Assembly (NCBI GenBank): GCA_015179045.1
Contig: WHUZ01000061.1
Coordinates: forward strand, 186,001-250,000
Origin: Kalaharituber pfeilii
Lineage: Eukaryota; Ascomycota; Pezizomycetes; Pezizales; Pezizaceae
DNA: 64,000 nucleotides
Direction of reading: 5' to 3'
The notes beneath the pieces were generated by a model, which was not told where the DNA came from, did no database searches, and saw nothing but the letters and a program-made list of their open reading frames with translations. The position numbers were made by a program, and so were the translations under genes. Below, one piece after another: positions 1 through 64,000 of the stretch. Each line of letters opens with the position of its first letter. Within the stretch, counting starts at the first letter, position 1.

Positions 1-1
1 G

Positions 2-764
2 ACTACTGTCAATGATGCAGAACTCATTGCCATGAGCGAAGCATTACGCAATCAAGCTGGGGAACTCCTGATCATAACCGACTCTAAGGTATCGATATCC
101 AAGCTCCTAAAGATCGCCCAGGGAGAGCCCACCCACAAAGGACCGGCAAAACTGGTTAGAGACGCCTGGAAAGCGAGAACAGACCGAGGTGACTGGGACG
201 TTGCAGTGATGTGGGTCAAGTCCCATATAGGAGTCTTTTTTTTTTTTTTATTTTTTATTTCACGTGACCCCGCTTGTAGCTGTTCGCCATGGCAGGGCCC
301 CTGGGTCTAGACCCTCAAAGCCCGGAGGCAGGCTTAGCCATATAGGAGTCAAAGGGAACACCGAGGCAGACACAGCTGCGAAAATAGGCACATGCCTCCC
401 CTACCAAGATGAAACCATAACAGAAGATGGGATACGACAAACCTCGAGACATCAGCGCGCCACAGAGAGAAACCGGCTAGGGCTCAGCTACCGTCCCTTG
501 ACAAGACTTGGAAGTCGACACATAGCCACACTAGCAGGAATACTGGGCGGCAAGTTACTACGGAAATGGCAGTACGAAATCGGGAAAGCAGACAGCCCAG
601 AATGTCGATGGTGTGGGGAGGAGGAGGAGACTACTGAACATGTGCTCACTAGGTGCAGGACATGGAAACGAAAGTGGCCAGGAGGCATGCAAGACTTGGT
701 CACTCCTCCGAAGAGCAAGGACACAGACCCACTTAGAGACATCTTGGAGTGGGCAGGGGCATAG
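2..764 (+). pseudogene. LINE-B ORF2 C-terminal end: RNase H and CCHC zinc knuckle, split by an insertion
   Basis: The reading frame shows ribonuclease H signatures: the acidic residues of NDAELIA and LIITDSK, then MWVKSHIGV (to 235), resuming as SHIGVKGNTEADTAA after 338. It ends with the knuckle CRWCGEEEETTEHVLTRC (CX2CX8HX4C), the usual C terminus of fungal RNase H-bearing LINE ORF2 proteins. The RNase H would remove RNA from the RNA:DNA hybrid during target-primed reverse transcription. The frame breaks at 236-337, where a 102-bp insert plus a 13-bp duplication shifts it by one base (115 nt in total). Without the insert the two halves join in frame, so this copy was coding-competent here when it was hit. 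The product is now truncated. Confidence 0.85.
236..337 (-). mobile_element. LINE-A tail retroposon inserted in LINE-B RNase H
   Basis: The insert has a T-run at its left end (poly(A) on the minus strand), then TTTCACGTGACCCCGCTTG... and about 35 bp more of the LINE-A 3' UTR (CCCTGGGTCTAGACCC...). It is flanked by a perfect 13-bp duplication, CCATATAGGAGTC, at 223-235 and 338-350. It is one of the longer tail copies, extending upstream of the usual CCCTGCC start. It shows LINE-A was active after LINE-B had inserted here. Confidence 0.93.
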
Positions 765-1155
765 GAGACACACAGGATCTTTTCTTATTCCTTTTCTTCT
801 ACCTTCATATATATCTAATCTCATGTAACTAATCTCGCCATAGCCCCCAGGGCGGCACGCGAGTAATGATATAAAAAAAAAAAAAAAAAAAAAAAATTCC
901 GTGTACGACAAGAAAGTTGAAAGTGTAAAAATGGGTCGTTAGGTCGGCATTATGTAAGGTGACCTTCCTTTGCTGTACACCCTCAAACGCGAGAAACGAA
1001 AGTCGGGAATTATAAATCTCTACGCAAAACAATGATTTACAGAATGCCGTGTCACTTCAAAAGCAGCGAATATAGGCAACTGTTGCTCAACGCAACACAG
1101 ATCGTTAGATTACATTGCCATGTTCGATTCAATTGCAGAAATACAGTGAGTACAG

Positions 1156-1199
1156 CGGCCAGCGATTAATGATATAAAAAAAAAAAAAAAAAAAAAAAA
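1156..1199 (+). mobile_element. Ultra-short LINE-B tail retroposon (44 bp)
   Basis: Only CGGCCAGCGATTAATGATAT plus a run of A remains of the LINE-B 3' end. It is flanked by a perfect 11-bp duplication, AGTGAGTACAG, at 1145-1155 and 1200-1210, which shows it is a genuine retroposition event despite carrying about 20 bp of non-A sequence. Confidence 0.9.
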
Positions 1200-1293
1200 A
1201 GTGAGTACAGTTAAATGACAGTTTCCATACCCAAAACATCGCCGTTGCGCGAACGTGTCCAGGCCGCACTATCGACAATATATCATTTCCATC

Positions 1294-1414
1294 TTTATTT
1301 TTTTATTTTTATTTTTTTTTTATTTTTTTATTTTTTTTCTATTTTACGAGGGAGAGGGAGAGGCAGAGGGCGGCCACGTAACCCCACAAATAGCTGTCAG
1401 CCTACAGCAGGGAG
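1294..1414 (-). mobile_element. Divergent LINE-A tail retroposon
   Basis: A long T-rich tract is followed by CACGTAACCCCACAAATAGC and CAGCCTACAGCAGGG, a diverged form of the LINE-A tail. It is flanked by a 12-bp duplication, ATCATTTCCATC, at 1282-1293 and 1415-1426. The insertion lies only about 25 bp beyond the stop codon of the BTB gene at 1439. Confidence 0.75.
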
Positions 1415-1438
1415 ATCATTTCCATCGACTCTTCATTA

Positions 1439-2676
1439 CTAGATTATTTGAAGACCTCCACCCAAACATTTTCTGCAATACAACTGAGAGCTATGAGTAT
1501 ATGAGCCACTTGGAAAAGTAGTACTGGCCTCGCACCATTTGCATTTGTATGTATATGAAGTCTTTGTTCCGGAAAGTCTCTTTGCGCCCAAAATGCCGAT
1601 GGTATTTCCATTGCTATGAATCAAATAACCAGTCTCATTATCAAATCTACTGCACTTAGGGCAGTAGATGGCCGCTGCACCAATGTTGCCACAGCTTCCA
1701 CAGCGGCGAGAAAGAATCTGGTCTTTGTCAGGAATTGCGCAAAGGTCAAGTGTCGCCGTGCTGCCAACCCCCGTATCTGTAATTATGGAACTCCACGGTG
1801 GTGTTGCAGCTGACCTAGAGTTTGTGACTAAAGCTCTTGCAAAACCAGGTGAATCCTCGAGCAAGCTACAGAACTCCGGATTTGTTCTAAAAACGTCAAG
1901 GGCCCAAGAAGTATACTGTGCAAAATAGTTGAGCAACTTTTCTGTTGATGCGGAGATTCGCGTTGAGGAGGTTGAGAAGGGGAGATTGCCAAATGCGTAG
2001 GAGACAGCTGTCATCACAGCCTCAACATCGTCAGCAGCTGCAACCATTCCAAGGTCTGCAAGCAAGGCTGTAATCTTATTGTAGGCCAGGTCTTTGAGAG
2101 GCACGATGTTGAAACGGTCCGCAAGGACATAAATCTTTGTGTGCCCCAGTAATGCTGAAGTAGCTTTCGGATTTTCACTGTGCACATGCCATGCAGTCAG
2201 TCTCCACATCCTATATTCCACACTACGAGATCTGGGAACAGCAACCTACATGGTATAGTCATCCTTCAAGTTGTATGCCCACTGCAGGAACGCCTTCATT
2301 GTCGCTTCATCCACCTCGCTCAACTCCATCACACCTTGTATACCCTCCTTCATATCATTATTGACATGTTTATCCAATTCGGCGGAGAGCGATGCCAACA
2401 GTGACCTGTGCACATAGAACACAGCCTTATTGGGAATACTGGCTTCCGTGTCTGGCAGCTTTGCCCGATTTGTGTTTGTGGGGGATGTCTTGTCCTCCAA
2501 GTTTGATTGGGCGACAACATCTTTGAGAATGATTTTGAAGAAGTCTGTATGCAGGAAGTTGAGGCTGGTAGGGTTGCTGTTCTCACGTAGGTTAATATTT
2601 GAACTGTGGAAAATCGCCATTCATCTGTTGCATTTGACGCCACTAGCACTTACTGCGTTTTGCTCTTCGTCGCCAT
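1439..2676 (-). CDS. BTB/POZ protein with C-terminal cysteine-rich (zinc-ribbon-like) module, copy A
   Basis: The gene has three exons: 2654-2676 (ATGGCGACG start, 23 nt), 2250-2603 and 1439-2177. The introns are 2604-2653 (GTAAGTG...CACAG) and 2178-2249 (GTAGGT...CACAG). Joined length is 1116 nt, giving 371 aa. Exon 2 holds the BTB fold (HTDFFKIILKD, then FYVHRSLLASLSAELDKH, then GVMELSEVDEATMKAFLQWAY). Exon 3 continues with HTKIYVLADRFN, typical of fungal BTB proteins, a helical stretch, and paired cysteines (CGSC, CPKC, CKWC, CRKC) that could bind two zinc ions. BTB domains mediate dimerisation and often recruit Cullin-3 ligases; the specific role here is unknown. The shared exon structure of all copies supports this model. 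Exon 2 carries an extra NL before KDDYT relative to its paralogues. Confidence 0.82.
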
Positions 2677-3310
2677 GGGTATGAGCACTCCCTAGTTCTT
2701 GCAGGTGCAAAGTGTCGTTCTTCTCGTGTAGCTGGCACGTGGGTGGTGGTGGTGCTACCTGCCTTCGTCTGGGATAGTCTAGAGCATTCCCATAGTGCCT
2801 GGAGTTTCCTTTCGCTTAATACTTTGAATTGAGCCCCTCCCCCGCCTTGGCAGGCCTCCCGTTAAATGTGACTATAAAAGCTTGGCAAGGCTTGGAGTAG
2901 CTGCAACCCTAGCTGTGAATTGTGACCGCATGGAATTCAGGAAATGAACGGGGAATCACTTTGCAACCTCCCTGCAGTGTAATCTCGTAACTCTTGGAAA
3001 TGTAGTCATATGAAGTCCATTTCACCAACTTGGAAGTATGATGCAGTATTGTTCCAGTACCCTTTTGGTTGCATATATCTGCACCCAATGAGTGTGATGC
3101 ATTTAGTATGCAATGCTATACACTGCAGCCTTGGCGTCAGAAAGTTCGCATATAGCATAGAAAAGTCATCCTTGTAGGGCAGAATTCCAACTTACGGTGA
3201 GTAAACTTGATGGGACGTATGCGATATAGATAAATATGATAGATTTCCAATACTGCTGGTTCTATACGCAAAGGAGTAGTATGATAGAGGTAAAGATTAT
3301 CATTACAAGA
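2677..3310. other. 5' flank of BTB copy A (duplicated unit), no gene
   Basis: I see no coding sequence. It resembles the 5' flanks of the other BTB copies (GCTTGGCAAGGCTTGG near 2880; TGCACCCAATGAGTGTGATG near 3083), compare 10690-10930, 14590-14720, 18500-18840 and 28030-28430. The promoter of copy A must lie here, but no clear TATA or CAAT element can be assigned. Confidence 0.6.
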
Positions 3311-3368
3311 GCCCTGCCATGGCGAACAGCTACAAGCGGGGTCACGTGAAATAAAAAAGAAAAAAAAA
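3311..3368 (+). mobile_element. LINE-A tail retroposon (58 bp, canonical 5' end)
   Basis: GCCCTGCCATGGCGAACAGC...GGGGTCACGTGAAATAAAAAAG(A)n is flanked by a perfect 12-bp duplication, ATCATTACAAGA, at 3299-3310 and 3369-3380. It starts at the CCCTGCC position shared by most copies. Just downstream (about 3382-3450), CCCTGCCATAAGCTGGGAGC...TACGTGACC followed by A-rich sequence looks like a second, strongly decayed copy. Confidence 0.93.
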
Positions 3369-3380
3369 ATCATTACAAGA

Positions 3381-3887
3381 AATCCCTGCCATAAGCTGGG
3401 AGCCTCTATGCGGCCATACTACGTGACCGAAAAAAGAAAAAAAAACAAAAGAAACATTACATTACAGAAAACTTTCTGCGCCCAAAGGAGCGAATACAGC
3501 ATACATATTTGCAAACTTCGTCCGCACCAATAACACACTGGTTAGATTACATTTATTGAAAACCACTTGTCATATGCATGGCTGTGTACGTCTAAGTGCG
3601 CGGACAACGAAAACCTTACTGCATGAGGATGAAAGGTACTAAGAATATGCGCATTGGATACAGAAATATGATTGCATGAGCGACTGCATGAGGACCTGGA
3701 AGAATGAGGGAAAAGGAAAAGATTGGAGTATATAAGGTGCGGAAATAAGAGCAGATTAAATCGAACATCACTTTCTTCTCATTTACTGTCTCCACTGTGG
3801 GTATTCAATTCAATTCTGGAAGTGCAACTCCCGATGACCGCTCGCAAAACATTATTGTAATCCAGGCCATACAATCAACAATCATAT
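3381..3887. other. Displaced 3' flank of BTB copy B, no gene
   Basis: Segments such as AGCGAATACAGCATACATA, GTTAGATTACATT and GACCGCTCGCAAAACATTA match the 3' flanks of other BTB genes. The copia insertion at 3893-9268 has separated this stretch from the BTB gene whose stop codon is now at 9269. No coding region is visible. Confidence 0.7.
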
Positions 3888-3892
3888 CTATC

Positions 3893-4168
3893 TTTAAGAA
3901 TTACGAGGCTATGTGTGGAGGAATGGTTGCGTTTGCGTGATAAATCAACAGGTAAAATTCAGCGTATATGAAAGCTTGCTAAGTACACGATTTCTAGCTC
4001 TGCTCTGGCGAAAACAATAAACACATAGGAAATTCGTCCCTTATATCCTGCTCCTTTTACCATAAACCGGCCGTTTTGGGACCCTTGTTTCTCCTCTATC
4101 CATAAAGGGGCCGTTTCGGGCTTAGACCATAATAACCCCTACAGCGAGAGTACAACGTGATTCCTACA
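3893..4168 (-). repeat. 3' LTR of copia element 1
   Basis: This 276-bp repeat is identical to 8993-9268. Read on the minus strand it begins TGTAGGAATCAC and ends ...CTTAAA, so the 3' end is not the usual CA. The boundary is set by the CTATC target duplication and by the primer-binding site abutting the other LTR. Confidence 0.93.
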
Positions 4169-4234
4169 GCCTCCCTTACTCGAGCATTTGATCCCACCAG
4201 CCAGCACCTTCATGGGTATCCGAGCCGATACTTC

Positions 4235-6921
4235 TCATCCATTCTTCCCAGTTGATCCCATCCAACAATTCTTCCAATCTTTGATTGTCGACATCGGGGT
4301 GATTTTGGTTAGGATGTCGGCCGGGTTCTCCTTCCCCGGTATCGTAACTATGCGGAGATCCCCATTGTTGACTTCCTCCCTCAGATAATGGAATCGGTGC
4401 TGTATATGGCGGCTCCTTCGGAGATATTTGGCTGTCTTGGATAGGTTCTTTGCCCCCTCCGAGTCGGTTTTCAGGATGGGTGCTGATCTCGGGGTTACCT
4501 TCATCTCCTTGAGTAGTTGCCTGATCCAGGCTGCATCCTTCGCTCCCTCGCAGTCTGCGATGTATTCTGCTTCCGTGATCGAGAGCGCCACTATATCTTG
4601 TCTTCGTGACCACCATCCTATCGGTTGTTTCCCCATCATCATTATAGCTCCGCTTTGTGACCTTGCTCCCTCCCCTCCGTACGAAGCATCCGCGTATATC
4701 TCGACATCTAGGTTTGGTGGTTTTCCTAGGCGGAGTCCTTCTGATCGGGTCGACCATAAATACTGTAAAAGCTTCAAGGCCCCCTTCATGTTCGCTGGTG
4801 AGGGATCCGAGGCCCTTCTCCCCAAGAGGTTGACGTGGATGGATATTTCTGGCCTCGTCATTCGGCATACAAATAGGAGACCCCCCACGATTTGCTGGAA
4901 CTTGGTTTTTTCTGTTCCTTCTTCCTCGGAGGTTTTCGCTTCGTATAGTGATGGCTCGATGGGCATTGAGTGTCGTTCGCCACGCTTGTCGGGGTTCTGG
5001 TGATCTTGGAGATGTTGACGGACTAAATTCTCTATTAAGGCAGTTTGTGTTAGTATCACTTCTTCTTCCTTATCTGAGTTTTTTCGCCATTCCAGTTCGA
5101 TCCCTAGCATTTTCCGAGGTTTTCCTCGCTTATCGATTTCGACTGATTTTGACATGTCTTTCTCGACTTGATCCAGTACTGCCGAAGGTCCTATTCCGAG
5201 CAGATCGTCCACATGCGTCCCAATCAGTCCTTCTCCCACATAACACCCTTCATCGCCTATGCACTGTCTGTATCCGGCATTTTCGAGGATTTTTCGGAGC
5301 TTGATATACCATTCATGCCCTGCCTGTTTGAGTCCATACAGGGCCTTATGGAGTTTCCAGTACTCGATTTCTCCGTCCTCGTTTATGTCTTTGATGTAGA
5401 TGTCGTGCTGGAGTTTGGCTTGAAGGTACGCGGCCACTACGTCCCATTGCCGGATGTCCCATCCCCGGTATAGTGCTATTACTAACAACATTCTCCAGGT
5501 CTCTGGGCGCATCATCTGGGCATAGGTTTCGTCATAATTGACACCGTGAATCTGGGTAAAACCCCGCCCCACCTTCCGAGCCTTGAACTTCTCAATTGTA
5601 CCATCGGGTTTTCGCTTGATCACATATACCCATTTGGTGTCAACGATCTTGGTGCCCTCTGGGATATCTGATTCTCGGATCTTGGTGTATACCCCATACT
5701 TCTGGAGTTGCGACCGTTCTTTTTGTCTTGCCTTACTCCATTCTGAGGCATACTTTCCGGTACGGGCTTGTTGTTCGGTGGGGTGGTCTTCATCTGTGCC
5801 AACTGCTTTTGTTTGTCCGGGTTTTTGAATCTCTGTAATCCAAGTTTTCCGACAAAAATACTCAACAGCTTTATGGCCATCTGTTGGTACAGGTTCGACT
5901 TCTTCAACCGATGCTTCGAAAATGTCTCCTTCTTCAGGTATTGGTGCTGGTTTGTCAAACAACCTCTTCCTTGATGATTTCTGGTTGTCTTTGGCTTTGT
6001 CTGAAGGTCTTCGAGTTCTACTACTTTCCCTACTCCCATGAAGTTCGGTCCATTCCGCAGGTGTCTTGTGGTGGCGCTTTTTCGTAGGTGGTGCTAATGG
6101 TGCCGTATAGTATTGTTCGACCTGTTGAGGAGTTTTTTCTGGGGTTGTGGGTCGTTTACTTTCGGTTTCGAGTTGGAGTTTCGACTGGATTTCTGATTCG
6201 GATTCGGGTCCAGGTTCAGATTCGGTTTCGGATTCGGATTCGGTTTCGGGTTCAACAATTGATACTGGGTTTTTTGCTAATTTTTCTGCCCCCCTCGAGT
6301 CTAAGACTCGATATATTCCATGTGTCTCGGTGTACCCTATTATCCTTCCTTCCCATGATCTTGCCCCTAATTTTCCTGTATGATTGTAGTCATAACAGGT
6401 GACCCTTTCTCCAAACGGTCTCAAGAACTTCCTTTCTTCTACGGGGTTTTTCTTGAGTAGCACTTCTATGGGTGTTTTTCCATTTAGTGCCTTATGGGGG
6501 ATCCGGTTTTTTGTATATGAGCTCCAGCTGCTGGCTTTATCCCATTTGCCTTCTGGAATAGCTGGTGATGTCGCCAGTATTGCGGTTCTGCTCATTGTCA
6601 TGATGGTTCGGTTTGCTCGTTCGGCTATAGCATTTGTCTCGCTATGTCCTGGCACTGTCTCTTTAAGCTTTGTTCCTCGTTTTCGTAGCTTGCTTTCGAG
6701 ATCCTTATTTCTGAATTCTCCTCCCCAATCTGCTTGTATCTCTGCTACCTTCCATCCTTCTCCTGATACTGCTGCTTCCAATGCTTCGATAATTTCCATT
6801 AATGCAGTTTTTGTATCAGATTTTTGTCGGAGTGGTTTGGTGACTGTATATCGGCTATAGTCATCTGTGACTACTAGGAGGTATTCATATTGTTTTCCTG
6901 GCGTTACTGGTTTGACTGTCC
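4235..6921 (-). CDS. Copia polyprotein, integrase core to RNase H
   Basis: The open frame of 854 codons below 6799 extends upstream in the same frame to about 6921 (VVTDDYSRYTV). It contains the integrase core (ADWGGEF aspartate near residue 25, glutamate in NAIAERANR near 60), an acidic Ser/Glu-rich linker (about 183-215), reverse transcriptase (WDVVAAYLQ about 452, YGLKQAGHEWY about 488, catalytic HVDD about 529) and RNase H (YADASYGG, LSITEAEY, then ENPADILTK near the end). This is the normal Ty1/copia order and the frame has no stops. It would copy the element RNA to cDNA and integrate it. It is separated from gag-protease by two frame changes upstream, so expression as one polyprotein is doubtful. 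Confidence 0.92.
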
Positions 6922-8666
6922 TATAAGGTCCGCATGTAGTCGTTCCAGTGGTCTGCTCGTTCGGATTGTTGTTCCGCCTTTCTTTTTTCCTTGATCTTTG
7001 GCAGGTGGCTTTGTTGCTTTGCCTTTCTCACATGCTTCGCACCTAGGGGTTTTTGGAACTTGGGGCATTCTGGGAGATTTTTGAGGGTATTGTAAGAGAT
7101 GTGTCCATACCTTTCATGTAGTTCCTTTGCTAATTCCACATTTGATGCTCGGATTTTTCCTACTTCCTCTGGTCTTATCCACATAGCCCCTCTGTTGTCT
7201 TTGATCATATTGAATATGATTTTCTTCCCCTTTTTTAATACAGCTCTTTCTCCCTTATGTATGACTACATGGTCTCCTTTTATTCTCTGACCGCTCACAA
7301 GATTAGAGTATGCTGGGTCATATAATGCATCGTGGAGGAGGTGGGTGATTCCATTATGCTCAAAAACCAAAGTCCCTTGTTTCTTGCATATAGAGAGAGT
7401 ATTGTCGTGGGCTCGTACTTCGAGATGTGTATCCTTTATGTCTCTTAGTCGCCATAATTCGTTAGTCGTATGGTGGGATGTGCCAGTATCGTATTCGTAG
7501 TAATTTGTCTTAGTGGCTGGATCTGCCATCTTGACTCTGATTGCCCCAATGTGCACTCCCTCGCTATCCGACTCCTCCTCTTTGACCTCGGCTTTAGCTG
7601 CCTTTTTCTCCTCTTTCGCCTTTCCCCAACATTCTGATTCCTCATGGCCGAGTCCTTTCTTCCCGTGTTTTTTGCACCATTCACAGATTTTCTTCTTTCT
7701 CTTCCCTTCATTTCCCTTGAGTACAATCGGGTCATCCTTGGAATTTCCAGTCTGGTTCTTTTTCGATGCCTTTTGCTTAGTAGTGATATATTCCCTGAGC
7801 TTCCTTGTCACATCGTCATATGCGTGATCTTTTGCCCTGATATTTTCGATAGTATTGCTGTAAAAGCTAGGGAATGATCGGAGGAGAAATTCCGTTTTGG
7901 CCTTGTCTGACTCGGAAAATGCCTTAAGCCCCTTCCCAAATCCATCATCACTGCTCAGGTCAGCTCTAGACATGATCCCAGTGAAGGAGTTCCATATGCG
8001 CTCATATTCCGCAATATGTTCTTCGACGCTGGTTTTTCTGTCATCATAGGAAATGTCAAGGCTACTTAGAAGGGAGTAGAATTCAGTTGATGTTTTTCCT
8101 TGGAACGCCTTTTTTAGTTCTTCGTGGACCTTTTTTGCAGTAGTGAGACTCCCTATCCTTGCTCTAACATGGTCTTCACAATTTTTCTTTATGGTTAGAA
8201 TAGCTATAGCATTAGCATCTTTCCATACTCGGGCTGCTTTTTTATCTGCTTTTCCTGATGATGATGATGTGGCCCCTTCAGTTTTGATGGATTCTAGACC
8301 GGTTGGTTGAGCGTAGTCTCCAGTTACTACATCCCATACCCTGTATTCTTCGTTAACTGGAATTAAATCTAAATAATTTTCTATAGAGATAATCCATTCA
8401 GGGTAGGTAGAAGAGCCAGATAACTTGACATCTAGCGTTGGGACTTTTCGGCTGATGGTAGTTTCGGACATCTTTGGTAGATTCGATGGAGGTGGAGGTG
8501 GTTGGGTAGTCTCGTCGGTCGGGGTGTCAACAGGTTCGCTAGTTGTTGTATTGACTGGGAAGCTTCGAGAGAGGATATCTGTGATTTGTTGTTCGGGAGC
8601 AGTTCGATCGATGGGGAGTGGTCGTGGTGTGTTTTCTTCTGGTACTTGATTAGATCCGGACATCAA
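6921..8666 (-). CDS. Copia Gag-protease and start of integrase
   Basis: The frame has 581 codons. The N-terminal Gag part is followed by a zinc-knuckle-like CEWCKKHGKKGLGHEESEC, where spacing departs from CX2CX4HX4C. A retropepsin-like active site follows (YEYDTGTSHH), then the pre-integrase motif ELHERYGHISYNTLKNL with CPKF. After CPKFQKP (near 7050) the expected second CXXC (CEACEKGK) lies in another frame, and near 6925 a second shift leads into the integrase core. The nominal C terminus here is therefore an artefact of the shifts. The start is the first ATG pair after the leader. Confidence 0.85.
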   Translation of the reverse strand: MMSGSNQVPEENTPRPLPIDRTAPEQQITDILSRSFPVNTTTSEPVDTPTDETTQPPPPPSNLPKMSETTISRKVPTLDVKLSGSSTYPEWIISIENYLDLIPVNEEYRVWDVVTGDYAQPTGLESIKTEGATSSSSGKADKKAARVWKDANAIAILTIKKNCEDHVRARIGSLTTAKKVHEELKKAFQGKTSTEFYSLLSSLDISYDDRKTSVEEHIAEYERIWNSFTGIMSRADLSSDDGFGKGLKAFSESDKAKTEFLLRSFPSFYSNTIENIRAKDHAYDDVTRKLREYITTKQKASKKNQTGNSKDDPIVLKGNEGKRKKKICEWCKKHGKKGLGHEESECWGKAKEEKKAAKAEVKEEESDSEGVHIGAIRVKMADPATKTNYYEYDTGTSHHTTNELWRLRDIKDTHLEVRAHDNTLSICKKQGTLVFEHNGITHLLHDALYDPAYSNLVSGQRIKGDHVVIHKGERAVLKKGKKIIFNMIKDNRGAMWIRPEEVGKIRASNVELAKELHERYGHISYNTLKNLPECPKFQKPLGAKHVRKAKQQSHLPKIKEKRKAEQQSERADHWNDYMRTL

Positions 8667-8823
8667 CTGGTTTTAGGTTTCGTGTGTTGCCACTTTAGTT
8701 CGTATAGTTCGGCGGTAAGGGCCCTATCGTGTTGGCCGCTTGGGTTTTTCCCTTTTATTTTTGCTTTTGATCACTCTGCTTGTCTTTGGATAAATTTTGT
8801 CCTTGACTAGCTTGTAATCGGAG

Positions 8824-8901
8824 GTCTGCGGGGTTCCTCAGATATGATCCGAGTCGCAGTGTCGAATGGTATGCTTATTTTGAGTCTGCGGGGTTCCTCA
8901 G
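8824..8901. repeat. Direct repeat in the copia 1 leader
   Basis: The 18-mer GTCTGCGGGGTTCCTCAG occurs at 8824-8841 and again at 8884-8901, each followed by a related segment (GATCCGAGTCGCAG / TGACTGAGTTGCAG). It lies in the untranslated leader between the primer-binding site and gag, where dimerisation or packaging signals would be expected; that role is inference. Confidence 0.7.
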
Positions 8902-8980
8902 TGTGACTGAGTTGCAGCGTTGATTTTTGGCGCAGTCGGTGATCCTTTGGTGTTTTGCTACCCGGCTTCAACGGTGCGCC

Positions 8981-8992
8981 GGGCTCATAACC
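8981..8992 (-). promoter_or_regulatory. Copia 1 primer-binding site (initiator tRNA anticodon-arm type)
   Basis: GGTTATGAGCCC (minus strand) directly abuts the 5' LTR. Its complement GGGCTCATAACC matches the anticodon stem-loop of eukaryotic initiator tRNA-Met (CAT anticodon), not the tRNA 3' end. This is the arrangement known from Drosophila copia, which primes from a half-tRNA. The same 12-mer abuts the LTR of copia 2 at 27685-27696. Confidence 0.8.
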
Positions 8993-9268
8993 TTTAAGAA
9001 TTACGAGGCTATGTGTGGAGGAATGGTTGCGTTTGCGTGATAAATCAACAGGTAAAATTCAGCGTATATGAAAGCTTGCTAAGTACACGATTTCTAGCTC
9101 TGCTCTGGCGAAAACAATAAACACATAGGAAATTCGTCCCTTATATCCTGCTCCTTTTACCATAAACCGGCCGTTTTGGGACCCTTGTTTCTCCTCTATC
9201 CATAAAGGGGCCGTTTCGGGCTTAGACCATAATAACCCCTACAGCGAGAGTACAACGTGATTCCTACA
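8993..9268 (-). repeat. 5' LTR of copia element 1
   Basis: This 276-bp LTR is identical to 3893-4168. It begins (minus strand) immediately after the stop codon of BTB copy B, so the element's 5' LTR now serves as that gene's 3' flank. Confidence 0.93.
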
Positions 9269-10525
9269 CTATCCATTTATAAACTGCATAGGCGCTGTGG
9301 CTCCCGACACCCCACATTTGCGACAATACAACCAATTGTGATGCCCCCATACCCCTGAGTTGAAAGTGTTACTCACCTGGCACCACTTGCACTTGTAGGT
9401 GTATGAAGTCCTCGACCCGGAAACCCTATCTTCTCCCAAAATGCCGAGGGTATTCCCATTGATTTGAATTGAATAGCCAACTTCGTGATCCATCTTACTG
9501 CAGCCAGGACATTTAATGTACATCACGCCCGAGTAGTTACAGCCCGAATTGGTGCAGACGCGGCTAAGCGGATGGGTTTTGTCAACGGAGACTGCACTGA
9601 CATTGACAGTTCCATTACCACCAGTCCCACTTTCGATTATTGCAGAAATCCATGGCGGACTTGCTGCTGACCTGGAATTTGTGACTAACGCCTTTGCAAA
9701 ATCAGGTGAGTGCTCCAGCAGAGAACAAAACTCAGCCTTTGCCCTAAAAACATCCAGGGCCCAAGATGTGTACTGTGCGAAATACTTGAGCAATCGTTCT
9801 GTGGGTGCAGTGATGCTGGAGGATGAGAAGCTCGAGAAGGGGAGATTTCCAAATGCATAGGACACAGCATTCATCACAGCCTCAACATCGTCAGTAGCTG
9901 CAACCATTCCAAGATCTGCAAGCAAGGCTGTAATCTTGTTGTAGGCCAGGTCTTTGAGGGGCACAGTGTTGAAACGATCTGCAAGGACATAAATCTTGGT
10001 GTGCCCCAGTAGTGCTGAGGCGGCTTTCGGATTTTCACTGTGCACATGCCACAACGTCAGTTTCCACATCCTATATTCCACACTGCGGGATCTGCGAACT
10101 GAAACCTACGTGGTGTAGTCATCCTTGTACGCCCACTGCAGGAAAGCTGTCATTGTTGCTCCGTCCACCTCACTCAACTCCATCACACCTTGTGTACCCT
10201 CTTTCATATCATTATTGACGTGTTTATCCAATTCAGCAGAGAGCGATGCCAAGAGTGACCTGTGGACATAGAACACAGCCTGTTCGGGAATACCACCTTC
10301 TGTGTCTGTCGCCTTTGCCGGATTTGTGTTTGTGACCGACATCTTGGCCTCAAGCTTCGATTTAGCGATGACATCTTTGAGAACAATCTTAAAAAAAATC
10401 TGTATGCAGGAACTTAAGGCTAGCAGGATTACTGTTCTCAAGGAGGTTAGTACTTAACCTTCGGAATGTCACCAATCCTGATGTATTCTGATCAGCACTT
10501 ACTGCGTTTGGCTCATCGTCGCCAT
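9269..10525 (-). pseudogene. BTB/POZ-zinc family, copy B (frameshifted)
   Basis: The exon plan matches its relatives: exon 1 10503-10525, intron 10459-10502, exon 2 10110-10458, intron 10038-10109, exon 3 9269-10037. Exon 2 has eight T (minus strand, near 10389-10396) where relatives have ACTTCTTT, a one-base gain that breaks the frame inside HTDFFKIV at the start of the BTB domain. The rest, including HTKIYVLADRF, CPGC, CKWC and CRKC, reads cleanly. Unless this is a sequencing error in a homopolymer, the gene is dead. Its TAG stop lies within the 5-bp target duplication of copia 1, so coding sequence was preserved but the native 3' flank was moved 5.4 kb away. Confidence 0.8.
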
Positions 10526-10757
10526 CATGGGGGCAAGAGAGACACTCTCCAGTTGTTGCAAGCGCTAGGTATCGTTCGTCTTGTATTGCAGAAATAAATG
10601 TTCGTGCTATTTTTCCAGAGTGATGTTGCTGTTTTACTTGATCCGGCACATGTTGTGAATTGAACCCCTCCCCGCCTTGGCAGGCCTTCCATTGACCTTG
10701 AAAGCTTGGCAAGGCCTGGGGTAACTGCAACCCTGCTCTGTATACTTTGTATACTGT

Positions 10758-10821
10758 TTTTTTTTTTTTTTTTTTTTTTTGTCACATGACCCCGCATGCG
10801 GCTCTTCGCCATGGCAGGACG
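10758..10821 (-). mobile_element. LINE-A tail retroposon (64 bp)
   Basis: A T-run is followed by GTCACATGACCCCGCATGCGG and CGCCATGGCAGGAC. It is flanked by a 13-bp duplication, CTTTGTATACTGT, at 10745-10757 and 10822-10834. The 5' end lies at the common CCTGCC position. Confidence 0.93.
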
Positions 10822-10834
10822 CTTTGTATACTGT

Positions 10835-11145
10835 GATCTAGGCCTTATGCATGCAATTCTGAAATGAACGGGAGAATACCTTGCAGCCTCCTCTACAGTG
10901 AAACGTAGTCATATAAAGTATCATTTCAGCAACAGGGGAGTATTAAAAACGCTGTGAACAGGGGTTGAGAGGCTCAAGGGACTGATAGGTAGGAAACACA
11001 GACGAAGAACACGGGAACACGGGATCACAGGACTGGCACACGCTGAGGTTGTTCTAGTTACAAAAAAATGGAGCGGAAGGGCCTCTCAAAAAGTCCCCTT
11101 AGAACACTAACAAATTTCATGAGCGTCATATGCAAACGGGAATCT
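10835..11145. other. Continuation of the BTB 5' flank, no gene
   Basis: The first part (GATCTAGGCCTTATGCATGC...GAACGGGAGAATACCTTGCAG) matches other BTB 5' flanks at 14650 and 28030. The part from about 10940 (GAACACGGGAACACGGGATCACAGG) is unique in the window and unassigned. Confidence 0.6.
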
Positions 11146-11159
11146 GTGTTTGTACCCAT

Positions 11160-11933
11160 TTTTTTTTTTTTTTTTTTTTTTTTATCACATAACCCCGCTT
11201 GTAGCACGTGGCCATGGCAGGGTCCCTGGGCAAGCCCTCATAGCCCGGAGACAGGCTAAACTAACTCTCTACGTACATGGACCCCACGTGCCGTCGCCCC
11301 CGCTCTCCTAGCTTCTAGAACTTGACCCCGCATTCTCCTACCTTCTAGAACTTGACCCCGGCGAAGAAATTCTCTAAAACGTCATACTCCTCCCCATTCT
11401 CCGCCTTTCTTTTCCAATCCTTTCCCATGTCGCTCCACCTCTCAAAACCTTCTGGGCGGTTCTCCTGACTTCTGCATCGGAAAGCGAGATGCTCCCCCGT
11501 TTGCACCTCCCTACACCTACACCTATCCGATTCCGCCACCCCTAGCTTCTTCAACCACCCAGCACACCTTCCTCGCTCCAGTCGCAATGCAGTGAAGTTT
11601 GATGTCGCCACCCTACTCCACTCCATGACCTTTCCTCCTCCAAAGCCCTCCACTTCTCTCTTCTCCTTCCTCCACGCCTTCACCCTCTGGCGCACCCCAC
11701 TTCCGGTGGCCACCTCCTTCCCCTGCATCACCGTCCCCTTCTTTGCCCACTCATCTGCCTTCTCATTTCCTGCGATTCCGATGTGAGCCTTGACCCACAT
11801 CAGCTTCGCATCTCCTCCCTTCTTCTTCCTCCCTTGCCTGCCTTCTGAATCGCCATGACAGCAGCTTCAGAATCTAAGCAAACCAGGACCGGTACCTCCT
11901 CCGGTACACTCTCCAGCGCACTTCTCACCCCCC
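11160..11933 (-). mobile_element. LINE-A copy, 5'-truncated, with complete tail
   Basis: This minus-strand insert is flanked by a perfect 14-bp duplication, GTGTTTGTACCCAT, at 11146-11159 and 11934-11947. It has a poly(A) at 11160-11182, then the tail TATCACATAACCCCGCTTG...GGCCATGGCAGGG, a roughly 100-bp 3' UTR, and the end of an ORF2. The tail is the same sequence that forms the many 35-120 bp inserts, so this copy identifies their parent family as a LINE. Confidence 0.93.
11345..11933 (-). pseudogene. LINE-A ORF2 C-terminal fragment: RNase H and zinc knuckle
   Basis: The fragment reads VLVCLDSEAAVMAIQ (RNase H aspartate), then LMWVKAHIGIAGNEKADEWAKKG, and ends with a CRCREVQTGEHLAFRC knuckle and FAGVKF before the stop at 11345. 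A one-base frame change occurs within the GGR/KKK stretch at about 11830, so the two parts are in different frames. The 5' end is cut by truncation at 11933. Its RNase H differs clearly from LINE-B, so two LINE lineages coexist. Confidence 0.85.
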
Positions 11934-12194
11934 GTGTTTGTACCCATGCCGTTTGTAGTTTGCTCCATGCATACCAATTCATGCATTCCTCCGTTTATTC
12001 TATGCATCCATCCCCCTGCAACAGTATGATACGGTGATACACTAGTAGCAGCTGCGTTACATACTTTATATCTGCGCCCAATGAGCATGATGTATTTGAT
12101 ATACCAAGTAGGGTGAAGATTAATTTTACTGAATGGTGTCTGCGTGTCACAGAGTTCTCGTGCCCAGATTCTGTGTCAAAGTAGCGAATACAGT

Positions 12195-13026
12195 AGCGGT
12201 GGTCATCAATTATGGTTGGGGACATGTGTACGCATATCTACAGTAAAGTAAATGGAACATTTGTAGCCGCGTCTTGGCAACAATGCCCATTGGCTATGTT
12301 CCGCCCTCAAATGTAAGGTAAGGTACGGAGTACACTATCACAGTACATTCTGAAAAATCTACAGCACGAAATAGTCCCGTTACTTTTGGAAAAACATTGA
12401 CTTTACTTTAGATTTGCTACGAACCGCCCCCACTCAACGCAAGCCCACACCACACCGCACCGCACCACACCAAAAGGAGGCTCTTTGCATCCAAAAAATA
12501 GCAGGAAATGCTGGATCTGGATATTAATTAATCAATTTTGATAGAATATTTAAGTCTTGCCTTCTAGCAGTGTTTTTGCCATGGTTGAGATATCGATTAG
12601 CTGCAATATGATCACTCCTATCTACTAGCCCCTGAAGCTCCTCTAAGTCCTCCTCTTCTTTCTCTGAACTGTACTCTGAGTCAAACCCCAAATCTAAATC
12701 ATACTCCATTGTTGTCATCAAAACATCGATTTCAGCATCTATTTTCTTCTGTATTGACGCTTTTCAGCTTATACGAGGCATTGCGAATCTGTAGTTGTGT
12801 TGATATGCAGGGTAGGGGTGAATGAGACTACAATTACAGAGTACAAGCCTTAGCTTTTTTGCATTTTGGACCGGTCATCAATTGCCGGCTAGACGTACAG
12901 GGATATGAACGAATGTTCCATTTACTTTACTGTAGATAATTGATGACCACCGCTGCCCTGCCATGGCGAACAGCCGCATGCGGGGTCACGTGACAAAAAA
13001 AAAAAAAAAAAAAAAAGACCACCGCT
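12195..13026. mobile_element. Non-autonomous inverted-repeat DNA transposon with nested LINE-A tail
   Basis: The left end AGCGGTGGTCATCAATTAT (12195-12213) is repeated inverted at the right end (ATAATTGATGACCACCGCT, about 12936-12954). The match extends inwards over CTACAGTAAAGTAAATGG, after a 22-bp interruption on the left. Flanks are CAGT on the left and AGTG on the right. Related BTB flanks (for example 28445) read GCGAATACAGTGTAAGCAC without an insert, giving a 3-bp duplication (AGT, or TAG with shifted ends). No full transposase is present. A small frame at 12524-12721 (minus; acidic, ending LNILSKLIN) may be a remnant. A PIF/Harbinger origin is possible because of the 3-bp duplication, but unproven. 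Confidence 0.75.
12955..13016 (+). mobile_element. LINE-A tail retroposon (62 bp) nested in inverted-repeat element
   Basis: GCCCTGCCATGGCGAACAGC...GGGGTCACGTGAC(A)n is flanked by a 10-bp duplication, GACCACCGCT, at 12945-12954 and 13017-13026. It has the canonical 5' end. It sits within the right inverted repeat, so it is younger than that element. Confidence 0.93.
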
Positions 13027-13176
13027 AGTGTAAGCATTGCAACTTCATTTGTCTCATCATTACATAATCGTAGGTTACATTGCAACTATTTGATTAGATT
13101 CTAGAAGAGTAACCCTGATGACCGTTCGCAAAACATTAATGCAATCATTCCAGGCCATAATTAACACTCATTTCCA

Positions 13177-14433
13177 TCAATTTTGGATCTTCAGCTTACT
13201 TCCCGACGCCCCACATTTTCGACAACACATGAATTCGTGTGCATATGGAACTTTGTAAGGCATACTGTTTGTGCACCACTTGCATTTGTATGTGAAGTTG
13301 GCCTTGGTTCCGGAAACCCTATCTTTTCCCAAAATTCCTAAGGTGCTTTCATTGGTTTGGATTGAACAACCAATGTTACGATCATACCTGTAGCAACTAT
13401 CGCACCTGATATCCGTTACGCCTGCATAGTTACAGCCCGAAGCGGTGCAGAGACGGCTAAGAATATGAGTTTTGTCATCGTCACGAGTTGATTCGATGCT
13501 GACGGTTCCGTTACGGCCATCCCCAGTTTCAACTATTGTAAAACTCCATGGCGGTGTTGCAGCTGATCTAGAGTTTGTGACTAAGGCTTTTGCGAAATCA
13601 GATGAGTGCTCCAGCAGAGAACAGAACTCAGTCTTTGCCCTAAAAACATCTAGAGCCCAAGATGTATACTGTGCAAAATACTTGAGCAATCGTTCTGTGG
13701 GTGCTGCGATGCAGGAGGATGAGAAGCTTGAGAAGGGGAGATTGCCAAAAGCATAGGAGATAGCTGTCATCACAGCCTCAACATCATCGGCAGCCGCAAC
13801 CATTCCAAGATCTGCAAGCAAGGCTGTAATATTATTGTAGGCTAGGTCTTTGAGCGGCACAGTATTGAACCGATCCGCAAAGACATAAATCTTTGTGTGT
13901 CCTAATAATGCTGAGGCCGCTTTCGGATTTTCACTGTGCACATGCGCAACGTCAGTTTCCACATCCTATATTCCACATTGCCTTGCCGGATCTGTGAACA
14001 GCAACCTACATGGTGTAGTCATCCTTGTACGCCCACTGCAGGAAAGCTGTCATTGTTGCTTCATCCACCTCACTCAACTCCATCACACCTTGTATACCCT
14101 CTCTCATATCATTGTTGACATGTTTGTCTAATTCAGCAGAGAGCGATGTCAACAGTGATCTGTGCGCATAGAATACAGCCTCATCGGGAATACCGCCTTC
14201 TGTGTCTGTCGGCTTTGTCTGATTTGGGTCCGGGGGAGATGTCTTGGCCTCCAACTTCGATCTGGCGACAACATCTTTCAGAACAATCTTAAAGAAGTCT
14301 GTATGCAGGAACTTGACGCTAGCAGGATTACTGTTCTCAGGAATGTTAGTACTTGACCTTGGTAAAATTGCCATTCCTGCTGTATTGCAATCAGCACTAC
14401 CAGCACTTACTGCGTTTGGCTCTTCGTCGCCAT
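13177..14433 (-). CDS. BTB/POZ protein with C-terminal cysteine-rich module, copy C
   Basis: Exons are 14411-14433, 14010-14357 and 13177-13933; introns are 14358-14410 and 13934-14009. Joined length is 1128 nt (375 aa) with no stops. The BTB fold spans roughly residues 20-122 (HTDFFKIVLKD; FYAHRSLLTSLSAELDKH; GVMELSEVDEATMTAFLQWAY). HTKIYVFADRF follows at about 135. The C-terminal cysteine region has CTASGC, CDSC, CKWC and CRKC, ending SKLKIQN. It probably acts as a protein-interaction adaptor; partner and target are unknown. The start is the ATGGCGACGAAG conserved in the family, though the frame of exon 2 also opens further upstream. Confidence 0.85.
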
Positions 14434-14982
14434 GAGCGTCACGAGAAGCACTCCCTAGTTGTTGCAAGGGCGAGGTACCGTTCGTCTTGTATTGCGAAAA
14501 TGTTCGTGCTATGTTTCCGGGAGTGATGTTGCTATCTGAGCACAAGTTGTGAATTGAACACCTCCCCGGCCTTCCGTTGAACGTGACTATGATAGCAAAG
14601 CTTGGCAAGGCTTCGGGGTAACTGCAACCATGCTTTGTATACTGTCATTTAGACACCATGCATGCAATTCTAGAATGAACGGGAGATTACCTTGCAGCCC
14701 TCCTACAGTGAAATGTACTTGGGGGTATGGGTAAATCTTCAGAAGCGCATACAATGTGACAGGGATAGTTCCAAGGATAGAGTCCATCTGTTTGTTATGT
14801 ACTGCAGTACCTGTTACATTTCCTACATGCTTCCCGTCGCTTGATGTTTGTTTTCAACCAACTCGCACAACCCCCTTTCGCAGTCACAGCTTCGAATCAC
14901 CCGTTAAACCCTCGTACAATAGCGAAATGAAAATCCGAGCTCGGCATGTAAAGGTTTCGGTCATAGAATTCAATTGAGAAAC
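14434..14982. other. 5' flank of BTB copy C, no gene
   Basis: The sequence matches other BTB 5' flanks (CAAGCTTGGCAAGGCTTCGG near 14595; CATGCATGCAATTCTAGAATG near 14657) up to about 14720. The remainder is unique and shows no coding signal that I trust. Confidence 0.6.
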
Positions 14983-14984
14983 TA

Positions 14985-15830
14985 CTGTGTTTCACCACAT
15001 CTCGACGCACACCACAATTCGACGCACTTTCCCACCAAAACTAGCCACGCAGAAGAGCGTGTACCTCAACCACTAGAGCAGAATTTTGTAAGCGCTATTT
15101 AGAGACACTAAATAAATACTTGTTCTTCATGTTTAGCACCTCTGGCTGCTCAAAGAAAGCATTCTCAAGAAATTATGGCACCGCAAAATTTGTAACAATG
15201 TCTTGGCATCTATTTGTATGGGATTCTCATACAAGATTTCAGCGGACTCAGCATACTACTCTTTTTTAGCACTATCACACCAATGGCAATTGTCTTGTGA
15301 TCAAAGGGCCTCCCCTAGTTGTATATTGATTCACTTGATTTCATTCAGTCCATTTTCATATATTGCATAGTTGGCATGCCGATATATATTTTCAGGTGCT
15401 CTTCCGATACTATTCATATGCAATATTTCTATAGGAATGAAAATATTTTGAACAGCTCAACAATTACTTCAAGAATTATGTTGATGCCATTCATGTATAT
15501 CTCCATAGGGATAGGTTATCTAAATGAAACGTTTAAATATTTTTATTGAATTAATTGCAGGTGCAGCGGGTAGATTTCCATATCTGCAATTATACTGCAA
15601 AAATATATGCCAAGACTTATGTGAAAATGTGCAGAGATATAATTCATTCATACCTACTTGTTTTTAAAAGTAGAGATGCAGGATCTGAAGAATGATGCTT
15701 GCTTTAAGCCTCCTGAAAGGCGCATAGAAAAGTAGGTTCTGTGCGTGGGGATATACAGGTTCGCATTCGCTCAGTTTTGGTGGGAAAGTGCGTCGAATTG
15801 TGGTGTGCGTCGAGATGTGGTGAAACACAG
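14985..15830. mobile_element. Non-autonomous DNA transposon with perfect 58-bp inverted repeats
   Basis: The ends are exact inverted copies: 14985-15042 starts CTGTGTTTCACCACATCTCG and 15773-15830 is its reverse complement, 58 of 58 bases. It is flanked by TA on both sides (14983-14984, 15831-15832), the target duplication of Tc1/mariner-type elements. The 730-bp AT-rich interior has no transposase. Perfect repeats suggest recent mobility using an autonomous element elsewhere. Confidence 0.88.
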
Positions 15831-15986
15831 TACTTGAGTTGAGTGCATCTGAATTATTACTTTACGTGATGAATGCACAAATACGATGGAAGCACTTCAA
15901 AAGAGTGGGACAAAATGATAGAAGAAAGGCTCCTGTCAGTAGTTAGAAGAGTGCTGGGTCAGCTTCACTGTTATGGTAGTCAAATG

Positions 15987-16042
15987 CCCTGCCTTGGCGA
16001 ACAGCTGCATGCGGGGTCACGTGAAATAAAAAAAAATAAAAA
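15987..16042 (+). mobile_element. LINE-A tail retroposon (56 bp)
   Basis: CCCTGCCTTGGCGAACAGC...GGGGTCACGTGAAAT and an A-rich tail are flanked by a 14-bp duplication, ATGGTAGTCAAATG, at 15973-15986 and 16043-16056. It has the canonical 5' end. Confidence 0.93.
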
Positions 16043-16258
16043 ATGGTAGTCAAATGGAATTATGCAACACCTGTTTAACTTGTATGCAGTTACAAAATAT
16101 GTGTGTTGTCTTTTGTGTGTAAATCCCATACAAAAGAGTTCTGAAGACTTTTCGACAAAATATCTTCTTCACTTTTGATCCCCTGTCGAGTGGCATACAT
16201 TAAAATTTAATGCGCTTTTGAGTATTTTCCCCTACCCCGAGTACAGCAGTCATATGCA

Positions 16259-16298
16259 CCCTGCCATGGCGAACAGCTGCAAGCGGGGTTATGTGAAA

Positions 16299-16322
<24 letters not shown>
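16259..16322 (+). mobile_element. LINE-A tail retroposon (64 bp)
   Basis: CCCTGCCATGGCGAACAGC...GGGGTTATGTGAAAT(A)n is flanked by a 14-bp duplication, AGCAGTCATATGCA, at 16245-16258 and 16323-16336. It has the canonical 5' end. Confidence 0.93.
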
Positions 16323-16329
<7 letters not shown>

Positions 16330-16489
16330 ATATGCAGTGTTGTACCATTAACACTTCGGTTGTATATATTTGTGCCCAATGAGCATGATGTATTTATGCG
16401 CGCTTTATGGCGTTGGCATCAGAATTGAGCATAAAATAGACACGTGCACCCTTGTAGGGTAGTACCCATGATTCATACATGATGTGGTG

Positions 16490-16524
16490 CCCTGCAAGCG
16501 GTGTTATGTGATAACATAAAAAAT
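16490..16524 (+). mobile_element. Old, very short LINE-A tail retroposon (35 bp)
   Basis: CCCTGCAAGCGGTGTTATGTG followed by ATAACATAAAAAAT lies between ACATGATGTGGTG (16477-16489) and ACATGTTGTGGTG (16525-16537), a 13-bp duplication with one mismatch. The core lacks the internal ATGGCGAACAGCTA segment, so it is a deleted or diverged copy. Confidence 0.65.
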
Positions 16525-17044
16525 ACATGTTGTGGTGACGACGACGGAATGGGTAAAGGCAAGCTTGCAAGGCACGTGGAGATAAGGGAAGCACGTGAGG
16601 CGTTTCACAAATATCATATGTATATGAACTTTCTGTGATGTACAGCAGAACATACAATCTTCTCCTCTTCTTTTCGCGCCACGCTTTCGCACTCGCACTC
16701 GCATTGGGTCATACGCTCGTCCACCAGTTCTCACCGCTCCGGTCATTTGAAAGGCAGTAGTGGATACTATCTGGCTGTCTTACAATGTGTACATTTGTAT
16801 AGAGTTCCAATACTGCTAGATTTTACACGCTAAGTAGGGTACATATTAAATTTACGGAACAGGTTTCTGCACGTCAAAGTAGCGAATACAGTATGAGCAT
16901 TTGCAAACTTTATTTGTACCAATAAGACATAGTCGTAGGTTACATTGTAGATATTTAATTAGATTCTGGAAGAGCAACCCGCGCTGACCGTTCGCAAAAC
17001 ATCAATGTAATCATTGCAGGTCATACAGTCAACTCTGATTTCCA

Positions 17045-18280
17045 TCAATTTTCGATCTGCGTATAACCTACATATCCACATTTTCGGCAATAGATGTAGC
17101 TGGTATAAACATATGACCCTGAACCTGCGTAAGTAGTACTCACCTGGCACCACTTGCATTTGTATGTGAAGGAGGTCTTAGTTCCGGAAATCCTCTCCTC
17201 TCCCAAAATGCCAAGAGTGCTCCCATTGACTTGCACCGAATAACCAATCTCACGATCATACCTACCGCAAGGTGGGCACAGGATGTCCATCACACCCGAG
17301 TAGTTACAATAGGTGCAGCGGCGGCTAAGAATATGGGTTTTGTCATCAATGCAAGTCGATTTAATGCTGAAAGTTCCCTTACTGCCACCCCCAGCTTCGA
17401 TGATTGTAGAAATCCACGGTGGTGTTGCAGCGGACCTAGAGTTTGTGACTAAGGCTTTTGCGAAATCAGATGAGTGCTCCAGCAGAGAACAAAACTCAGG
17501 CTTTGCCCTAAAAACATCCAGAGCCCAAGATGTATACTGTGCAAAATACTTGAGCAATCGTTCGGTGGGTGCAGTGATGCTGGAGGATGAGAAGCTCGAG
17601 AAGGGAAGATTGCCAAATGCATAGGAGACTGCAGTCATCACAGCCTCAACATCATCAGTAGCTGCAACCATGCCGAGATCTGCAAGCAAGGCTGTGATCT
17701 TATTGTAGGACAGGTCCTTGAGAGGCACAGTGTTGAAGCGATCTGCAAGGACGTAAATCTTTGTGTGCGCAAGTAATGCAGAGGCAGCTTTTGGATTGTC
17801 ACTGTACGCCACATTGTCAGTCCCCATTCCAGATTGCGGGACCTGTGAATATCATAAAAACTTACGTAGTGTATTCATCCTTGTACGCCCACTGCAGGAA
17901 AGCCGTCATTGTCGCTTCATCCACCTCGCTCAACTCCATCACCCCTTGTGTACCCTCTCTCATCTCATTATTGACATGTTTATCCAATTCAGCCGAGAGC
18001 GATGCCAACAGTGACTTGTGCACGTAGAACACAGCCTGGCGAGGAATCCCACCTTCCGCGACCATCGACTTTGACTGATTTACGTTCGTGGCCGGCGTCC
18101 CGGCCCCCAAGTTCGATCGGGCGACATCCTTCAGAACGATCTTGAAGAAGTCTGTGTGCAGGAAGTCAAGGGTGGCAGGATCACTGTTCTCAGATTGCTT
18201 AGTGCTTGCTCTGAACAAAATTTCCATTCTTCATCCAATGCCACCACTAGAACTTACTGCTTTTGGCTGTTCGTCGCCAT
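17045..18280 (-). CDS. BTB/POZ protein with C-terminal cysteine-rich module, copy D
   Basis: Exons are 18258-18280, 17866-18210 and 17045-17801; introns are 18211-18257 and 17802-17865 (GTAAGT...TACAG). Joined length is 1125 nt (374 aa), uninterrupted. The BTB core reads HTDFFKIVLKD, FYVHKSLLASLSAELDKH, GVMELSEVDEATMTAFLQWAY. HTKIYVLADRF and a helical region with YTSWALDVFR follow. The C-terminal cysteines are CTYC, CPPC, CKWC and CRKC, forming neat CX2C pairs that favour two zinc-ribbon-like sites. Exon 1 encodes MATNSQK, as in copy E. Confidence 0.85.
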
Positions 18281-19577
18281 GTTTGGCTGGAGCAGTCTGC
18301 GTCCCTACTATAGTTCTTGCAAGCGCTACGTTATCGTTCGTCTCGTCGTTGCGGGACACTTGCGTGTATGTATCCGGAAGTGATGTAGCTATCTGCCCTT
18401 CGTCCGGGATGGCCTAGAGAATGTCCCACAGGGCGAGAGGTTTGCTCCGCAAGCTGTGAATTGAACTCCGCTCCTCCTTGGCAGGCCCCCCGTTGAACGT
18501 GATTACGAAATCTTGGCAAGGCTTCGGCTACTACTAGTACTTCAAGGGCTTGGTATGGTCTGGGCACCCTGTACGCAATACCCTGCAGCCACCATGGTCG
18601 TGTACTTGTTGACGCAGTATTTTGGCTGGCAACACCTCGGGGGCCTACATCTGTGCCCAATCACCGTTATGGTATTATCTACAGCCTTGGGATCAGAATG
18701 TTCGCACTTATTGCAAAATCAACACCTCTTGTGGTGGTGCAGAATTCCAAGGCATCGAGAGTAAAATTCATGGGATAAAATGTTGGTAGGTACAGTATAT
18801 GTATGTAGAATTGCATTACCGCTAGGTTTTGCTCACCATGTAGTAAATCGCGCTGCATATTTGCCCTATTATTTAACGATGCACCGTAGGAACTTACCTT
18901 CCCAAATGGGTACTGTACGTCTGTTTCGCTAAATTATGCGAAGCACTAAGTGCTTACTATGTAGGAACTGGAATTGCTGCTTAAGGAAGCAGGACAGGTG
19001 TGGCAACTCGAATGAGGAAATGCTGGTTTAGGAAGCAGGGCATTAAATTAGCGCGAACCAAAACTCTATAAAATGAGGGTCGAGAGGTAGAGAAGCTGAA
19101 AGAAAAGACAAGGAAGAATATACACTCCAACATACTAGTAGTTCTATAGTAGTGTCGTTCAGTAGATATTTTAAGTTATTATATGAGGGCTTATCGTCCC
19201 AGCTCGTCGGGTTCCAAAAAGCTTGTTCGAACACAGTTAACTTACACGCTGTTGGCAAAGGCACCGGAACGGCTGAGTAATGCATGTATACTATTGCGCT
19301 TTTGTATAGCTGAATAAGCAGTTCTTGTCAGTCTATGATACACCAGGAGATCCGACAACACCCCTTACTATTCTATCATGATCACCATACCAGAAAATTT
19401 GCTGCGTGCAGAATCAGAGTTCGTCGCCTTGACGGGGATAGTATCATATTCCTCCGCATATTTCTTGCTATCATTTTGGCCTTTTTACACTGTCAATGTA
19501 TTTCGGAGCATCCGCGCAGGAACTGATACACCCTTAATTGAGTATATATGCCTAGGATAGCATGGAATAACGCACAC
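18281..19577. other. 5' flank of BTB copy D, part of a larger duplicated block
   Basis: There is no credible gene. The stretch 18290-19560 is clearly related to 29840-31670 (for example GACGCAGTATTTTGGCTGGC at 18613 and 30762; GATGCACCGTNGGAACNTACC near 18880 and 31140; the CTTGTTCGAAC segment near 19223 and 31336), so a multi-kilobase block containing a BTB gene and its flanks was duplicated. Confidence 0.65.
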
Positions 19578-19599
19578 TACAGTACCGGGATATTGCGCA

Positions 19600-19862
19600 T
19601 TTTCCGGATACCACAACAAAAAATTACTATGAGTGCAAATGGCCCTCAAGTGGGCTCAAATTGAAGCCAGAGCATGGGAGAGTATGTTAAATTATCCTTT
19701 ATATATTTCCTAGGCTTATTTGTAGCACATAAGTGATGGCTTATTTGGTACATACAAAATCCTATGCTGGACATGTTTTAAGCTGCCATGTGTTAATGAT
19801 TCTATCCCGGGACCTTATTGACCTCACTATATACTCTGCTGCCTATTTCCATGAAGTATAGG
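19600..19862. repeat. Partial, diverged arm of the inverted-repeat element at 20193-22118
   Basis: GCATTTTCCGGATACCACAA, then AGTGCAAATGGCCCTCAAGT and TTAAGCTGCCATGTGTTAAT, match 20613-20860 and (inverted) 21440-21690. It begins soon after CAGTACCGGGATA (19582), which resembles the terminal CAGTACCGTATGG, so it may be a separate deleted element of the same family. Confidence 0.6.
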
Positions 19863-20192
19863 ATGTTTGGTGGTGCTCAGGCTATTCTGTAAAGAATTGC
19901 ACTGTCATATTGAAGCATACATCTTTGCTTATGCATATGTACAGCAATTCTGGGCTGCTATACAGCATAAAAGCATTGTCTGAAGAATCTCTGAGGCGAT
20001 AAAATAGAAACACATATATAATAAGGTACTTGCTGAACTGCTTGCAGTACTAGCTGAACCATAAAATACAGTACATCATTTAAGGCCCTTTTGATAACGG
20101 CAGCATTGCTGCCAAGAGGCTACATATTCTCTGGCTGCGCTACCATATGCAAACCAATGATCCCTGCTTCTCCAAGCCTGTTTCGGCACTTA

Positions 20193-21152
20193 CCAGTACC
20201 GTATGGGTAACGATGTGCACACCGGTAACGCTGGGCACTTTGGCGCCGGTTTTGCACCCTTCCCAACATCACAATGTCAGGCATATCTCACAGAATATAT
20301 TTCCAATATGTATAATGAATTAATTATAGACCATATTGACTGCGCTGATTCTGAATTTGAAGGGAAAAAAGTGAAAATGCTACTCCTGCAGCATCTACAG
20401 TTGCCACACCCCTCTACCTTATGAAATAACCTCCTCTAGTACGTAGTAGCAAATACTAACTCACCGTAACACTCTACCTGCCCATGGAATAGGAGGAATA
20501 GTAGCAATGGTACTACCAGTGCTATATTACAATACATGAGTAGTACCAGCTTGAGATCTGTACCATAGCACTGTATGCTCCTGTAGCAAGAAATTGTGCA
20601 TAACTAAGAAATTGAGCATTTTCCGGATGCGACAACAAAAAATTCCTGTGAGTGCAAATAGCTCTCAAGGGGGCTCAAATTGAAGCCAGAGCATGGTACA
20701 ATACATGGAATTATCTTTCGCATATTCATTGAGCCAATTTTTAGGAGATGGGTAGTGACCTATTTGGTATATTCCAAATCCTATACTAGACATACTCTGA
20801 GCTGCCAAGTGTTAATGATCCTGCCTAAGATCAATAAGATCTAGACATATACTCTATTACCTATTCTGAGGAAGCGTAGCTAGTTTGGTCGTGTTTGGCC
20901 ATGTCATGGGGTTATCATGGCTATAGAGTAAGCAGTCTACCTATGTTAGATAGGTATGCTATAGTACCATGACTAGTTTTCAGCTACCCAAAACTATTAC
21001 TCCATACTACCAGCTGTTATAAAATATCTTCTTCTATATGTCTCTATATTTGTACCTTTAGGGAGTATCTATGCATCAGTTGTACTCTATAACAGTGCAG
21101 TACTAATATGTACCTGCATAACCAACAATATACTATTGATATGACAGCCCCA

Positions 21153-21187
<35 letters not shown>

Positions 21188-22118
21188 CACGTGACCCCGC
21201 TTGTAGCTGTTCGCCATGGCAGGGCAGCCCCACTCTAGATATTAATCTAGATACCTATAGTTTGTGCCGGTTTCGAGACTGTGTACAACTCGTATAGTGC
21301 TACATGACAATGATGATGCAATTATTACTGTTGCATACTGTATGTGTGTGATGCTGCATATCTGACATATCTAACATATGTGGGCTGCTCACTCTATGGT
21401 TATGGCGACTCCTTGACATTGTTAGACTTGCTATACTTCCTCAGAATAGGTAATAGAGTATATGTCTAGATCTTATTGATCTCAGGCAGGATCATTAACA
21501 CTTGGCAGCTCAGAGTATGTCTAGTATAGGATTTGGGATATACCAAATAGGTCACTACCCATCTCCTAAAAATTGGCTCAATGAATATGCGAAAGATAAT
21601 TCCATGTATTCTACCATACTCTGGCTTTAATTTGAGCCCCCTTGAGAGCTATTTGCACTCACAGGAATTTTTTGTTATCGCATCCGGAAAATGCTCAATT
21701 TCTTAGTTATGCACAATTTCTTGCTACAGGAGCATACAGTGCTATGGTACAGATCTCAAGCTGTTACTACTCATGTATTGTAATATAGCACTGGTAGTAC
21801 CATTGCTACCATTCCTACTATTGCATGAGCAGGTAGAGCGTTGCAATGAGTTAGTATTTGCTGGTAGGTACCAGAGGAGGTTATTTTATAAGGTAGAGGG
21901 ATGTTGGCAACTGTAGTTGCTGTAGGAGTAGCGTTTTCACTTTTTTCCCTTCAAATTCAGAATCAGCGCAGTCAATATGGTCTATAATTAATTCATCATA
22001 CATATTAGAAATATATTCTGTGAGATATGCCTGACATTTTGATGTTGGGGAGGGTGCAAAACCGGCGCCAAGGTGCCCAGCGTTACCGGTGTGCACATCG
22101 TTACCCATACGGTACTGG
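20193..22118. mobile_element. Foldback-like DNA transposon with about 690-bp inverted arms
   Basis: The left arm (20193-20882) and right arm (about 21427-22118) are inverted copies at roughly 90-95% identity by eye. Termini are CCAGTACCGTATGGGTAACG and its inverse, flanked by TA on both sides. The related locus at 33868-33892 (TTTCGGCACCTATTCGTTGC) appears to be the empty site: left flank TTTCGGCACTTA and right flank TATATTTCGTTGC join there. The 540-bp spacer has no transposase. Small frames of about 70-100 codons in the arms (20203-20424; 21881-22183 minus) are copies of each other and probably not genes. Confidence 0.8.
21157..21224 (-). mobile_element. LINE-A tail retroposon (68 bp) in the foldback spacer
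   Basis: A T-run is followed by TTTCACGTGACCCCGCTTGT and GTTCGCCATGGCAGGG. It is flanked by a 12-bp duplication, CAGCCCCACTCT, at 21145-21156 and 21225-21236. It has the canonical 5' end. Confidence 0.93.
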
Positions 22119-22120
22119 TA

Positions 22121-22818
22121 TATTTCGTTGCTGGTAACTAAATACTCAACTAAGTATACCCCAGGGAAATTCGAGTGTGTCAAATTCTTGAATAAGAGCG
22201 AAATGGCCCACGAAATGAGGTAGAACTAGTCCGATGAATATTCCGCAACTTTTCAGTATTTAGTTACCACCAAAAAATGAGCGACATTTAGAGTAGAGAA
22301 TGGAAACCTTCTAGCTGAGGTAAATTAGAAACGCTACCCTGGCTGGCATCTGGAATCTTGCATGGAGGAAGAAATTGCTATCCACAGTTGAAAGAGTATA
22401 GTTCAAAGGTCCAACGGACCGCCAAGCTGTTCTCTGATATTATTCATTTGTTGAGTCCTGATGTGGAAGAACGCCAAGATTTATGTACGGCAACGTCATA
22501 GCAAGTATCGCTGGAGGGAGCTATTGTTGATTTAATTATTTATTCATTTATTTATCCTTTTTACCCCCCTTTCTATCCGGACATTATTTTGCAAGTACTG
22601 TGATCTTCCTTCAATCCTCACTTCTCTTGCCGGTGACCACGGATCTACTGGTATTCACACTAACACATGAGATTTCACTTACCGCCAGCAAAGGTTACCG
22701 TGACGAAGAACATACGTTTAAAGTTTATAATAGAAATTGATATTCCGAATTGAGTATTATGTAGTCACTAGTTAAAGGTCTTCGTGAAACCTTTTGTCTT
22801 GGCACCTAGGATGTGTCC
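22121..22818. other. Duplicated non-coding block, no gene
   Basis: The stretch from TTTCGTTGCTGGTAACTAAA (22124) to CTTGGCACCTAGGATG (22797-22812) matches 33880-34632 closely. No coding region is visible. It ends where the copia 2 LTR begins. Confidence 0.7.
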
Positions 22819-23152
22819 TGTGGTAAACTACAGATTACGAGCTAAATTGCGGTGGGATACAGTTGATTGATTCCTTCAGAATAACCCCAAATATGCGTCC
22901 CAAAACGGCCCTATTTATGCAACAAAATTCAGGATGTACCTTCGTACCCAACTAAGCAATCATTGGTGCGGAATGAGGTTGCCCATAGCAGCGGATTCAA
23001 ACGGTAAAGAGGATATAATCGGTATAGGAAATAGAAGACCATAGAATCATGAAACGTCAGTCTGCATCATGGCCACAGCTCAGGTTGCATATGTTCAGCA
23101 CACCTAACCACTGTGCATGATGTTTCACTTCAGCGCTGCATATTCTTCAACA
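22819..23152 (-). repeat. 3' LTR of copia element 2
   Basis: It is paired with 27697-28020. It carries about ten extra bases relative to the other LTR (CACACCTAACCACTGTG versus CACTGTG near 23098). Visible substitutions indicate an older insertion than copia 1. Confidence 0.85.
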
Positions 23153-23432
23153 CTCCCACTCAACCGAAATATCCGCACAATCAATGCTTCAGAAAATTCA
23201 TGATCAAATCAGTGAGAAACAGATGCTTTCAAAAACAAACAGGTAGCATGTGTAAACAGTAGTACAACATTCGAAGGGCCATATAATCCAGAGTCATAAA
23301 ATCAAAAATATATAATTCTCGTAGCCTCATTAAAACTCTCGATGCCTTACCGCCACAGAAAAACCCAGTGGGAAAAACCTGTGTGAGAGAAAGAGTACTA
23401 CTCCCAGAAAATCAGAAAAATCAGAGACGAGA

Positions 23433-24119
23433 TTAAGTCATAAAATTCAGTAAATCAGTATCATCACATAATGCCCAAAGATCAGAAGGTAGATCAAAAT
23501 TAGATATCTTAGGAAATTGAACGGACGCCATTGCAGTCATGTGCCTCTCATGTTTTTCTCTCCCCAGCGGCTTCGTAAGGATATAGGCTATATTTGATTC
23601 GGTGTGAATGTAACGAAGGGCAACCCGGAACCGATCCGCGTTCAATGACTTCACGGATGAAAATGATGCCTGATGGCAGTGTGTTTCGTTCAATCATGCC
23701 CACACACGAGTTAGCTCGTTGAATAGCCTGCGGCGCAGCCAGATATATAGAGCCACAGTGAGTTGTTTCCGCGATTTCCATGCGATTGCACCACCATTGA
23801 GTGTAAACACATATCCTGATGACGAATGCCATAGGCGAGCCCATAATTGAGCATCTGTAGAAAGTATCAACGAACTCGTTTTGCGGTAGTGCCGGCGTGC
23901 TCTGCTGTGGGATTTGAGCTGAAACGCCCTAATACTGTGTAGGTGATCTGGGCGAGTTCCTAGTATGCGTAAATAGTTTTTCCCACTAGAGAGTTTGGAG
24001 TGAGCGGTGTTGAGAGGCCTTATAACGTGAATTGAATACCGAACGTCTCTGTTTTGAGGTAAAGTATCTGGTTTGATGGAGGCGTTAAGTTCGGTTCGCT
24101 CTGTCCCTCTCAATCTCAA
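23433..24119 (-). pseudogene. Copia 2 RNase H remnant
   Basis: Fragments SSGYVFTLNGGAIAWKSRKQ (near 23800) and RYIHTESNIAYILTKPLGRE (near 23590) are typical of the RNase H end of copia polyproteins. They lie in different frames with missing sequence between and around them (the usual LSSTEAEY region is garbled), so the domain is non-functional. Confidence 0.8.
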
Positions 24120-24561
24120 GCCCTATAAACAGACGTGCAGCGCCTATATCCTTCATCTTGTATTTCAGCCCATATAGCGCTTTCTTCAGCCGGCACATTT
24201 TTGTACTCCCACTCGCCTCAAATCCTTCCGGCTGTGCCATATCAACCTCTTCAGCTAGTTCTGGATGTAAAAAGGCAGTAACAACATCCATCTGATCTAT
24301 GTCCCAATCTTTATAAGCCGCTAAGGCCATCAGCATTCTAACAGTAGCAAATTTTGGGACAGGGGCGAAGGTCTCTCTATAAGTCACTCCTTCTATCTGC
24401 TCATACCCCTTGATGACTAGCTGACCTTTATAGCGAGTGGTGCCGTCAGCATTCACTTTGATTTTAAAGACCCACTTGCATCCAATCACACCCCCCCTTG
24501 CTGGCGGCGCAACGAGCTCCCAAGTCCCGTTGGAAATCAGAGAGTCATACTCCTCTTGCAT
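24085..24561 (-). pseudogene. Copia 2 reverse transcriptase fragment lacking the YVDD core
   Basis: The open stretch starts MQEEYDSLISNGTWELV and contains GCKWVFKIK, TFAPVPKFATVRMLMALAA, QMDVVTAFLHPEL and KKALYGLK, all copia RT landmarks. It then jumps to DIGAARLFIGLEIERDR. The segment that should hold the catalytic YVDD is deleted, so it cannot polymerise. Confidence 0.88.
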
Positions 24562-25232
24562 TGCTTGCTGCCATTCCCAGCACTCGCAAATTATAGCCTC
24601 TTTGTAGGCTCATCAGTGCTATCAGGGAGAGCAAGAATCTGGCCATGTTTTCGGTAAGCTTCTGCCAGTCAATTCAATATGTGTAGCCTTGCCGGCTCAA
24701 GGTCTACCGGGGGTGAATGCCTCCAGTGCTGTACAGCACCTGGATATCTCTCTCGCAATGCATCTTGCAGCATTGGATGTGGGCTTATTTACCTTGTCTG
24801 CATTTGTATCTTCATCATCACTGAGGTAATAATTCGAGGACTCGGCTCATCTGAAGTCAGACCTGGCACTGATTTATCTAGACTCACAGTGTGGTGGTAA
24901 CCACGGTACCGATGGAAAGAATAAGGCCATACGTGGGCCGGAGCGGTACTCAGCGGTAGGGCCACATAATGACACATGTATGGGATGAGGAAGAAAATTA
25001 TGATTAAGAAGCGAGATATGTATAGGCTCAGTTGGAAGGCGAAGGTGGTCTATAAATTGTATGTAGATAGGACTGTGGAAGCAGGAAGCAAGGAAGCAAC
25101 AGACATGGATACAGACATACATGGAGATATACAGACATGGACAGATATGGACACGCACAGACAAGACAATTGAAGACTCTTTTCTTGACATTTGATCATT
25201 GAGGCCGCCCTTGAGGCTTCGTTCCGCCAGCT

Positions 25233-25871
25233 CTAGATACCGGTACCCGTGCGAAACAGTGGATGCTGTTGAGCCGTCATCACAACAGTATCAGCCATCT
25301 GCACTTCAATCAATTGATTGCAGTCCTCACTATGCGCTTCCACTTCGTCGTGTCTTTCAACGACGAAACTCTCTTCGTCATGTCTTTCAATGACGGGATT
25401 CTCTTCGTCATGTCTCTTAATGACGGTATTCTCTTCGTCATGTCTCTTAATGACGGTATTAATTTCGTCGACGGTTTTGCGCATTTCTGTATCTGATCTT
25501 ATGCCGTATCTTTCAACGACATCGCCGTGTCTTTCAACGACTTTTCTCAAATCCCAATCAGTGAATGCAGACTTGCTTTCATCAAATATCGCTGGCTTCA
25601 AACGCCTGGCGGCTTTGGGGGTCCCAAACGCGCCATATCTTCGTGGTAGCCTAAGAACGTACATCTTAGAGACTTCACCTGGAGCTTTACTCTTTTCTTT
25701 GGCACGAGCACAAGCGCATTGCAGCCAAAAAATTCTTGTGATGTAGCTCCGGCACCTTTCATACCACGCGAGTCCAGAGTCACTCAGCATACTCACCACC
25801 ATTTCTTGGATCAATCTGTTCTTTCTCTCACTGACACCGTTTTGGTGCTGGGTATAACACAGATGACTCAA
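25233..25871 (-). pseudogene. Copia 2 integrase C-terminal fragment with internal repeats
   Basis: The frame begins with an integrase end motif (TQHQNGVSERKNRLIQEMV, the region of the catalytic glutamate). It then carries about four copies of a ten-residue repeat related to ERHDEENPVI (25350-25480). The upstream integrase core with its two aspartates is missing. Confidence 0.75.
25350..25480. repeat. 30-bp tandem repeat in copia 2
   Basis: Units built on TTCGTCATGTCTCTTAATG and ACGGTATTCTC repeat about four times with a near-exact 30-bp period, keeping a frame on the minus strand. Confidence 0.8.
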
Positions 25872-26063
25872 ACGTGTTTCTGTTGTAGTATGCTCTTAAA
25901 CCGTGCATAGTCATACTCCCCACGCCCATTATTGCACCGGAATCTATGTCAGTTCAAAATATACCCATAGTTCAAGTGCCCAAAATGACAGTCCCATATA
26001 TCGGTAGGAAGACGACGATAACGAAGACAAAACAGCGGCAGAGAAACGAGAGGACAAACGACG

Positions 26064-26320
26064 AGGCGACAGACGACGAGGCGACAGACGACGAGGCGAC
26101 AGACGAACAAGGCGACAGACGACGAGGCGACAGACGACGAGGCGACAGACGACAAGGCGACAGACGACGAGGCGACAGACGACGGGGCGACAGACGACGA
26201 GGCGACAGACGACAAGGCGACAGACGACAAGGCGACAGACGACGAGGCGACAGACGACAAGGCGACAGACGACGAGGCGACAGACGACGGGGCGACAGAC
26301 GACGAGGCGACAGACGAAAT
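26064..26320. repeat. 15-bp minisatellite in copia 2
   Basis: About seventeen copies of a 15-bp unit (GACGACGAGGCGACA, with CGG or CAA variants) run without interruption. They are open on both strands (DRRRG-type on plus, SSVAS-type on minus). It sits between the gag and integrase remnants and replaces conserved sequence. Confidence 0.92.
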
Positions 26321-26737
26321 AGCAGAAAGTCGAAAGGTATGCTGCTCATATAGACGGATGTACCAAAGTGGTGTTTGCTTAATTCGATTCGGTGGTAGAG
26401 TCCTCTGACTTCGATCTTCGCAACCGATTTCGTAATTCCTCGCCCTTTTTCCGCAAATTACAATCCTTAATTGTGTCCCCTTCTCAGGCAGTGCCAGCAC
26501 GTTAGATGTGAGTCACTTCCGTTCTTATGACCACCTCTTCTACCTCTATATCCTCCTCTGCCTCTTCCTCTATCTTGAGTGACCATGACTGTGGACTGTA
26601 CGGCATTTTCTTGACCTAGCTCGAATTCTAGGAGGAGGTTCAGGGTATAGTCAATGGTTCTGCATTCTGCAGGTCTGTCAAGTATATAGCGCTTATAGAA
26701 CTCCTATTTCGGTGTGAGTCTCTGCATTGCGTGGGTT

Positions 26738-26800
26738 TTTTTTTTTTTTTTTTTTTTTTTAATCACATAACCCCGCTTGTAGCACTTGGCCATGGCAGGG
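26738..26800 (-). mobile_element. LINE-A tail retroposon (63 bp) inside copia 2 gag
   Basis: A T-run is followed by AATCACATAACCCCGCTTGT and GGCCATGGCAGGG. It is flanked by a 15-bp duplication, TGCATTGCGTGGGTT, at 26723-26737 and 26801-26815. Its tail variant (CACATAACCC, CACTTGGCC) is closest to the LINE-A copy at 11160. Confidence 0.93.
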
Positions 26801-27149
26801 TGCATTGCGTGGGTTATAAGCTGCTCATCTGTCACAGCATAATCAGTATGCGCAAGTTCGGTTTGGTAAGCCATCAATCGCCCTAAAAATTCATTGACCG
26901 ATTCTGTATCTTTCATTCTGTCTTCCTTAAAGGCGTTGCTTATTCGTACTGCTCGTGCATTGTTCTTTTGCGCACTGAACCGTTTTTTCAGCGTTTCCCA
27001 TACTTCGGCAGGATCAGAGATCTTTGAGAGCTGAAACTTGATGCGATCTGATAGCGTGGCATATATTATAGATGCAGCTTTTGACTGTCGGACCTCAAAG
27101 CTATGCTTGTGACGGGTTTATGAGGTCGGTTGTACTTTAGACGTTGACG

Positions 27150-27160
27150 GCGATGACGAC

Positions 27161-27227
<67 letters not shown>

Positions 27228-27229
27228 TT
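27150..27229. repeat. GAT trinucleotide microsatellite
   Basis: A nearly pure (GAT)n run, about 23 uninterrupted units within GACGACGAT...GATGTTGATG, encodes polyserine on the minus strand inside the Gag remnant. Confidence 0.97.
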
Positions 27230-27684
27230 GATGAGTCGCTGTCAGTACTTGTAGTAGGAGCCTTCTCATTTCGTAGCACTATATCTAGGAGGTTATGTGA
27301 CTTGAGTACAACTTCGATTTCCTTATGCCACTGCCTGTAGTTAATTTCTGTTAGCTTTGTTACTGCCCCGTACTTATCTCGATATACGTCATTGTTTGAA
27401 TGTGCAACAGTGGCAGGAACAGTGGGAACGGAGGTTGTATTCGACATTGTAGGAGAGTGGGTAGGTAACGTGGTATGTACATGCAACGAGATCTATGTAG
27501 AAGCGACGAGATGTATCATGTATGTAGGAGCGACGAGATGTATGTAGAAGCGACGAGATGTATGTAGAAGTATGTTGGTGATGCAGGTAGTAAGCGGGGC
27601 AGCTATAGAGATGTGTGGCACCAGTATAGGCGATAACGGTGTATGCGATAAGCTATAGAAAAGGCAGTAGGTTAAGAGAGCGCC

Positions 27685-27696
27685 GGGCTCATAACC
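27685..27696 (-). promoter_or_regulatory. Copia 2 primer-binding site
   Basis: GGTTATGAGCCC directly abuts the 5' LTR and is the same 12-mer as in copia 1. It is complementary to the initiator tRNA-Met anticodon arm. Confidence 0.8.
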
Positions 27697-28020
27697 TGTG
27701 GTAAACTACAGATTACGAGCTAAATTGCGGTGGGATACAGTTGATTAATTCCTACAGAATAACCCCAAATATGCGTCCCAAAACGGCCCTATTTATGCAA
27801 CAAAATTCAGGATGTACCTTCGTACCCAACTAAACAGTTATTGGTGCGGAATAAGGTTGCGCATAGCAGCGGATTCAGACGGTAAAGAGGATATAATCGG
27901 TATAGGAAATAGAAGACCATAGAATCATGAAACGTCAGTCAGCATCATGGCCACAGCTCAGGTTGCATATGTTCAGCACTGTGCATGATGTTTCACTTCA
28001 GCGCTGCATATTCTTCAACA
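27697..28020 (-). repeat. 5' LTR of copia element 2
   Basis: This 324-bp LTR is paired with 22819-23152. The flank after 28020 (ATCGTGATCTAGGCACCACG) is BTB 5'-flank sequence, unrelated to the flank at the other end of the element. Confidence 0.85.
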
Positions 28021-28586
28021 TATCGTGATCTAGGCACCACGCATGCAATCCTGGAATGAACGGGAGATTACCTTGCAGCCTCCCCTAAGTGAAACTTAGT
28101 CATATGAAGTGCATTGAAGCAACAGGGGAGAATAATGCAGTGATACACTAGTAGCAGCTCCGTTACATACTTCATATCTGCGCCCAATGAGCATGACGTA
28201 TTTGATGCACACCCACATACTCCAGTCTTGGCATCAGAATGTTACGCATGTAGCATAAAAGAGTCACGTGCACCCTTGTATGGTATTTAGTAAGCTTCAC
28301 GGGACGCACGATTTATATATATGCATACAGGGTTCCAATACCCTCATGTTTTACATACCAAGTAGGGTAAAGATCAATTTTACCCAATGGTATCTGCGTG
28401 TCACAGTGTTCTCATGCCCAGATTCTGTGTCACAGTAGCGAATACAGTGTAAGCACATTTGTCCCAATATTACATAATCATAGGTTACATTGCAGATATT
28501 TGACTAGATTCTAGAAGAGCAACCCCAATGACCGTTCGCAAAACATTAATGTAACCATTCCAGGCCATTGTCAACACTCATTTCCA
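28021..28586. other. BTB-unit flank sequences, no gene
   Basis: The first part matches BTB 5' flanks (GAACGGGAGATTACCTTGCAG near 28057). From about 28300 it reads as the 3' flank of BTB copy E (AGCGAATACAGTGTAAGCAC, GACCGTTCGCAAAACATTAA). It contains the empty-site counterpart of the element at 12195-13026. Confidence 0.65.
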
Positions 28587-29838
28587 TCAATTTTGGATCT
28601 GCAGATTACTTCCCGACGCCCCACATTTTCGACAATACATGAATTCGTGTGCATATGGAACTTTGCAAGTCCTGCTGCTTGTGCACCACTTGCATTTGTA
28701 TGTGAAGGAGTCCTTGGTTCCGGAAACCCTATCTTTTCCCAAAATTCCTAAGGTGCTTTCATTGAATTGGATTGAACAACCAATGTTACGATCATACCTA
28801 TTGCACGCACCGCACCTTATGTGTCCGTTACGCCCACGTAGTTACAGCCGGAAGCGGTGCAGAGACGGCTAAGAATATGAGTTTTGTCATCTTCACAAGT
28901 CGATTCGAAGCTGACGGTTCCCTTACGGCCATCCCCAGTTTCAACTATTGTAGAACTCCATGGCGGTGTTGCAGCTGACCTAGAGTTTGTGACTAAGGAT
29001 TTTGCAAAATCGGGTGAGCTCTCAAGCAAGCTACAAAACTCTGGATTTGTTCTAAAAACATCAAGGGCCCAAGCTGTGTACTGGGCAAAATACTTGAGTA
29101 GCTTTTCTGTTGGTGTGGAGATGCTGGATGACGAGGCGGTTGAGAAGGGAAGATTGCAAAATGCAAAAGAGACTGCTGCCATCACAGCCGCAACATCATC
29201 AGTAGCTGCAACCATTCCAAGATCTGCAAGGAGGGTGGTGATCTTATTGTAGGCTACGTCTTTGAGAGGCACGATGTTGAAACGATCTGCAAGGACATAA
29301 ATCTTTGTGTGCCTCAGTAACGCTGAACTGGCTTCGGGATTTTCACTGTATGCATGCCATGTTGTCAGTTTACACCCCCTGTAACTGCCCATATAATGGG
29401 TTCTGTCAATAGAAACCTACATAATATAGTCATCCTTGTATGCCCACTGCAGGAGAGCCCTCATGGTCAGCTCGTCCACCTCACTCAACTCCATCACACC
29501 CTGTGTACCCTCCTTCATATCGTTGTTGACATGCTTATCCAGTTCAGCAGAAAGTGATGCCAATAGGGACCTGTGCACATAGAACACAGCTCGGCGGGGG
29601 ATACCGCCTTCAGTACCCGTTAGCCTGGACAGATTTGTATTCGCGGTTGTGTTGCCATCCAACTCCGATCGAGCTACATCCTTCAGGATGATCTTGAAGA
29701 AGTCTGTGTTCAGGAAGTCAAGACTGGTAGGATCACTGTTCTCAAATTACTTAGTACCTGCCCTGAAGAAAATTTCAACTCCCCATTGATTGCGTGCAGC
29801 ACCACTAGCACTTACTGCTTTTGGCTGTTCGTCGCCAT
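28587..29838 (-). pseudogene. BTB/POZ-zinc family, copy E (nonsense and frameshift)
   Basis: The layout follows the family: exon 1 29816-29838, intron 29763-29815, exon 2 29421-29762, intron 29346-29420, exon 3 28587-29345. In exon 2 a TAA (29747-29749) stands where copy D has CAA (ACTAAGCAATCTGAG versus ACTAAGTAATTTGAG). In exon 3 an indel near 28815-28825 shifts the frame after GVTDT; relatives continue IRC. Beyond it the other frame restores CKWC and CRKC and the usual stop at 28587. The CAA-to-TAA change is a C-to-T at CpA, the context favoured by repeat-induced point mutation in ascomycetes, though one site proves nothing. Confidence 0.8.
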
Positions 29839-32561
29839 GTTAGGCTGGAGCGGTCAGCAACCCTACTATAGTTCTTGCAAGCACTATGGATCGTTGGTTT
29901 CGTCGTTGCGGGAAAACGGGCGTGTACGTTTCCGGAAGTGATGGAGCGATCTGCCTTCGTCTGGGATGGTCTGGAGGATGGCCCACAGGGCGAGGAGTTT
30001 GCTCCGCAAGTTGTGGATTGAACTCCGCCTCGCCTTGGCAGGCCCCGCATTGAACGTGGTTGCGAAGGCTTGGCAAGACCTGGGCTACTAGTACTTCCAG
30101 CAACTGGGTTGGTCTGAGCACCATGCACAGAGATTAACTTGCATTCCGTGGTCATGTACAGTACTCGGGGTCAAGGGTAAGTCTTCAGAAGCGCTATGCA
30201 TTGCATTGCCAAGCTTCCTCTAGGTAACGCGATGTGGACAACAACACTGTAATTTAGACGTGTCGCTAACCACTAAGTGTCAACAGAGCTACATATATTA
30301 CCGGCACGCGCATAAGTTACAGCAGCAATGAAGCTACGAGGAACCCGAAAAGATTACTTTGGCAGTCCGACCAAGTTACGGAATAGAGAGACTACATGAG
30401 GCGAGCGTCTTGGAATTATTACACTACGTGACGATGCAAATCTGCTGTCGGATTAAGGACAGGGAGGTACTGAAGGAAAAGCTATAAGAGGAATGGGAAA
30501 AAATAACGAAGGAGAGGTTGCTGTCATTAGTTAGGAGTATGCCAGATAGACTCTGAGCTATTATTGCTGCTGGTGGGGCTGTAACACCTTATTAATTTAA
30601 TGATAGAAGTTTTTGTATGTAAATCCCATATAAAAGTTCTGAAGACTTTTGTTCGATTATCCATGCTATGTTGCGTTGCTATGGGGCATCTGCAAGACGC
30701 CCAGTTATGCAGCTCTTATGCATCTGAAGACTAACCCTGACCCCCGAGTACAGTAATTGTTGACGCAGTATTTTGGCTGGCAACGCCTCGGTGGCCTACA
30801 TCTTTGCCCAATCAGCGTCATGGTATTATCTACATCTTTGGGATCAGAATGTTCGCACTTAGCGCAAAATCGACACCCCTTGTGCCCTGCCATGGCGAAC
30901 AGCTACAAGCGGGGTCACGTGAAATAAAAAAAAAAAAAAAAAAGACACCCCTTGTGGTGGTGCACAATTCCAAGTCATATAAAGCAAAATTCATGGGATA
31001 AAATTATGATCGGTACATGTAAATATATGCATGTAGAATTGCAATACCGCTAGGCCTTGCTCACCATGTAGTACCATAGAGGGTAGTCATTACATCGCGA
31101 TTGCTGTCGATCGCGCTGCATATTTGCTGTATTACTTAACGATGCACCGTGGGAACCTACCTTCCCAAATGGGTACTATACGTCTATTTCACTAAATTAT
31201 CCGAATAGCTAAGTGCTTACTAGTAGTTCTATAGTGGTGTCGTTCAGTACATATTTAAAGTTATTATATGAGGGGTTAGGATAAGCTTATTATCCCACTC
31301 CGCTAGCTTGTCGGGAGCACTACCTTCCAAAAAGCTTGTTCGAACTCCTTTAACTTACACGCTGGCTCAAAAGGTACTGGAACGGCTGAGTAATGCATGT
31401 GTACTATTGCGCTTTTGGATCGCTGAATAAGCGGCTCTTGTCAGTCTACACCAGGAGATCAGTTAACACCCCTTACTATTCTGTTATAATCACCATACCA
31501 AGGTTAAAGTAATCCAGAAAATTGGCTGCGTGCAGAATCAGGTGGAAGGGGATGGTCTCATATTCCTCCGCATTTTTCTTGCTACTTTTTACACTGTTAA
31601 TCTATTTCAGAGCATCTGCGCGGAGGAACTGCTACACCCTTGATTGAGCATATATGCTTAGCATAGCATGGTCTACTCAGCTGTAAGAATTCTTTATCCA
31701 TCCCGGAACAGCATTGCTGTTATAGCACGCAAATATGTCACCCAAGATTCTGTGTTTCTGCTTCTATGTGAAATCCGCCAGCATCTGACATTATTTTCGC
31801 TTTCTCTGCATGATATTCACCTGAATGCACATATGAGTTTACAAAATCAAAAAAAAAAAAAAAAAAAAATTAAAATTCACGAGCAAGAAATTCTTGCTTT
31901 CTATGTACTACTGCTACAAAGACAAATTTACATTTCGGCGTAGGACCACAACCACGTCCTGGATGCGAATGCTTACGAACAATGCGCTATAATAGTCCCT
32001 GGCAGAAGGTTGAGGAACTTGAGTCCTGTTCCACCCCATAAATTACTGGAATTGAGGCCAAGGCATTTGCGACAACGTCCATCAGCCGTTCGATCCAATA
32101 ATGAATACAAAGTAACCAGGCAAACAACACAAACCATAACCGCAGTCTAAATACCAATGGAAATATGCCTAAATGTCTGGAAACCGGTTAAGAAAGTGGT
32201 GGGGGGGAGGAAAGGAAAAGAAAGAATGAAGGACTTGCTTTCAAAAAGAGAAAGAAAAGAAAAAAGCCTTGGGAAACCTGATAATTAGCCATTTTGCAAA
32301 GTTTTAGGCAGTGCCTTGCTTGATCAAGATGGAAAACTCACACACTTCTCTGCCTTAAAAGCTCGTCAGACTGCTAGGCCACCAAACCGCAAAAGCAACC
32401 GTGTTCAATCTTTACACCCATCCTAGTATTCGTTGCTCAGACTTAGTCTCGTGTCCACCTGCCCTGCCGCTTAGGAACTTACCAAAGCGCATCCAACTCC
32501 TGATTAGACCCCGGGTAATGGCAGTAAATACACACGCCTTCAAATAGTCAATTACACTTCA
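29839..32561. other. BTB copy E 5' flank and duplicated block, no gene
   Basis: The stretch 29840-31670 parallels 18290-19560. It contains a LINE-A tail (30885-30943) and a plain A-run (31848-31869) with no tail motif and no clear duplication. From 31930 to 32561 the sequence is unique; I see no reliable coding region. Confidence 0.55.
30885..30943 (+). mobile_element. LINE-A tail retroposon (59 bp)
   Basis: CCCTGCCATGGCGAACAGC...GGGGTCACGTGAAAT(A)n is flanked by a 13-bp duplication, GACACCCCTTGTG, at 30872-30884 and 30944-30956. The paralogous site near 18720 (TCAACACCTCTTGTGG) lacks the insert and serves as an empty-site control. Confidence 0.95.
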
Positions 32562-33372
32562 CTAGCAATCAGTATACAAATCATTTAACTTATAGTGGGG
32601 TTGCAGGGTATCCAACAGGTCAAGTTCTTCCGGACGCGGTCTGCGTCGCTGAAAGGCATGCAACACAAGCGAAAATAACTGGAAGAAACATCTGGTAGAA
32701 AAATTCAACGTCAACCAATTTGTCCGTGCTAATTGAACGGCAAGCCTTACAGACCCCACTAACAACGGTACCGGAAACCAATATGGAAATTCAACCGCAT
32801 CCAGCCATCCGAAGCATTCCAGCGCCCCACAAAAAGCTCCGATACAGCATGATATCATGAGTCTCCACACTCTTGACAGAATTTCCATTTCTGTTTGATC
32901 ACGTACTCTACCACCGCCGACAAGAAACATGAAATGACGGTAAGCTTCGTAGGTTGGAGTCCTTAGCGTTATCCATTTTTTTTTTTTTTTTTTTTATATC
33001 ATTAATCGCATGCCGCCCTAAGGGCTATGGCGATGTTGTGCTATATAAATAAGAAAAAGGTTAAAACACCGTCACAGAATCTCCCGCCTAAAAACACCAA
33101 TCCTAGCCTCCCCTAACGTTTCTAACTACATGTGATGCCCGCGGACTCTTCAATAGCGCGGGTGGAGCCCGATATGACCCCCTACCCCTTCCCCCTCTCC
33201 GGCTCATAACGTGCGTTATCCATTGTCGGTCCAGAAGTTCAAGGCCAGCATGGCCTAGAAATCCGCAGGCTCCAGCTAGAACTCCATATGCAACCCCTTG
33301 GAACAATCGGAAGATAGCCAATGCCACGGGGGGAATCATGTCACGGCAGAGACGATGTTCGTTGGCCAGCAA
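32562..33372 (-). pseudogene. Putative membrane protein gene split by a LINE-B fragment
   Basis: A minus-strand frame from about 33372 (LANEHRLCRDMIPPVALAIF, then GVAYGVLAGACGFLGHAGL, a probable membrane segment) reaches DRQWIT at 33213. A 235-bp LINE-B end intervenes. It then resumes in frame as LRTPTYEAYRHFMFLVGGG and runs to a stop at 32562 (PRPEELDLLDTLQPHYKLND). Insert plus 12-bp duplication totals 247 nt, so the insertion causes a frameshift. The 5' end is unresolved: no ATG precedes an in-frame stop near 33390, so an upstream exon is likely. I do not recognise the family. Confidence 0.6.
32978..33212 (-). mobile_element. LINE-B 3' end, 235 bp, inserted in a coding exon
   Basis: A T-run is followed by ATATCATTAATCGCATGCCG, CCCTAAGGGCTATGGCG and about 170 bp of 3' UTR / ORF2 end. 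It is flanked by a perfect 12-bp duplication, GCGTTATCCATT, at 32966-32977 and 33213-33224. Confidence 0.93.
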
Positions 33373-35467
33373 CGCCGTCTCAGTTAGTTATTACCGGCTA
33401 TGGCTCAGAACAGAAAGGTGTCGTTGGTGGGATTTTATCTTCTCCATGAGAAGTTTCAAACTGTTATCAGCACTTTCCTTCAATTCACCTTATATCCTTC
33501 GTCACGACAAAGCCCCACAAAAGGAACCTGACTGAAAGACTGAATGATGTGACTGTGATGAATCTCTTACCTCTGAGCTTGAACGATGACCCTTGATTTC
33601 TCGAACGAAACATCTCACACGCTACTTTTTGACAAGCGTGAGCGCCGTTAAATCTTGCGGTTACACTCATTTAGGTGCCAAATTTAGCTCCAGTCTTCTG
33701 TGTTACATAATTTAAGGCCTCCTGCACCCGTTTGATAACGGCAGCATTGCTGCCAAGAGGCTAGTCAGCGTTGATTACGAGACTACCAAGAGGCTACATA
33801 TTCTCTTACATCAATGGCTGCGTTATCATATGCAAACCAACGATCCCTGCTTCTCCAAACTTGTTTCGGCACCTATTCGTTGCTGGTAACTAAATACTCA
33901 AGTAAGGATACCCCTGGGTACGAGAACAAGTATACACCCCCACCCTTCGGTAGTAGGGAAATTCCAGTGTGTCAAATGGTAGAACTAGTTCGATGAATAT
34001 TCCGCAACTTTGATATCAAGTCGCATAACTTATGGTCAGCTTCAGTATTTAGTTACCACCAAAAAATGAGCGACATTTAGAGTAGAGAATGGAAACCTTC
34101 TAGCTGAGGTAAATTAGAAACGCTACCCTGGTTGGCATCTGGAATCTTGCATGGAGGAAGAAATTTCTATCCACAGTTGAAAGAGTATAGTTTAAAGGTC
34201 CAACGGACCGCCAAGCTGTTCTCTGATATTATTCATTTGTTGAGTTGAAGAACGCCAAAATTTTATGTACGGCGATGTCATAGCAAGCATCCCTGGAGGG
34301 AGCTATTGTTGATTTAATTATTTATTCATTTATTTATCCTTTTTACCCCCCTTTCCTTCATATACAAATGTTGATATGCGATCCGGACATTATTTTGCAA
34401 GTACTGTGATCTTCAGTTCAATCCTTACTTCTCTTGCCGGTGACCTCGGATCTAATGGTATTCACACTAACACATGAGATTTCACTTACCGCCAGCAAAG
34501 GTTACCGTGACGAAGAACATACGTTTAAATTTTATAATAGAAATTGATATTCCGAATTGAGTATTATGGAAAACTTATATAGTCACTGGTCAAAGGTCTT
34601 CGTGAAACCTTTTGTCTTGGAACCTAGGATGCCAGAAGAGCGTTCAATGCTCATATATATATATGTTGTATTCATAGGATCCTTCTAGATGTAAAGATTG
34701 GTACTGTACTAAGTAGGAGAGAGGCTCAGCTGAGGCCCCACCCTCTAATTCAGCCTCAAATGCAGAGAGTCCTTGCGGAGCATCTATGTAAAGGTATTAC
34801 ACGCGATTCATGATATTTGAAATTAAAAAAAAGGTATTTGATTTTGACTGTCAATCTTGCCAGAGCCTGCTCGCCCCACGATTGACGTTAGGCTCTCGGG
34901 TTGATGCCTGCGAAATCAAACGGCTGTCCAGTTGTGTGCCTATGGGCAGAATAGATAGTGGCATCATCTGCTGTTTATGATCCCATTGACCGTCAGCATA
35001 TCGAACCGATATGAACTGACCTGACTTCATCAAACTGCTTGCATCTTATAAATAGAAACGTCTCATAAATTGAAACATCAAGTGAGTGAAGACAGCATAG
35101 TCTGGTTGCAGGACCCGCCAAAAGGCGGAGACAGCATATCTAGAGCAGTGCAAAGATATGACAAGGCTAAGGGGAGACAGTAAAACGTTCCGTAAGAAAT
35201 TAACTTACTAGCCACACTCTAAGCCGTATTCTTGAACAACGGCTGGGTCGACGTTTCTCTACTTTAAAAACAACTGTACCTCTTTGACCGGGCAATCGGC
35301 CCGGATTCCCGAGCTGAACTTGACTAGCGACAGAAGTGCTTGGGAAACCTGATGAGGAAGACACCTGCTGCATTAATGGAGAGGCACTGAAAAGTAACAA
35401 ATTCATCGACGAGTTGATATGTGCTCCATTAATCTTAATGCTCCCGCTGCCTCCTCTGTTCCAGATG
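33373..35467. other. Duplicated non-coding block with the empty site of the foldback element
   Basis: The stretch 33710-34640 matches 20070-20190 joined to 22121-22812, that is the other locus without the 1.9-kb foldback element. From 34640 to 35467 the sequence is unique, with no coding region I trust. Confidence 0.65.
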
Positions 35468-35549
35468 TTTTTTTGTTTTTTTTTAATATATCATTACTCG
35501 CGTGCTGCCCAGTGGGCTATGGCGAGGTATCATAGAACCTAGGAGATAG
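35468..35549 (-). mobile_element. LINE-B tail retroposon (82 bp)
   Basis: A T-rich tract is followed by ATATATCATTACTCGCGTGC and GCCCAGTGGGCTATGGCGAGG. It is flanked by an 8-bp duplication, TCCAGATG, at 35460-35467 and 35550-35557. Confidence 0.85.
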
Positions 35550-36306
35550 TCCAGATGATGAAAGCAACCCGCCTTGCAACGCAAATACCAATAGCGCATT
35601 CCTCAGTATGCAGAAGACACTTGGTAACTCAAATGTAGACTTGGAGTCTCCCCACGCAAGAATATGACTATCCTTCTATCAAAAACAAGGCCATGACTTA
35701 GGAACGTATGGAATGGGCGCATCAGAGTGATGGACTACCCCTCTGCAGTCCCAGAAAGCTAAATTTGACCATCGCACCCTTCGGGGCAATATCTCACACC
35801 CGAACTGACGATATGATGCACTGTGGACACTGATCAAATATCTGTAAGGCAGTGTAAGCCTATAACATTAAAAGCCAAGGTCTATGCGCATAAGTTGAAA
35901 TATGTCCCTGATATGCTCTCAGCTCCCCCTCGCCTCTCAGCACAGTCGACGGTGAAGGCCATCATAGGATACGATGATGGATATCAGGGCCACGCCCACG
36001 CTTACTTCTTCAAATGTCACTGTCCTGCATAAATAGCCGCTCTTTTATCGACATGTCAGGCCAACTGAATATTACGTTACCATGCTATAACTACATAACT
36101 GGATCATGCATTCGGTAAACACTGTGCGGAGAACGGTCGCAAAATCAATTTACTCCGTAACTTGATAATTGAAGCATCAACGTTAGCTTGCTATCTACAT
36201 CTTAGTAACACCCTGTTAAAAATCAAAAGAACAAGACCCGAAATGGTGGAGAAGTGAAATTTTGCGCAGGCATTGCTCTGAATTAGATGCTGGTCGCAGG
36301 CCGTCC
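35550..36306. other. Unassigned intergenic sequence downstream of BTB copy F
   Basis: I see no repeats shared with the rest of the window and no convincing coding region. Short frames here lack family signatures. Confidence 0.5.
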
Positions 36307-37481
36307 TCAATCGGGGAAGCTAAGATTGTTAGAGGCGGTTGCACATGCTGCTGTAGGGCAAACAAGATACTCGTGCATGCTATACTCCCCAACACCCTTT
36401 CCACAACATGGTTCTGTCGCTCCGTTAGGTTTACAGCAGACTTTGTATAGTTCACGGTTCCCAGACACAAACGCCGAGTTTCCACCGAATTTTTTGTGGC
36501 ACCCGGCACAACAAATCATGGCAATCTGTGATGTTAGGCAAACGGAACAATAACGTAGTAGTGGATGCTGTTGCTGTTGCTTCCATGGTGGAACTGATCT
36601 CCGGCGTACCATGTTGAGAACCACCGCTGCAATATCGCGGTGGTTAGCCAACAGTGATCGAAAATCTTCTTTTGTTCGCAACAGCTCTAGTGCCCACGCA
36701 ATATACTGCGCGTAAAATTCGAGCAACTTGTCTTTGTCCACGGGAAGATTGTCGAAAGCGTACTCGAAGACGTCCGCAAGCTCTGCCAGTTCTTCGTCAT
36801 CAGGTCTGGGATATCCGTCCATGAGTTGCAAGCTCTGCGTCGCTTTTGTATATGACTCGTCTTTCAATCCCTGAATATTGAAGCGTTCAGCGAAGACGTA
36901 AATTTTCGTGTGCGTTAACAGCGCCATGACACGGGGTAATCCCTCACTAGTCCACTCGCCGGTATCAGTCAGCTTCCGAGATTCGGAGATTAATTAAGTG
37001 CCAACGGTAGACGTACACAGTATAATGTCGTTTATAGGCCCATTGAAGGAATCTCTCCAGCGTGGTCCGATCAACATCATGCAAAACCATCTTTCCCTCT
37101 CGACCCTCCTTCATGTCATTGTTTGTATGCTTCGCTAGCTCCGGAGAAACTGAGGCGAGAAGTGATTTATGAATCCAAAACTCTGGAACCGCAGGCACTG
37201 CCTTCTTTGCAGCTTCCTCCGACGTTGAGGAAGTAGCCTCACTAGTCACGCCGGCTGGAGTGGCCACCTCATCAGCATCCGCCAGGACGATGGTGAAGAA
37301 GCCGCCGCGAAACATAGCGAAGTCGAATTCGTCCGACTTAGCCCTGGCAAAGTGCAATACACGTCAGCCGATCCGAATTTAAACAAAGATTAAGAATTAC
37401 TCGCTCAATGCTCCGATGCAACGTAATGGCTAGCTATTAAATTGGTAGGGGTACTGACTCAGCAGGCTTGTCTTCTGACAT
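36307..37481 (-). CDS. Divergent BTB/POZ protein with cysteine-rich C terminus, copy F
   Basis: Exons are 37459-37481 (MSEDKPA), 37017-37343 and 36307-36946. Introns are 37344-37458 (GTCAGT...GCCAG) and 36947-37016 (GTACGT...ACTAG), in the same two positions and phases as the other copies. Joined length is 990 nt (329 aa). The BTB fold reads GFFTIVLADAD, FWIHKSLLASVSPELAKH, GKMVLHDVDRTTLERFLQWAY; then HTKIYVFAERFNIQGLKD, FYAQYIAWALELLRT, and a C-terminal region rich in cysteine (CSVC, CCAGC, CCKP, PCCGKG) without the CKWC/CRKC pairs. It lacks the repeated flanks, so it looks like an older, single-copy member. Function is unknown. Confidence 0.85.
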
Positions 37482-38139
37482 TGTTTCTTTCGGTCAATTG
37501 GGCTTCTCAAAAGGCAATGAAGTTCTGGACCTCAGAAAAAGATTGCAGTTTCGGTGTGTCAAAAAGTGCGAATGTAAATGTTGTCAAAAAAAATCTAAAC
37601 TATTGTGTAGCTTGTAGTTGGACGACGTAATGCGGGGCAGTGCTATATAGTCCGGAGTTCATTATGTAAGTTGTCCGTGGACTAAAAGTTCAGGCTATTA
37701 TGATAGCGCTCTCGGAAGACATTGAATGGTGTGCCTTGGCATTGGGGGCCTAATGGCAGATCATTGATCAACGTAGGCGCATCGGAAGGCCTGGAAAGTT
37801 CTAGAAAGCCAAACAGCAGTCCGATAATTCGTTGATGCAGCATAGATTTTCGGTACATCCTGAATTTTCTATTGGGTGAATGAACTACACATAACCATCG
37901 AGTACCAGCTGCAATTAATCCAACCTGCAATTCATAGCTCAAACTAACCCACCGGGGAATGACCCGTCGCACCTTAATTCCCGCCGGTTTCCAACAGCCC
38001 CATGCCCCACGCCCCAATTTGCAGCCCCGCAGGTAAACGCCATGATAGCAAAGGTGCGAAGTAAAAATGCTAGAATGAGAATAAGGAAACAAGTAGTGCA
38101 TTCTAAAAATCGAACATTAGGAGCATGCGTTGGTAGCGG
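37482..38139. other. Intergenic sequence between BTB copy F and the fasciclin gene
   Basis: The promoter of copy F should lie in 37482-37700. A minus-strand open frame (37682-38101) has no recognisable domain and I do not call it. Confidence 0.5.
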
Positions 38140-38662
38140 TCAAGCCCGGGACTTTTTCGGAGAAGGTTGGAAAAAACATATAATCGGGCGTAAGTTTAAC
38201 GGTAGCGATTTTGGACGAAAACCCGGGAAGAGAACCTGACGAAAAGTTAGCACACAGGGGGGTGCAAACAAATATATTAAACGGAAACAGACCTCGTCGA
38301 TTACTTGTATTACTCCATTCTCGATGATATGATCCTCCCCGACAACCACCGCTTTGTCCAAGAACGTATGAGTCCCGTTGAAATCCGCCTTGAATTTCTT
38401 CCCTCCTACAGTAGAGTATTCTTGTCCCTCTTCTAGGGATGGAGTGTAGGCTAGGAATTTGTTTAAGATGGTGTGATCGTCCAGGAATGATTGCAGTTCT
38501 TCATCCGTGGATATGCACGGGTCGAACCCAGATTCTTCGAACGCTTCCGGTGTCGGAGCGAAGAAACTTGCTCCAGTAGCCTTCTCAATTGCTTTTCGAG
38601 CTTTCGGAAGTCGCTTAAAAATGCGATGGAGGTATGTCAAATTGGCGTAAGTGATAGCATCA
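38140..38662 (-). CDS. Fasciclin (FAS1)-domain protein, 5' exon not resolved
   Basis: The frame reads DAITYANLTYLHRIFKRLPK, SFFAPTPEAFEE, ILNKFLAYTPSLEEGQ, FLDKAVVVGEDHIIENGVIQ and VIDE, the H1/H2 landmarks of a FAS1 adhesion domain; such fungal proteins are usually secreted or cell-wall linked. An intron probably lies at 38236-38292 (GTCTGT...GCTAAC...GTCAG; 57 bp, in frame), so IDE joins VLFPGF as in the family's IDSVLLPP end. The protein ends at 38140. An acceptor (CTTACAG, 38663-38669) precedes DAIT, so a first exon, perhaps with a signal peptide, lies upstream; I could not locate it. Confidence 0.72.
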
Positions 38663-38689
38663 CTGTAAGTAGGAGGGGGTGAACACACT

Positions 38690-39247
38690 GCATACCATTA
38701 GTTTCAAGGGATGACCTTTTTTTTATTTATTTATTGTTTATTTGGGAGACGTTATGCGAAAAGCCAGAGTACTGTATCTCCGATAGGTCTTTTCGCTTTG
38801 GGAATCAATTACAACGTAGTTGGGATCGTAAGAGTCCAGCCCCAAATTAAACAGGAGCCGCATACGCCTAGGGGCAAGTCGGTTCACTCTTGAGTTGCCC
38901 CGGAGCCGCACTAGTACCGTACATCGGTGCTAGGGGCTTGTCTTGACACTTGCCTTTGTTCCCCACCGACTTCATACACTCAAGTTGACATTCGTTGTCA
39001 CAATGCATATATCGCTCGGTGTAGAGCGACGGCTAACCTTAACAAGTAGACTGCACATCACTCAGCTTGCCCATTTGGAAACATTACATAGCATGGATCG
39101 ACGTTGTACATATGTACACCACAATTCCTGGACCTGGCGAGTGCCTGCGCGGCTCATACACTAGTTCGACCTCTAGACGTAGATACTAGCCAGTAAAATA
39201 TGTATTCGGACAGGAGAACTCATGCACATTATGCGCTATGTCCGAAT
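38690..39247. other. Intergenic sequence upstream of the fasciclin gene
   Basis: No coding region is visible. TATGTATTCGGACA (about 39199-39212) and its inverse TGTCCGAATACATA (39239-39252) form a small inverted repeat next to the element ends that follow. Confidence 0.5.
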
Positions 39248-39252
39248 ACATA

Positions 39253-39355
39253 CCGTATTAACTCACATAAGAGCAAGAAAACAAACGCGCGCTAGTCCGG
39301 TCTTGGCAAACCTCTCAGCGCCAGTGCGCGTGTATAACGCACGGGCACGTGCTAG
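39253..39355. repeat. Isolated end of the CCGTATTAACTCAC inverted-repeat element
   Basis: CCGTATTAACTCACATAAGA followed by GCAAGAAAACAAACGCGCGC and about 60 more bases matches the left end of the element at 39545, but no inverse end follows at a suitable distance. It is preceded by TA. Confidence 0.75.
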
Positions 39356-39544
39356 GTTGAATGGAAAACAGCCATAGCCATGTAGTTTTCTTTCCAGTCA
39401 TTAGTGATACTGAGGATGATGGGCCCGAATATGATTTCCGTTGGCAGGCGGATGAGTATTAGAGGAAGAGTAGGAGATATTATATGTCGAGTATATTACG
39501 GGGTCAAAGAGCTTTTCCTTACTGTGGCAGAAGTGGAGTATGGT

Positions 39545-39990
39545 ACCGTATTAACTCACATAAGAGCAAGAAAACAAACGCGCGCTAGTTCGGTCTTGGC
39601 AAACCTCTCAGCGCCAGTGCGCGTGTATCACGCACGGGCACGTAATGATCCCCGAATTACCATGCTAACCTCAACACCACGGAGATTGATACTATGAAGG
39701 AAATGCGAAAAATGCAATGCGCAAATGCGCAAATGCGTCGCAGTCGCACAATGGCTATATGAGCTACATAGAGAATTAGCGACCATCACTAGTCAAGTGT
39801 CTTTTTGGCCTGGCGGACGGTAATCTCTGCGTTTACTACCTCCGTTACAGAGTAGAGAAGCTGGAGATTAGCCGTGCTTAGTAATGCCAAGATTGCACGA
39901 ATAGCGCGCTAGCGCGATTAATGGCGCCTGAGTCCTGCCAAGACCGAACTAGCGCGCGTTTGTTTTCTTGCTCTATGTGAGTTAATACGG
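39545..39990. mobile_element. 446-bp inverted-repeat DNA element (MITE-like), TA flanks
   Basis: The left end CCGTATTAACTCACATAAGA...GCGCGCTAGTTCGGTCTTGG is repeated inverted at the right end (...CCAAGACCGAACTAGCGCGC...GTGAGTTAATACGG), about 60 bp. TA dinucleotides flank both ends. The interior carries the repeat GCGCAAATGCGCAAATGCG and a palindromic GCGCGCTAGCGCG. It has no coding capacity. Confidence 0.8.
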
Positions 39991-40024
39991 TATGCCATTT
40001 TACTGTATATCTTTATTCCTTTAT

Positions 40025-40082
40025 TTCTTTTGTAGTTAGTCTCGTCATAGCCTAAAGGGTGGTAATGATATCTAAAAAAATG
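40025..40082 (+). mobile_element. Decayed LINE-B tail
   Basis: CTCGTCATAGCCTAAAGGGTGG, TAATGATATCT and a short A-run match the LINE-B tail. Some 3' UTR-like T-rich sequence precedes it. No clear duplication was found. Confidence 0.65.
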
Positions 40083-40119
40083 TTACAGGGTCACCGTGAC
40101 GTCGACCATAGGGTGTGGC

Positions 40120-40445
40120 TGGTGGAGCACGCAAAAAATTGCGAAAAATGCAATTCGCAAATGCGCAAATGCATCGCAGTCGCACCGTGGCTATAGGAGC
40201 TACATAGAGAATTAGCGAGCATCATTAGTCAAGTGTTTTTTTTGGCCTGGCGGACGGTAATCTCTGCGTTTACCACCTCCGTTACAGAGTAGCTGGAGAT
40301 TAGCCCATGTATAATTGCATTCCTGTGCTTAGTAATGCCAACATTGCACGAACCGCGCGCTAGCGCGATTAATGGCGCCTGAGTCCTGCCAAGACCGACT
40401 AGCGCGCGTTTGTTTTCTTGCTCTTATGTGAGTTAATACGGTACG
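40120..40445. mobile_element. Left-truncated copy of the 39545 inverted-repeat element
   Basis: The stretch from GCAAATGCGCAAATGCATCG (about 40158) to GTGAGTTAATACGG (about 40441) closely follows 39726-39990. The left inverted repeat is missing. Confidence 0.75.
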
Positions 40446-42257
40446 GTATTTTACTAGCTAGTACATAACCCCGATCGTAGAGTGAATACATTGTTCCATG
40501 TCTGGCTTAGGTTAGCGTACTGTGACTTGGTAGCGAAGGATGCAGCACTAGTGATGCACCGTGTTATCAGAATGCATTCATCAAGGAGTGCCACATGAAC
40601 GAAGGAACGGGGTCCATTGAGAGAGAGCGCATTGTCTAATCCATCTGTGTTTCTGTTGACTACTGTAATTCTCATCGATTTGGAAACAGCATGCAATTGA
40701 ATCAAGTCAGTTTCTACCCTTTGTGACTATCCTTCCAACATACATGTGTATGACAGATCCCCTACTAAACAGTCAGTGCCACAGCGCATAGCTGGGCGAA
40801 CAAGCTGGGAAACGAAGCACCTGCATTGGTTACAGTACATGGCGTCTGGAGCGATTTGTATGTACCAGTTGCGACAGCAGAAATGGACAGCACACCCTAA
40901 TAATAACTCGGGCACATTGCAGATATATGAGATCTCAGTGCTCAATCAACCATTGTATTGAGTCTTTGCTCGGTACTGGCATTTAGTGATGTAGGTGGGG
41001 CTGTTATGGCCGTGCGAGAAAAGCCTACCGGATCGGGGATAGATATTGCTACTCACAGGTATTGTCCATACAATTTTGCTCCCATACAGACCTCAGCCTC
41101 ACCTGCTCACAGACCACCTGCATCACTAAATGCTGGTAAGGAGAACAATAATGTCGATCTGATCAGGCAAGGCTGGCGTTACACGGGCATGAAGCCTGCC
41201 ACTGCGCCGACTACTGGTCAATGTGATGTCTTGAAGAAGTCATGGGTTGACCCTCGTACGATCTGTCTTGCAGATGCGGGACACAGCATGCTAAGGAAAT
41301 GCGGCCGCTATGTAAAAGGAAAGCCAAGGCACTCAGAGCAACCAACGTTGCATTGAGATTATCAGAACATGTAAGCGGCTGGCTATGTCTCAGGGAAGCT
41401 TGGCACAAGTGCTTCTTTTTCTTTTTTTCTTTTTTTCTCACGTGACCCCGCGCGCAGTTGTTCGCCAAGGCAGGGCGGCACAAGTGCTTCAATGACTAGG
41501 GACTCTACGCTCAAGGGGCAGAAGAACTGTTCGCTTTCATCTGATTTGTCGAATTCACACTAATTGCCATGCATACATACCTTGAACGATCAAAGAGACA
41601 TTTGTATTCCAAACTTGAGCGCGTGGATCCAAGCACCTGCACTCGTGACGTTGACATGAGGCTCAAACTTGATAGCTGTAGCCCTGTTGTTGCATATAAC
41701 CATGAATGGTAAGCACGTCTCGGTCCGAGGTAATCAGTTACCTGTCTGCAACCTTTCAAGATCCGGACAAGTTCCCCTGCATGAAACCCTCACGGTAAGC
41801 AAGTTCCCCATCAACAGTGAATGTAGAATGTCAAATTTTTGGGCGACTAACAAATGACCTAAAAAAATTGAATAGTCATTAACTGTTGAGTTTTGGGTAG
41901 AAAGAGATGATTGTTATTCCTTCGTAGAGAGAGTAGCCAAAGTAATACACCTATATACATAGAGCATGAGGTTGCTCTCGGGCCCTTACCACCCTTTATC
42001 ACGGACCTCTCTGATATCCGACACCTCCGACACTCCGACATTACTGTAGATCTCTAACATTAACCACGTGAGTAAGTCCAGTGACGCCACAGAAGCGGTG
42101 TATTCCAAGTTGGGCTTGAAAGGATCAGCCTTTCACGGTAGATTATCCACCCCAACTTGGACTAGTTTGACGAGTATCAATGACCCCAAAAGGTTGCCCA
42201 CGACTATAATTTAGAAGGGGACACAAAACACCACAGACCACCTTGGAAGTAGGTGCC
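40446..42257. other. Long intergenic stretch with one LINE-A tail
   Basis: The largest open frame (40958-41356, plus) shows no domain and no fungal intron pattern, so I do not call it. A LINE-A tail lies at 41416-41476. CCAAGTTGGG (42109) and CCCCAACTTGG (42152) form a small inverted repeat near the next gene. Confidence 0.5.
41416..41476 (-). mobile_element. LINE-A tail retroposon (61 bp)
   Basis: A T-rich tract interrupted by C is followed by CTCACGTGACCCCGCGCGC and GTTCGCCAAGGCAGGGC. It is flanked by a 14-bp duplication, GGCACAAGTGCTTC, at 41402-41415 and 41477-41490. Confidence 0.93.
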
Positions 42258-42294
42258 CATGGATATCATCGCTGACACTAGCCCTGAAGCATAC

Positions 42295-42310
42295 GAATTA
42301 TGGAATTATG
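42295..42310. repeat. 8-bp tandem duplication, possible transposon excision footprint
   Basis: GAATTATG occurs twice in direct succession (42295-42302, 42303-42310) exactly where the upstream and downstream frames of the membrane gene fall out of register. Eight bases is the target duplication length of hAT transposons, and a perfect unspaced duplication is what a clean excision can leave. Replication slippage is the alternative. Confidence 0.6.
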
Positions 42311-43804
42311 GAAGAAATTCCACGTCCCACAGCCTCAAGGCGGAAGAACCGGTATAGCTATGACTAGCAAGCATGCAGACATATTCATCGCCCTATACAC
42401 GATATTGATAGGCTTCATCTTCATCCTGGCTTGGAATATCCTCGTCTCGCTAATCATCCTTTTTGCGGCCCCTAAAAAGATGACAAGGACCACCTACATT
42501 GCTGCTGTCGCTACATGGAACTCAGGTGATCCGTTTAACACTTCAAGGCTGATGATTGAGCATGCAGCGCGAGTTCTACGTGGGATTCTCTGCAAACAAC
42601 ATACCCTCGAGTTAACCTGGGAAGCATTCGGGTTTGACATGGCTATATTGTTCGCTGCGGTAGGTACTTTGGCAGGAAATTTAGCGTTGGGTCTTCTATT
42701 CCCTTATATGCTGGTCCTGAAAGGAGCAAATTTTGCACCCGTCAATCCACATATTGTTTACTATCCGCAGTGGGAGTCGATGATGGATCCAGCGGAGCTT
42801 CTTCGGATTACGAGGGGCTATGACAGTGTAGGCGCATTGCGAGCAGGTGGCAGCGTCGATGCCTCTGAGAACGCGATTTTCCAACAACGTCTAGTTGCCA
42901 TCCAGAAGCGGTCGGCGCCACCGTACGATGGGGAAAGTCGATATGAACTGCATTATTCCTACACAGTGGCGGGCTTTGAAATGGGTTTGCAATATTTGAG
43001 TGACCTCTCGCTTCATGTAAATGGGTCATGTAACTTCCAAGGCGCTTGGTACAGCAATACAAAACTGCTTGAAAACTCAGACGGGAGTGTCACCCAATGG
43101 GAGATATATTCAATGTGGAAAGACGTAGAGTCTTACCCTTCCGTTTCAAGAGTGAATTCCGCTCCATCCTATGCTCCAGTCTACCCTAGAACACCGCCCT
43201 CTGCTCTATTTTCTACAGTTATATATAGCAATGATTCCATCAACCAAGAAACCGGTCGTAGCTACTTCACCATCCTGCCGCTTACAGCGAGCAGGCCTGC
43301 AGTGACACAAAACGATGACCCATGGTACGCGACCCGAGACGGGACGGACGAGTACCTTCTTAAGAAATACAAGTACGAGACTAAGGTCGCACGACCTCCT
43401 ATGATGTGCATACAGGATGATTCATGGGCCTACGGAGCTTGGAAAGGTACCTTGAGCAAATTATTCAGCAACGAGGACGACGGCCCTGGTATCACGGTTC
43501 CGAGAGGTATCCAAAAGATATTGGGACCCTCGTTTGCATATCCTATGGTTGTTACTATCGGGAGAACGCTCGGTGGTGCTGCAATTGAGTCGGCAACGCA
43601 TGTGCTACACGGAGACAACGCTGTCGATGCGGAGGAATGCACAGCAGATGCAGACTTTACCAGACTCCTTCATACGTCATACCTAGCGACCAGAGATCTC
43701 TTCCGCATTGCAGCGCTTGCAGGCGTGGCACGCTCGCAGGAACGCAATGAACGACTGTACCCTGGCAAGAATTCGTTAAGGGCTGACGATGGAGGTTTAT
43801 TGCC

Positions 43805-43897
43805 CCTCCGGGCTTTGAGGGGTCAGACCCAGGGGCCCTGCCATGGCGAACAGCTACAAGCGGGGTCACGTGATAAAAAAAAAAAAAAAAAAAAAAA
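43805..43897 (+). mobile_element. LINE-A tail retroposon (93 bp) in a coding exon
   Basis: CCTCCGGGCTTTGAGGGG...GGCCCTGCCATGGCGAACAGC...GGGGTCACGTGAT(A)n is flanked by a 13-bp duplication, GAGGTTTATTGCC, at 43792-43804 and 43898-43910. It includes about 40 bp of LINE-A 3' UTR upstream of the usual start, like the copy at 236-337. Insert plus duplication is 106 nt, which shifts the host frame. Confidence 0.95.
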
Positions 43898-44947
43898 GAG
43901 GTTTATTGCCAGGAGTTGGTGATTTTGTGGTATTTAGCAGTCAGGTCCGGGCACTGCGCCTTGGATACCTAATTGCGGTTCCTACAATTTTGCTGCTTTT
44001 GACAGCAGTGAGTGCTCTATTGGCCATTGAGAGGAAACTGACGAGCTCGAACTCTTTGGGGCGTTTCAGTCGGTATCACATGCTAGAGACCGGGTTACGA
44101 GCTGTGCAGCTTTACCGTATGGTAGACCAACTTCTTGCCGAGCGGGCGCCTGATAGTCATCCTCATCGACAGCAGGCTCACTGGAAAGGACAAGACGGGG
44201 AACTCCCGTTCGTTGTCGGAAACCCGAACCCAGGAGACGGTCCCACCTTCGCGCCAGACTTCCAAGTGCAAGTCCAAGGGGAGGACAGAAGGTTGATATT
44301 GGATATCCAACGACAGGGGGAGCTTGGCTGGCGTACACTAGAAGCTGCGGATGGGTCTGTGCCAATGCGAAAGGTTAGCCGGCAGAAACAGGCAGAAGCT
44401 GCTGCGGGGTTAAGGCCATGCAATGAGACGATGCAATCGGATCATCCCTCATCTACGGAGGATATTGAGAAAGGTGCAACTAGTGAGCGGCACGAGCTAG
44501 CTCGAGCCAGCGAGCTTGATTATGTTCCGGGCCACTCATTACTGGCCCGGGCCACTGAATAAATGGCTGATTCACTACTGGCCCCGGCCATTCATTTCGC
44601 ATGCATGCTTAGAATTCACGCGCGGCAAAATTAAGTATTTATGCGCGACAATGTTCTCGCTCCTAAGCGCGACAATAAATTACCGTAAATGACAATAATT
44701 AAAATGAGTTCACACAACAAAAAATTAAAGCATCTAAAACCCTCCTCCAGCAATTAATCTCCCTCTCTAACAGTTCTAGATAATACATCATGGCAAAATA
44801 AGAAGAGATAATAAGAGTAAATAGAACACACTGAGATTAGAAAATGCATGAGAAAAAATATATTAAAGGAACCAAAAGAAAAAAAAAAAACTGCCCAGCT
44901 CCATCAAGAATATAAACTTCAATACAAGATTAAGTTATACCAAAATT

Positions 44948-46765
44948 CTAATTATTAGTTGATGATGAAATCTGATTATTAAGGCACTGACTCTGAGACT
45001 GCTCACCATGACAATAAATAGAACATACTCTATTCTTGCGAACACATCCACATCGCTGAGTATCACATAACCCTGTACATGAACATTTTCCTAAAGGTAC
45101 TATATTAAAATCTGAACCTAGCTCCTGGCGAGCTGCTTCACGTAAGGAAATAGATGGCAGTGCCGTGTTAGCTGGAAAAGATTCTAATACTTGAAGTTCA
45201 GGTGAGACTTTAGCAAGGTATTTCGCTGAATAGTAGCGATTTATAATACCATAGCGAGTTTGAAGTTTATATCGATCTCCATAAATCTTATGGATCACAG
45301 GACCAAAAAGACGTCGATTATTAATTGGGGTTCGGTCCAGTTGATGAATTTTGACTGTAACTAGCTCTCCAATATCAAAGGTGTCAGCAGATACACGATT
45401 GTTATAGCGAGTAGCCATATGAGCCCGATTTTGCTCTGTTTGCTGCTGAACTGCCTGCATCATTTGGCTATGTTGCTTTTGTAGCATATTATCAATCACA
45501 CGCTGCTCCTGTCGAAATTGAGAATCTTCAAATGACTCATGTAATAGTGTTGCTGGAGATGGTAGATTGAGTTCATCTTCAGAACTACTACTAGACTCAT
45601 CATGAGGGTCATTTGAAGAGAATTGGGTATTCGTATTGTCTCTAGATTCTCGTGAGGCTGGTAGTTGACCTATACGTCGATTAAATACAACTTCGTAAGG
45701 GGAACGTCGAAGTACTTCATGACATTGGGCATTGATTGCCATTGTAATATCTGTCAATAGTGTAGACCGTGCTTGTGTTCCTCGCTCTGCATTAAGGCTT
45801 GTAGTTTTCGTTGAACCACAGAATTACCTTGTTCTACAAGGCCTTGGGTTTGTGGAGCACGAGGAGCTCCATTAATTAATTTAATACTATATTGTTGGAG
45901 TAACTAATAAATTAAATTTTAGTAATATTCTTATACTCAACTTTATAAATCTATAAAAGTACTTACCTGTCGTACAGGCCCCCTAAACTCATTACCATTA
46001 TCACATTGGATAATAGTAGGTGGTCCTAAGTATTGAATCCAGACAAGCAATTCTCTAGCTACCCCTTCTGCTTGCTTTGTCTTTAATGCTCGAATAATAG
46101 AGTACTTGCTATAGTGGTCTTTCATATGTAAGATCCATTTATATTCGCCGTCTGGTATATTTGACATGTCAATTAGGTCTATTTGAACCCGCTCAAAGGT
46201 TTGATTGACAACAATCGGCTGTAATGGAGGGCGTGTAGAAGATGGTCTATTCAAAGTGCATATTTTACAACGCCGGACCATCCATATAACCTATTATAGT
46301 ATTAATTAAAACTTTATATTTAGAAAATTACTAATGGTTCATACCTCATCTTTATTAATACCATAATAGCGGTCTTTAACTTCATGATATGTCTTGTTCT
46401 TTCCTGGATGAGCGAGTCTGCAATGAACTTCTTGAATAACATCAAATACATGCTCTTCCGAAATTACTTCTCTTTCATTAGGATGTTGTGGAGGTTGTGC
46501 CCGACGTAAGAGAATTCCATTTTCACCGATTCTATAACTCTATTCATCTATTAGTATTATGAATAAAAAAACAACCTGATCTGTAATACCCTAGCTAAAA
46601 TGCGAGCATGATGTTCCTCATTATTTGAGGCATGTAGCGTAGTCTGGTAGGGTCAATACGGTATCGGTTGGTATGATGTTGAGCTTGGGTATAAAGTTGA
46701 AATTCTTGCCGGAGCTCTGGCGAAAAAGCGACAATATTCTCAATATCGTTTGCTGTGCCTGCCAT
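44948..46765 (-). pseudogene. Ginger-like transposase (integrase), multi-exon, frameshifted
   Basis: It starts at MAGTANDIENIVAFSPELRQ (ATG at 46765). An exon with HCRLAHPGKNKTYHEVKDRY ends at a GTATGA donor near 46350. The next (46281-45969) reads MVRRCKICTLNRPS, FERVQIDLIDM (first catalytic Asp), HMKDHYSKYSIIRAL and IIQCDNGNEFRG (second Asp), ending at a GTAAGT donor near 45966. The following exon has INGAPRAPQTQGLVEQGNS (catalytic Glu). The last frame (45757-44948) carries IAVNAQC-like AINAQCHEVLRRSPYEVVFN, a coiled Gln-rich stretch and a CSCTGLCDTQRCGCVRKNRV CXC-like domain. Frame breaks near 46640 and about 45790 indicate decay. It would cut and insert the element at the DNA level. Confidence 0.82.
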
Positions 46766-46782
46766 AGTAAAATAGTAATAGC

Positions 46783-47035
46783 AGTAAGCGATAGCAGCGA
46801 GCAGTGGCAGCGAGCAGTGGAAGTGAGCGATGGCAGTGAGTGGTGGCAGTGAGCGATGGCAGTGAGCAATAGCAGAGAGTGATAGCAGAGAGCGACTGAT
46901 GGCAGGGAGTGATAGCAGGCAGTGATAGCAGCGAGCGATAGCAGAGAGTGATAGCAGAGAGCGATTGATGGCAGGGAGCGATAGCAGGCAGCGATAGCAG
47001 GCGAGAGTAATGGCAGTAGCAGAGAGTAATAGTGA
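46783..47035. repeat. Minisatellite upstream of the Ginger-like transposase
   Basis: A degenerate tandem array built on GGCAGTGAGCGAT / AGCAGAGAGTGAT units (about 12-14 bp) runs about 250 bp, within the element and upstream of the transposase start. It might contain transposase or promoter sites; that is inference. Confidence 0.85.
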
Positions 47036-47714
47036 GAGATAAAGAAAGAATTACTTATTGTAGTAAGTATCACAATGTCCAGGGGCCAGGGTCGGTAGTA
47101 ACGTAGCATAGGAGTGAAAGCTATGTAAGGTACTGTACCGGATGCTTGTGAATGCTAGAGTAGCTACGTACCTCAGGTCCTTGAACTGAGCTTTAAATAC
47201 TTGAAAAAATAAACAATATCAAATGAATTATACAAAATAGTCCATAGCAATAGAATCTTCTCACTATCTAAGTGCTTTGATCACGATGTTAAGCGAGCAT
47301 CACGAAATGAACCGCCAGCCTCAGGCCAGTAATGATGAGCGAGAGCTCAAGCGAGCGCTCAAGCGGCTCAAGCGAGTGTCACGAAATGAACTGCCCGGGC
47401 CAGTAATGGGTGGCCGGGCCAGTAATGGACAAGTCTTCCGAAATGAGTGGCCCGGAACAATTACATGATATTAGTAACTAATCTAAACTATTCTACAGCT
47501 TCATCCTCATCACCGCTATCCGCTAAATTCAGTAGCACATGATAGCGCTCATAGTCTCACCTTCCATTCTGTTTCGGCATGTGTTAAGAACTTCACCTAC
47601 CTGTAGTAGATTGTCAGCTTAGCTAGAGATAGTATTATGTTGAAATACTTACCTGTGAGAATATCTGTTCGGAGGGAATAGAAGAGGCAGGTATTGCTAA
47701 ATAATCTCGTGCCA

Positions 47715-48071
47715 TGCGGGCTAGATTTGGCGACATCCAGCTCGAACTTTGGGGTTGCACATTGGAGGAGCTCTAGAAATGATGCCTTTGCTGCTAGTTT
47801 GATTGGTGAATTTGTTGAGATAAGAAAGCGGAGTGTTTTGGAAAAGCCCTCTGGTTTAGCTCACTTTGTTGGAACCACCTCGCCATAGCCTTTAAGGTGG
47901 TATGTGAGTAATGATAAAAAAAAAAAAAAAAAAAATTTGTTGGAACCATCAGGTCGAATGGTATTCGTCGCTTCCATTCTGTGGCGTTACTAGTTGACGG
48001 GAAAGTGGAACTGATACATGTGGCTTCCGAAAATGGGATGGATATGGTTGTTGTATCACTTTTGACTTGCT
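47715..48071 (+). pseudogene. Unrecognised coding fragment split by a LINE-B tail
   Basis: A plus-strand frame (RNDAFAASLIGEFVEIRKRS, then VLEKPSGLAHFVGT to 47877) resumes after a 58-bp insert as IRSNGIRRFHSVALLVDGKV, then ELIHVASENGMDMVVVSLLTC and a stop at about 48069-48071. Insert plus 13-bp duplication is 71 nt, so it is frameshifted. An upstream stop and no clear start mean the 5' part is missing or in another exon. I do not recognise a domain. Confidence 0.5.
47878..47935 (+). mobile_element. LINE-B tail retroposon (58 bp)
   Basis: CCTCGCCATAGCCTTTAAGG...GTGAGTAATGAT(A)n is flanked by a 13-bp duplication, TTTGTTGGAACCA, at 47865-47877 and 47936-47948. Its 5' end coincides with the start of the CGCCATAGCC hairpin region. 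Confidence 0.93.
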
Positions 48072-48487
48072 AAGTCTTGGAACAATGCATATATAAAATT
48101 TCGTGCTCATTATCTGATATTTTTCGCCGCAAAATTATACATCTTGTATACAGGTAACTGATAAGAGTTCAAAACAGTATGCTGATCTTTAACTGAAGAA
48201 TATCGGCCAGCTAGGCTAGCAAGAAAGGCATCACGAATTGATGTAGCATTGGTTGTTATATTGATAAATTGCTAATGTCCTATAAGGAACAAGAATCTTG
48301 TAGTATAAGGATTAAGCGTAGTATGAGTCTCGAAGTCTTGATATTGGATAGTAGTAAAGAGAAAAGAATTTCAAGAGGATAGAGAGAATAGAGAGGCTTA
48401 TATATATACTCTTAAAATGTGCAACTTACCTTCTAGAGACCTTGAGAGATATTAAACATAAAAGACTTAATATAGGTCTATGTAATT

Positions 48488-49699
48488 TTTTTTTTTTTTT
48501 TTTTTTATGTCATTGATCGCTTGCCGCCCTAAGGGCTATGGCGATTTTATAACTAAGCTAAAAGGAGAATATAGGTTAATCTTCCCCCTCCCCCCCCCCC
48601 CCCCCCCCTCCTTGTCCCTCCGGAGAGTCCTACTCCCTCAGGATCTCCAGCAGCACTTCTATCCGATCTCTCTCCCCCTCCCCTGCTTTCGGAGGGCGTC
48701 TTATGTGCTCCTCTCCCCCGGCCACCTCCTCTTCCACACCCGGCACTCTTTCAACAAGTGGTCGGTCGTCTCCTCTCTTTCCCCGCACCATCTGCACTCC
48801 GGTCCATCCCCCTCCCCAATCTTCCACCTCCACGCCCTGAGCCCCTTCCCCCCCAGTAAACCGGCTAGTCGTCCTATCTCTCTCCCCGCCTTCTCTAATG
48901 GTCTATATGACATTCCTAGCCTATTCCTCTCCTCCGCTCTCTCCCCTCTCGCTCTCTGTCTCTGTCCCGACTCTGTGACTACTTCCGCTTTATATTGTAG
49001 CGCCGTCCCCCACCCCGCCGACCTATCCGCCCTCTCATTCCCCTCTATACCTGCGTGTGCCTTGACCCACATCACCGCCACGTCCAGGTCTCCCCTCCTC
49101 GCCCTCTCCTCCCATGCTTTTCTCATCTTGTTCGTAGCCCCGTCATATGCCACATCTCCCCCCGCCACCGCCCTCATCCTCCGGATCGCATGTCTCGAGT
49201 CTGTCAGTATCATTAACTCCCCTTCCACCCTCCCCATCACCTCGCTTATCGCTACCAGCTCCGCGTCATTAACCGTCGCCTCCTCCCCCAGGTACCACGA
49301 CTTCTCCCTCGTGCCCCACCACGCCCCTGCCCCCGCTCTTCCCCCCCTCCGGCTCCCGTCCGTGTACACCGGGGTCCATCCCTCGTCCGTGTTCTGGCTT
49401 ATGTGTCTTTCCCATTCCTCTTTCTCCGCCCCTCGTTGTATGGACGGTAGTACCGCTAGCGGGAGCCCCTTCCCGTGCGCCAGCGAGCCCCTCAAGTACT
49501 CCTTCTCTCCGTCCTCCCTTCTTATCTTCTCGTCCCCGAACCTAAGTGTCCTCGCCTCCACTCTCGTCGCTTCCCACCTTACGAACGTCTCCACTGACTC
49601 CAAATTGGACAAACCCTCCACCACATCCCGTCTCGTTCCCCATGGTGCCCCTGTAATACTCCTCGCCACTCTGTATTGCCACTTCTCCAGCTCCCTCAG
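48488..49699 (-). mobile_element. LINE-B copy, 5'-truncated, 1.2 kb
   Basis: It is flanked by a perfect 13-bp duplication, GGTCTATGTAATT, at 48475-48487 and 49700-49712. A poly(A) (T-run) at 48488-48506 precedes the tail CATTGATCGCTTGCCG, CCCTAAGGGCTATGGCG, a 3' UTR with a C-run (about 48590-48608), and the ORF2 end. It is the best-preserved LINE-B coding end in the window. Confidence 0.95.
48701..49699 (-). CDS. LINE-B ORF2 C-terminal fragment: RNase H and zinc knuckle (uninterrupted)
   Basis: The frame is open from the truncation point to the stop. RNase H residues are visible: PVYTDGSRRGG (Asp), VNDAELVAISEV (Glu), MILTDSRHAI (Asp) and MWVKAHAGIEGNERADRSA (Asp). The knuckle is CRWCGEREETTDHLLKEC and the protein ends RRWPGERST. 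The reverse transcriptase and endonuclease regions are missing because of 5' truncation, so no start codon belongs to it. High GC and strong strand bias contrast with surrounding AT-rich sequence. Confidence 0.9.
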   Translation of the reverse strand: MRELEKWQYRVARSITGAPWGTRRDVVEGLSNLESVETFVRWEATRVEARTLRFGDEKIRREDGEKEYLRGSLAHGKGLPLAVLPSIQRGAEKEEWERHISQNTDEGWTPVYTDGSRRGGRAGAGAWWGTREKSWYLGEEATVNDAELVAISEVMGRVEGELMILTDSRHAIRRMRAVAGGDVAYDGATNKMRKAWEERARRGDLDVAVMWVKAHAGIEGNERADRSAGWGTALQYKAEVVTESGQRQRARGERAEERNRLGMSYRPLEKAGREIGRLAGLLGGKGLRAWRWKIGEGDGPECRWCGEREETTDHLLKECRVWKRRWPGERST

Positions 49700-49815
49700 G
49701 GTCTATGTAATTGAACCACTTTTGATATTTATAGAAATTGTTGGCAGGTCGGAATGAGCTCCGAGTTTCTAATTTATTACCATATTCGGTATTTACAGTT
49801 TATGAAACCCTGCAC

Positions 49816-50500
49816 TGGCTGAGCATTTTAGCGGAAAAAACCTTTTTTTTCCCCTATTTTCATGACACCACTGAGATTTTTCCCCTGTTCAAGTTTCAGA
49901 TGATCAACAAATACTATATTATTTAGTCTATTCATAATATTATATAACATTGTACACTAATGCAATAAATCCTTAATTCTACTCATTTATAGTAAAATAT
50001 GCAACCATTGAACTATCAATATAGTTGCATATTCAATATATAATTTCTAGTCACATATTTTTTTTTCAAGTTCACAATCAAATATGCTATCAGAATATTA
50101 TATTGAACTTTAATAATGCAATTAAGAAATAAGAACTTTATTTAATCCATTTTAATATTGTAGTTCTATGTAATATTCTCGTATTATGAACTTGAAATAA
50201 AATATGCAGCTAGAATGTAAAATATATAACCAGAATATATATAAAATATGCAACTAGATATATATAATATATGCGACAAGATATATTGTATTATAGTTCA
50301 ATATGCGACTATATTGAAGTTCAAAGGTCGCATATTTCACTAGAATCAATGCCTTATTACATTGAAATGTCATGATATATAATATTATGAATAGACTAAA
50401 TAAAATAGTATTAGTTGATCATCCGAAACTTGAACAGGAGAAAAATCTCAGTGGCGTCATGAAAACAGGGGAAAAAAAGGTTTTCTCGCTCAAGATCAGT
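49816..50500. mobile_element. AT-rich inverted-repeat element (MITE-like)
   Basis: Roughly 120-130 bp at 49816-49945 (AAACCTTTTTTT, CATGACACCACTGAGATTTT, GTTCAAGTTTCAGATGATCA, TTTAGTCTATTCATAATATT) is repeated inverted at about 50365-50500 with some mismatches. The very AT-rich interior has many ATATGCAAC / ATATGCGAC motifs in both orientations. Exact ends and target duplication are not clear. There is no coding capacity. Confidence 0.72.
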
Positions 50501-51936
50501 TGGGCTCGAGCTGGCTCGGCTCGTGCCGTTCACTTAGGTGCAACGACGGGGGTTGAGCAAACCACTGGACATGTGAGTTCTATGCCAGCCGACAAATAAT
50601 ATACCGCATGTCTGGTGAATTTCAAATTTATTTTCATTTATTTATTTATTTATTTATTTATTAAATTTTTTTTTTTTTGAAGTTTTTCCTCCATCGTTAT
50701 TTCACAAATTTCATGCCGGGTTATCCTTATCAACGTTCTTATCCATTATACTACTATTTTTTCGTTGGATGCTCTGGGGCTGAATTTCATAATCGACTCC
50801 ATAATTTGCCATGATCAGGGTTTGTCATATTTTTGCCCACAATTTCTGTGGTATGAGCGACTGGGACCTTGCTTAGTTAGGAGGAAAACATTGGAAGGGA
50901 AAAATTGGTGCGAACTGGCATGGCACTTGATATTTTTATATTTTCTTTTTACTTTTCATTTATTTATATCTGCTGAGTGTTTCTGACGTTCTGCGAAGTA
51001 AGAATTGTGCCTCACCGTAGCCCTTAGGGCGCGCACACGAGTAATGACAGAACATTCAATTAAATATAAACATTGGGCGAGTACTGTAATTCATCAACTT
51101 GCATGAGCTCAGGTTTGTTCGCAGTTACTAGTCTCATGCCATGTGGCTAGAGTAACTTGCATAGCACCGTAATGGTTACCGTATGCTGTAAACCGGTAAC
51201 AGGAACTGGCTAATGTCGTCTATATGTCGGTTACGGAATACACCGAATGTTTCATATATCTGTATCTCTTCCTATCGCGGGGTGGGCAAAACTACTCTCA
51301 AATGTAGTGGTTATAAAGAGAAAACAAGACCTGTTGCCAAATGGGCTGATGGGCCTGGAGAGTGCCGTAAGCGCTCCAAGTTCAAATGCACAAACCGAGT
51401 ATCATTCTACTGTCGGGTAAAATTAATGGCAGCATTTTGGTTTGGGTGGACCGGTAACGCTGGAATCAAATTTGAGTGTGCGCAACAGCCCAAGAGATGC
51501 GAGATTGAGTGCGGCATGTAACTCAAAAAGTTCAATTGTTTTCATTTGACTGCTGTAAGAGTTCACATGTCGACCAGCGTACAAGCTCCGTGGATGCAAA
51601 GTCTTGTCAATGATCTTGTGTGTGCTATCTTTCCTACCTGCGTCATTGTCTTCTCTAAACAATCTTCATAAGCCTGTGCCGGCTGAGTTGAATCCTTTGA
51701 ATCCTAGGAAGGTGAGGCAATGACCATAATTGCAGTGCGCGGTCAGAAAAATGCCTCCCAAACATGGTGGAACGTCAAGCAAAGTACTTATAATAAATAT
51801 ATCTCTGGGCATGTGTAGAATGGTCGGCAAATGCTTATAATAAGGTTTATACAAACTTTGGAGTGTTTCACGACGCCAGACAAGCATCGCCTTCATTTCA
51901 CAAATCCTGGTACCGATTTTCTCGCAAGTCCTTTAG
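50501..51936. other. Intergenic region upstream of the deleted membrane gene
   Basis: A decayed LINE-B tail (CCTCACCGTAGCCCTTAGGG...CACGAGTAATGA, about 51011-51047) lacks an A-run. From about 51070 (TTCATCAACTTGCATGAGCTC) to 51936 the sequence is related to the upstream region of the gene at 55714 (TCATCGACTTGCATGAATCC near 54692), marking a tandem duplication. Confidence 0.6.
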
Positions 51937-52790
51937 ATGCCTAGCGAGAAGTATAAGAGCCTTCCCAGTTCAAGTTTATCTATATATCTCCTTTGTTACC
52001 TATTCCCTTAGGTACTTAATCTCGCCATAGCCCGCAGGGGCAGCATGCGAGTAATGATATTAAAAAAAGGAAAAAATCCGAACAAGACGTCATCAGCAAT
52101 GTACTGGCGGATACCTCCTAAGTAGTCGCTACGCTGTATGATCGGCCGTACTGTATGATGATTGCTCGGGTTAAGAACATTGGATGACCCTAATGCACGT
52201 ATGGCGCTATGGTAGAGGTATGCCTCCTTTCCGAAGGAATCAAGCTATCCCTCATATTAAGGCACGAGCAACTCGAATTTTCATATTTGTGGATGCTTCT
52301 CTGATTTACCCTCGGTTTGATCAGCTGTATCCTCCACCATCTCTTTAACATACCGCGATGCGGAAAAGTTGCCGACAAGGACACACACTCCTCTCCCTAC
52401 GGCATCAGCCAATTGTGCCGCTTATTAGAGCCTCCTGTGTGTTTTGTTATCAAGGCATTGTATGCATTCGCACTTGCCTTGCCATATCAGCAGGCGGTGT
52501 GGAGGGTGTAGAATTCGAAAACCAAAACCTTTACTGTGCAGGAAATGGATAGTGCAATCTTGCTATCGGTGGACATGCGGGAGTTTCTGATTCTGGCTCT
52601 ATGGAGAAATTCGAGAAGGACTATCTGTATAAGGGCAATCATATGGTAGCATTGAAGTGCGCAAGCTGTTGTAATGGCTACTCAACTATAGCTAGGCATG
52701 ATGGCTAATAGTGTGAAGGTTCGCATCATTGAGAACTATGAAGCTTTTACATTGAACCCCACACTAACTTCTAGCTCTTGCGCTGCATAG
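51937..52790 (+). pseudogene. Deleted paralogue of the membrane-glycoprotein gene at 55714
   Basis: ATGCCTAGCGAGAAGTATAA (51937) parallels ATGCCTAGCACGTACCGATT (55714). A LINE-B tail interrupts at about 51985-52077. The segment from ATTGGATGACCCTAATGCAC to CAGGCGGTGTGGAGGGTG (about 52178-52510) follows 55873-56202 but carries stops and indels. After GGCAATCATATGG (about 52633-52645) the match runs through the intron region and jumps to the 3' flank equivalent (CACTAACTTCTAGCTCTTG near 52760 versus CTGACTTCTCACTCTTAAG near 57987), so the whole 1.3-kb main exon is missing. Confidence 0.75.
51985..52077 (+). mobile_element. LINE-B tail in the deleted membrane gene
   Basis: TTAATCTCGCCATAGCCCGC, AGGGGCAGCATGCGAGTAATG and ATATT plus a short A-rich end match the tail; some 3' UTR precedes. 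The left boundary is approximate and the duplication is not clear. Confidence 0.7.
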
Positions 52791-54897
52791 TCTTTGCAAT
52801 ACCCAATTTCGGGTGAAACAACGCATTTATAAGGCCCTAACCATAGAAGCTAATGACTTGCCCTGTAGGTGCGTGGAGGTACCGTAGAACTTGGCTCAAA
52901 AGGACATCCCCTGAGGTATGTCAAAAGGGAGTGAACTCCCGCCAGAGGTGCCTTATAAGGAATGTAATTTGAATGAAATATATACATTTGCCAGTAACTT
53001 GCTTTCACAAGAAATTCTACAAAGGATATGATATGAGAGTCATACTGAATGTTGCTTACACTCAGGCGAGGCTCATATTGGAGATATTATCAATAGACTA
53101 ACCTTGATTCAATATGTGTGCATATATGTACAAACTCTCACCCACTTCTGATTCTACTTTGACTTAGTATACCTCGCTCGCGTCAATTCAGACGCCGCTT
53201 TAGAAACCGAAGTGGGTATGGACACTAGAGATTAGCGGGGGCTAGCAATCCTAGTGCTGGAGAGAAAGAGAGGAGAGATTTGGCTGAAGAACAGTTTCCC
53301 GGCAGGACAGTGCCTTGAGAGGCTGGAAAGGCAGCTGTTTGGTAGGCTAAAGCTCAAGTTCTCGATACCACGAAAGCAGCATCTTTTATGTCACGTAACC
53401 CCGCTTGCAGCTATTCCCCATGGCAGGGCGGAAGCAGCATCTGGAGAGGTTAAGAAAGCGACTTGTTGGCATACTAGAAACCAGCGTCCTGATGAGCAGG
53501 AAGGAAAGCTGCCATGGGCCTGGAATGTACGTCTAGGGCGCGGGTTTGGAGCATAGATCTGCAACTGGCGGTCTTGACCATATTTCGATGAACCAGAATA
53601 GCAAAACTCAATGTTGAGCATATGCTACCACAAAGAGATGGGGTGCAAAAGGATAGAAGGGAGATGCAGTGGCAGGGTGGTGGATTGACCCTCCAGGAGC
53701 TTTTCCTGTACAGATAACAAGAATCAACCTGCTCAGTGGGTAGGGGAAAAAGTGGGGCTGGGGTGGCAATTGAGATGCAAAGGATGGCCCAAGAGGCAGT
53801 AGTAAATGAGGCGTAGAGAGCAAGAGAGCAGGTGAAGAAGCGAAATGCGCGGAAGTGCTGGTGGAGGGTTGCTTGGGCAGAGCTAGATTCACACACATCA
53901 GTAGTGTTTCAGGCTGAGAAGTTTGATGAACCACGCATGCAGGCAGCGGGAGGATAGTAGCCACAGAGGTGTCCAGGACGCCGAGGTCCGAGGGCTCCGT
54001 TAACAGGAGTTGAGGGGGTGGGGAACACCGAGAAGGGTGAGGCGGACAGTCTCATGGGGTTGGTACAGACAGTTTTGGGTTGAACGGACGGAGGGGGGAG
54101 GAGGAGGGAGAGAACGAGTGGATGAAAGTAGGGTCGTGGTGAGTCTGAGAGGAAGGAAGGAGATGGGCGAGCGCGAGCAGGTAGTTATTCCCTTTACATA
54201 CGTCAACAGGGCATCGTAGTCTAGCAGGACTGCATACGTGTCTAAAAGAATTGGTCTGGTTTTACAAACTTGGCGGGGCTCGAGTATAGCAGGAAGATGA
54301 TATGACCAGGGAAGAGCGGAGTAGCAGCGACCTTTGTTGGTGGGGGCCTGTCTTCGCACGCCCGCGCCCTCGTCAGAGGCGCGCATCCACGATTGTTACG
54401 CTTCCTCCCACCGACATGACACCCTGACATGTCTTTCAAATTTATCAAACTCTAAGCAAGTCTATTACCGAGACTCGCGATGGGAAACCGGGCACGGAAT
54501 GTTGGAGGCCACAAACCGGCCGGTGGGAAAGATTATGAGAATTTTTGGCTGAGGAGGGAGTACTTCTGGGAGAGGGGAAGAAGATCAATTCAGACCCTGT
54601 GTACGTGGAGGAGGAAGCGGACAACCACTAGTGAAAGTAAAGTTAGGACGATATAAAAAGATAAAAGTTACATAAAAATCAGGGAAGTAACTCATCGACT
54701 TGCATGAATCCTGGTTTGGGTGCGGCACCCAGTCACACCCAGGCACATCCCCATGTGGCTACAATAGCCAAGTGTGTACCCACTCACTGCAGCAAATACT
54801 TAGACTAGAACAGGAACAGACAATATCGTTCCAAAATTGATACCTGCGGAAATATAAGACCAGGAGCGTGCACCACATATAATCGCAGTATCTATCC
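52791..54897. other. Intergenic sequence with one LINE-A tail, no gene called
   Basis: A LINE-A tail is at 53385-53430. Long minus-strand frames between 53390 and 54390 are driven by purine-rich sequence (GGAGGAGGGAG-type) and lack domains or intron signals. From about 54680 the sequence matches the upstream region of the 51937 copy. Confidence 0.5.
53385..53430 (-). mobile_element. LINE-A tail retroposon with almost no poly(A) (46 bp)
   Basis: TTTATGTCACGTAACCCCGC, TTGCAGCTATTCCCCATGGC and AGGGC lie between AAGCAGCATCT at 53374-53384 and 53432-53442, an 11-bp duplication. The A-tail is reduced to about three bases. It has the canonical 5' end. Confidence 0.85.
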
Positions 54898-54908
54898 AAG
54901 CTTTGGTG

Positions 54909-54963
54909 CCCCGCCATAGCCCACAGCGCCGCACGCGAGTAATGATTTACAAAGAAAAGAAAA
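54909..54963 (+). mobile_element. LINE-B tail retroposon (55 bp), adjacent to another LINE-B copy
   Basis: CCCCGCCATAGCCCACAGCG...CACGCGAGTAATGATTTAC and an A-rich tail are flanked by an 11-bp duplication, AAGCTTTGGTG, at 54898-54908 and 54964-54974. That duplication overlaps the target of the neighbouring insert. Confidence 0.9.
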
Positions 54964-54980
54964 AAGCTTTGGTGTGGGCC

Positions 54981-55301
54981 AACAAAGGGTTAAAGGAATG
55001 GAGATACGGAATAGGCAAGGCGGACTCACCAGAATGTCGATGGTGCGGGACGGCTCCGGAGAACGTCACACACATAACAACAAACTGCAAGCCGTGGAAA
55101 GACAGACTGCCGAAAGGGATGGACGGACTGAGACAGCCGAAGGGGGGAGGAGCGGAAGTGGCCAAGGTATTAATATGGGCCGGGGAAGAGTGAGAACGTT
55201 CGGGGCATGATTTTATCTCATTATATTTCCTTTTGGTTAGTCAGCCATCATGTAACTAAACATCGCCATAGCCCCTAGGGCGGCATGCGATTAATGAAAT
55301 G

Positions 55302-55331
<30 letters not shown>
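54981..55331 (+). mobile_element. LINE-B copy, 351 bp, with zinc-knuckle end
   Basis: It is flanked by a perfect 13-bp duplication, TTTGGTGTGGGCC, at 54968-54980 and 55332-55344. It contains the ORF2 end (KEWRYGIGKADSPECRWCG, then VTHITTNCKPW, stopping at about 55191-55193), the 3' UTR, the tail CATCGCCATAGCCCCTAGGG...GCGATTAATGAAATG and about 30 A. Confidence 0.94.
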
Positions 55332-55335
<4 letters not shown>

Positions 55336-55344
55336 GTGTGGGCC

Positions 55345-55713
55345 GGGACATTCCGCCAGCATAAAATTTGTCCATGCTGCGCACGCGCATGCGAGGATGA
55401 GTGTCGCAATATCTCATTGGACTGATGTAGGACGTCGATCAACCTGGGGCTCTGTATGCAGGTCTCGCCAACTATGTGAATGCTAGACCTTAACTGTATA
55501 TCGTCTGAATAATCTTACGGCTCATTTCAACCCTAGCAATGGCGCTGCGACATTGACTGCAGTGCGGGATCAGAGGATCGTCCCAGAACAGTGTGAGGCG
55601 TCTAGCAGAGCCCGTATAATAAGATCTGTTACAGGTTTGGAGTATTTTTCGAATCCTTGTTCCACAGAGTTGCCTTCGTTGAACATTTCCCGACATCATT
55701 TAATACTGCTTCA
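55345..55713. other. Probable promoter region of the membrane gene at 55714
   Basis: No coding region is visible. Sequence from about 55500 is related to 51700-51936 upstream of the deleted paralogue. No specific element is assigned. Confidence 0.5.
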
Positions 55714-57751
55714 GATGCCTAGCACGTACCGATTCAGGGTGGGTTTGAGAGATAAATATGAAAGCCTCCCGTCCGAAAAAGACTTGATAGCCACTGCACC
55801 AGCCGTTGCCTCTCAGCCAACCATGACTACCCTTCACGACAGCCCCTATGAAAAATCCTCGGGGCAAGATACGTTGGATGACTCCAATGGACGTACGACG
55901 CTTTCTCAAAGGTCTGCATCCTTCCCGCACTTATTAAGCTATTACTTAGGGTCACAGTCACCACGGACAACTCGGGTTCTCGTTTTTATGGATGTTTCTG
56001 TGGTATACCCTCGGTTTGATCACCTGCATTCTTCACCATGTTTTTAACATGTCACGAGATGGAAAAGTCGTCGACGGGGATATGCTACTGTCACTACGGC
56101 ACCAAAGATTTGTGTCGCTCATTGGAATCGCCTTTGCATTCACGATAAAGGCATTGTATGCATGCGCTATTGAGTCTGCGTATCAGCAAGTTGTCTGGAG
56201 GGTGTGGAAAAAAAACCACTTTACTGTAAAGGGAATAGATAGTGCAATTTCCCTACCGGTAGACTTGCGAGCTTTCGTGAGTCTAGAGCTATGGAAGAAG
56301 GCGAGAAGGTCTATCTGTATTGGGATGATCATATGGTACGGTTATATTGGCCCCTTAACTATCCTGAGGCACGAAAGCTAACGATGTGAAGGCTTGCGTC
56401 ATTGGGGACTATATTCACCCCGGGCAGCATAAGTATCGTGCCAAGCGTTACCGTCACCTCTAGCACACAACCAGTCCCGACCCTTGATTTTCTTGCTATC
56501 GATAATCGAACCCCACATGGCTATATGCAGCTCTTCTTGGTTGGCAGTCTTGCCTCTGTCGCAACATCCTACTCTAGCCCATCTAAAGAACTGGAAAAAC
56601 TCCTCACACTTACATCCTACGGCGGTTCTGTCATCCCTGGCCCAGGGAGCCCCTGCGGTCCAAATTGCACCTATACAATCATGTTCCCTGGCCCAGCACA
56701 GAAGTGTGAGTATATAGCAAACTATACCCTGGATGAAAACAATCCATGGCCAGGGAATGGGTCATCTGACAGCAACTTGCCGAGCAATGAAGTTTATCGA
56801 CATGGCCTTGGGCTGATTTACTACTACCTCACTGCACTTGGAAACAGCACAAGAGATAATACTAATGCAGTCGATCTCTGGATAAGCTATGCATTTCGTC
56901 CGGACCCCGAAGGGGAACTTCCACAGCTCGACACTTACGAATATCCAGCCTCCCCCAATTCTGGATGGGAGCTCCGTACCATACGCTGCGTTGACTACAA
57001 CGCTACCTATACGATCAACGTCAACTATGAAAATGGGGTGCAACATTTAACGACAAACATCTCCTACCTGCATCAAACAAACTACACCGGCACCTCCGAA
57101 CTCACCTTGTTGAAGCAACATGAACTCGTAGACCCCAAGGGTATCTACCTTCATCGCGCAGTTAAAGATGCCCTCATAAAGCTCCTAGACGGGCCCCTGT
57201 TCATGTCAGGCGGTGCATCCACCCGCTCCTTCTCGTCTTCAAGCTTGATCAGCAACACCGCTCTTGTGCGGCCATATATGGTCCCATCTGGGAGCAGGAT
57301 CCCTGGCCTTAGCGGGGGTGTTGGATATATCCCCATTGCAGATCTGCGCGGTGGTATTGAAGAACTCTCGATTAACCTGACACTGACGATGTTGGGAACT
57401 CAGAACCTTGTGTACAGAGATCCTGAAGGTGCGATGGTACTAGTGAATAGATCTGAGGTAAGGAATATCTTCAACTATGAGCCAAGGAATTTATTGTTGT
57501 CATATGTGACATTGACCGTGGTAACGGGGCTGGCGGTGGCAACTGGCATGTGGGCAGCTTGGAGAAATGGGTTTTGGGGTGATACCACATTTGCACGGAT
57601 GTTTGTTGCAACGAGGAACACGGGCTCTCCCAGAAGCCGCAGTACAGATAGTGGTACTGTCGATGAGTTGGTGCAGAAAAGGTTAAGATTGGACTGTGAC
57701 CAAGAGGGAAAGGCTATGTTTGTGGATGCAGACGCTACAATTGGGAACTAA
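55714..57751 (+). CDS. Fungal membrane glycoprotein of unknown function
   Basis: The main exon (56392-57751) follows an intron at 56336-56391 (GTACGG...GCTAAC...AAG), joining SICIGMIIW to LASLGTIFTPGSISIVPS. Before it, LITCILHHVFN, then RHQRFVSLIGIAFAFTIKAL and AYQQVVWRVWKKNHFTVKGI, DLRAFVSLELWKKAR match an ascomycete membrane family. The extracellular part has CGPNCTYTIMFPGPAQKCEY, seven or so N-glycosylation sequons and a C-terminal membrane segment (LLLSYVTLTVVTGLAVATGM, near 57500-57560) before a basic tail. The first part (from ATG 55714, MPSTYRFRVGLRDKYESLPS) is in another frame than the membrane part from about 55960; either an intron ending at TTAG (55951) or a frameshift separates them, which I could not settle. 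Confidence 0.72.
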
Positions 57752-58424
57752 ATCCTGCAAGGTCCCGTGCTTAACATTTACCAATGCTGCGAAATTTTTG
57801 ATTTTCTGGATGTAGATTTGTTCAGATGGTGCTTTTAAACTTCGTAATAAAATCCCTTGCACATCTAGTTACATGTCGAGATTATTCACTGGGTATTGAC
57901 ACTAATGTATCATCATGCTTAAGTGGTAATACATTCATTGTTCTTCCAGTGCTTGGACGTGAAGAATCTTCCATACTCAACCTAATACTGACTTCTCACT
58001 CTTAAGCTATATACTCTATGCAATTCTCCAATTTCAGCTGAAATATTGTCAGAAGGATAGGGAGATAGAGGAGGCCCGGACCTATCGAACGATTTCAATT
58101 TCATTCATGCGAAAACTGCGAGCGATCTGTTCTCCTATAAGTGAGCTGAAAAAAATTAAAGTCAACCTTAAATGCCTCTACAGCACTGAGGTGCGGAATG
58201 TATTTCAAAATATGTTGAATTGTCGCCCAGTTTCATAATGATCGCACATCACTTGCAGTTACTACTGCGAGAATTCTCATGCTCATGTTGCGGAGGTGCG
58301 CAATAGCAGATATGCTCAGTTTTAGCACCAGGAGACAAAATATCCAGCTCCTCGTATATTTTGTATTTCAGTAGCTGCTCTGGTTCTTTGTAGTTTGCTT
58401 CTTTCTATATGCACGTATCAGGTC

Positions 58425-58463
58425 TTTTTTTTTTTTTTTTAATATCATTACACGCGTGCCGTG
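58425..58463 (-). mobile_element. Ultra-short LINE-B tail retroposon (39 bp)
   Basis: A T-run followed by AATATCATTACACGCGTGCC and GTG lies between TCAGGTC at 58418-58424 and 58464-58470 (7-bp duplication; the preceding base pair differs, GTA versus GTG). Only about 22 bp of LINE sequence is present. Confidence 0.75.
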
Positions 58464-58631
58464 TCAGGTCGGGTGGCTGCTATTTCCTACTGCCATATCA
58501 AAGTCCCTTGCTTGAACTATGTATCCCGAATTCTATCGTGTGTGTTGTTACTATTCTGGGCGGCTTCGCTGTCGTTGTTCAAAAGTTTTTCAGATCCCAT
58601 TCAGTTGCGGTGCAGTATCTCATAGTCTGCG

Positions 58632-58679
58632 TTCAGCTGCAAGCGTGGTTACGTGATATTAAAAAAAAAAAAAAAAATA
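58632..58679 (+). mobile_element. Short LINE-A tail retroposon (48 bp)
   Basis: TCAGCTGCAAGCGTGGTTAC, GTGATATT and an A-run lie between TCTGCGT at 58625-58631 and 58680-58686, a 7-bp duplication. It starts inside the canonical core, so it is more truncated than most. Confidence 0.75.
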
Positions 58680-59836
58680 TTCTGCGTCCTAATACATAAT
58701 CACCTCCATATATCCAGTTTGCGCATCTATGGAGTTAGTCTGGTTGCAATATGGAGTATTAGTGGTAAATTCCCTTTCGGGTAGTCGCCAAGGTTATGAC
58801 TAGCTGAAAGTAGCCAGATGCCTTTTTGGTAGGTTGACAATGCCTGCAAGCATACACACCTGACCATGAGAAGTACCAAAGGATATTTAGTGCTTATTTA
58901 AGTTGTATTGCTACCCGATTTAAGCGCGATTTTGGTCCCCAGGTCTGGATCCTAATAAGATATTTTGTCCAAAGTAATGAAGTGAAATATCGGTTCGAGG
59001 TGTAGTCCTGAGATAGTCTTGGCACCGTCTCTACACTAAGTTCAAGTCCTACTGATACAGTTTACAAGGATCATGCGTGGAGTCATGTGATGTGTTATAT
59101 TGGGCAGGAATCTAACTTTTCCAACCTTAGTAACGATTGCAACATTTATCGGTCAGCAGTAGAGTACTAATTTTGGTGAACAAAATCGGAGTTCATGAAG
59201 TCTTCGACATGGAACTTTTATTCTGTGATTGATCCAGAATTCGCCGACAATTCTCATTACCAAAATGCAGAAACTCCGTACCGAAAGGTACACATAAATC
59301 TGAGTGCCAATTGCATATATGTATATTCTACAAGCATCTCACCTACCCCATCACTGCATGCTCTGATCTTTTTCCTAGTAAACTCTTGCACAGCGGTGTA
59401 TTGGCTCCTTTTACTATCTGCGTCAATGCTCTGGAGGGCGTATTCCATCATGTTTTGGTTTTGACCATTATGAGATATTTTCCACATGCATCTATAACTT
59501 TAATCTTCAGAGATTGGAAAATCATTGAAGTAGTGCAATGCTCAGGCATCAAGTCCTTGGCATGCAATTATGCGCTTATGCGCATTAGTCACCCATAGCA
59601 CGCATTTCTCGGATCCAAGAAGGAATGGTTCTTCAAGGTCACGGAACCAAAACTAGGGGTAAAACACCTCTGCCCCTTAAAGTAGCGAAACATGCTAAGC
59701 ACGTACAAAATTTGTCCGCACAAATAATACATAGTCGCAGGTTACATAGATACTCAATTCAATACTGGAAGGGCAACCCCAATGACTGGTTGCAAAACAT
59801 TATGAGGTTGCACAGTCAATACTCGTTTCCATCAAT

Positions 59837-60089
59837 ATTTTTTTTTTTTTTTTTCATATCATTAATCGCATGCCGCCCTATGGGCTATGGCGATGTTTAG
59901 TTACATGTAAGGAACTGAACATGGGATGTGAAAGTATAAGGAATAAAGCGAGATGTGGCTAGGAAAATTGGTCATGATTCCATCCATTCCATCAATGTTA
60001 AGACGTCTCCTTGTCCTCCTCTTGTCCTTCTCCTTTCGGTTTCAGTAGCGCTTGTCTCCCCCCCGGCCACTTAGCCTTCCATACCCGGC
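59837..60089 (-). mobile_element. LINE-B copy, 253 bp, at the stop codon of BTB copy G
   Basis: A T-run is followed by CATATCATTAATCGCATGCC, CCCTATGGGCTATGGCG, the 3' UTR and the ORF2 end (CRVWKAKWPGGRQ on the minus strand). It is flanked by TCCATCAAT at 59828-59836 and 60090-60098. That 9-bp duplication contains the stop codon of the neighbouring BTB gene. Confidence 0.9.
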
Positions 60090-60093
60090 TCCA

Positions 60094-61349
60094 TCAATCT
60101 TTGATCTTCAGATTACCCGAGCTTCCCTGAGCCCCACATTTTCGACAATAGATGTAGGTATTAGAATGGTGTGGCATTGAATTTGCATAAGCATTGCTCA
60201 CGTTGCACCACTTGCATTTGTATGTGAAGGAGGTCTTTGTGCCGGAGATCCTATCTTCTCCCAACATCCCTAAGGTGTTTCCATTGATTTGGATTGAACA
60301 CCCAATCTCGCGATCAAACCTGCCGCAACTAGGGCATCGAATGTCCGTCACGCCCGAGTATTTACAGCCCAAAGCGGTGCAGACGCGACTAAGAACATGA
60401 GATTTCTCAACATTGGTTGAGCTGAGGTTGACAGTTCTGTTACTACTACACCCAGCGTCGATAACTGCAGAAATCCATGGCGGCATGGTACTGAACCTTG
60501 AGTTTGTGACCAAGGCTTTTGCGAAATCAGGCGAGTGTTCCAGCAGAGAACAGAACTCGGGCTTCCCCCTAAAAACATCCATGGCCCAAGATGTGTACTG
60601 TGCAAAACACTTGACCAGTGGTTCTGTGGATGTGGTGATGCTGGAGCTTGAGGAGCTCGAGAAAGGGAGATTGCCAAATGCGTAGGAGACCGAAGCCATT
60701 ACAGCTTCAACATCATTGCTAGCTGCGACCATGCCGAGGTGCTCAAGCAATGCTGCAATCTTATTGTGGGCCAAGTCCTTCAGACGCACAGTGTTGAAGC
60801 GATCTGCAAGGACATAAACCTTTGTGTGTCCCAGTAATGCTGAAGAAGCTTTCGGATTGTCACTGCACGCCATGGTGTCAGACTCACTTTCCACGTTGCA
60901 GAGCCTGCAAATACTGTAAAAACCTACATGTTGTAGTCACCCTTGTATGCCCACTGCAGGAAAGCGTTCATTGTCCCTTCGTCAACCTCACTCAACTCCA
61001 TCACGCCTTGCGTACCCTCCTTCATATCATTGTTAACATGTTTATCCAATTCAGCGGAGAGCGATGCCAAGAGTGACCTGTGCACATAGAACACAGCTCG
61101 ACGAGGGACATCACCGCCTTCCGTGTCTGTCGACTTTGCCTGGCTTCTGTTTAAGGTAGTGTTGCCCTCAACGTTCGGTGGGGCTACATCTTTCAAAATG
61201 ATCTTGAAGAAATCTGTGTGCAGGAAGTCAAAGTTGGTATGATCTCTGTTCGTGGGTTGCTTAGCACTTGTCCCGAAGAAGATTGCCAATTCTTCATCTA
61301 TTGCGTTCAGCAGCACTAGCACTTACTGCATTTGACAGTTCGCCGCCAT
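60094..61349 (-). CDS. BTB/POZ protein with C-terminal cysteine-rich module, copy G
   Basis: Exons are 61327-61349 (MAANCQM), 60928-61266 and 60094-60862; introns are 61267-61326 (GTAAGTG...ACAAG) and 60863-60927 (GTAGGT...TGCAG). Joined length is 1131 nt (376 aa), open. The BTB core reads HTDFFKIILKD, FYVHRSLLASLSAELDKH, GVMELSEVDEGTMNAFLQWAY. HTKVYVLADRF and YTSWAMDVFR follow. The cysteine module has CTALGC, CPSC, CKWC and CRKC, ending NLKIKD. The intron 1 acceptor is shifted six bases relative to other copies because the usual site reads CGG. The stop TGA (60094-60096) was duplicated by the LINE-B insertion, so the coding region is intact but its 3' end was displaced. Confidence 0.83.
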
Positions 61350-61590
61350 GTTGGTCTGGAGCAGTCCCTACTGTAGTTCTTGCAAGCGCTACGTATCTTT
61401 CGTCTCGAGAGGCTGCGGAAAATGTGCGTGTATGTTTCCGGAGTGATGTTGCTATCTGCCTTCGTCTAGGATGGTAGGACATGTGCTACAGGGCGAGGAG
61501 TTTGCTTTCTCTTGATCCACAACCTGTGATTTGAACTCCACCGCGCCCTGCCTTGGCGAGCAGCTGCGTGCGGGGTCACGTGACACACAC

Positions 61591-61622
<32 letters not shown>

Positions 61623-62304
61623 CACCGCCGCCTTGGCATGCCCTCCATTGCATGTGACTACGCAAGCATAGCTACGTTTGTTGCACTCCAGTACTTACAG
61701 TAATGGTATAGGCACCATGACGCAATTCAGGGCAATGATCAGTGATTATCCTGCAGCCAACCTGCATTCTATGCTCATGGTATTGTTGAAAATGGAAGCT
61801 CAGTTTATCGGCAGGGTGGCATGACTCAATGTTTGGACCGGTAACACTTCGTTCGCCATAATATCTCTGCCCGATGAGCGTAATGGAATCAGCTCCGAAC
61901 TCGCCTGCCGAAAACCTCATCTTTACATTTTCGCTTACTTGTTACTTCTTCACTTATGACATCCTCATCTCGCAGCTGCAGCCTTATCATAATTTGCCTT
62001 TTATCATGCACACGAGTCAAAAAACTGCTGCACAAACGTTAATCCTACATTCAGTCGTGCCGCAGAGTTGGAACTCGCCTGTCGTCATGCATGCATTGTG
62101 CACGCTCGATGCACGCCAAGTTCAGGCCTCCCAAGCGAAAGACATGTGATGCATATTACGTAGATAAAGTAGATTTTCGCTAGAGTATATCTATACGAAG
62201 GAGAAATATATTGATTCCGTCTTTATCGCCATTCATCTACTGCTTCCTAGGTCCTAGAAGTTTCTTCAGCGCAATTGCACATTCAGACGAAAAAAGAGAC
62301 GCTT
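61350..62304. other. Divergent intergenic region between BTB copies G and H
   Basis: The two genes face away from each other, so both promoters lie here. The G side is the standard duplicated flank (with a LINE-A tail at 61545-61617), related to 18290-18700. From about 61870 the sequence is unique. No coding region is called. Confidence 0.55.
61545..61617 (+). mobile_element. LINE-A tail retroposon (73 bp)
   Basis: GCCCTGCCTTGGCGAGCAGC...GGGGTCACGTGACACACAC(A)n is flanked by an 11-bp duplication, AACTCCACCGC, at 61534-61544 and 61618-61628. It has the canonical 5' end, and its tail (CACACAC before poly(A)) differs from other copies. Confidence 0.93.
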
Positions 62305-63743
62305 ATGGCTCCACCACAGGCAACGACATATGCGGAGTGAGTGTAACATGATTCCCCCCCACATGTTTACCCCCCTCAACCTCCGGACTGTTGCCCTACA
62401 TGCTATTCAAGAACGAAGGCATAAAGAATGCAGCAAAAAAAAAAAGCAAAGTAGAGTTATGGCTAACCATTGATACCCTCAGCTTTCTATCCTCCGAGTT
62501 CTTCAAAATTGTGCTCACGGATGCAGACCCTGACGTTCCCTTATCCGAAACCCCTGGCACCAGTACCAGCGGCTCCTCCAGCGAGACCACGAAACCTTCT
62601 TCCACGGGCGGCGCGTCGACATCTGCACCGGACTCCTCTTCCGTCTTCTACATTCACAAAGCGCTTTTGGCAAACATCTCCTCCGAGTTGCGTAAACACG
62701 TTCACAATGAGATGAAGGAAGGGAAGGAAGGAGTGATGACGCTGGGCGACGTGGACAAGGAGACAATGGCGCGGTTCGTGGAGTGGGCGTATACAGGAGA
62801 TTACCCCGTAGAGGAGACGAGTCGTCGAAGGCTTCCCGCGGGAGTGCCAGGGCTAGGGGCAGGGGCCAAAGGTGGCACTGCTGCTGGGTGAGTCGGGGGT
62901 TAATTCGTGAGTTTCCATCAAGTGAAACGTCCACTGACACCGAGCCACCGCAGGTCTGGCGGCGCGTCCAAAACCCATGATAAAACCAGCGCCGCAACCA
63001 GCCTCTTGCCGCATGCAAAGCTCTACGTCCTAGCCGACCGCTTCAATATCCCCGATCTCAAGCTCCTCAGTTACACCCGCCTCACCGACATCCTCTCCTC
63101 TAGTTGCGAAGACCCCCAGAACCCCACCCCGCCTCCTAAACGCCTAATCCCGCGCGACCTCCTTGCAGCAACAAAGTTCGCTTTCGAAAACCTCCCTCCG
63201 GATCCGCACACGACTACCAGCTCACGATTCAGAATCGACTCCGTGCGCACACCGGCGGCAGCTGCCGCTTCGGGCAACGAGGAGAACCTTCTCGAGTTCC
63301 TGGCGGGCTACGCAACGTGGGCGCTTGACTCGCTGCGGGCGGACCCCGAGTTCTGTGACTTTGTGGAGGAAAGCGCGGAGTTTGCGCGCGCACTAATATG
63401 TGGAGCCAAGCCGGCGGACACGCCACCATGGACTGGAGGTGGAGGCAAGCAGAGTAGCGGAGTGCATAGCATCCTGAACAGGCGGTGCACATATAATACT
63501 TGCGGGGGGTATATTGCCTGTGCGTACGTCCGGTGCTCTTCATGCTCACGCAACGACTATGAGGTTGGCACGGAGGTGGTGATGGGGGGTAAGAAGACTT
63601 GGATAGGTTCGGAGAGGGTGCGCGGGACCAGAACAAGCTACTCTTATACGTGTAAATGGTGTGGGCACACTGCGAATCACAGTGCGCATAGTTACTTGTA
63701 TTGCAGGAAGTGCAACAATCCGAATTTAACGTACGTGGATTAA
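62305..63743 (+). CDS. Divergent BTB/POZ protein with C-terminal cysteine-rich module, copy H
   Basis: Exons are 62305-62336 (MAPPQATTYA), 62483-62887 and 62954-63743. Introns are 62337-62482 (GTGAGT...CTCAG) and 62888-62953 (GTGAGT...CGCAG), in the same positions and phases as the family. Joined length is 1227 nt (408 aa). The BTB fold reads SSEFFKIVLTDAD, FYIHKALLANISSELRKH, GVMTLGDVDKETMARFVEWAY; then HAKLYVLADRFNIPDLKLLS, YATWALDSLRADPEFCDFV, and cysteines CTYNTC, CSSC, CKWC and CRKC. It has longer low-complexity inserts (Ser/Thr before the BTB, Gly/Ala after) and higher GC than the minus-strand copies. No duplicated flanks are present, so it is a candidate ancestral single-copy member. 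Confidence 0.87.
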
Positions 63744-64000
63744 TCTCCGCAGGCACGTCGGGCACATGGTGTACAAGGAGGCTATGGGACGAAATTTCTC
63801 GACCGGAGGGGTAAGGAAATATGCGCCTTGTGGGGTTGGATAAGTACATACTTATGTTTGTCGGTGGCAGAGGCTATGTGGTGAGGGCGGGGCGGTGAGG
63901 TTGCAGTCCTATTTTGTGTACGTACTTACGTTCCAAGTGTGAGTCAGCAAGAAGTTTCAAGGTGTTGGCAAAAGGACGCAGAGTTGTGGCTGTACACTCG
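63744..64000. other. 3' flank of BTB copy H, no gene
   Basis: This is unique sequence to the window edge with no feature I can support. Confidence 0.5.

Follow-up and report, generated by a model that had tools for sequence, protein, structure and literature searches.

Minimal LINE-A tail inserts in Kalaharituber pfeilii with 5′ ends at the feet of predicted RNA hairpins

Introduction

The 5′ truncation of LINEs is commonly attributed to the enzyme falling off its template (PMC2104539). In stringent-type LINEs such as UnaL2 and ZfL2, a 3′ stem-loop is the recognition signal (PMC4176376, PMC3747384), and stringent-type LINE proteins bind 3′ stem-loops (PMC4176376). Among short elements, Mg-SINE and a LINE have a common 3′ end (PMC2104539), and Platy-1 is a SINE of ~100 bp (PMC10378772). 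The MGL MINE chimeras of Magnaporthe consist of two or three RNAs fused at 28 sites and include 230–5461 nt of LINE (PMC2104539). The reverse transcriptase (RT) of R2 adds up to three untemplated nucleotides after finishing its template (PMC8857657) and intrinsically favours purines (PMC11789487); stable folds at the template 5′ end raise R2 insertion, in which the authors see a hint that insertion is limited by 5′ degradation (PMC11331408).

Here, inserts consisting of the 3′ tail of a LINE, LINE-A, are described in a 64-kb stretch of the K. pfeilii genome (the window; contig WHUZ01000061.1, positions 186,001–250,000) and in the genome as a whole.

LINE-A Tails in the Window

The window contains 16 LINE-A tails, and these are dense there compared with just two in twenty 10-kb stretches taken on two contigs. 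The original prediction had listed eleven inserts comprising only the LINE-A tail and poly(A), flanked by direct repeats and starting at a shared CCCTGCC; all eleven are real, and 11 of the 16 tails have this start. Ten of the listed inserts were called with duplications of 10–15 bp (scores 9.0–12.5). The remaining one, at 53384–53428 on the minus strand, carries a 13-bp GATGCTGCTTYCG repeat with one mismatch and was missed by the automatic duplication filter because its very short A tail falls below what the filter needs.

On the plus strand, the insert at 3311–3368, composed of a predicted hairpin (HP1, below) and an A tail, is exact, with ATCATTACAAGA flanks at 3299–3310 and 3369–3380. Those at 12955–13016 and 61545–61617 start at G (in the former, the G of GCCCTGCC), those at 15987–16042 and 30885–30943 have a G before CCC that is common to the target, and in that at 16259–16322 the base shared with the target before CCC is an A. 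On the minus strand, the insert at 41416–41476 starts at G, that at 10758–10821 has one additional C ahead of the G, and at 21157–21224 the G is common to the target. The insert at 26738–26800, also on the minus strand, belongs to a diverged LINE-A subfamily (GGCCAAGTGC core) and shares the A before CCC with its target.

Five further tails start elsewhere. A longer insert at 236–337 (minus strand) starts at the foot of a second predicted hairpin, HP2 (C+TAAGCC), and one at 43805–43897 (plus strand) starts within the HP2 loop. Two copies, at 16490 and 58633, start inside the core, the duplication score of the latter being just 7.0. The fifth, at 11158–11344 on the minus strand, is the 3′ UTR of a long LINE-A copy with HP2, HP1b, HP1, and A tail, for which a duplication was not called; it adjoins a C-terminal ORF piece of the same copy (11345–11800, minus strand) whose RNase H match lies below the curated cut-off. 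LINE pieces in the window include RNase H matches (one above and one below the curated cut-off) and a zf-RVT match (below cut-off).

The copy at 16490–16522 has a 15-bp duplication with one mismatch. In it, CCCTGC abuts AAGCGG and the hairpin apex is absent; the missing part may lie between two CTGC words, which would resemble slippage of the RT across the hairpin. The insert at 21157–21224 sits in the spacer of a large inverted repeat (20191–20884 and 21426–22120) with arms 95–96% alike. Three bases past the 3′ duplication of the 3311 copy lies what is probably the tail of another LINE family (3384–3460, CCCTGCCATAAGCTGGGAGCC...), with related tails in copies L018, L170, and L007.

The window also holds a Copia element at 3892–9277, apparently recent, with 286-bp end repeats 99% alike and long open frames with RVT_2. 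A dispersed family of cysteine-rich proteins is encoded in open frames of 191–270 aa on the minus strand (1439–2221, 9269–10081, 13177–13962, 17045–17827, 28817–29392, and 60094–60894). The one member scanned has no Pfam matches, and all seven of its hits are from K. pfeilii: one partial protein is 99% identical over 49% of the query, and the others are 45–71% identical.

Genome-Wide Distribution of 5′ Ends

The genome (78 Mb, 360 contigs) was searched with AGCTRCAWGCGGGGTYAYGTGA, the 3′ half of the core. This pattern starts 17 nt inside the core and is therefore blind to the 5′ end; it cannot catch copies shorter than itself. It has 1700 exact matches, long LINE copies included, and its reversed control has none. 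The first 100 of the 1700 (contigs C1–C7) were read with flanks by a script that compares the flank after the A tail with any upstream point and calls a duplication at a score of at least 8. Among these 100, duplications were called in 54 true pairs versus 1 of 100 swapped-flank pairs. In these inserts, the A tail runs directly into the 3′ duplication, as it does in products of LINE machinery.

Of the 54 starts called in this sample of 100 from 1700 matches, 50 lie within 10 nt, at −14 to −23 relative to AGCTRCAWGCGGGGTYAYGTGA, and 4 at −53 to −55. The modal start, in 19 copies, is −17, the G of GCCCTGCC; the second cluster corresponds to AAGCCTGCC, ~37 nt upstream of the main start. None of the 54 falls between the clusters, where ~29 positions are available (p 2e-5 under uniform truncation), and the probability that uniform truncation would bring 50 of the 54 into a given 10-nt interval is ~1e-55. 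Random 5′ truncation, already disfavoured in the original prediction, is thus rejected for this sample: rather than the smooth spread of 5′ ends of an ordinarily truncated LINE, LINE-A has two clusters plus longer copies.

The 100 copies divide into 64 minimal, 4 of the longer class, and 32 long, the minimal class being assigned by exclusion and including 14 without a called duplication. Sixty of the 64 are clean; the others are L035 and L036 (nested), L068, and L128. The genome probably contains about a thousand minimal insertions. Among the first 20 previously unread entries in the list of LINE-joined copies, eight duplications were called (swapped controls 0/60), six at the HP2 foot and two longer. 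Of the six HP2-foot starts, two have an A or two in common with the target. A long T run precedes AAGCC in one, and TA or TC precedes it in the others. The second 5′ end is not absolute, because the window copy at 43805 starts in the HP2 loop.

Individual copies vary at this end. L183, an HP2-start copy, has at least 15 T between the target duplication and AAGCC, resembling a long untemplated dA run on cDNA. By eye, L171, from a U-type LINE, has an HP2-class start, GTGCCTG, after ACCAGCAGAAAGC. Eight of the loci with a doubled CCCTGCCCTGCC were read: at L002, L005, and L007, targets ending in CCCT or CCCTG lie ahead of the insert; true extra bases are present at L004 (TG) and L006 (CCCTG); and the other loci are ambiguous or nested.

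Predicted Hairpins of the LINE-A Tail

The minimal insert is 39 nt long (G to GTGA), followed by an A-rich tail, and the HP2 class is 76 nt (AAGCC to GTGA). The LINE-A tail runs from the predicted hairpins HP2, HP1b, and HP1, in that order, through GUCACGUGA to poly(A). The predicted pairings are AAGCCUG/CGGGCUU for HP2, four pairs for HP1b, and GGCCCUGC/GCGGGGUC plus an inner four-pair stem for HP1, with predicted stabilities of −7.8, −3.4, and −17.3 kcal/mol, respectively. The HP1 stem has eight pairs, and the main start, the G of GCCC, is its second base. Both start points lie at the 5′ foot of a hairpin, HP1 and HP2 being the most stable of those predicted for the tail. None of the starts called lies at the weak HP1b. 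The original prediction had noted the palindromes GCCATGGC and CACGTG in the core; the end is marked not by these but by the stem CCCUGC/GCGGGG.

Pairing was assessed in a 30-row alignment, from which L003, L035, L036, and L093 had been dropped for indels. In it, 92.9% of cells are paired, and 22 cells are changed on both sides with pairing kept, a count that 0 of 500 shuffles attain. The covariation score of these 30 rows is matched by none of 500 shuffles, and offset partners drop pairing to 28–51%. Two of five covariation measures are no better than shuffles (pairs changed on both sides, 280/500; further pair types, 498/500). The outer two HP2 pairs are broken in 19 and 20 of the 30 sequences, mostly U-type, and individual folds exceed shuffled sequence in stability by a modest margin at most (z −0.4 to −2.1). 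On these predictions, LINE-A has the conserved 3′ hairpin that is a trait of stringent-type LINEs.

Comparison with LINE-B

LINE-B is likewise A-tailed with a 3′ hairpin and has 1521 matches to its own pattern. In 40 of these 1521 copies, 13 duplications were called (swapped controls 1/120), of which L144 was dropped as a poly(A) artefact, leaving 12 usable. Within this sample of 40, starts range from −2 to −145, with three of the 12 at the hairpin foot. The predicted LINE-B hairpin (−10.3 kcal/mol) is more stable than HP2, yet foot starts are few. LINE-B thus largely behaves as ordinary truncation, with foot starts favoured much less than in LINE-A, and because its starts scatter, the method does detect ordinary truncation. 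Starting at a hairpin foot is perhaps general, and may be weaker in LINE-B. In the window, two of three called LINE-B copies (47878–47935 and 54909–54963) start two bases before their own hairpin foot.

Junction Bases and the Origin of the 5′ End

The 50 minimal copies for which a duplication was called comprise 19 that start at G, 19 in which one or more extra bases lie ahead of the G, 8 that start at CCC, and 4 that start inside. The extra bases are 19 T, 11 C, 2 G, and 2 A (30 pyrimidines versus 4 purines), and the nearest extra base is a pyrimidine in 18 of 19 (p 8e-5); the duplications are balanced in composition (A 182, G 158, T 155, and C 151). Pyrimidine additions on the insert strand correspond to mostly purines on the cDNA. 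Since these match the additions made by R2 RT at template ends, they point to an RT that copies as far as the physical end of the RNA.

Two other sources of the junction bases were considered and rejected. Microhomology-driven joining is disfavoured by the sharing of the G with the target in 10 of the 50 minimal copies, near the quarter expected by chance; in three of those 10, the sharing covers the G plus one or two C. A cap-derived G was rejected as a general cause only, with the TTAYG copies described below outside that rejection: the G is templated in G-type LINEs, pyrimidines predominate among the further additions, and no extra G is seen in the HP2 class.

The reading preferred here, at a probability of roughly 0.6, is that minimal inserts are reverse transcripts, made by LINE-A enzymes, of tail fragments whose RNA 5′ end already lay at the hairpin foot. 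It draws on the observed fixed starts, duplications, and pyrimidine additions, and on hairpins that are predicted with covariation. LINE RNA would be cut or trimmed from the 5′ side to the foot of HP1, leaving seven of eight pairs, or less often to that of HP2, which lies 76 nt ahead of the tail. The RNA end would precede reverse transcription and might be made by 5′-to-3′ decay halted by the stem or by bound enzyme, or by an endonuclease. RNase P-like or Xrn1-like cutting could each fit a seven- or eight-pair stem. By analogy with stringent-type LINEs, the hairpin would keep the template-recognition features that the LINE enzyme needs, and the trimmed fragment could still serve target-primed reverse transcription. 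The enzyme would copy to the physical end of the fragment, often adding one to few purines to the cDNA, which would then be joined to the target with a duplication of 10–16 bp. It is by extension to LINE-A that stem-loop binding and the hint of 5′ decay in R2 enter this scheme.

Several points stand against the tail-fragment reading: the LINE-B hairpin, more stable than HP2, has few foot starts; repair enzymes could also make untemplated additions; the TTAYG minimal copies carry G where most of their long copies carry A, and lack extra bases; and the two covariation measures no better than shuffles, the broken outer HP2 pairs, and the modest stability of individual folds weigh against the hairpins.

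The original prediction had offered either a discrete tiny RNA or an RT stop at a fixed structure, and the former fits better. Under the latter, the RT would start on full-length RNA and stop or release at a fixed structure, such that the DNA end reflects enzyme behaviour. The ends are indeed located at structured places, and the MGL LINE of Magnaporthe switches templates at preferred sites with the consensus GCC*A/U (PMC2104539). The LINE-A start, however, does not match GCC*A/U. A halt is moreover expected at the 3′ foot of a hairpin, whereas here the most stable hairpin has been copied through and the end lies at its 5′ foot. HP1b ends four nt further upstream, and none of the copies read (100 of 1700 matches) has the AGGG start that a halt there would leave. 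With purine addition on the cDNA also indicating run-off, an RT stop is unlikely.

LINE-A Subfamilies and the SINE Alternative

A 39-nt SINE, with its own transcription start and amplified in trans, is the other source that might be proposed, and the original prediction had spoken of a possible SINE-like family. Minimal inserts are indeed short, repeated, and non-autonomous, with an A-rich tail, target duplications, and one fixed 5′ end. They also outnumber LINE-joined copies. The core GCCCTGCCATGGCGAACAGCT has 1321 exact genome matches, 137 of them with exact CCAGGG directly ahead, and ACCCTGCCATGGCGAACAGCT has 343, of which 223 have it, both counts leaving out LINE copies with other letters at the CCAGGG position; as GCCCTGCCATGGCGAACAGCT is rarely preceded by CCAGGG, G-type cores are mostly minimal. 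The presence of G before CCC in 59 of the 64 minimal copies, across core types, would likewise suit a single lineage, as might the CACGTG of TCACG-type cores, which end in GTCACGTGA. CACGTG is the E-box, a bHLH site.

Of the internal Pol III promoter (tRNA, 5S, or 7SL) of a SINE, simple regular expressions found neither an A box nor a B box in one representative core. There is no consistent extra G as from a cap, the extra bases being mostly pyrimidines, and a second discrete class exists at HP2. Core variants are common to minimal and LINE copies, and minimal copies are present in several LINE subfamilies. Of the 128 copies of the ACAA-TCATG subtype, 22 carry GGGG and are therefore LINE-joined, and the diverged GGCCAMGTGC subfamily is represented both by a minimal copy (window 26738) and by a long LINE copy, L169. 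Because the variants track the LINEs, this sharing favours repeated origin from LINE RNA over an independent SINE lineage, and from the sequences compared, minimal copies look more like by-products of LINE RNA. A separate SINE therefore seems improbable.

L169, a long copy of the LINE-A group whose tail is a diverged form of the insert core, encodes CCHC knuckles in a 991-aa ORF1. Its ORF2, of 1220 aa, contains endonuclease, RT, and RNase H domains that all score above cut-off. This ORF layout is Tad-like.

The TTAYG core departs from its LINEs at one base: minimal copies carry G before CCC, whereas 24 of 27 long copies carry A. By eye, the G is not common to the target in the minimal copies L029, L031, L045, L047, L097, and L100. 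Extra bases occur in none of the nine TTAYG minimal copies with a called duplication versus 19 of 41 others. This G could come from a minority G-carrying LINE (L059 and L064), from cleavage that requires it, from an addition resembling a cap, or from a lineage distinct from the LINEs.

A DNA-stage origin, with the hairpin of a long cDNA as the site either of a cut or of priming for the second strand, would accommodate both classes starting at hairpin feet, given that the cDNA could by its sequence fold into an equivalent hairpin, but is very improbable, since the additions resemble RT tailing of the cDNA 3′ end, which cutting would remove.

Implications and Comparison with Known Systems

If tail fragments are the templates, LINE-A 5′ ends seem to be set nearly to the base by RNA structure, and the state of the RNA, not processivity alone, would decide insertion. 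Each insert records a template end together with untemplated additions, and about a thousand copies constitute a natural experiment on LINE template ends; the inserts also give a natural estimate of the smallest template that LINE machinery mobilises. TCACG-type copies could, in addition, scatter bHLH sites across the genome.

A more tentative idea is that the bare 39-nt hairpin with its A tail might itself be a mobile element, which halts RNA decay at its own foot and signals to the LINE enzyme, such that any carrier transcript could be trimmed and reinserted. If true, LINE enzymes would in effect record the intermediates of RNA decay, and the hairpin element would be, to our knowledge, the smallest retroposon. 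No report of a hairpin-only retroposon with a fixed 5′ end was found in the open-access literature, Repbase being outside the scope of that search.

As in UnaL2 and ZfL2, the LINE-A hairpin lies near the 3′ repeat or A tail and is kept as a structure; whereas the hairpin is known there as a recognition signal, in LINE-A it also occurs by itself as an abundant insert whose 5′ end is fixed, and its recognition role is ascribed here by analogy. The inserts resemble Mg-SINE and Platy-1 in being short and non-autonomous, and share a LINE 3′ end as Mg-SINE does. They differ from both in that neither a head nor a Pol III promoter was found in them, and in having a 39-nt core and variants shared with LINEs. 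Untemplated additions at the cDNA end are a feature in common with R2 (PMC8857657, PMC11789487). At the 5′ end of full-length R2 there is a ribozyme fold of the HDV-like kind; for the LINE-A copy L169, no match to any Rfam family reaches the gathering threshold. With MGL, LINE-A has in common that it is a fungal LINE with preferred sites on the LINE RNA, while no second RNA is joined to LINE-A inserts, in contrast to the MINEs. Among the systems compared, the nearest precedent is the site-preferred template switching by MGL (PMC2104539).
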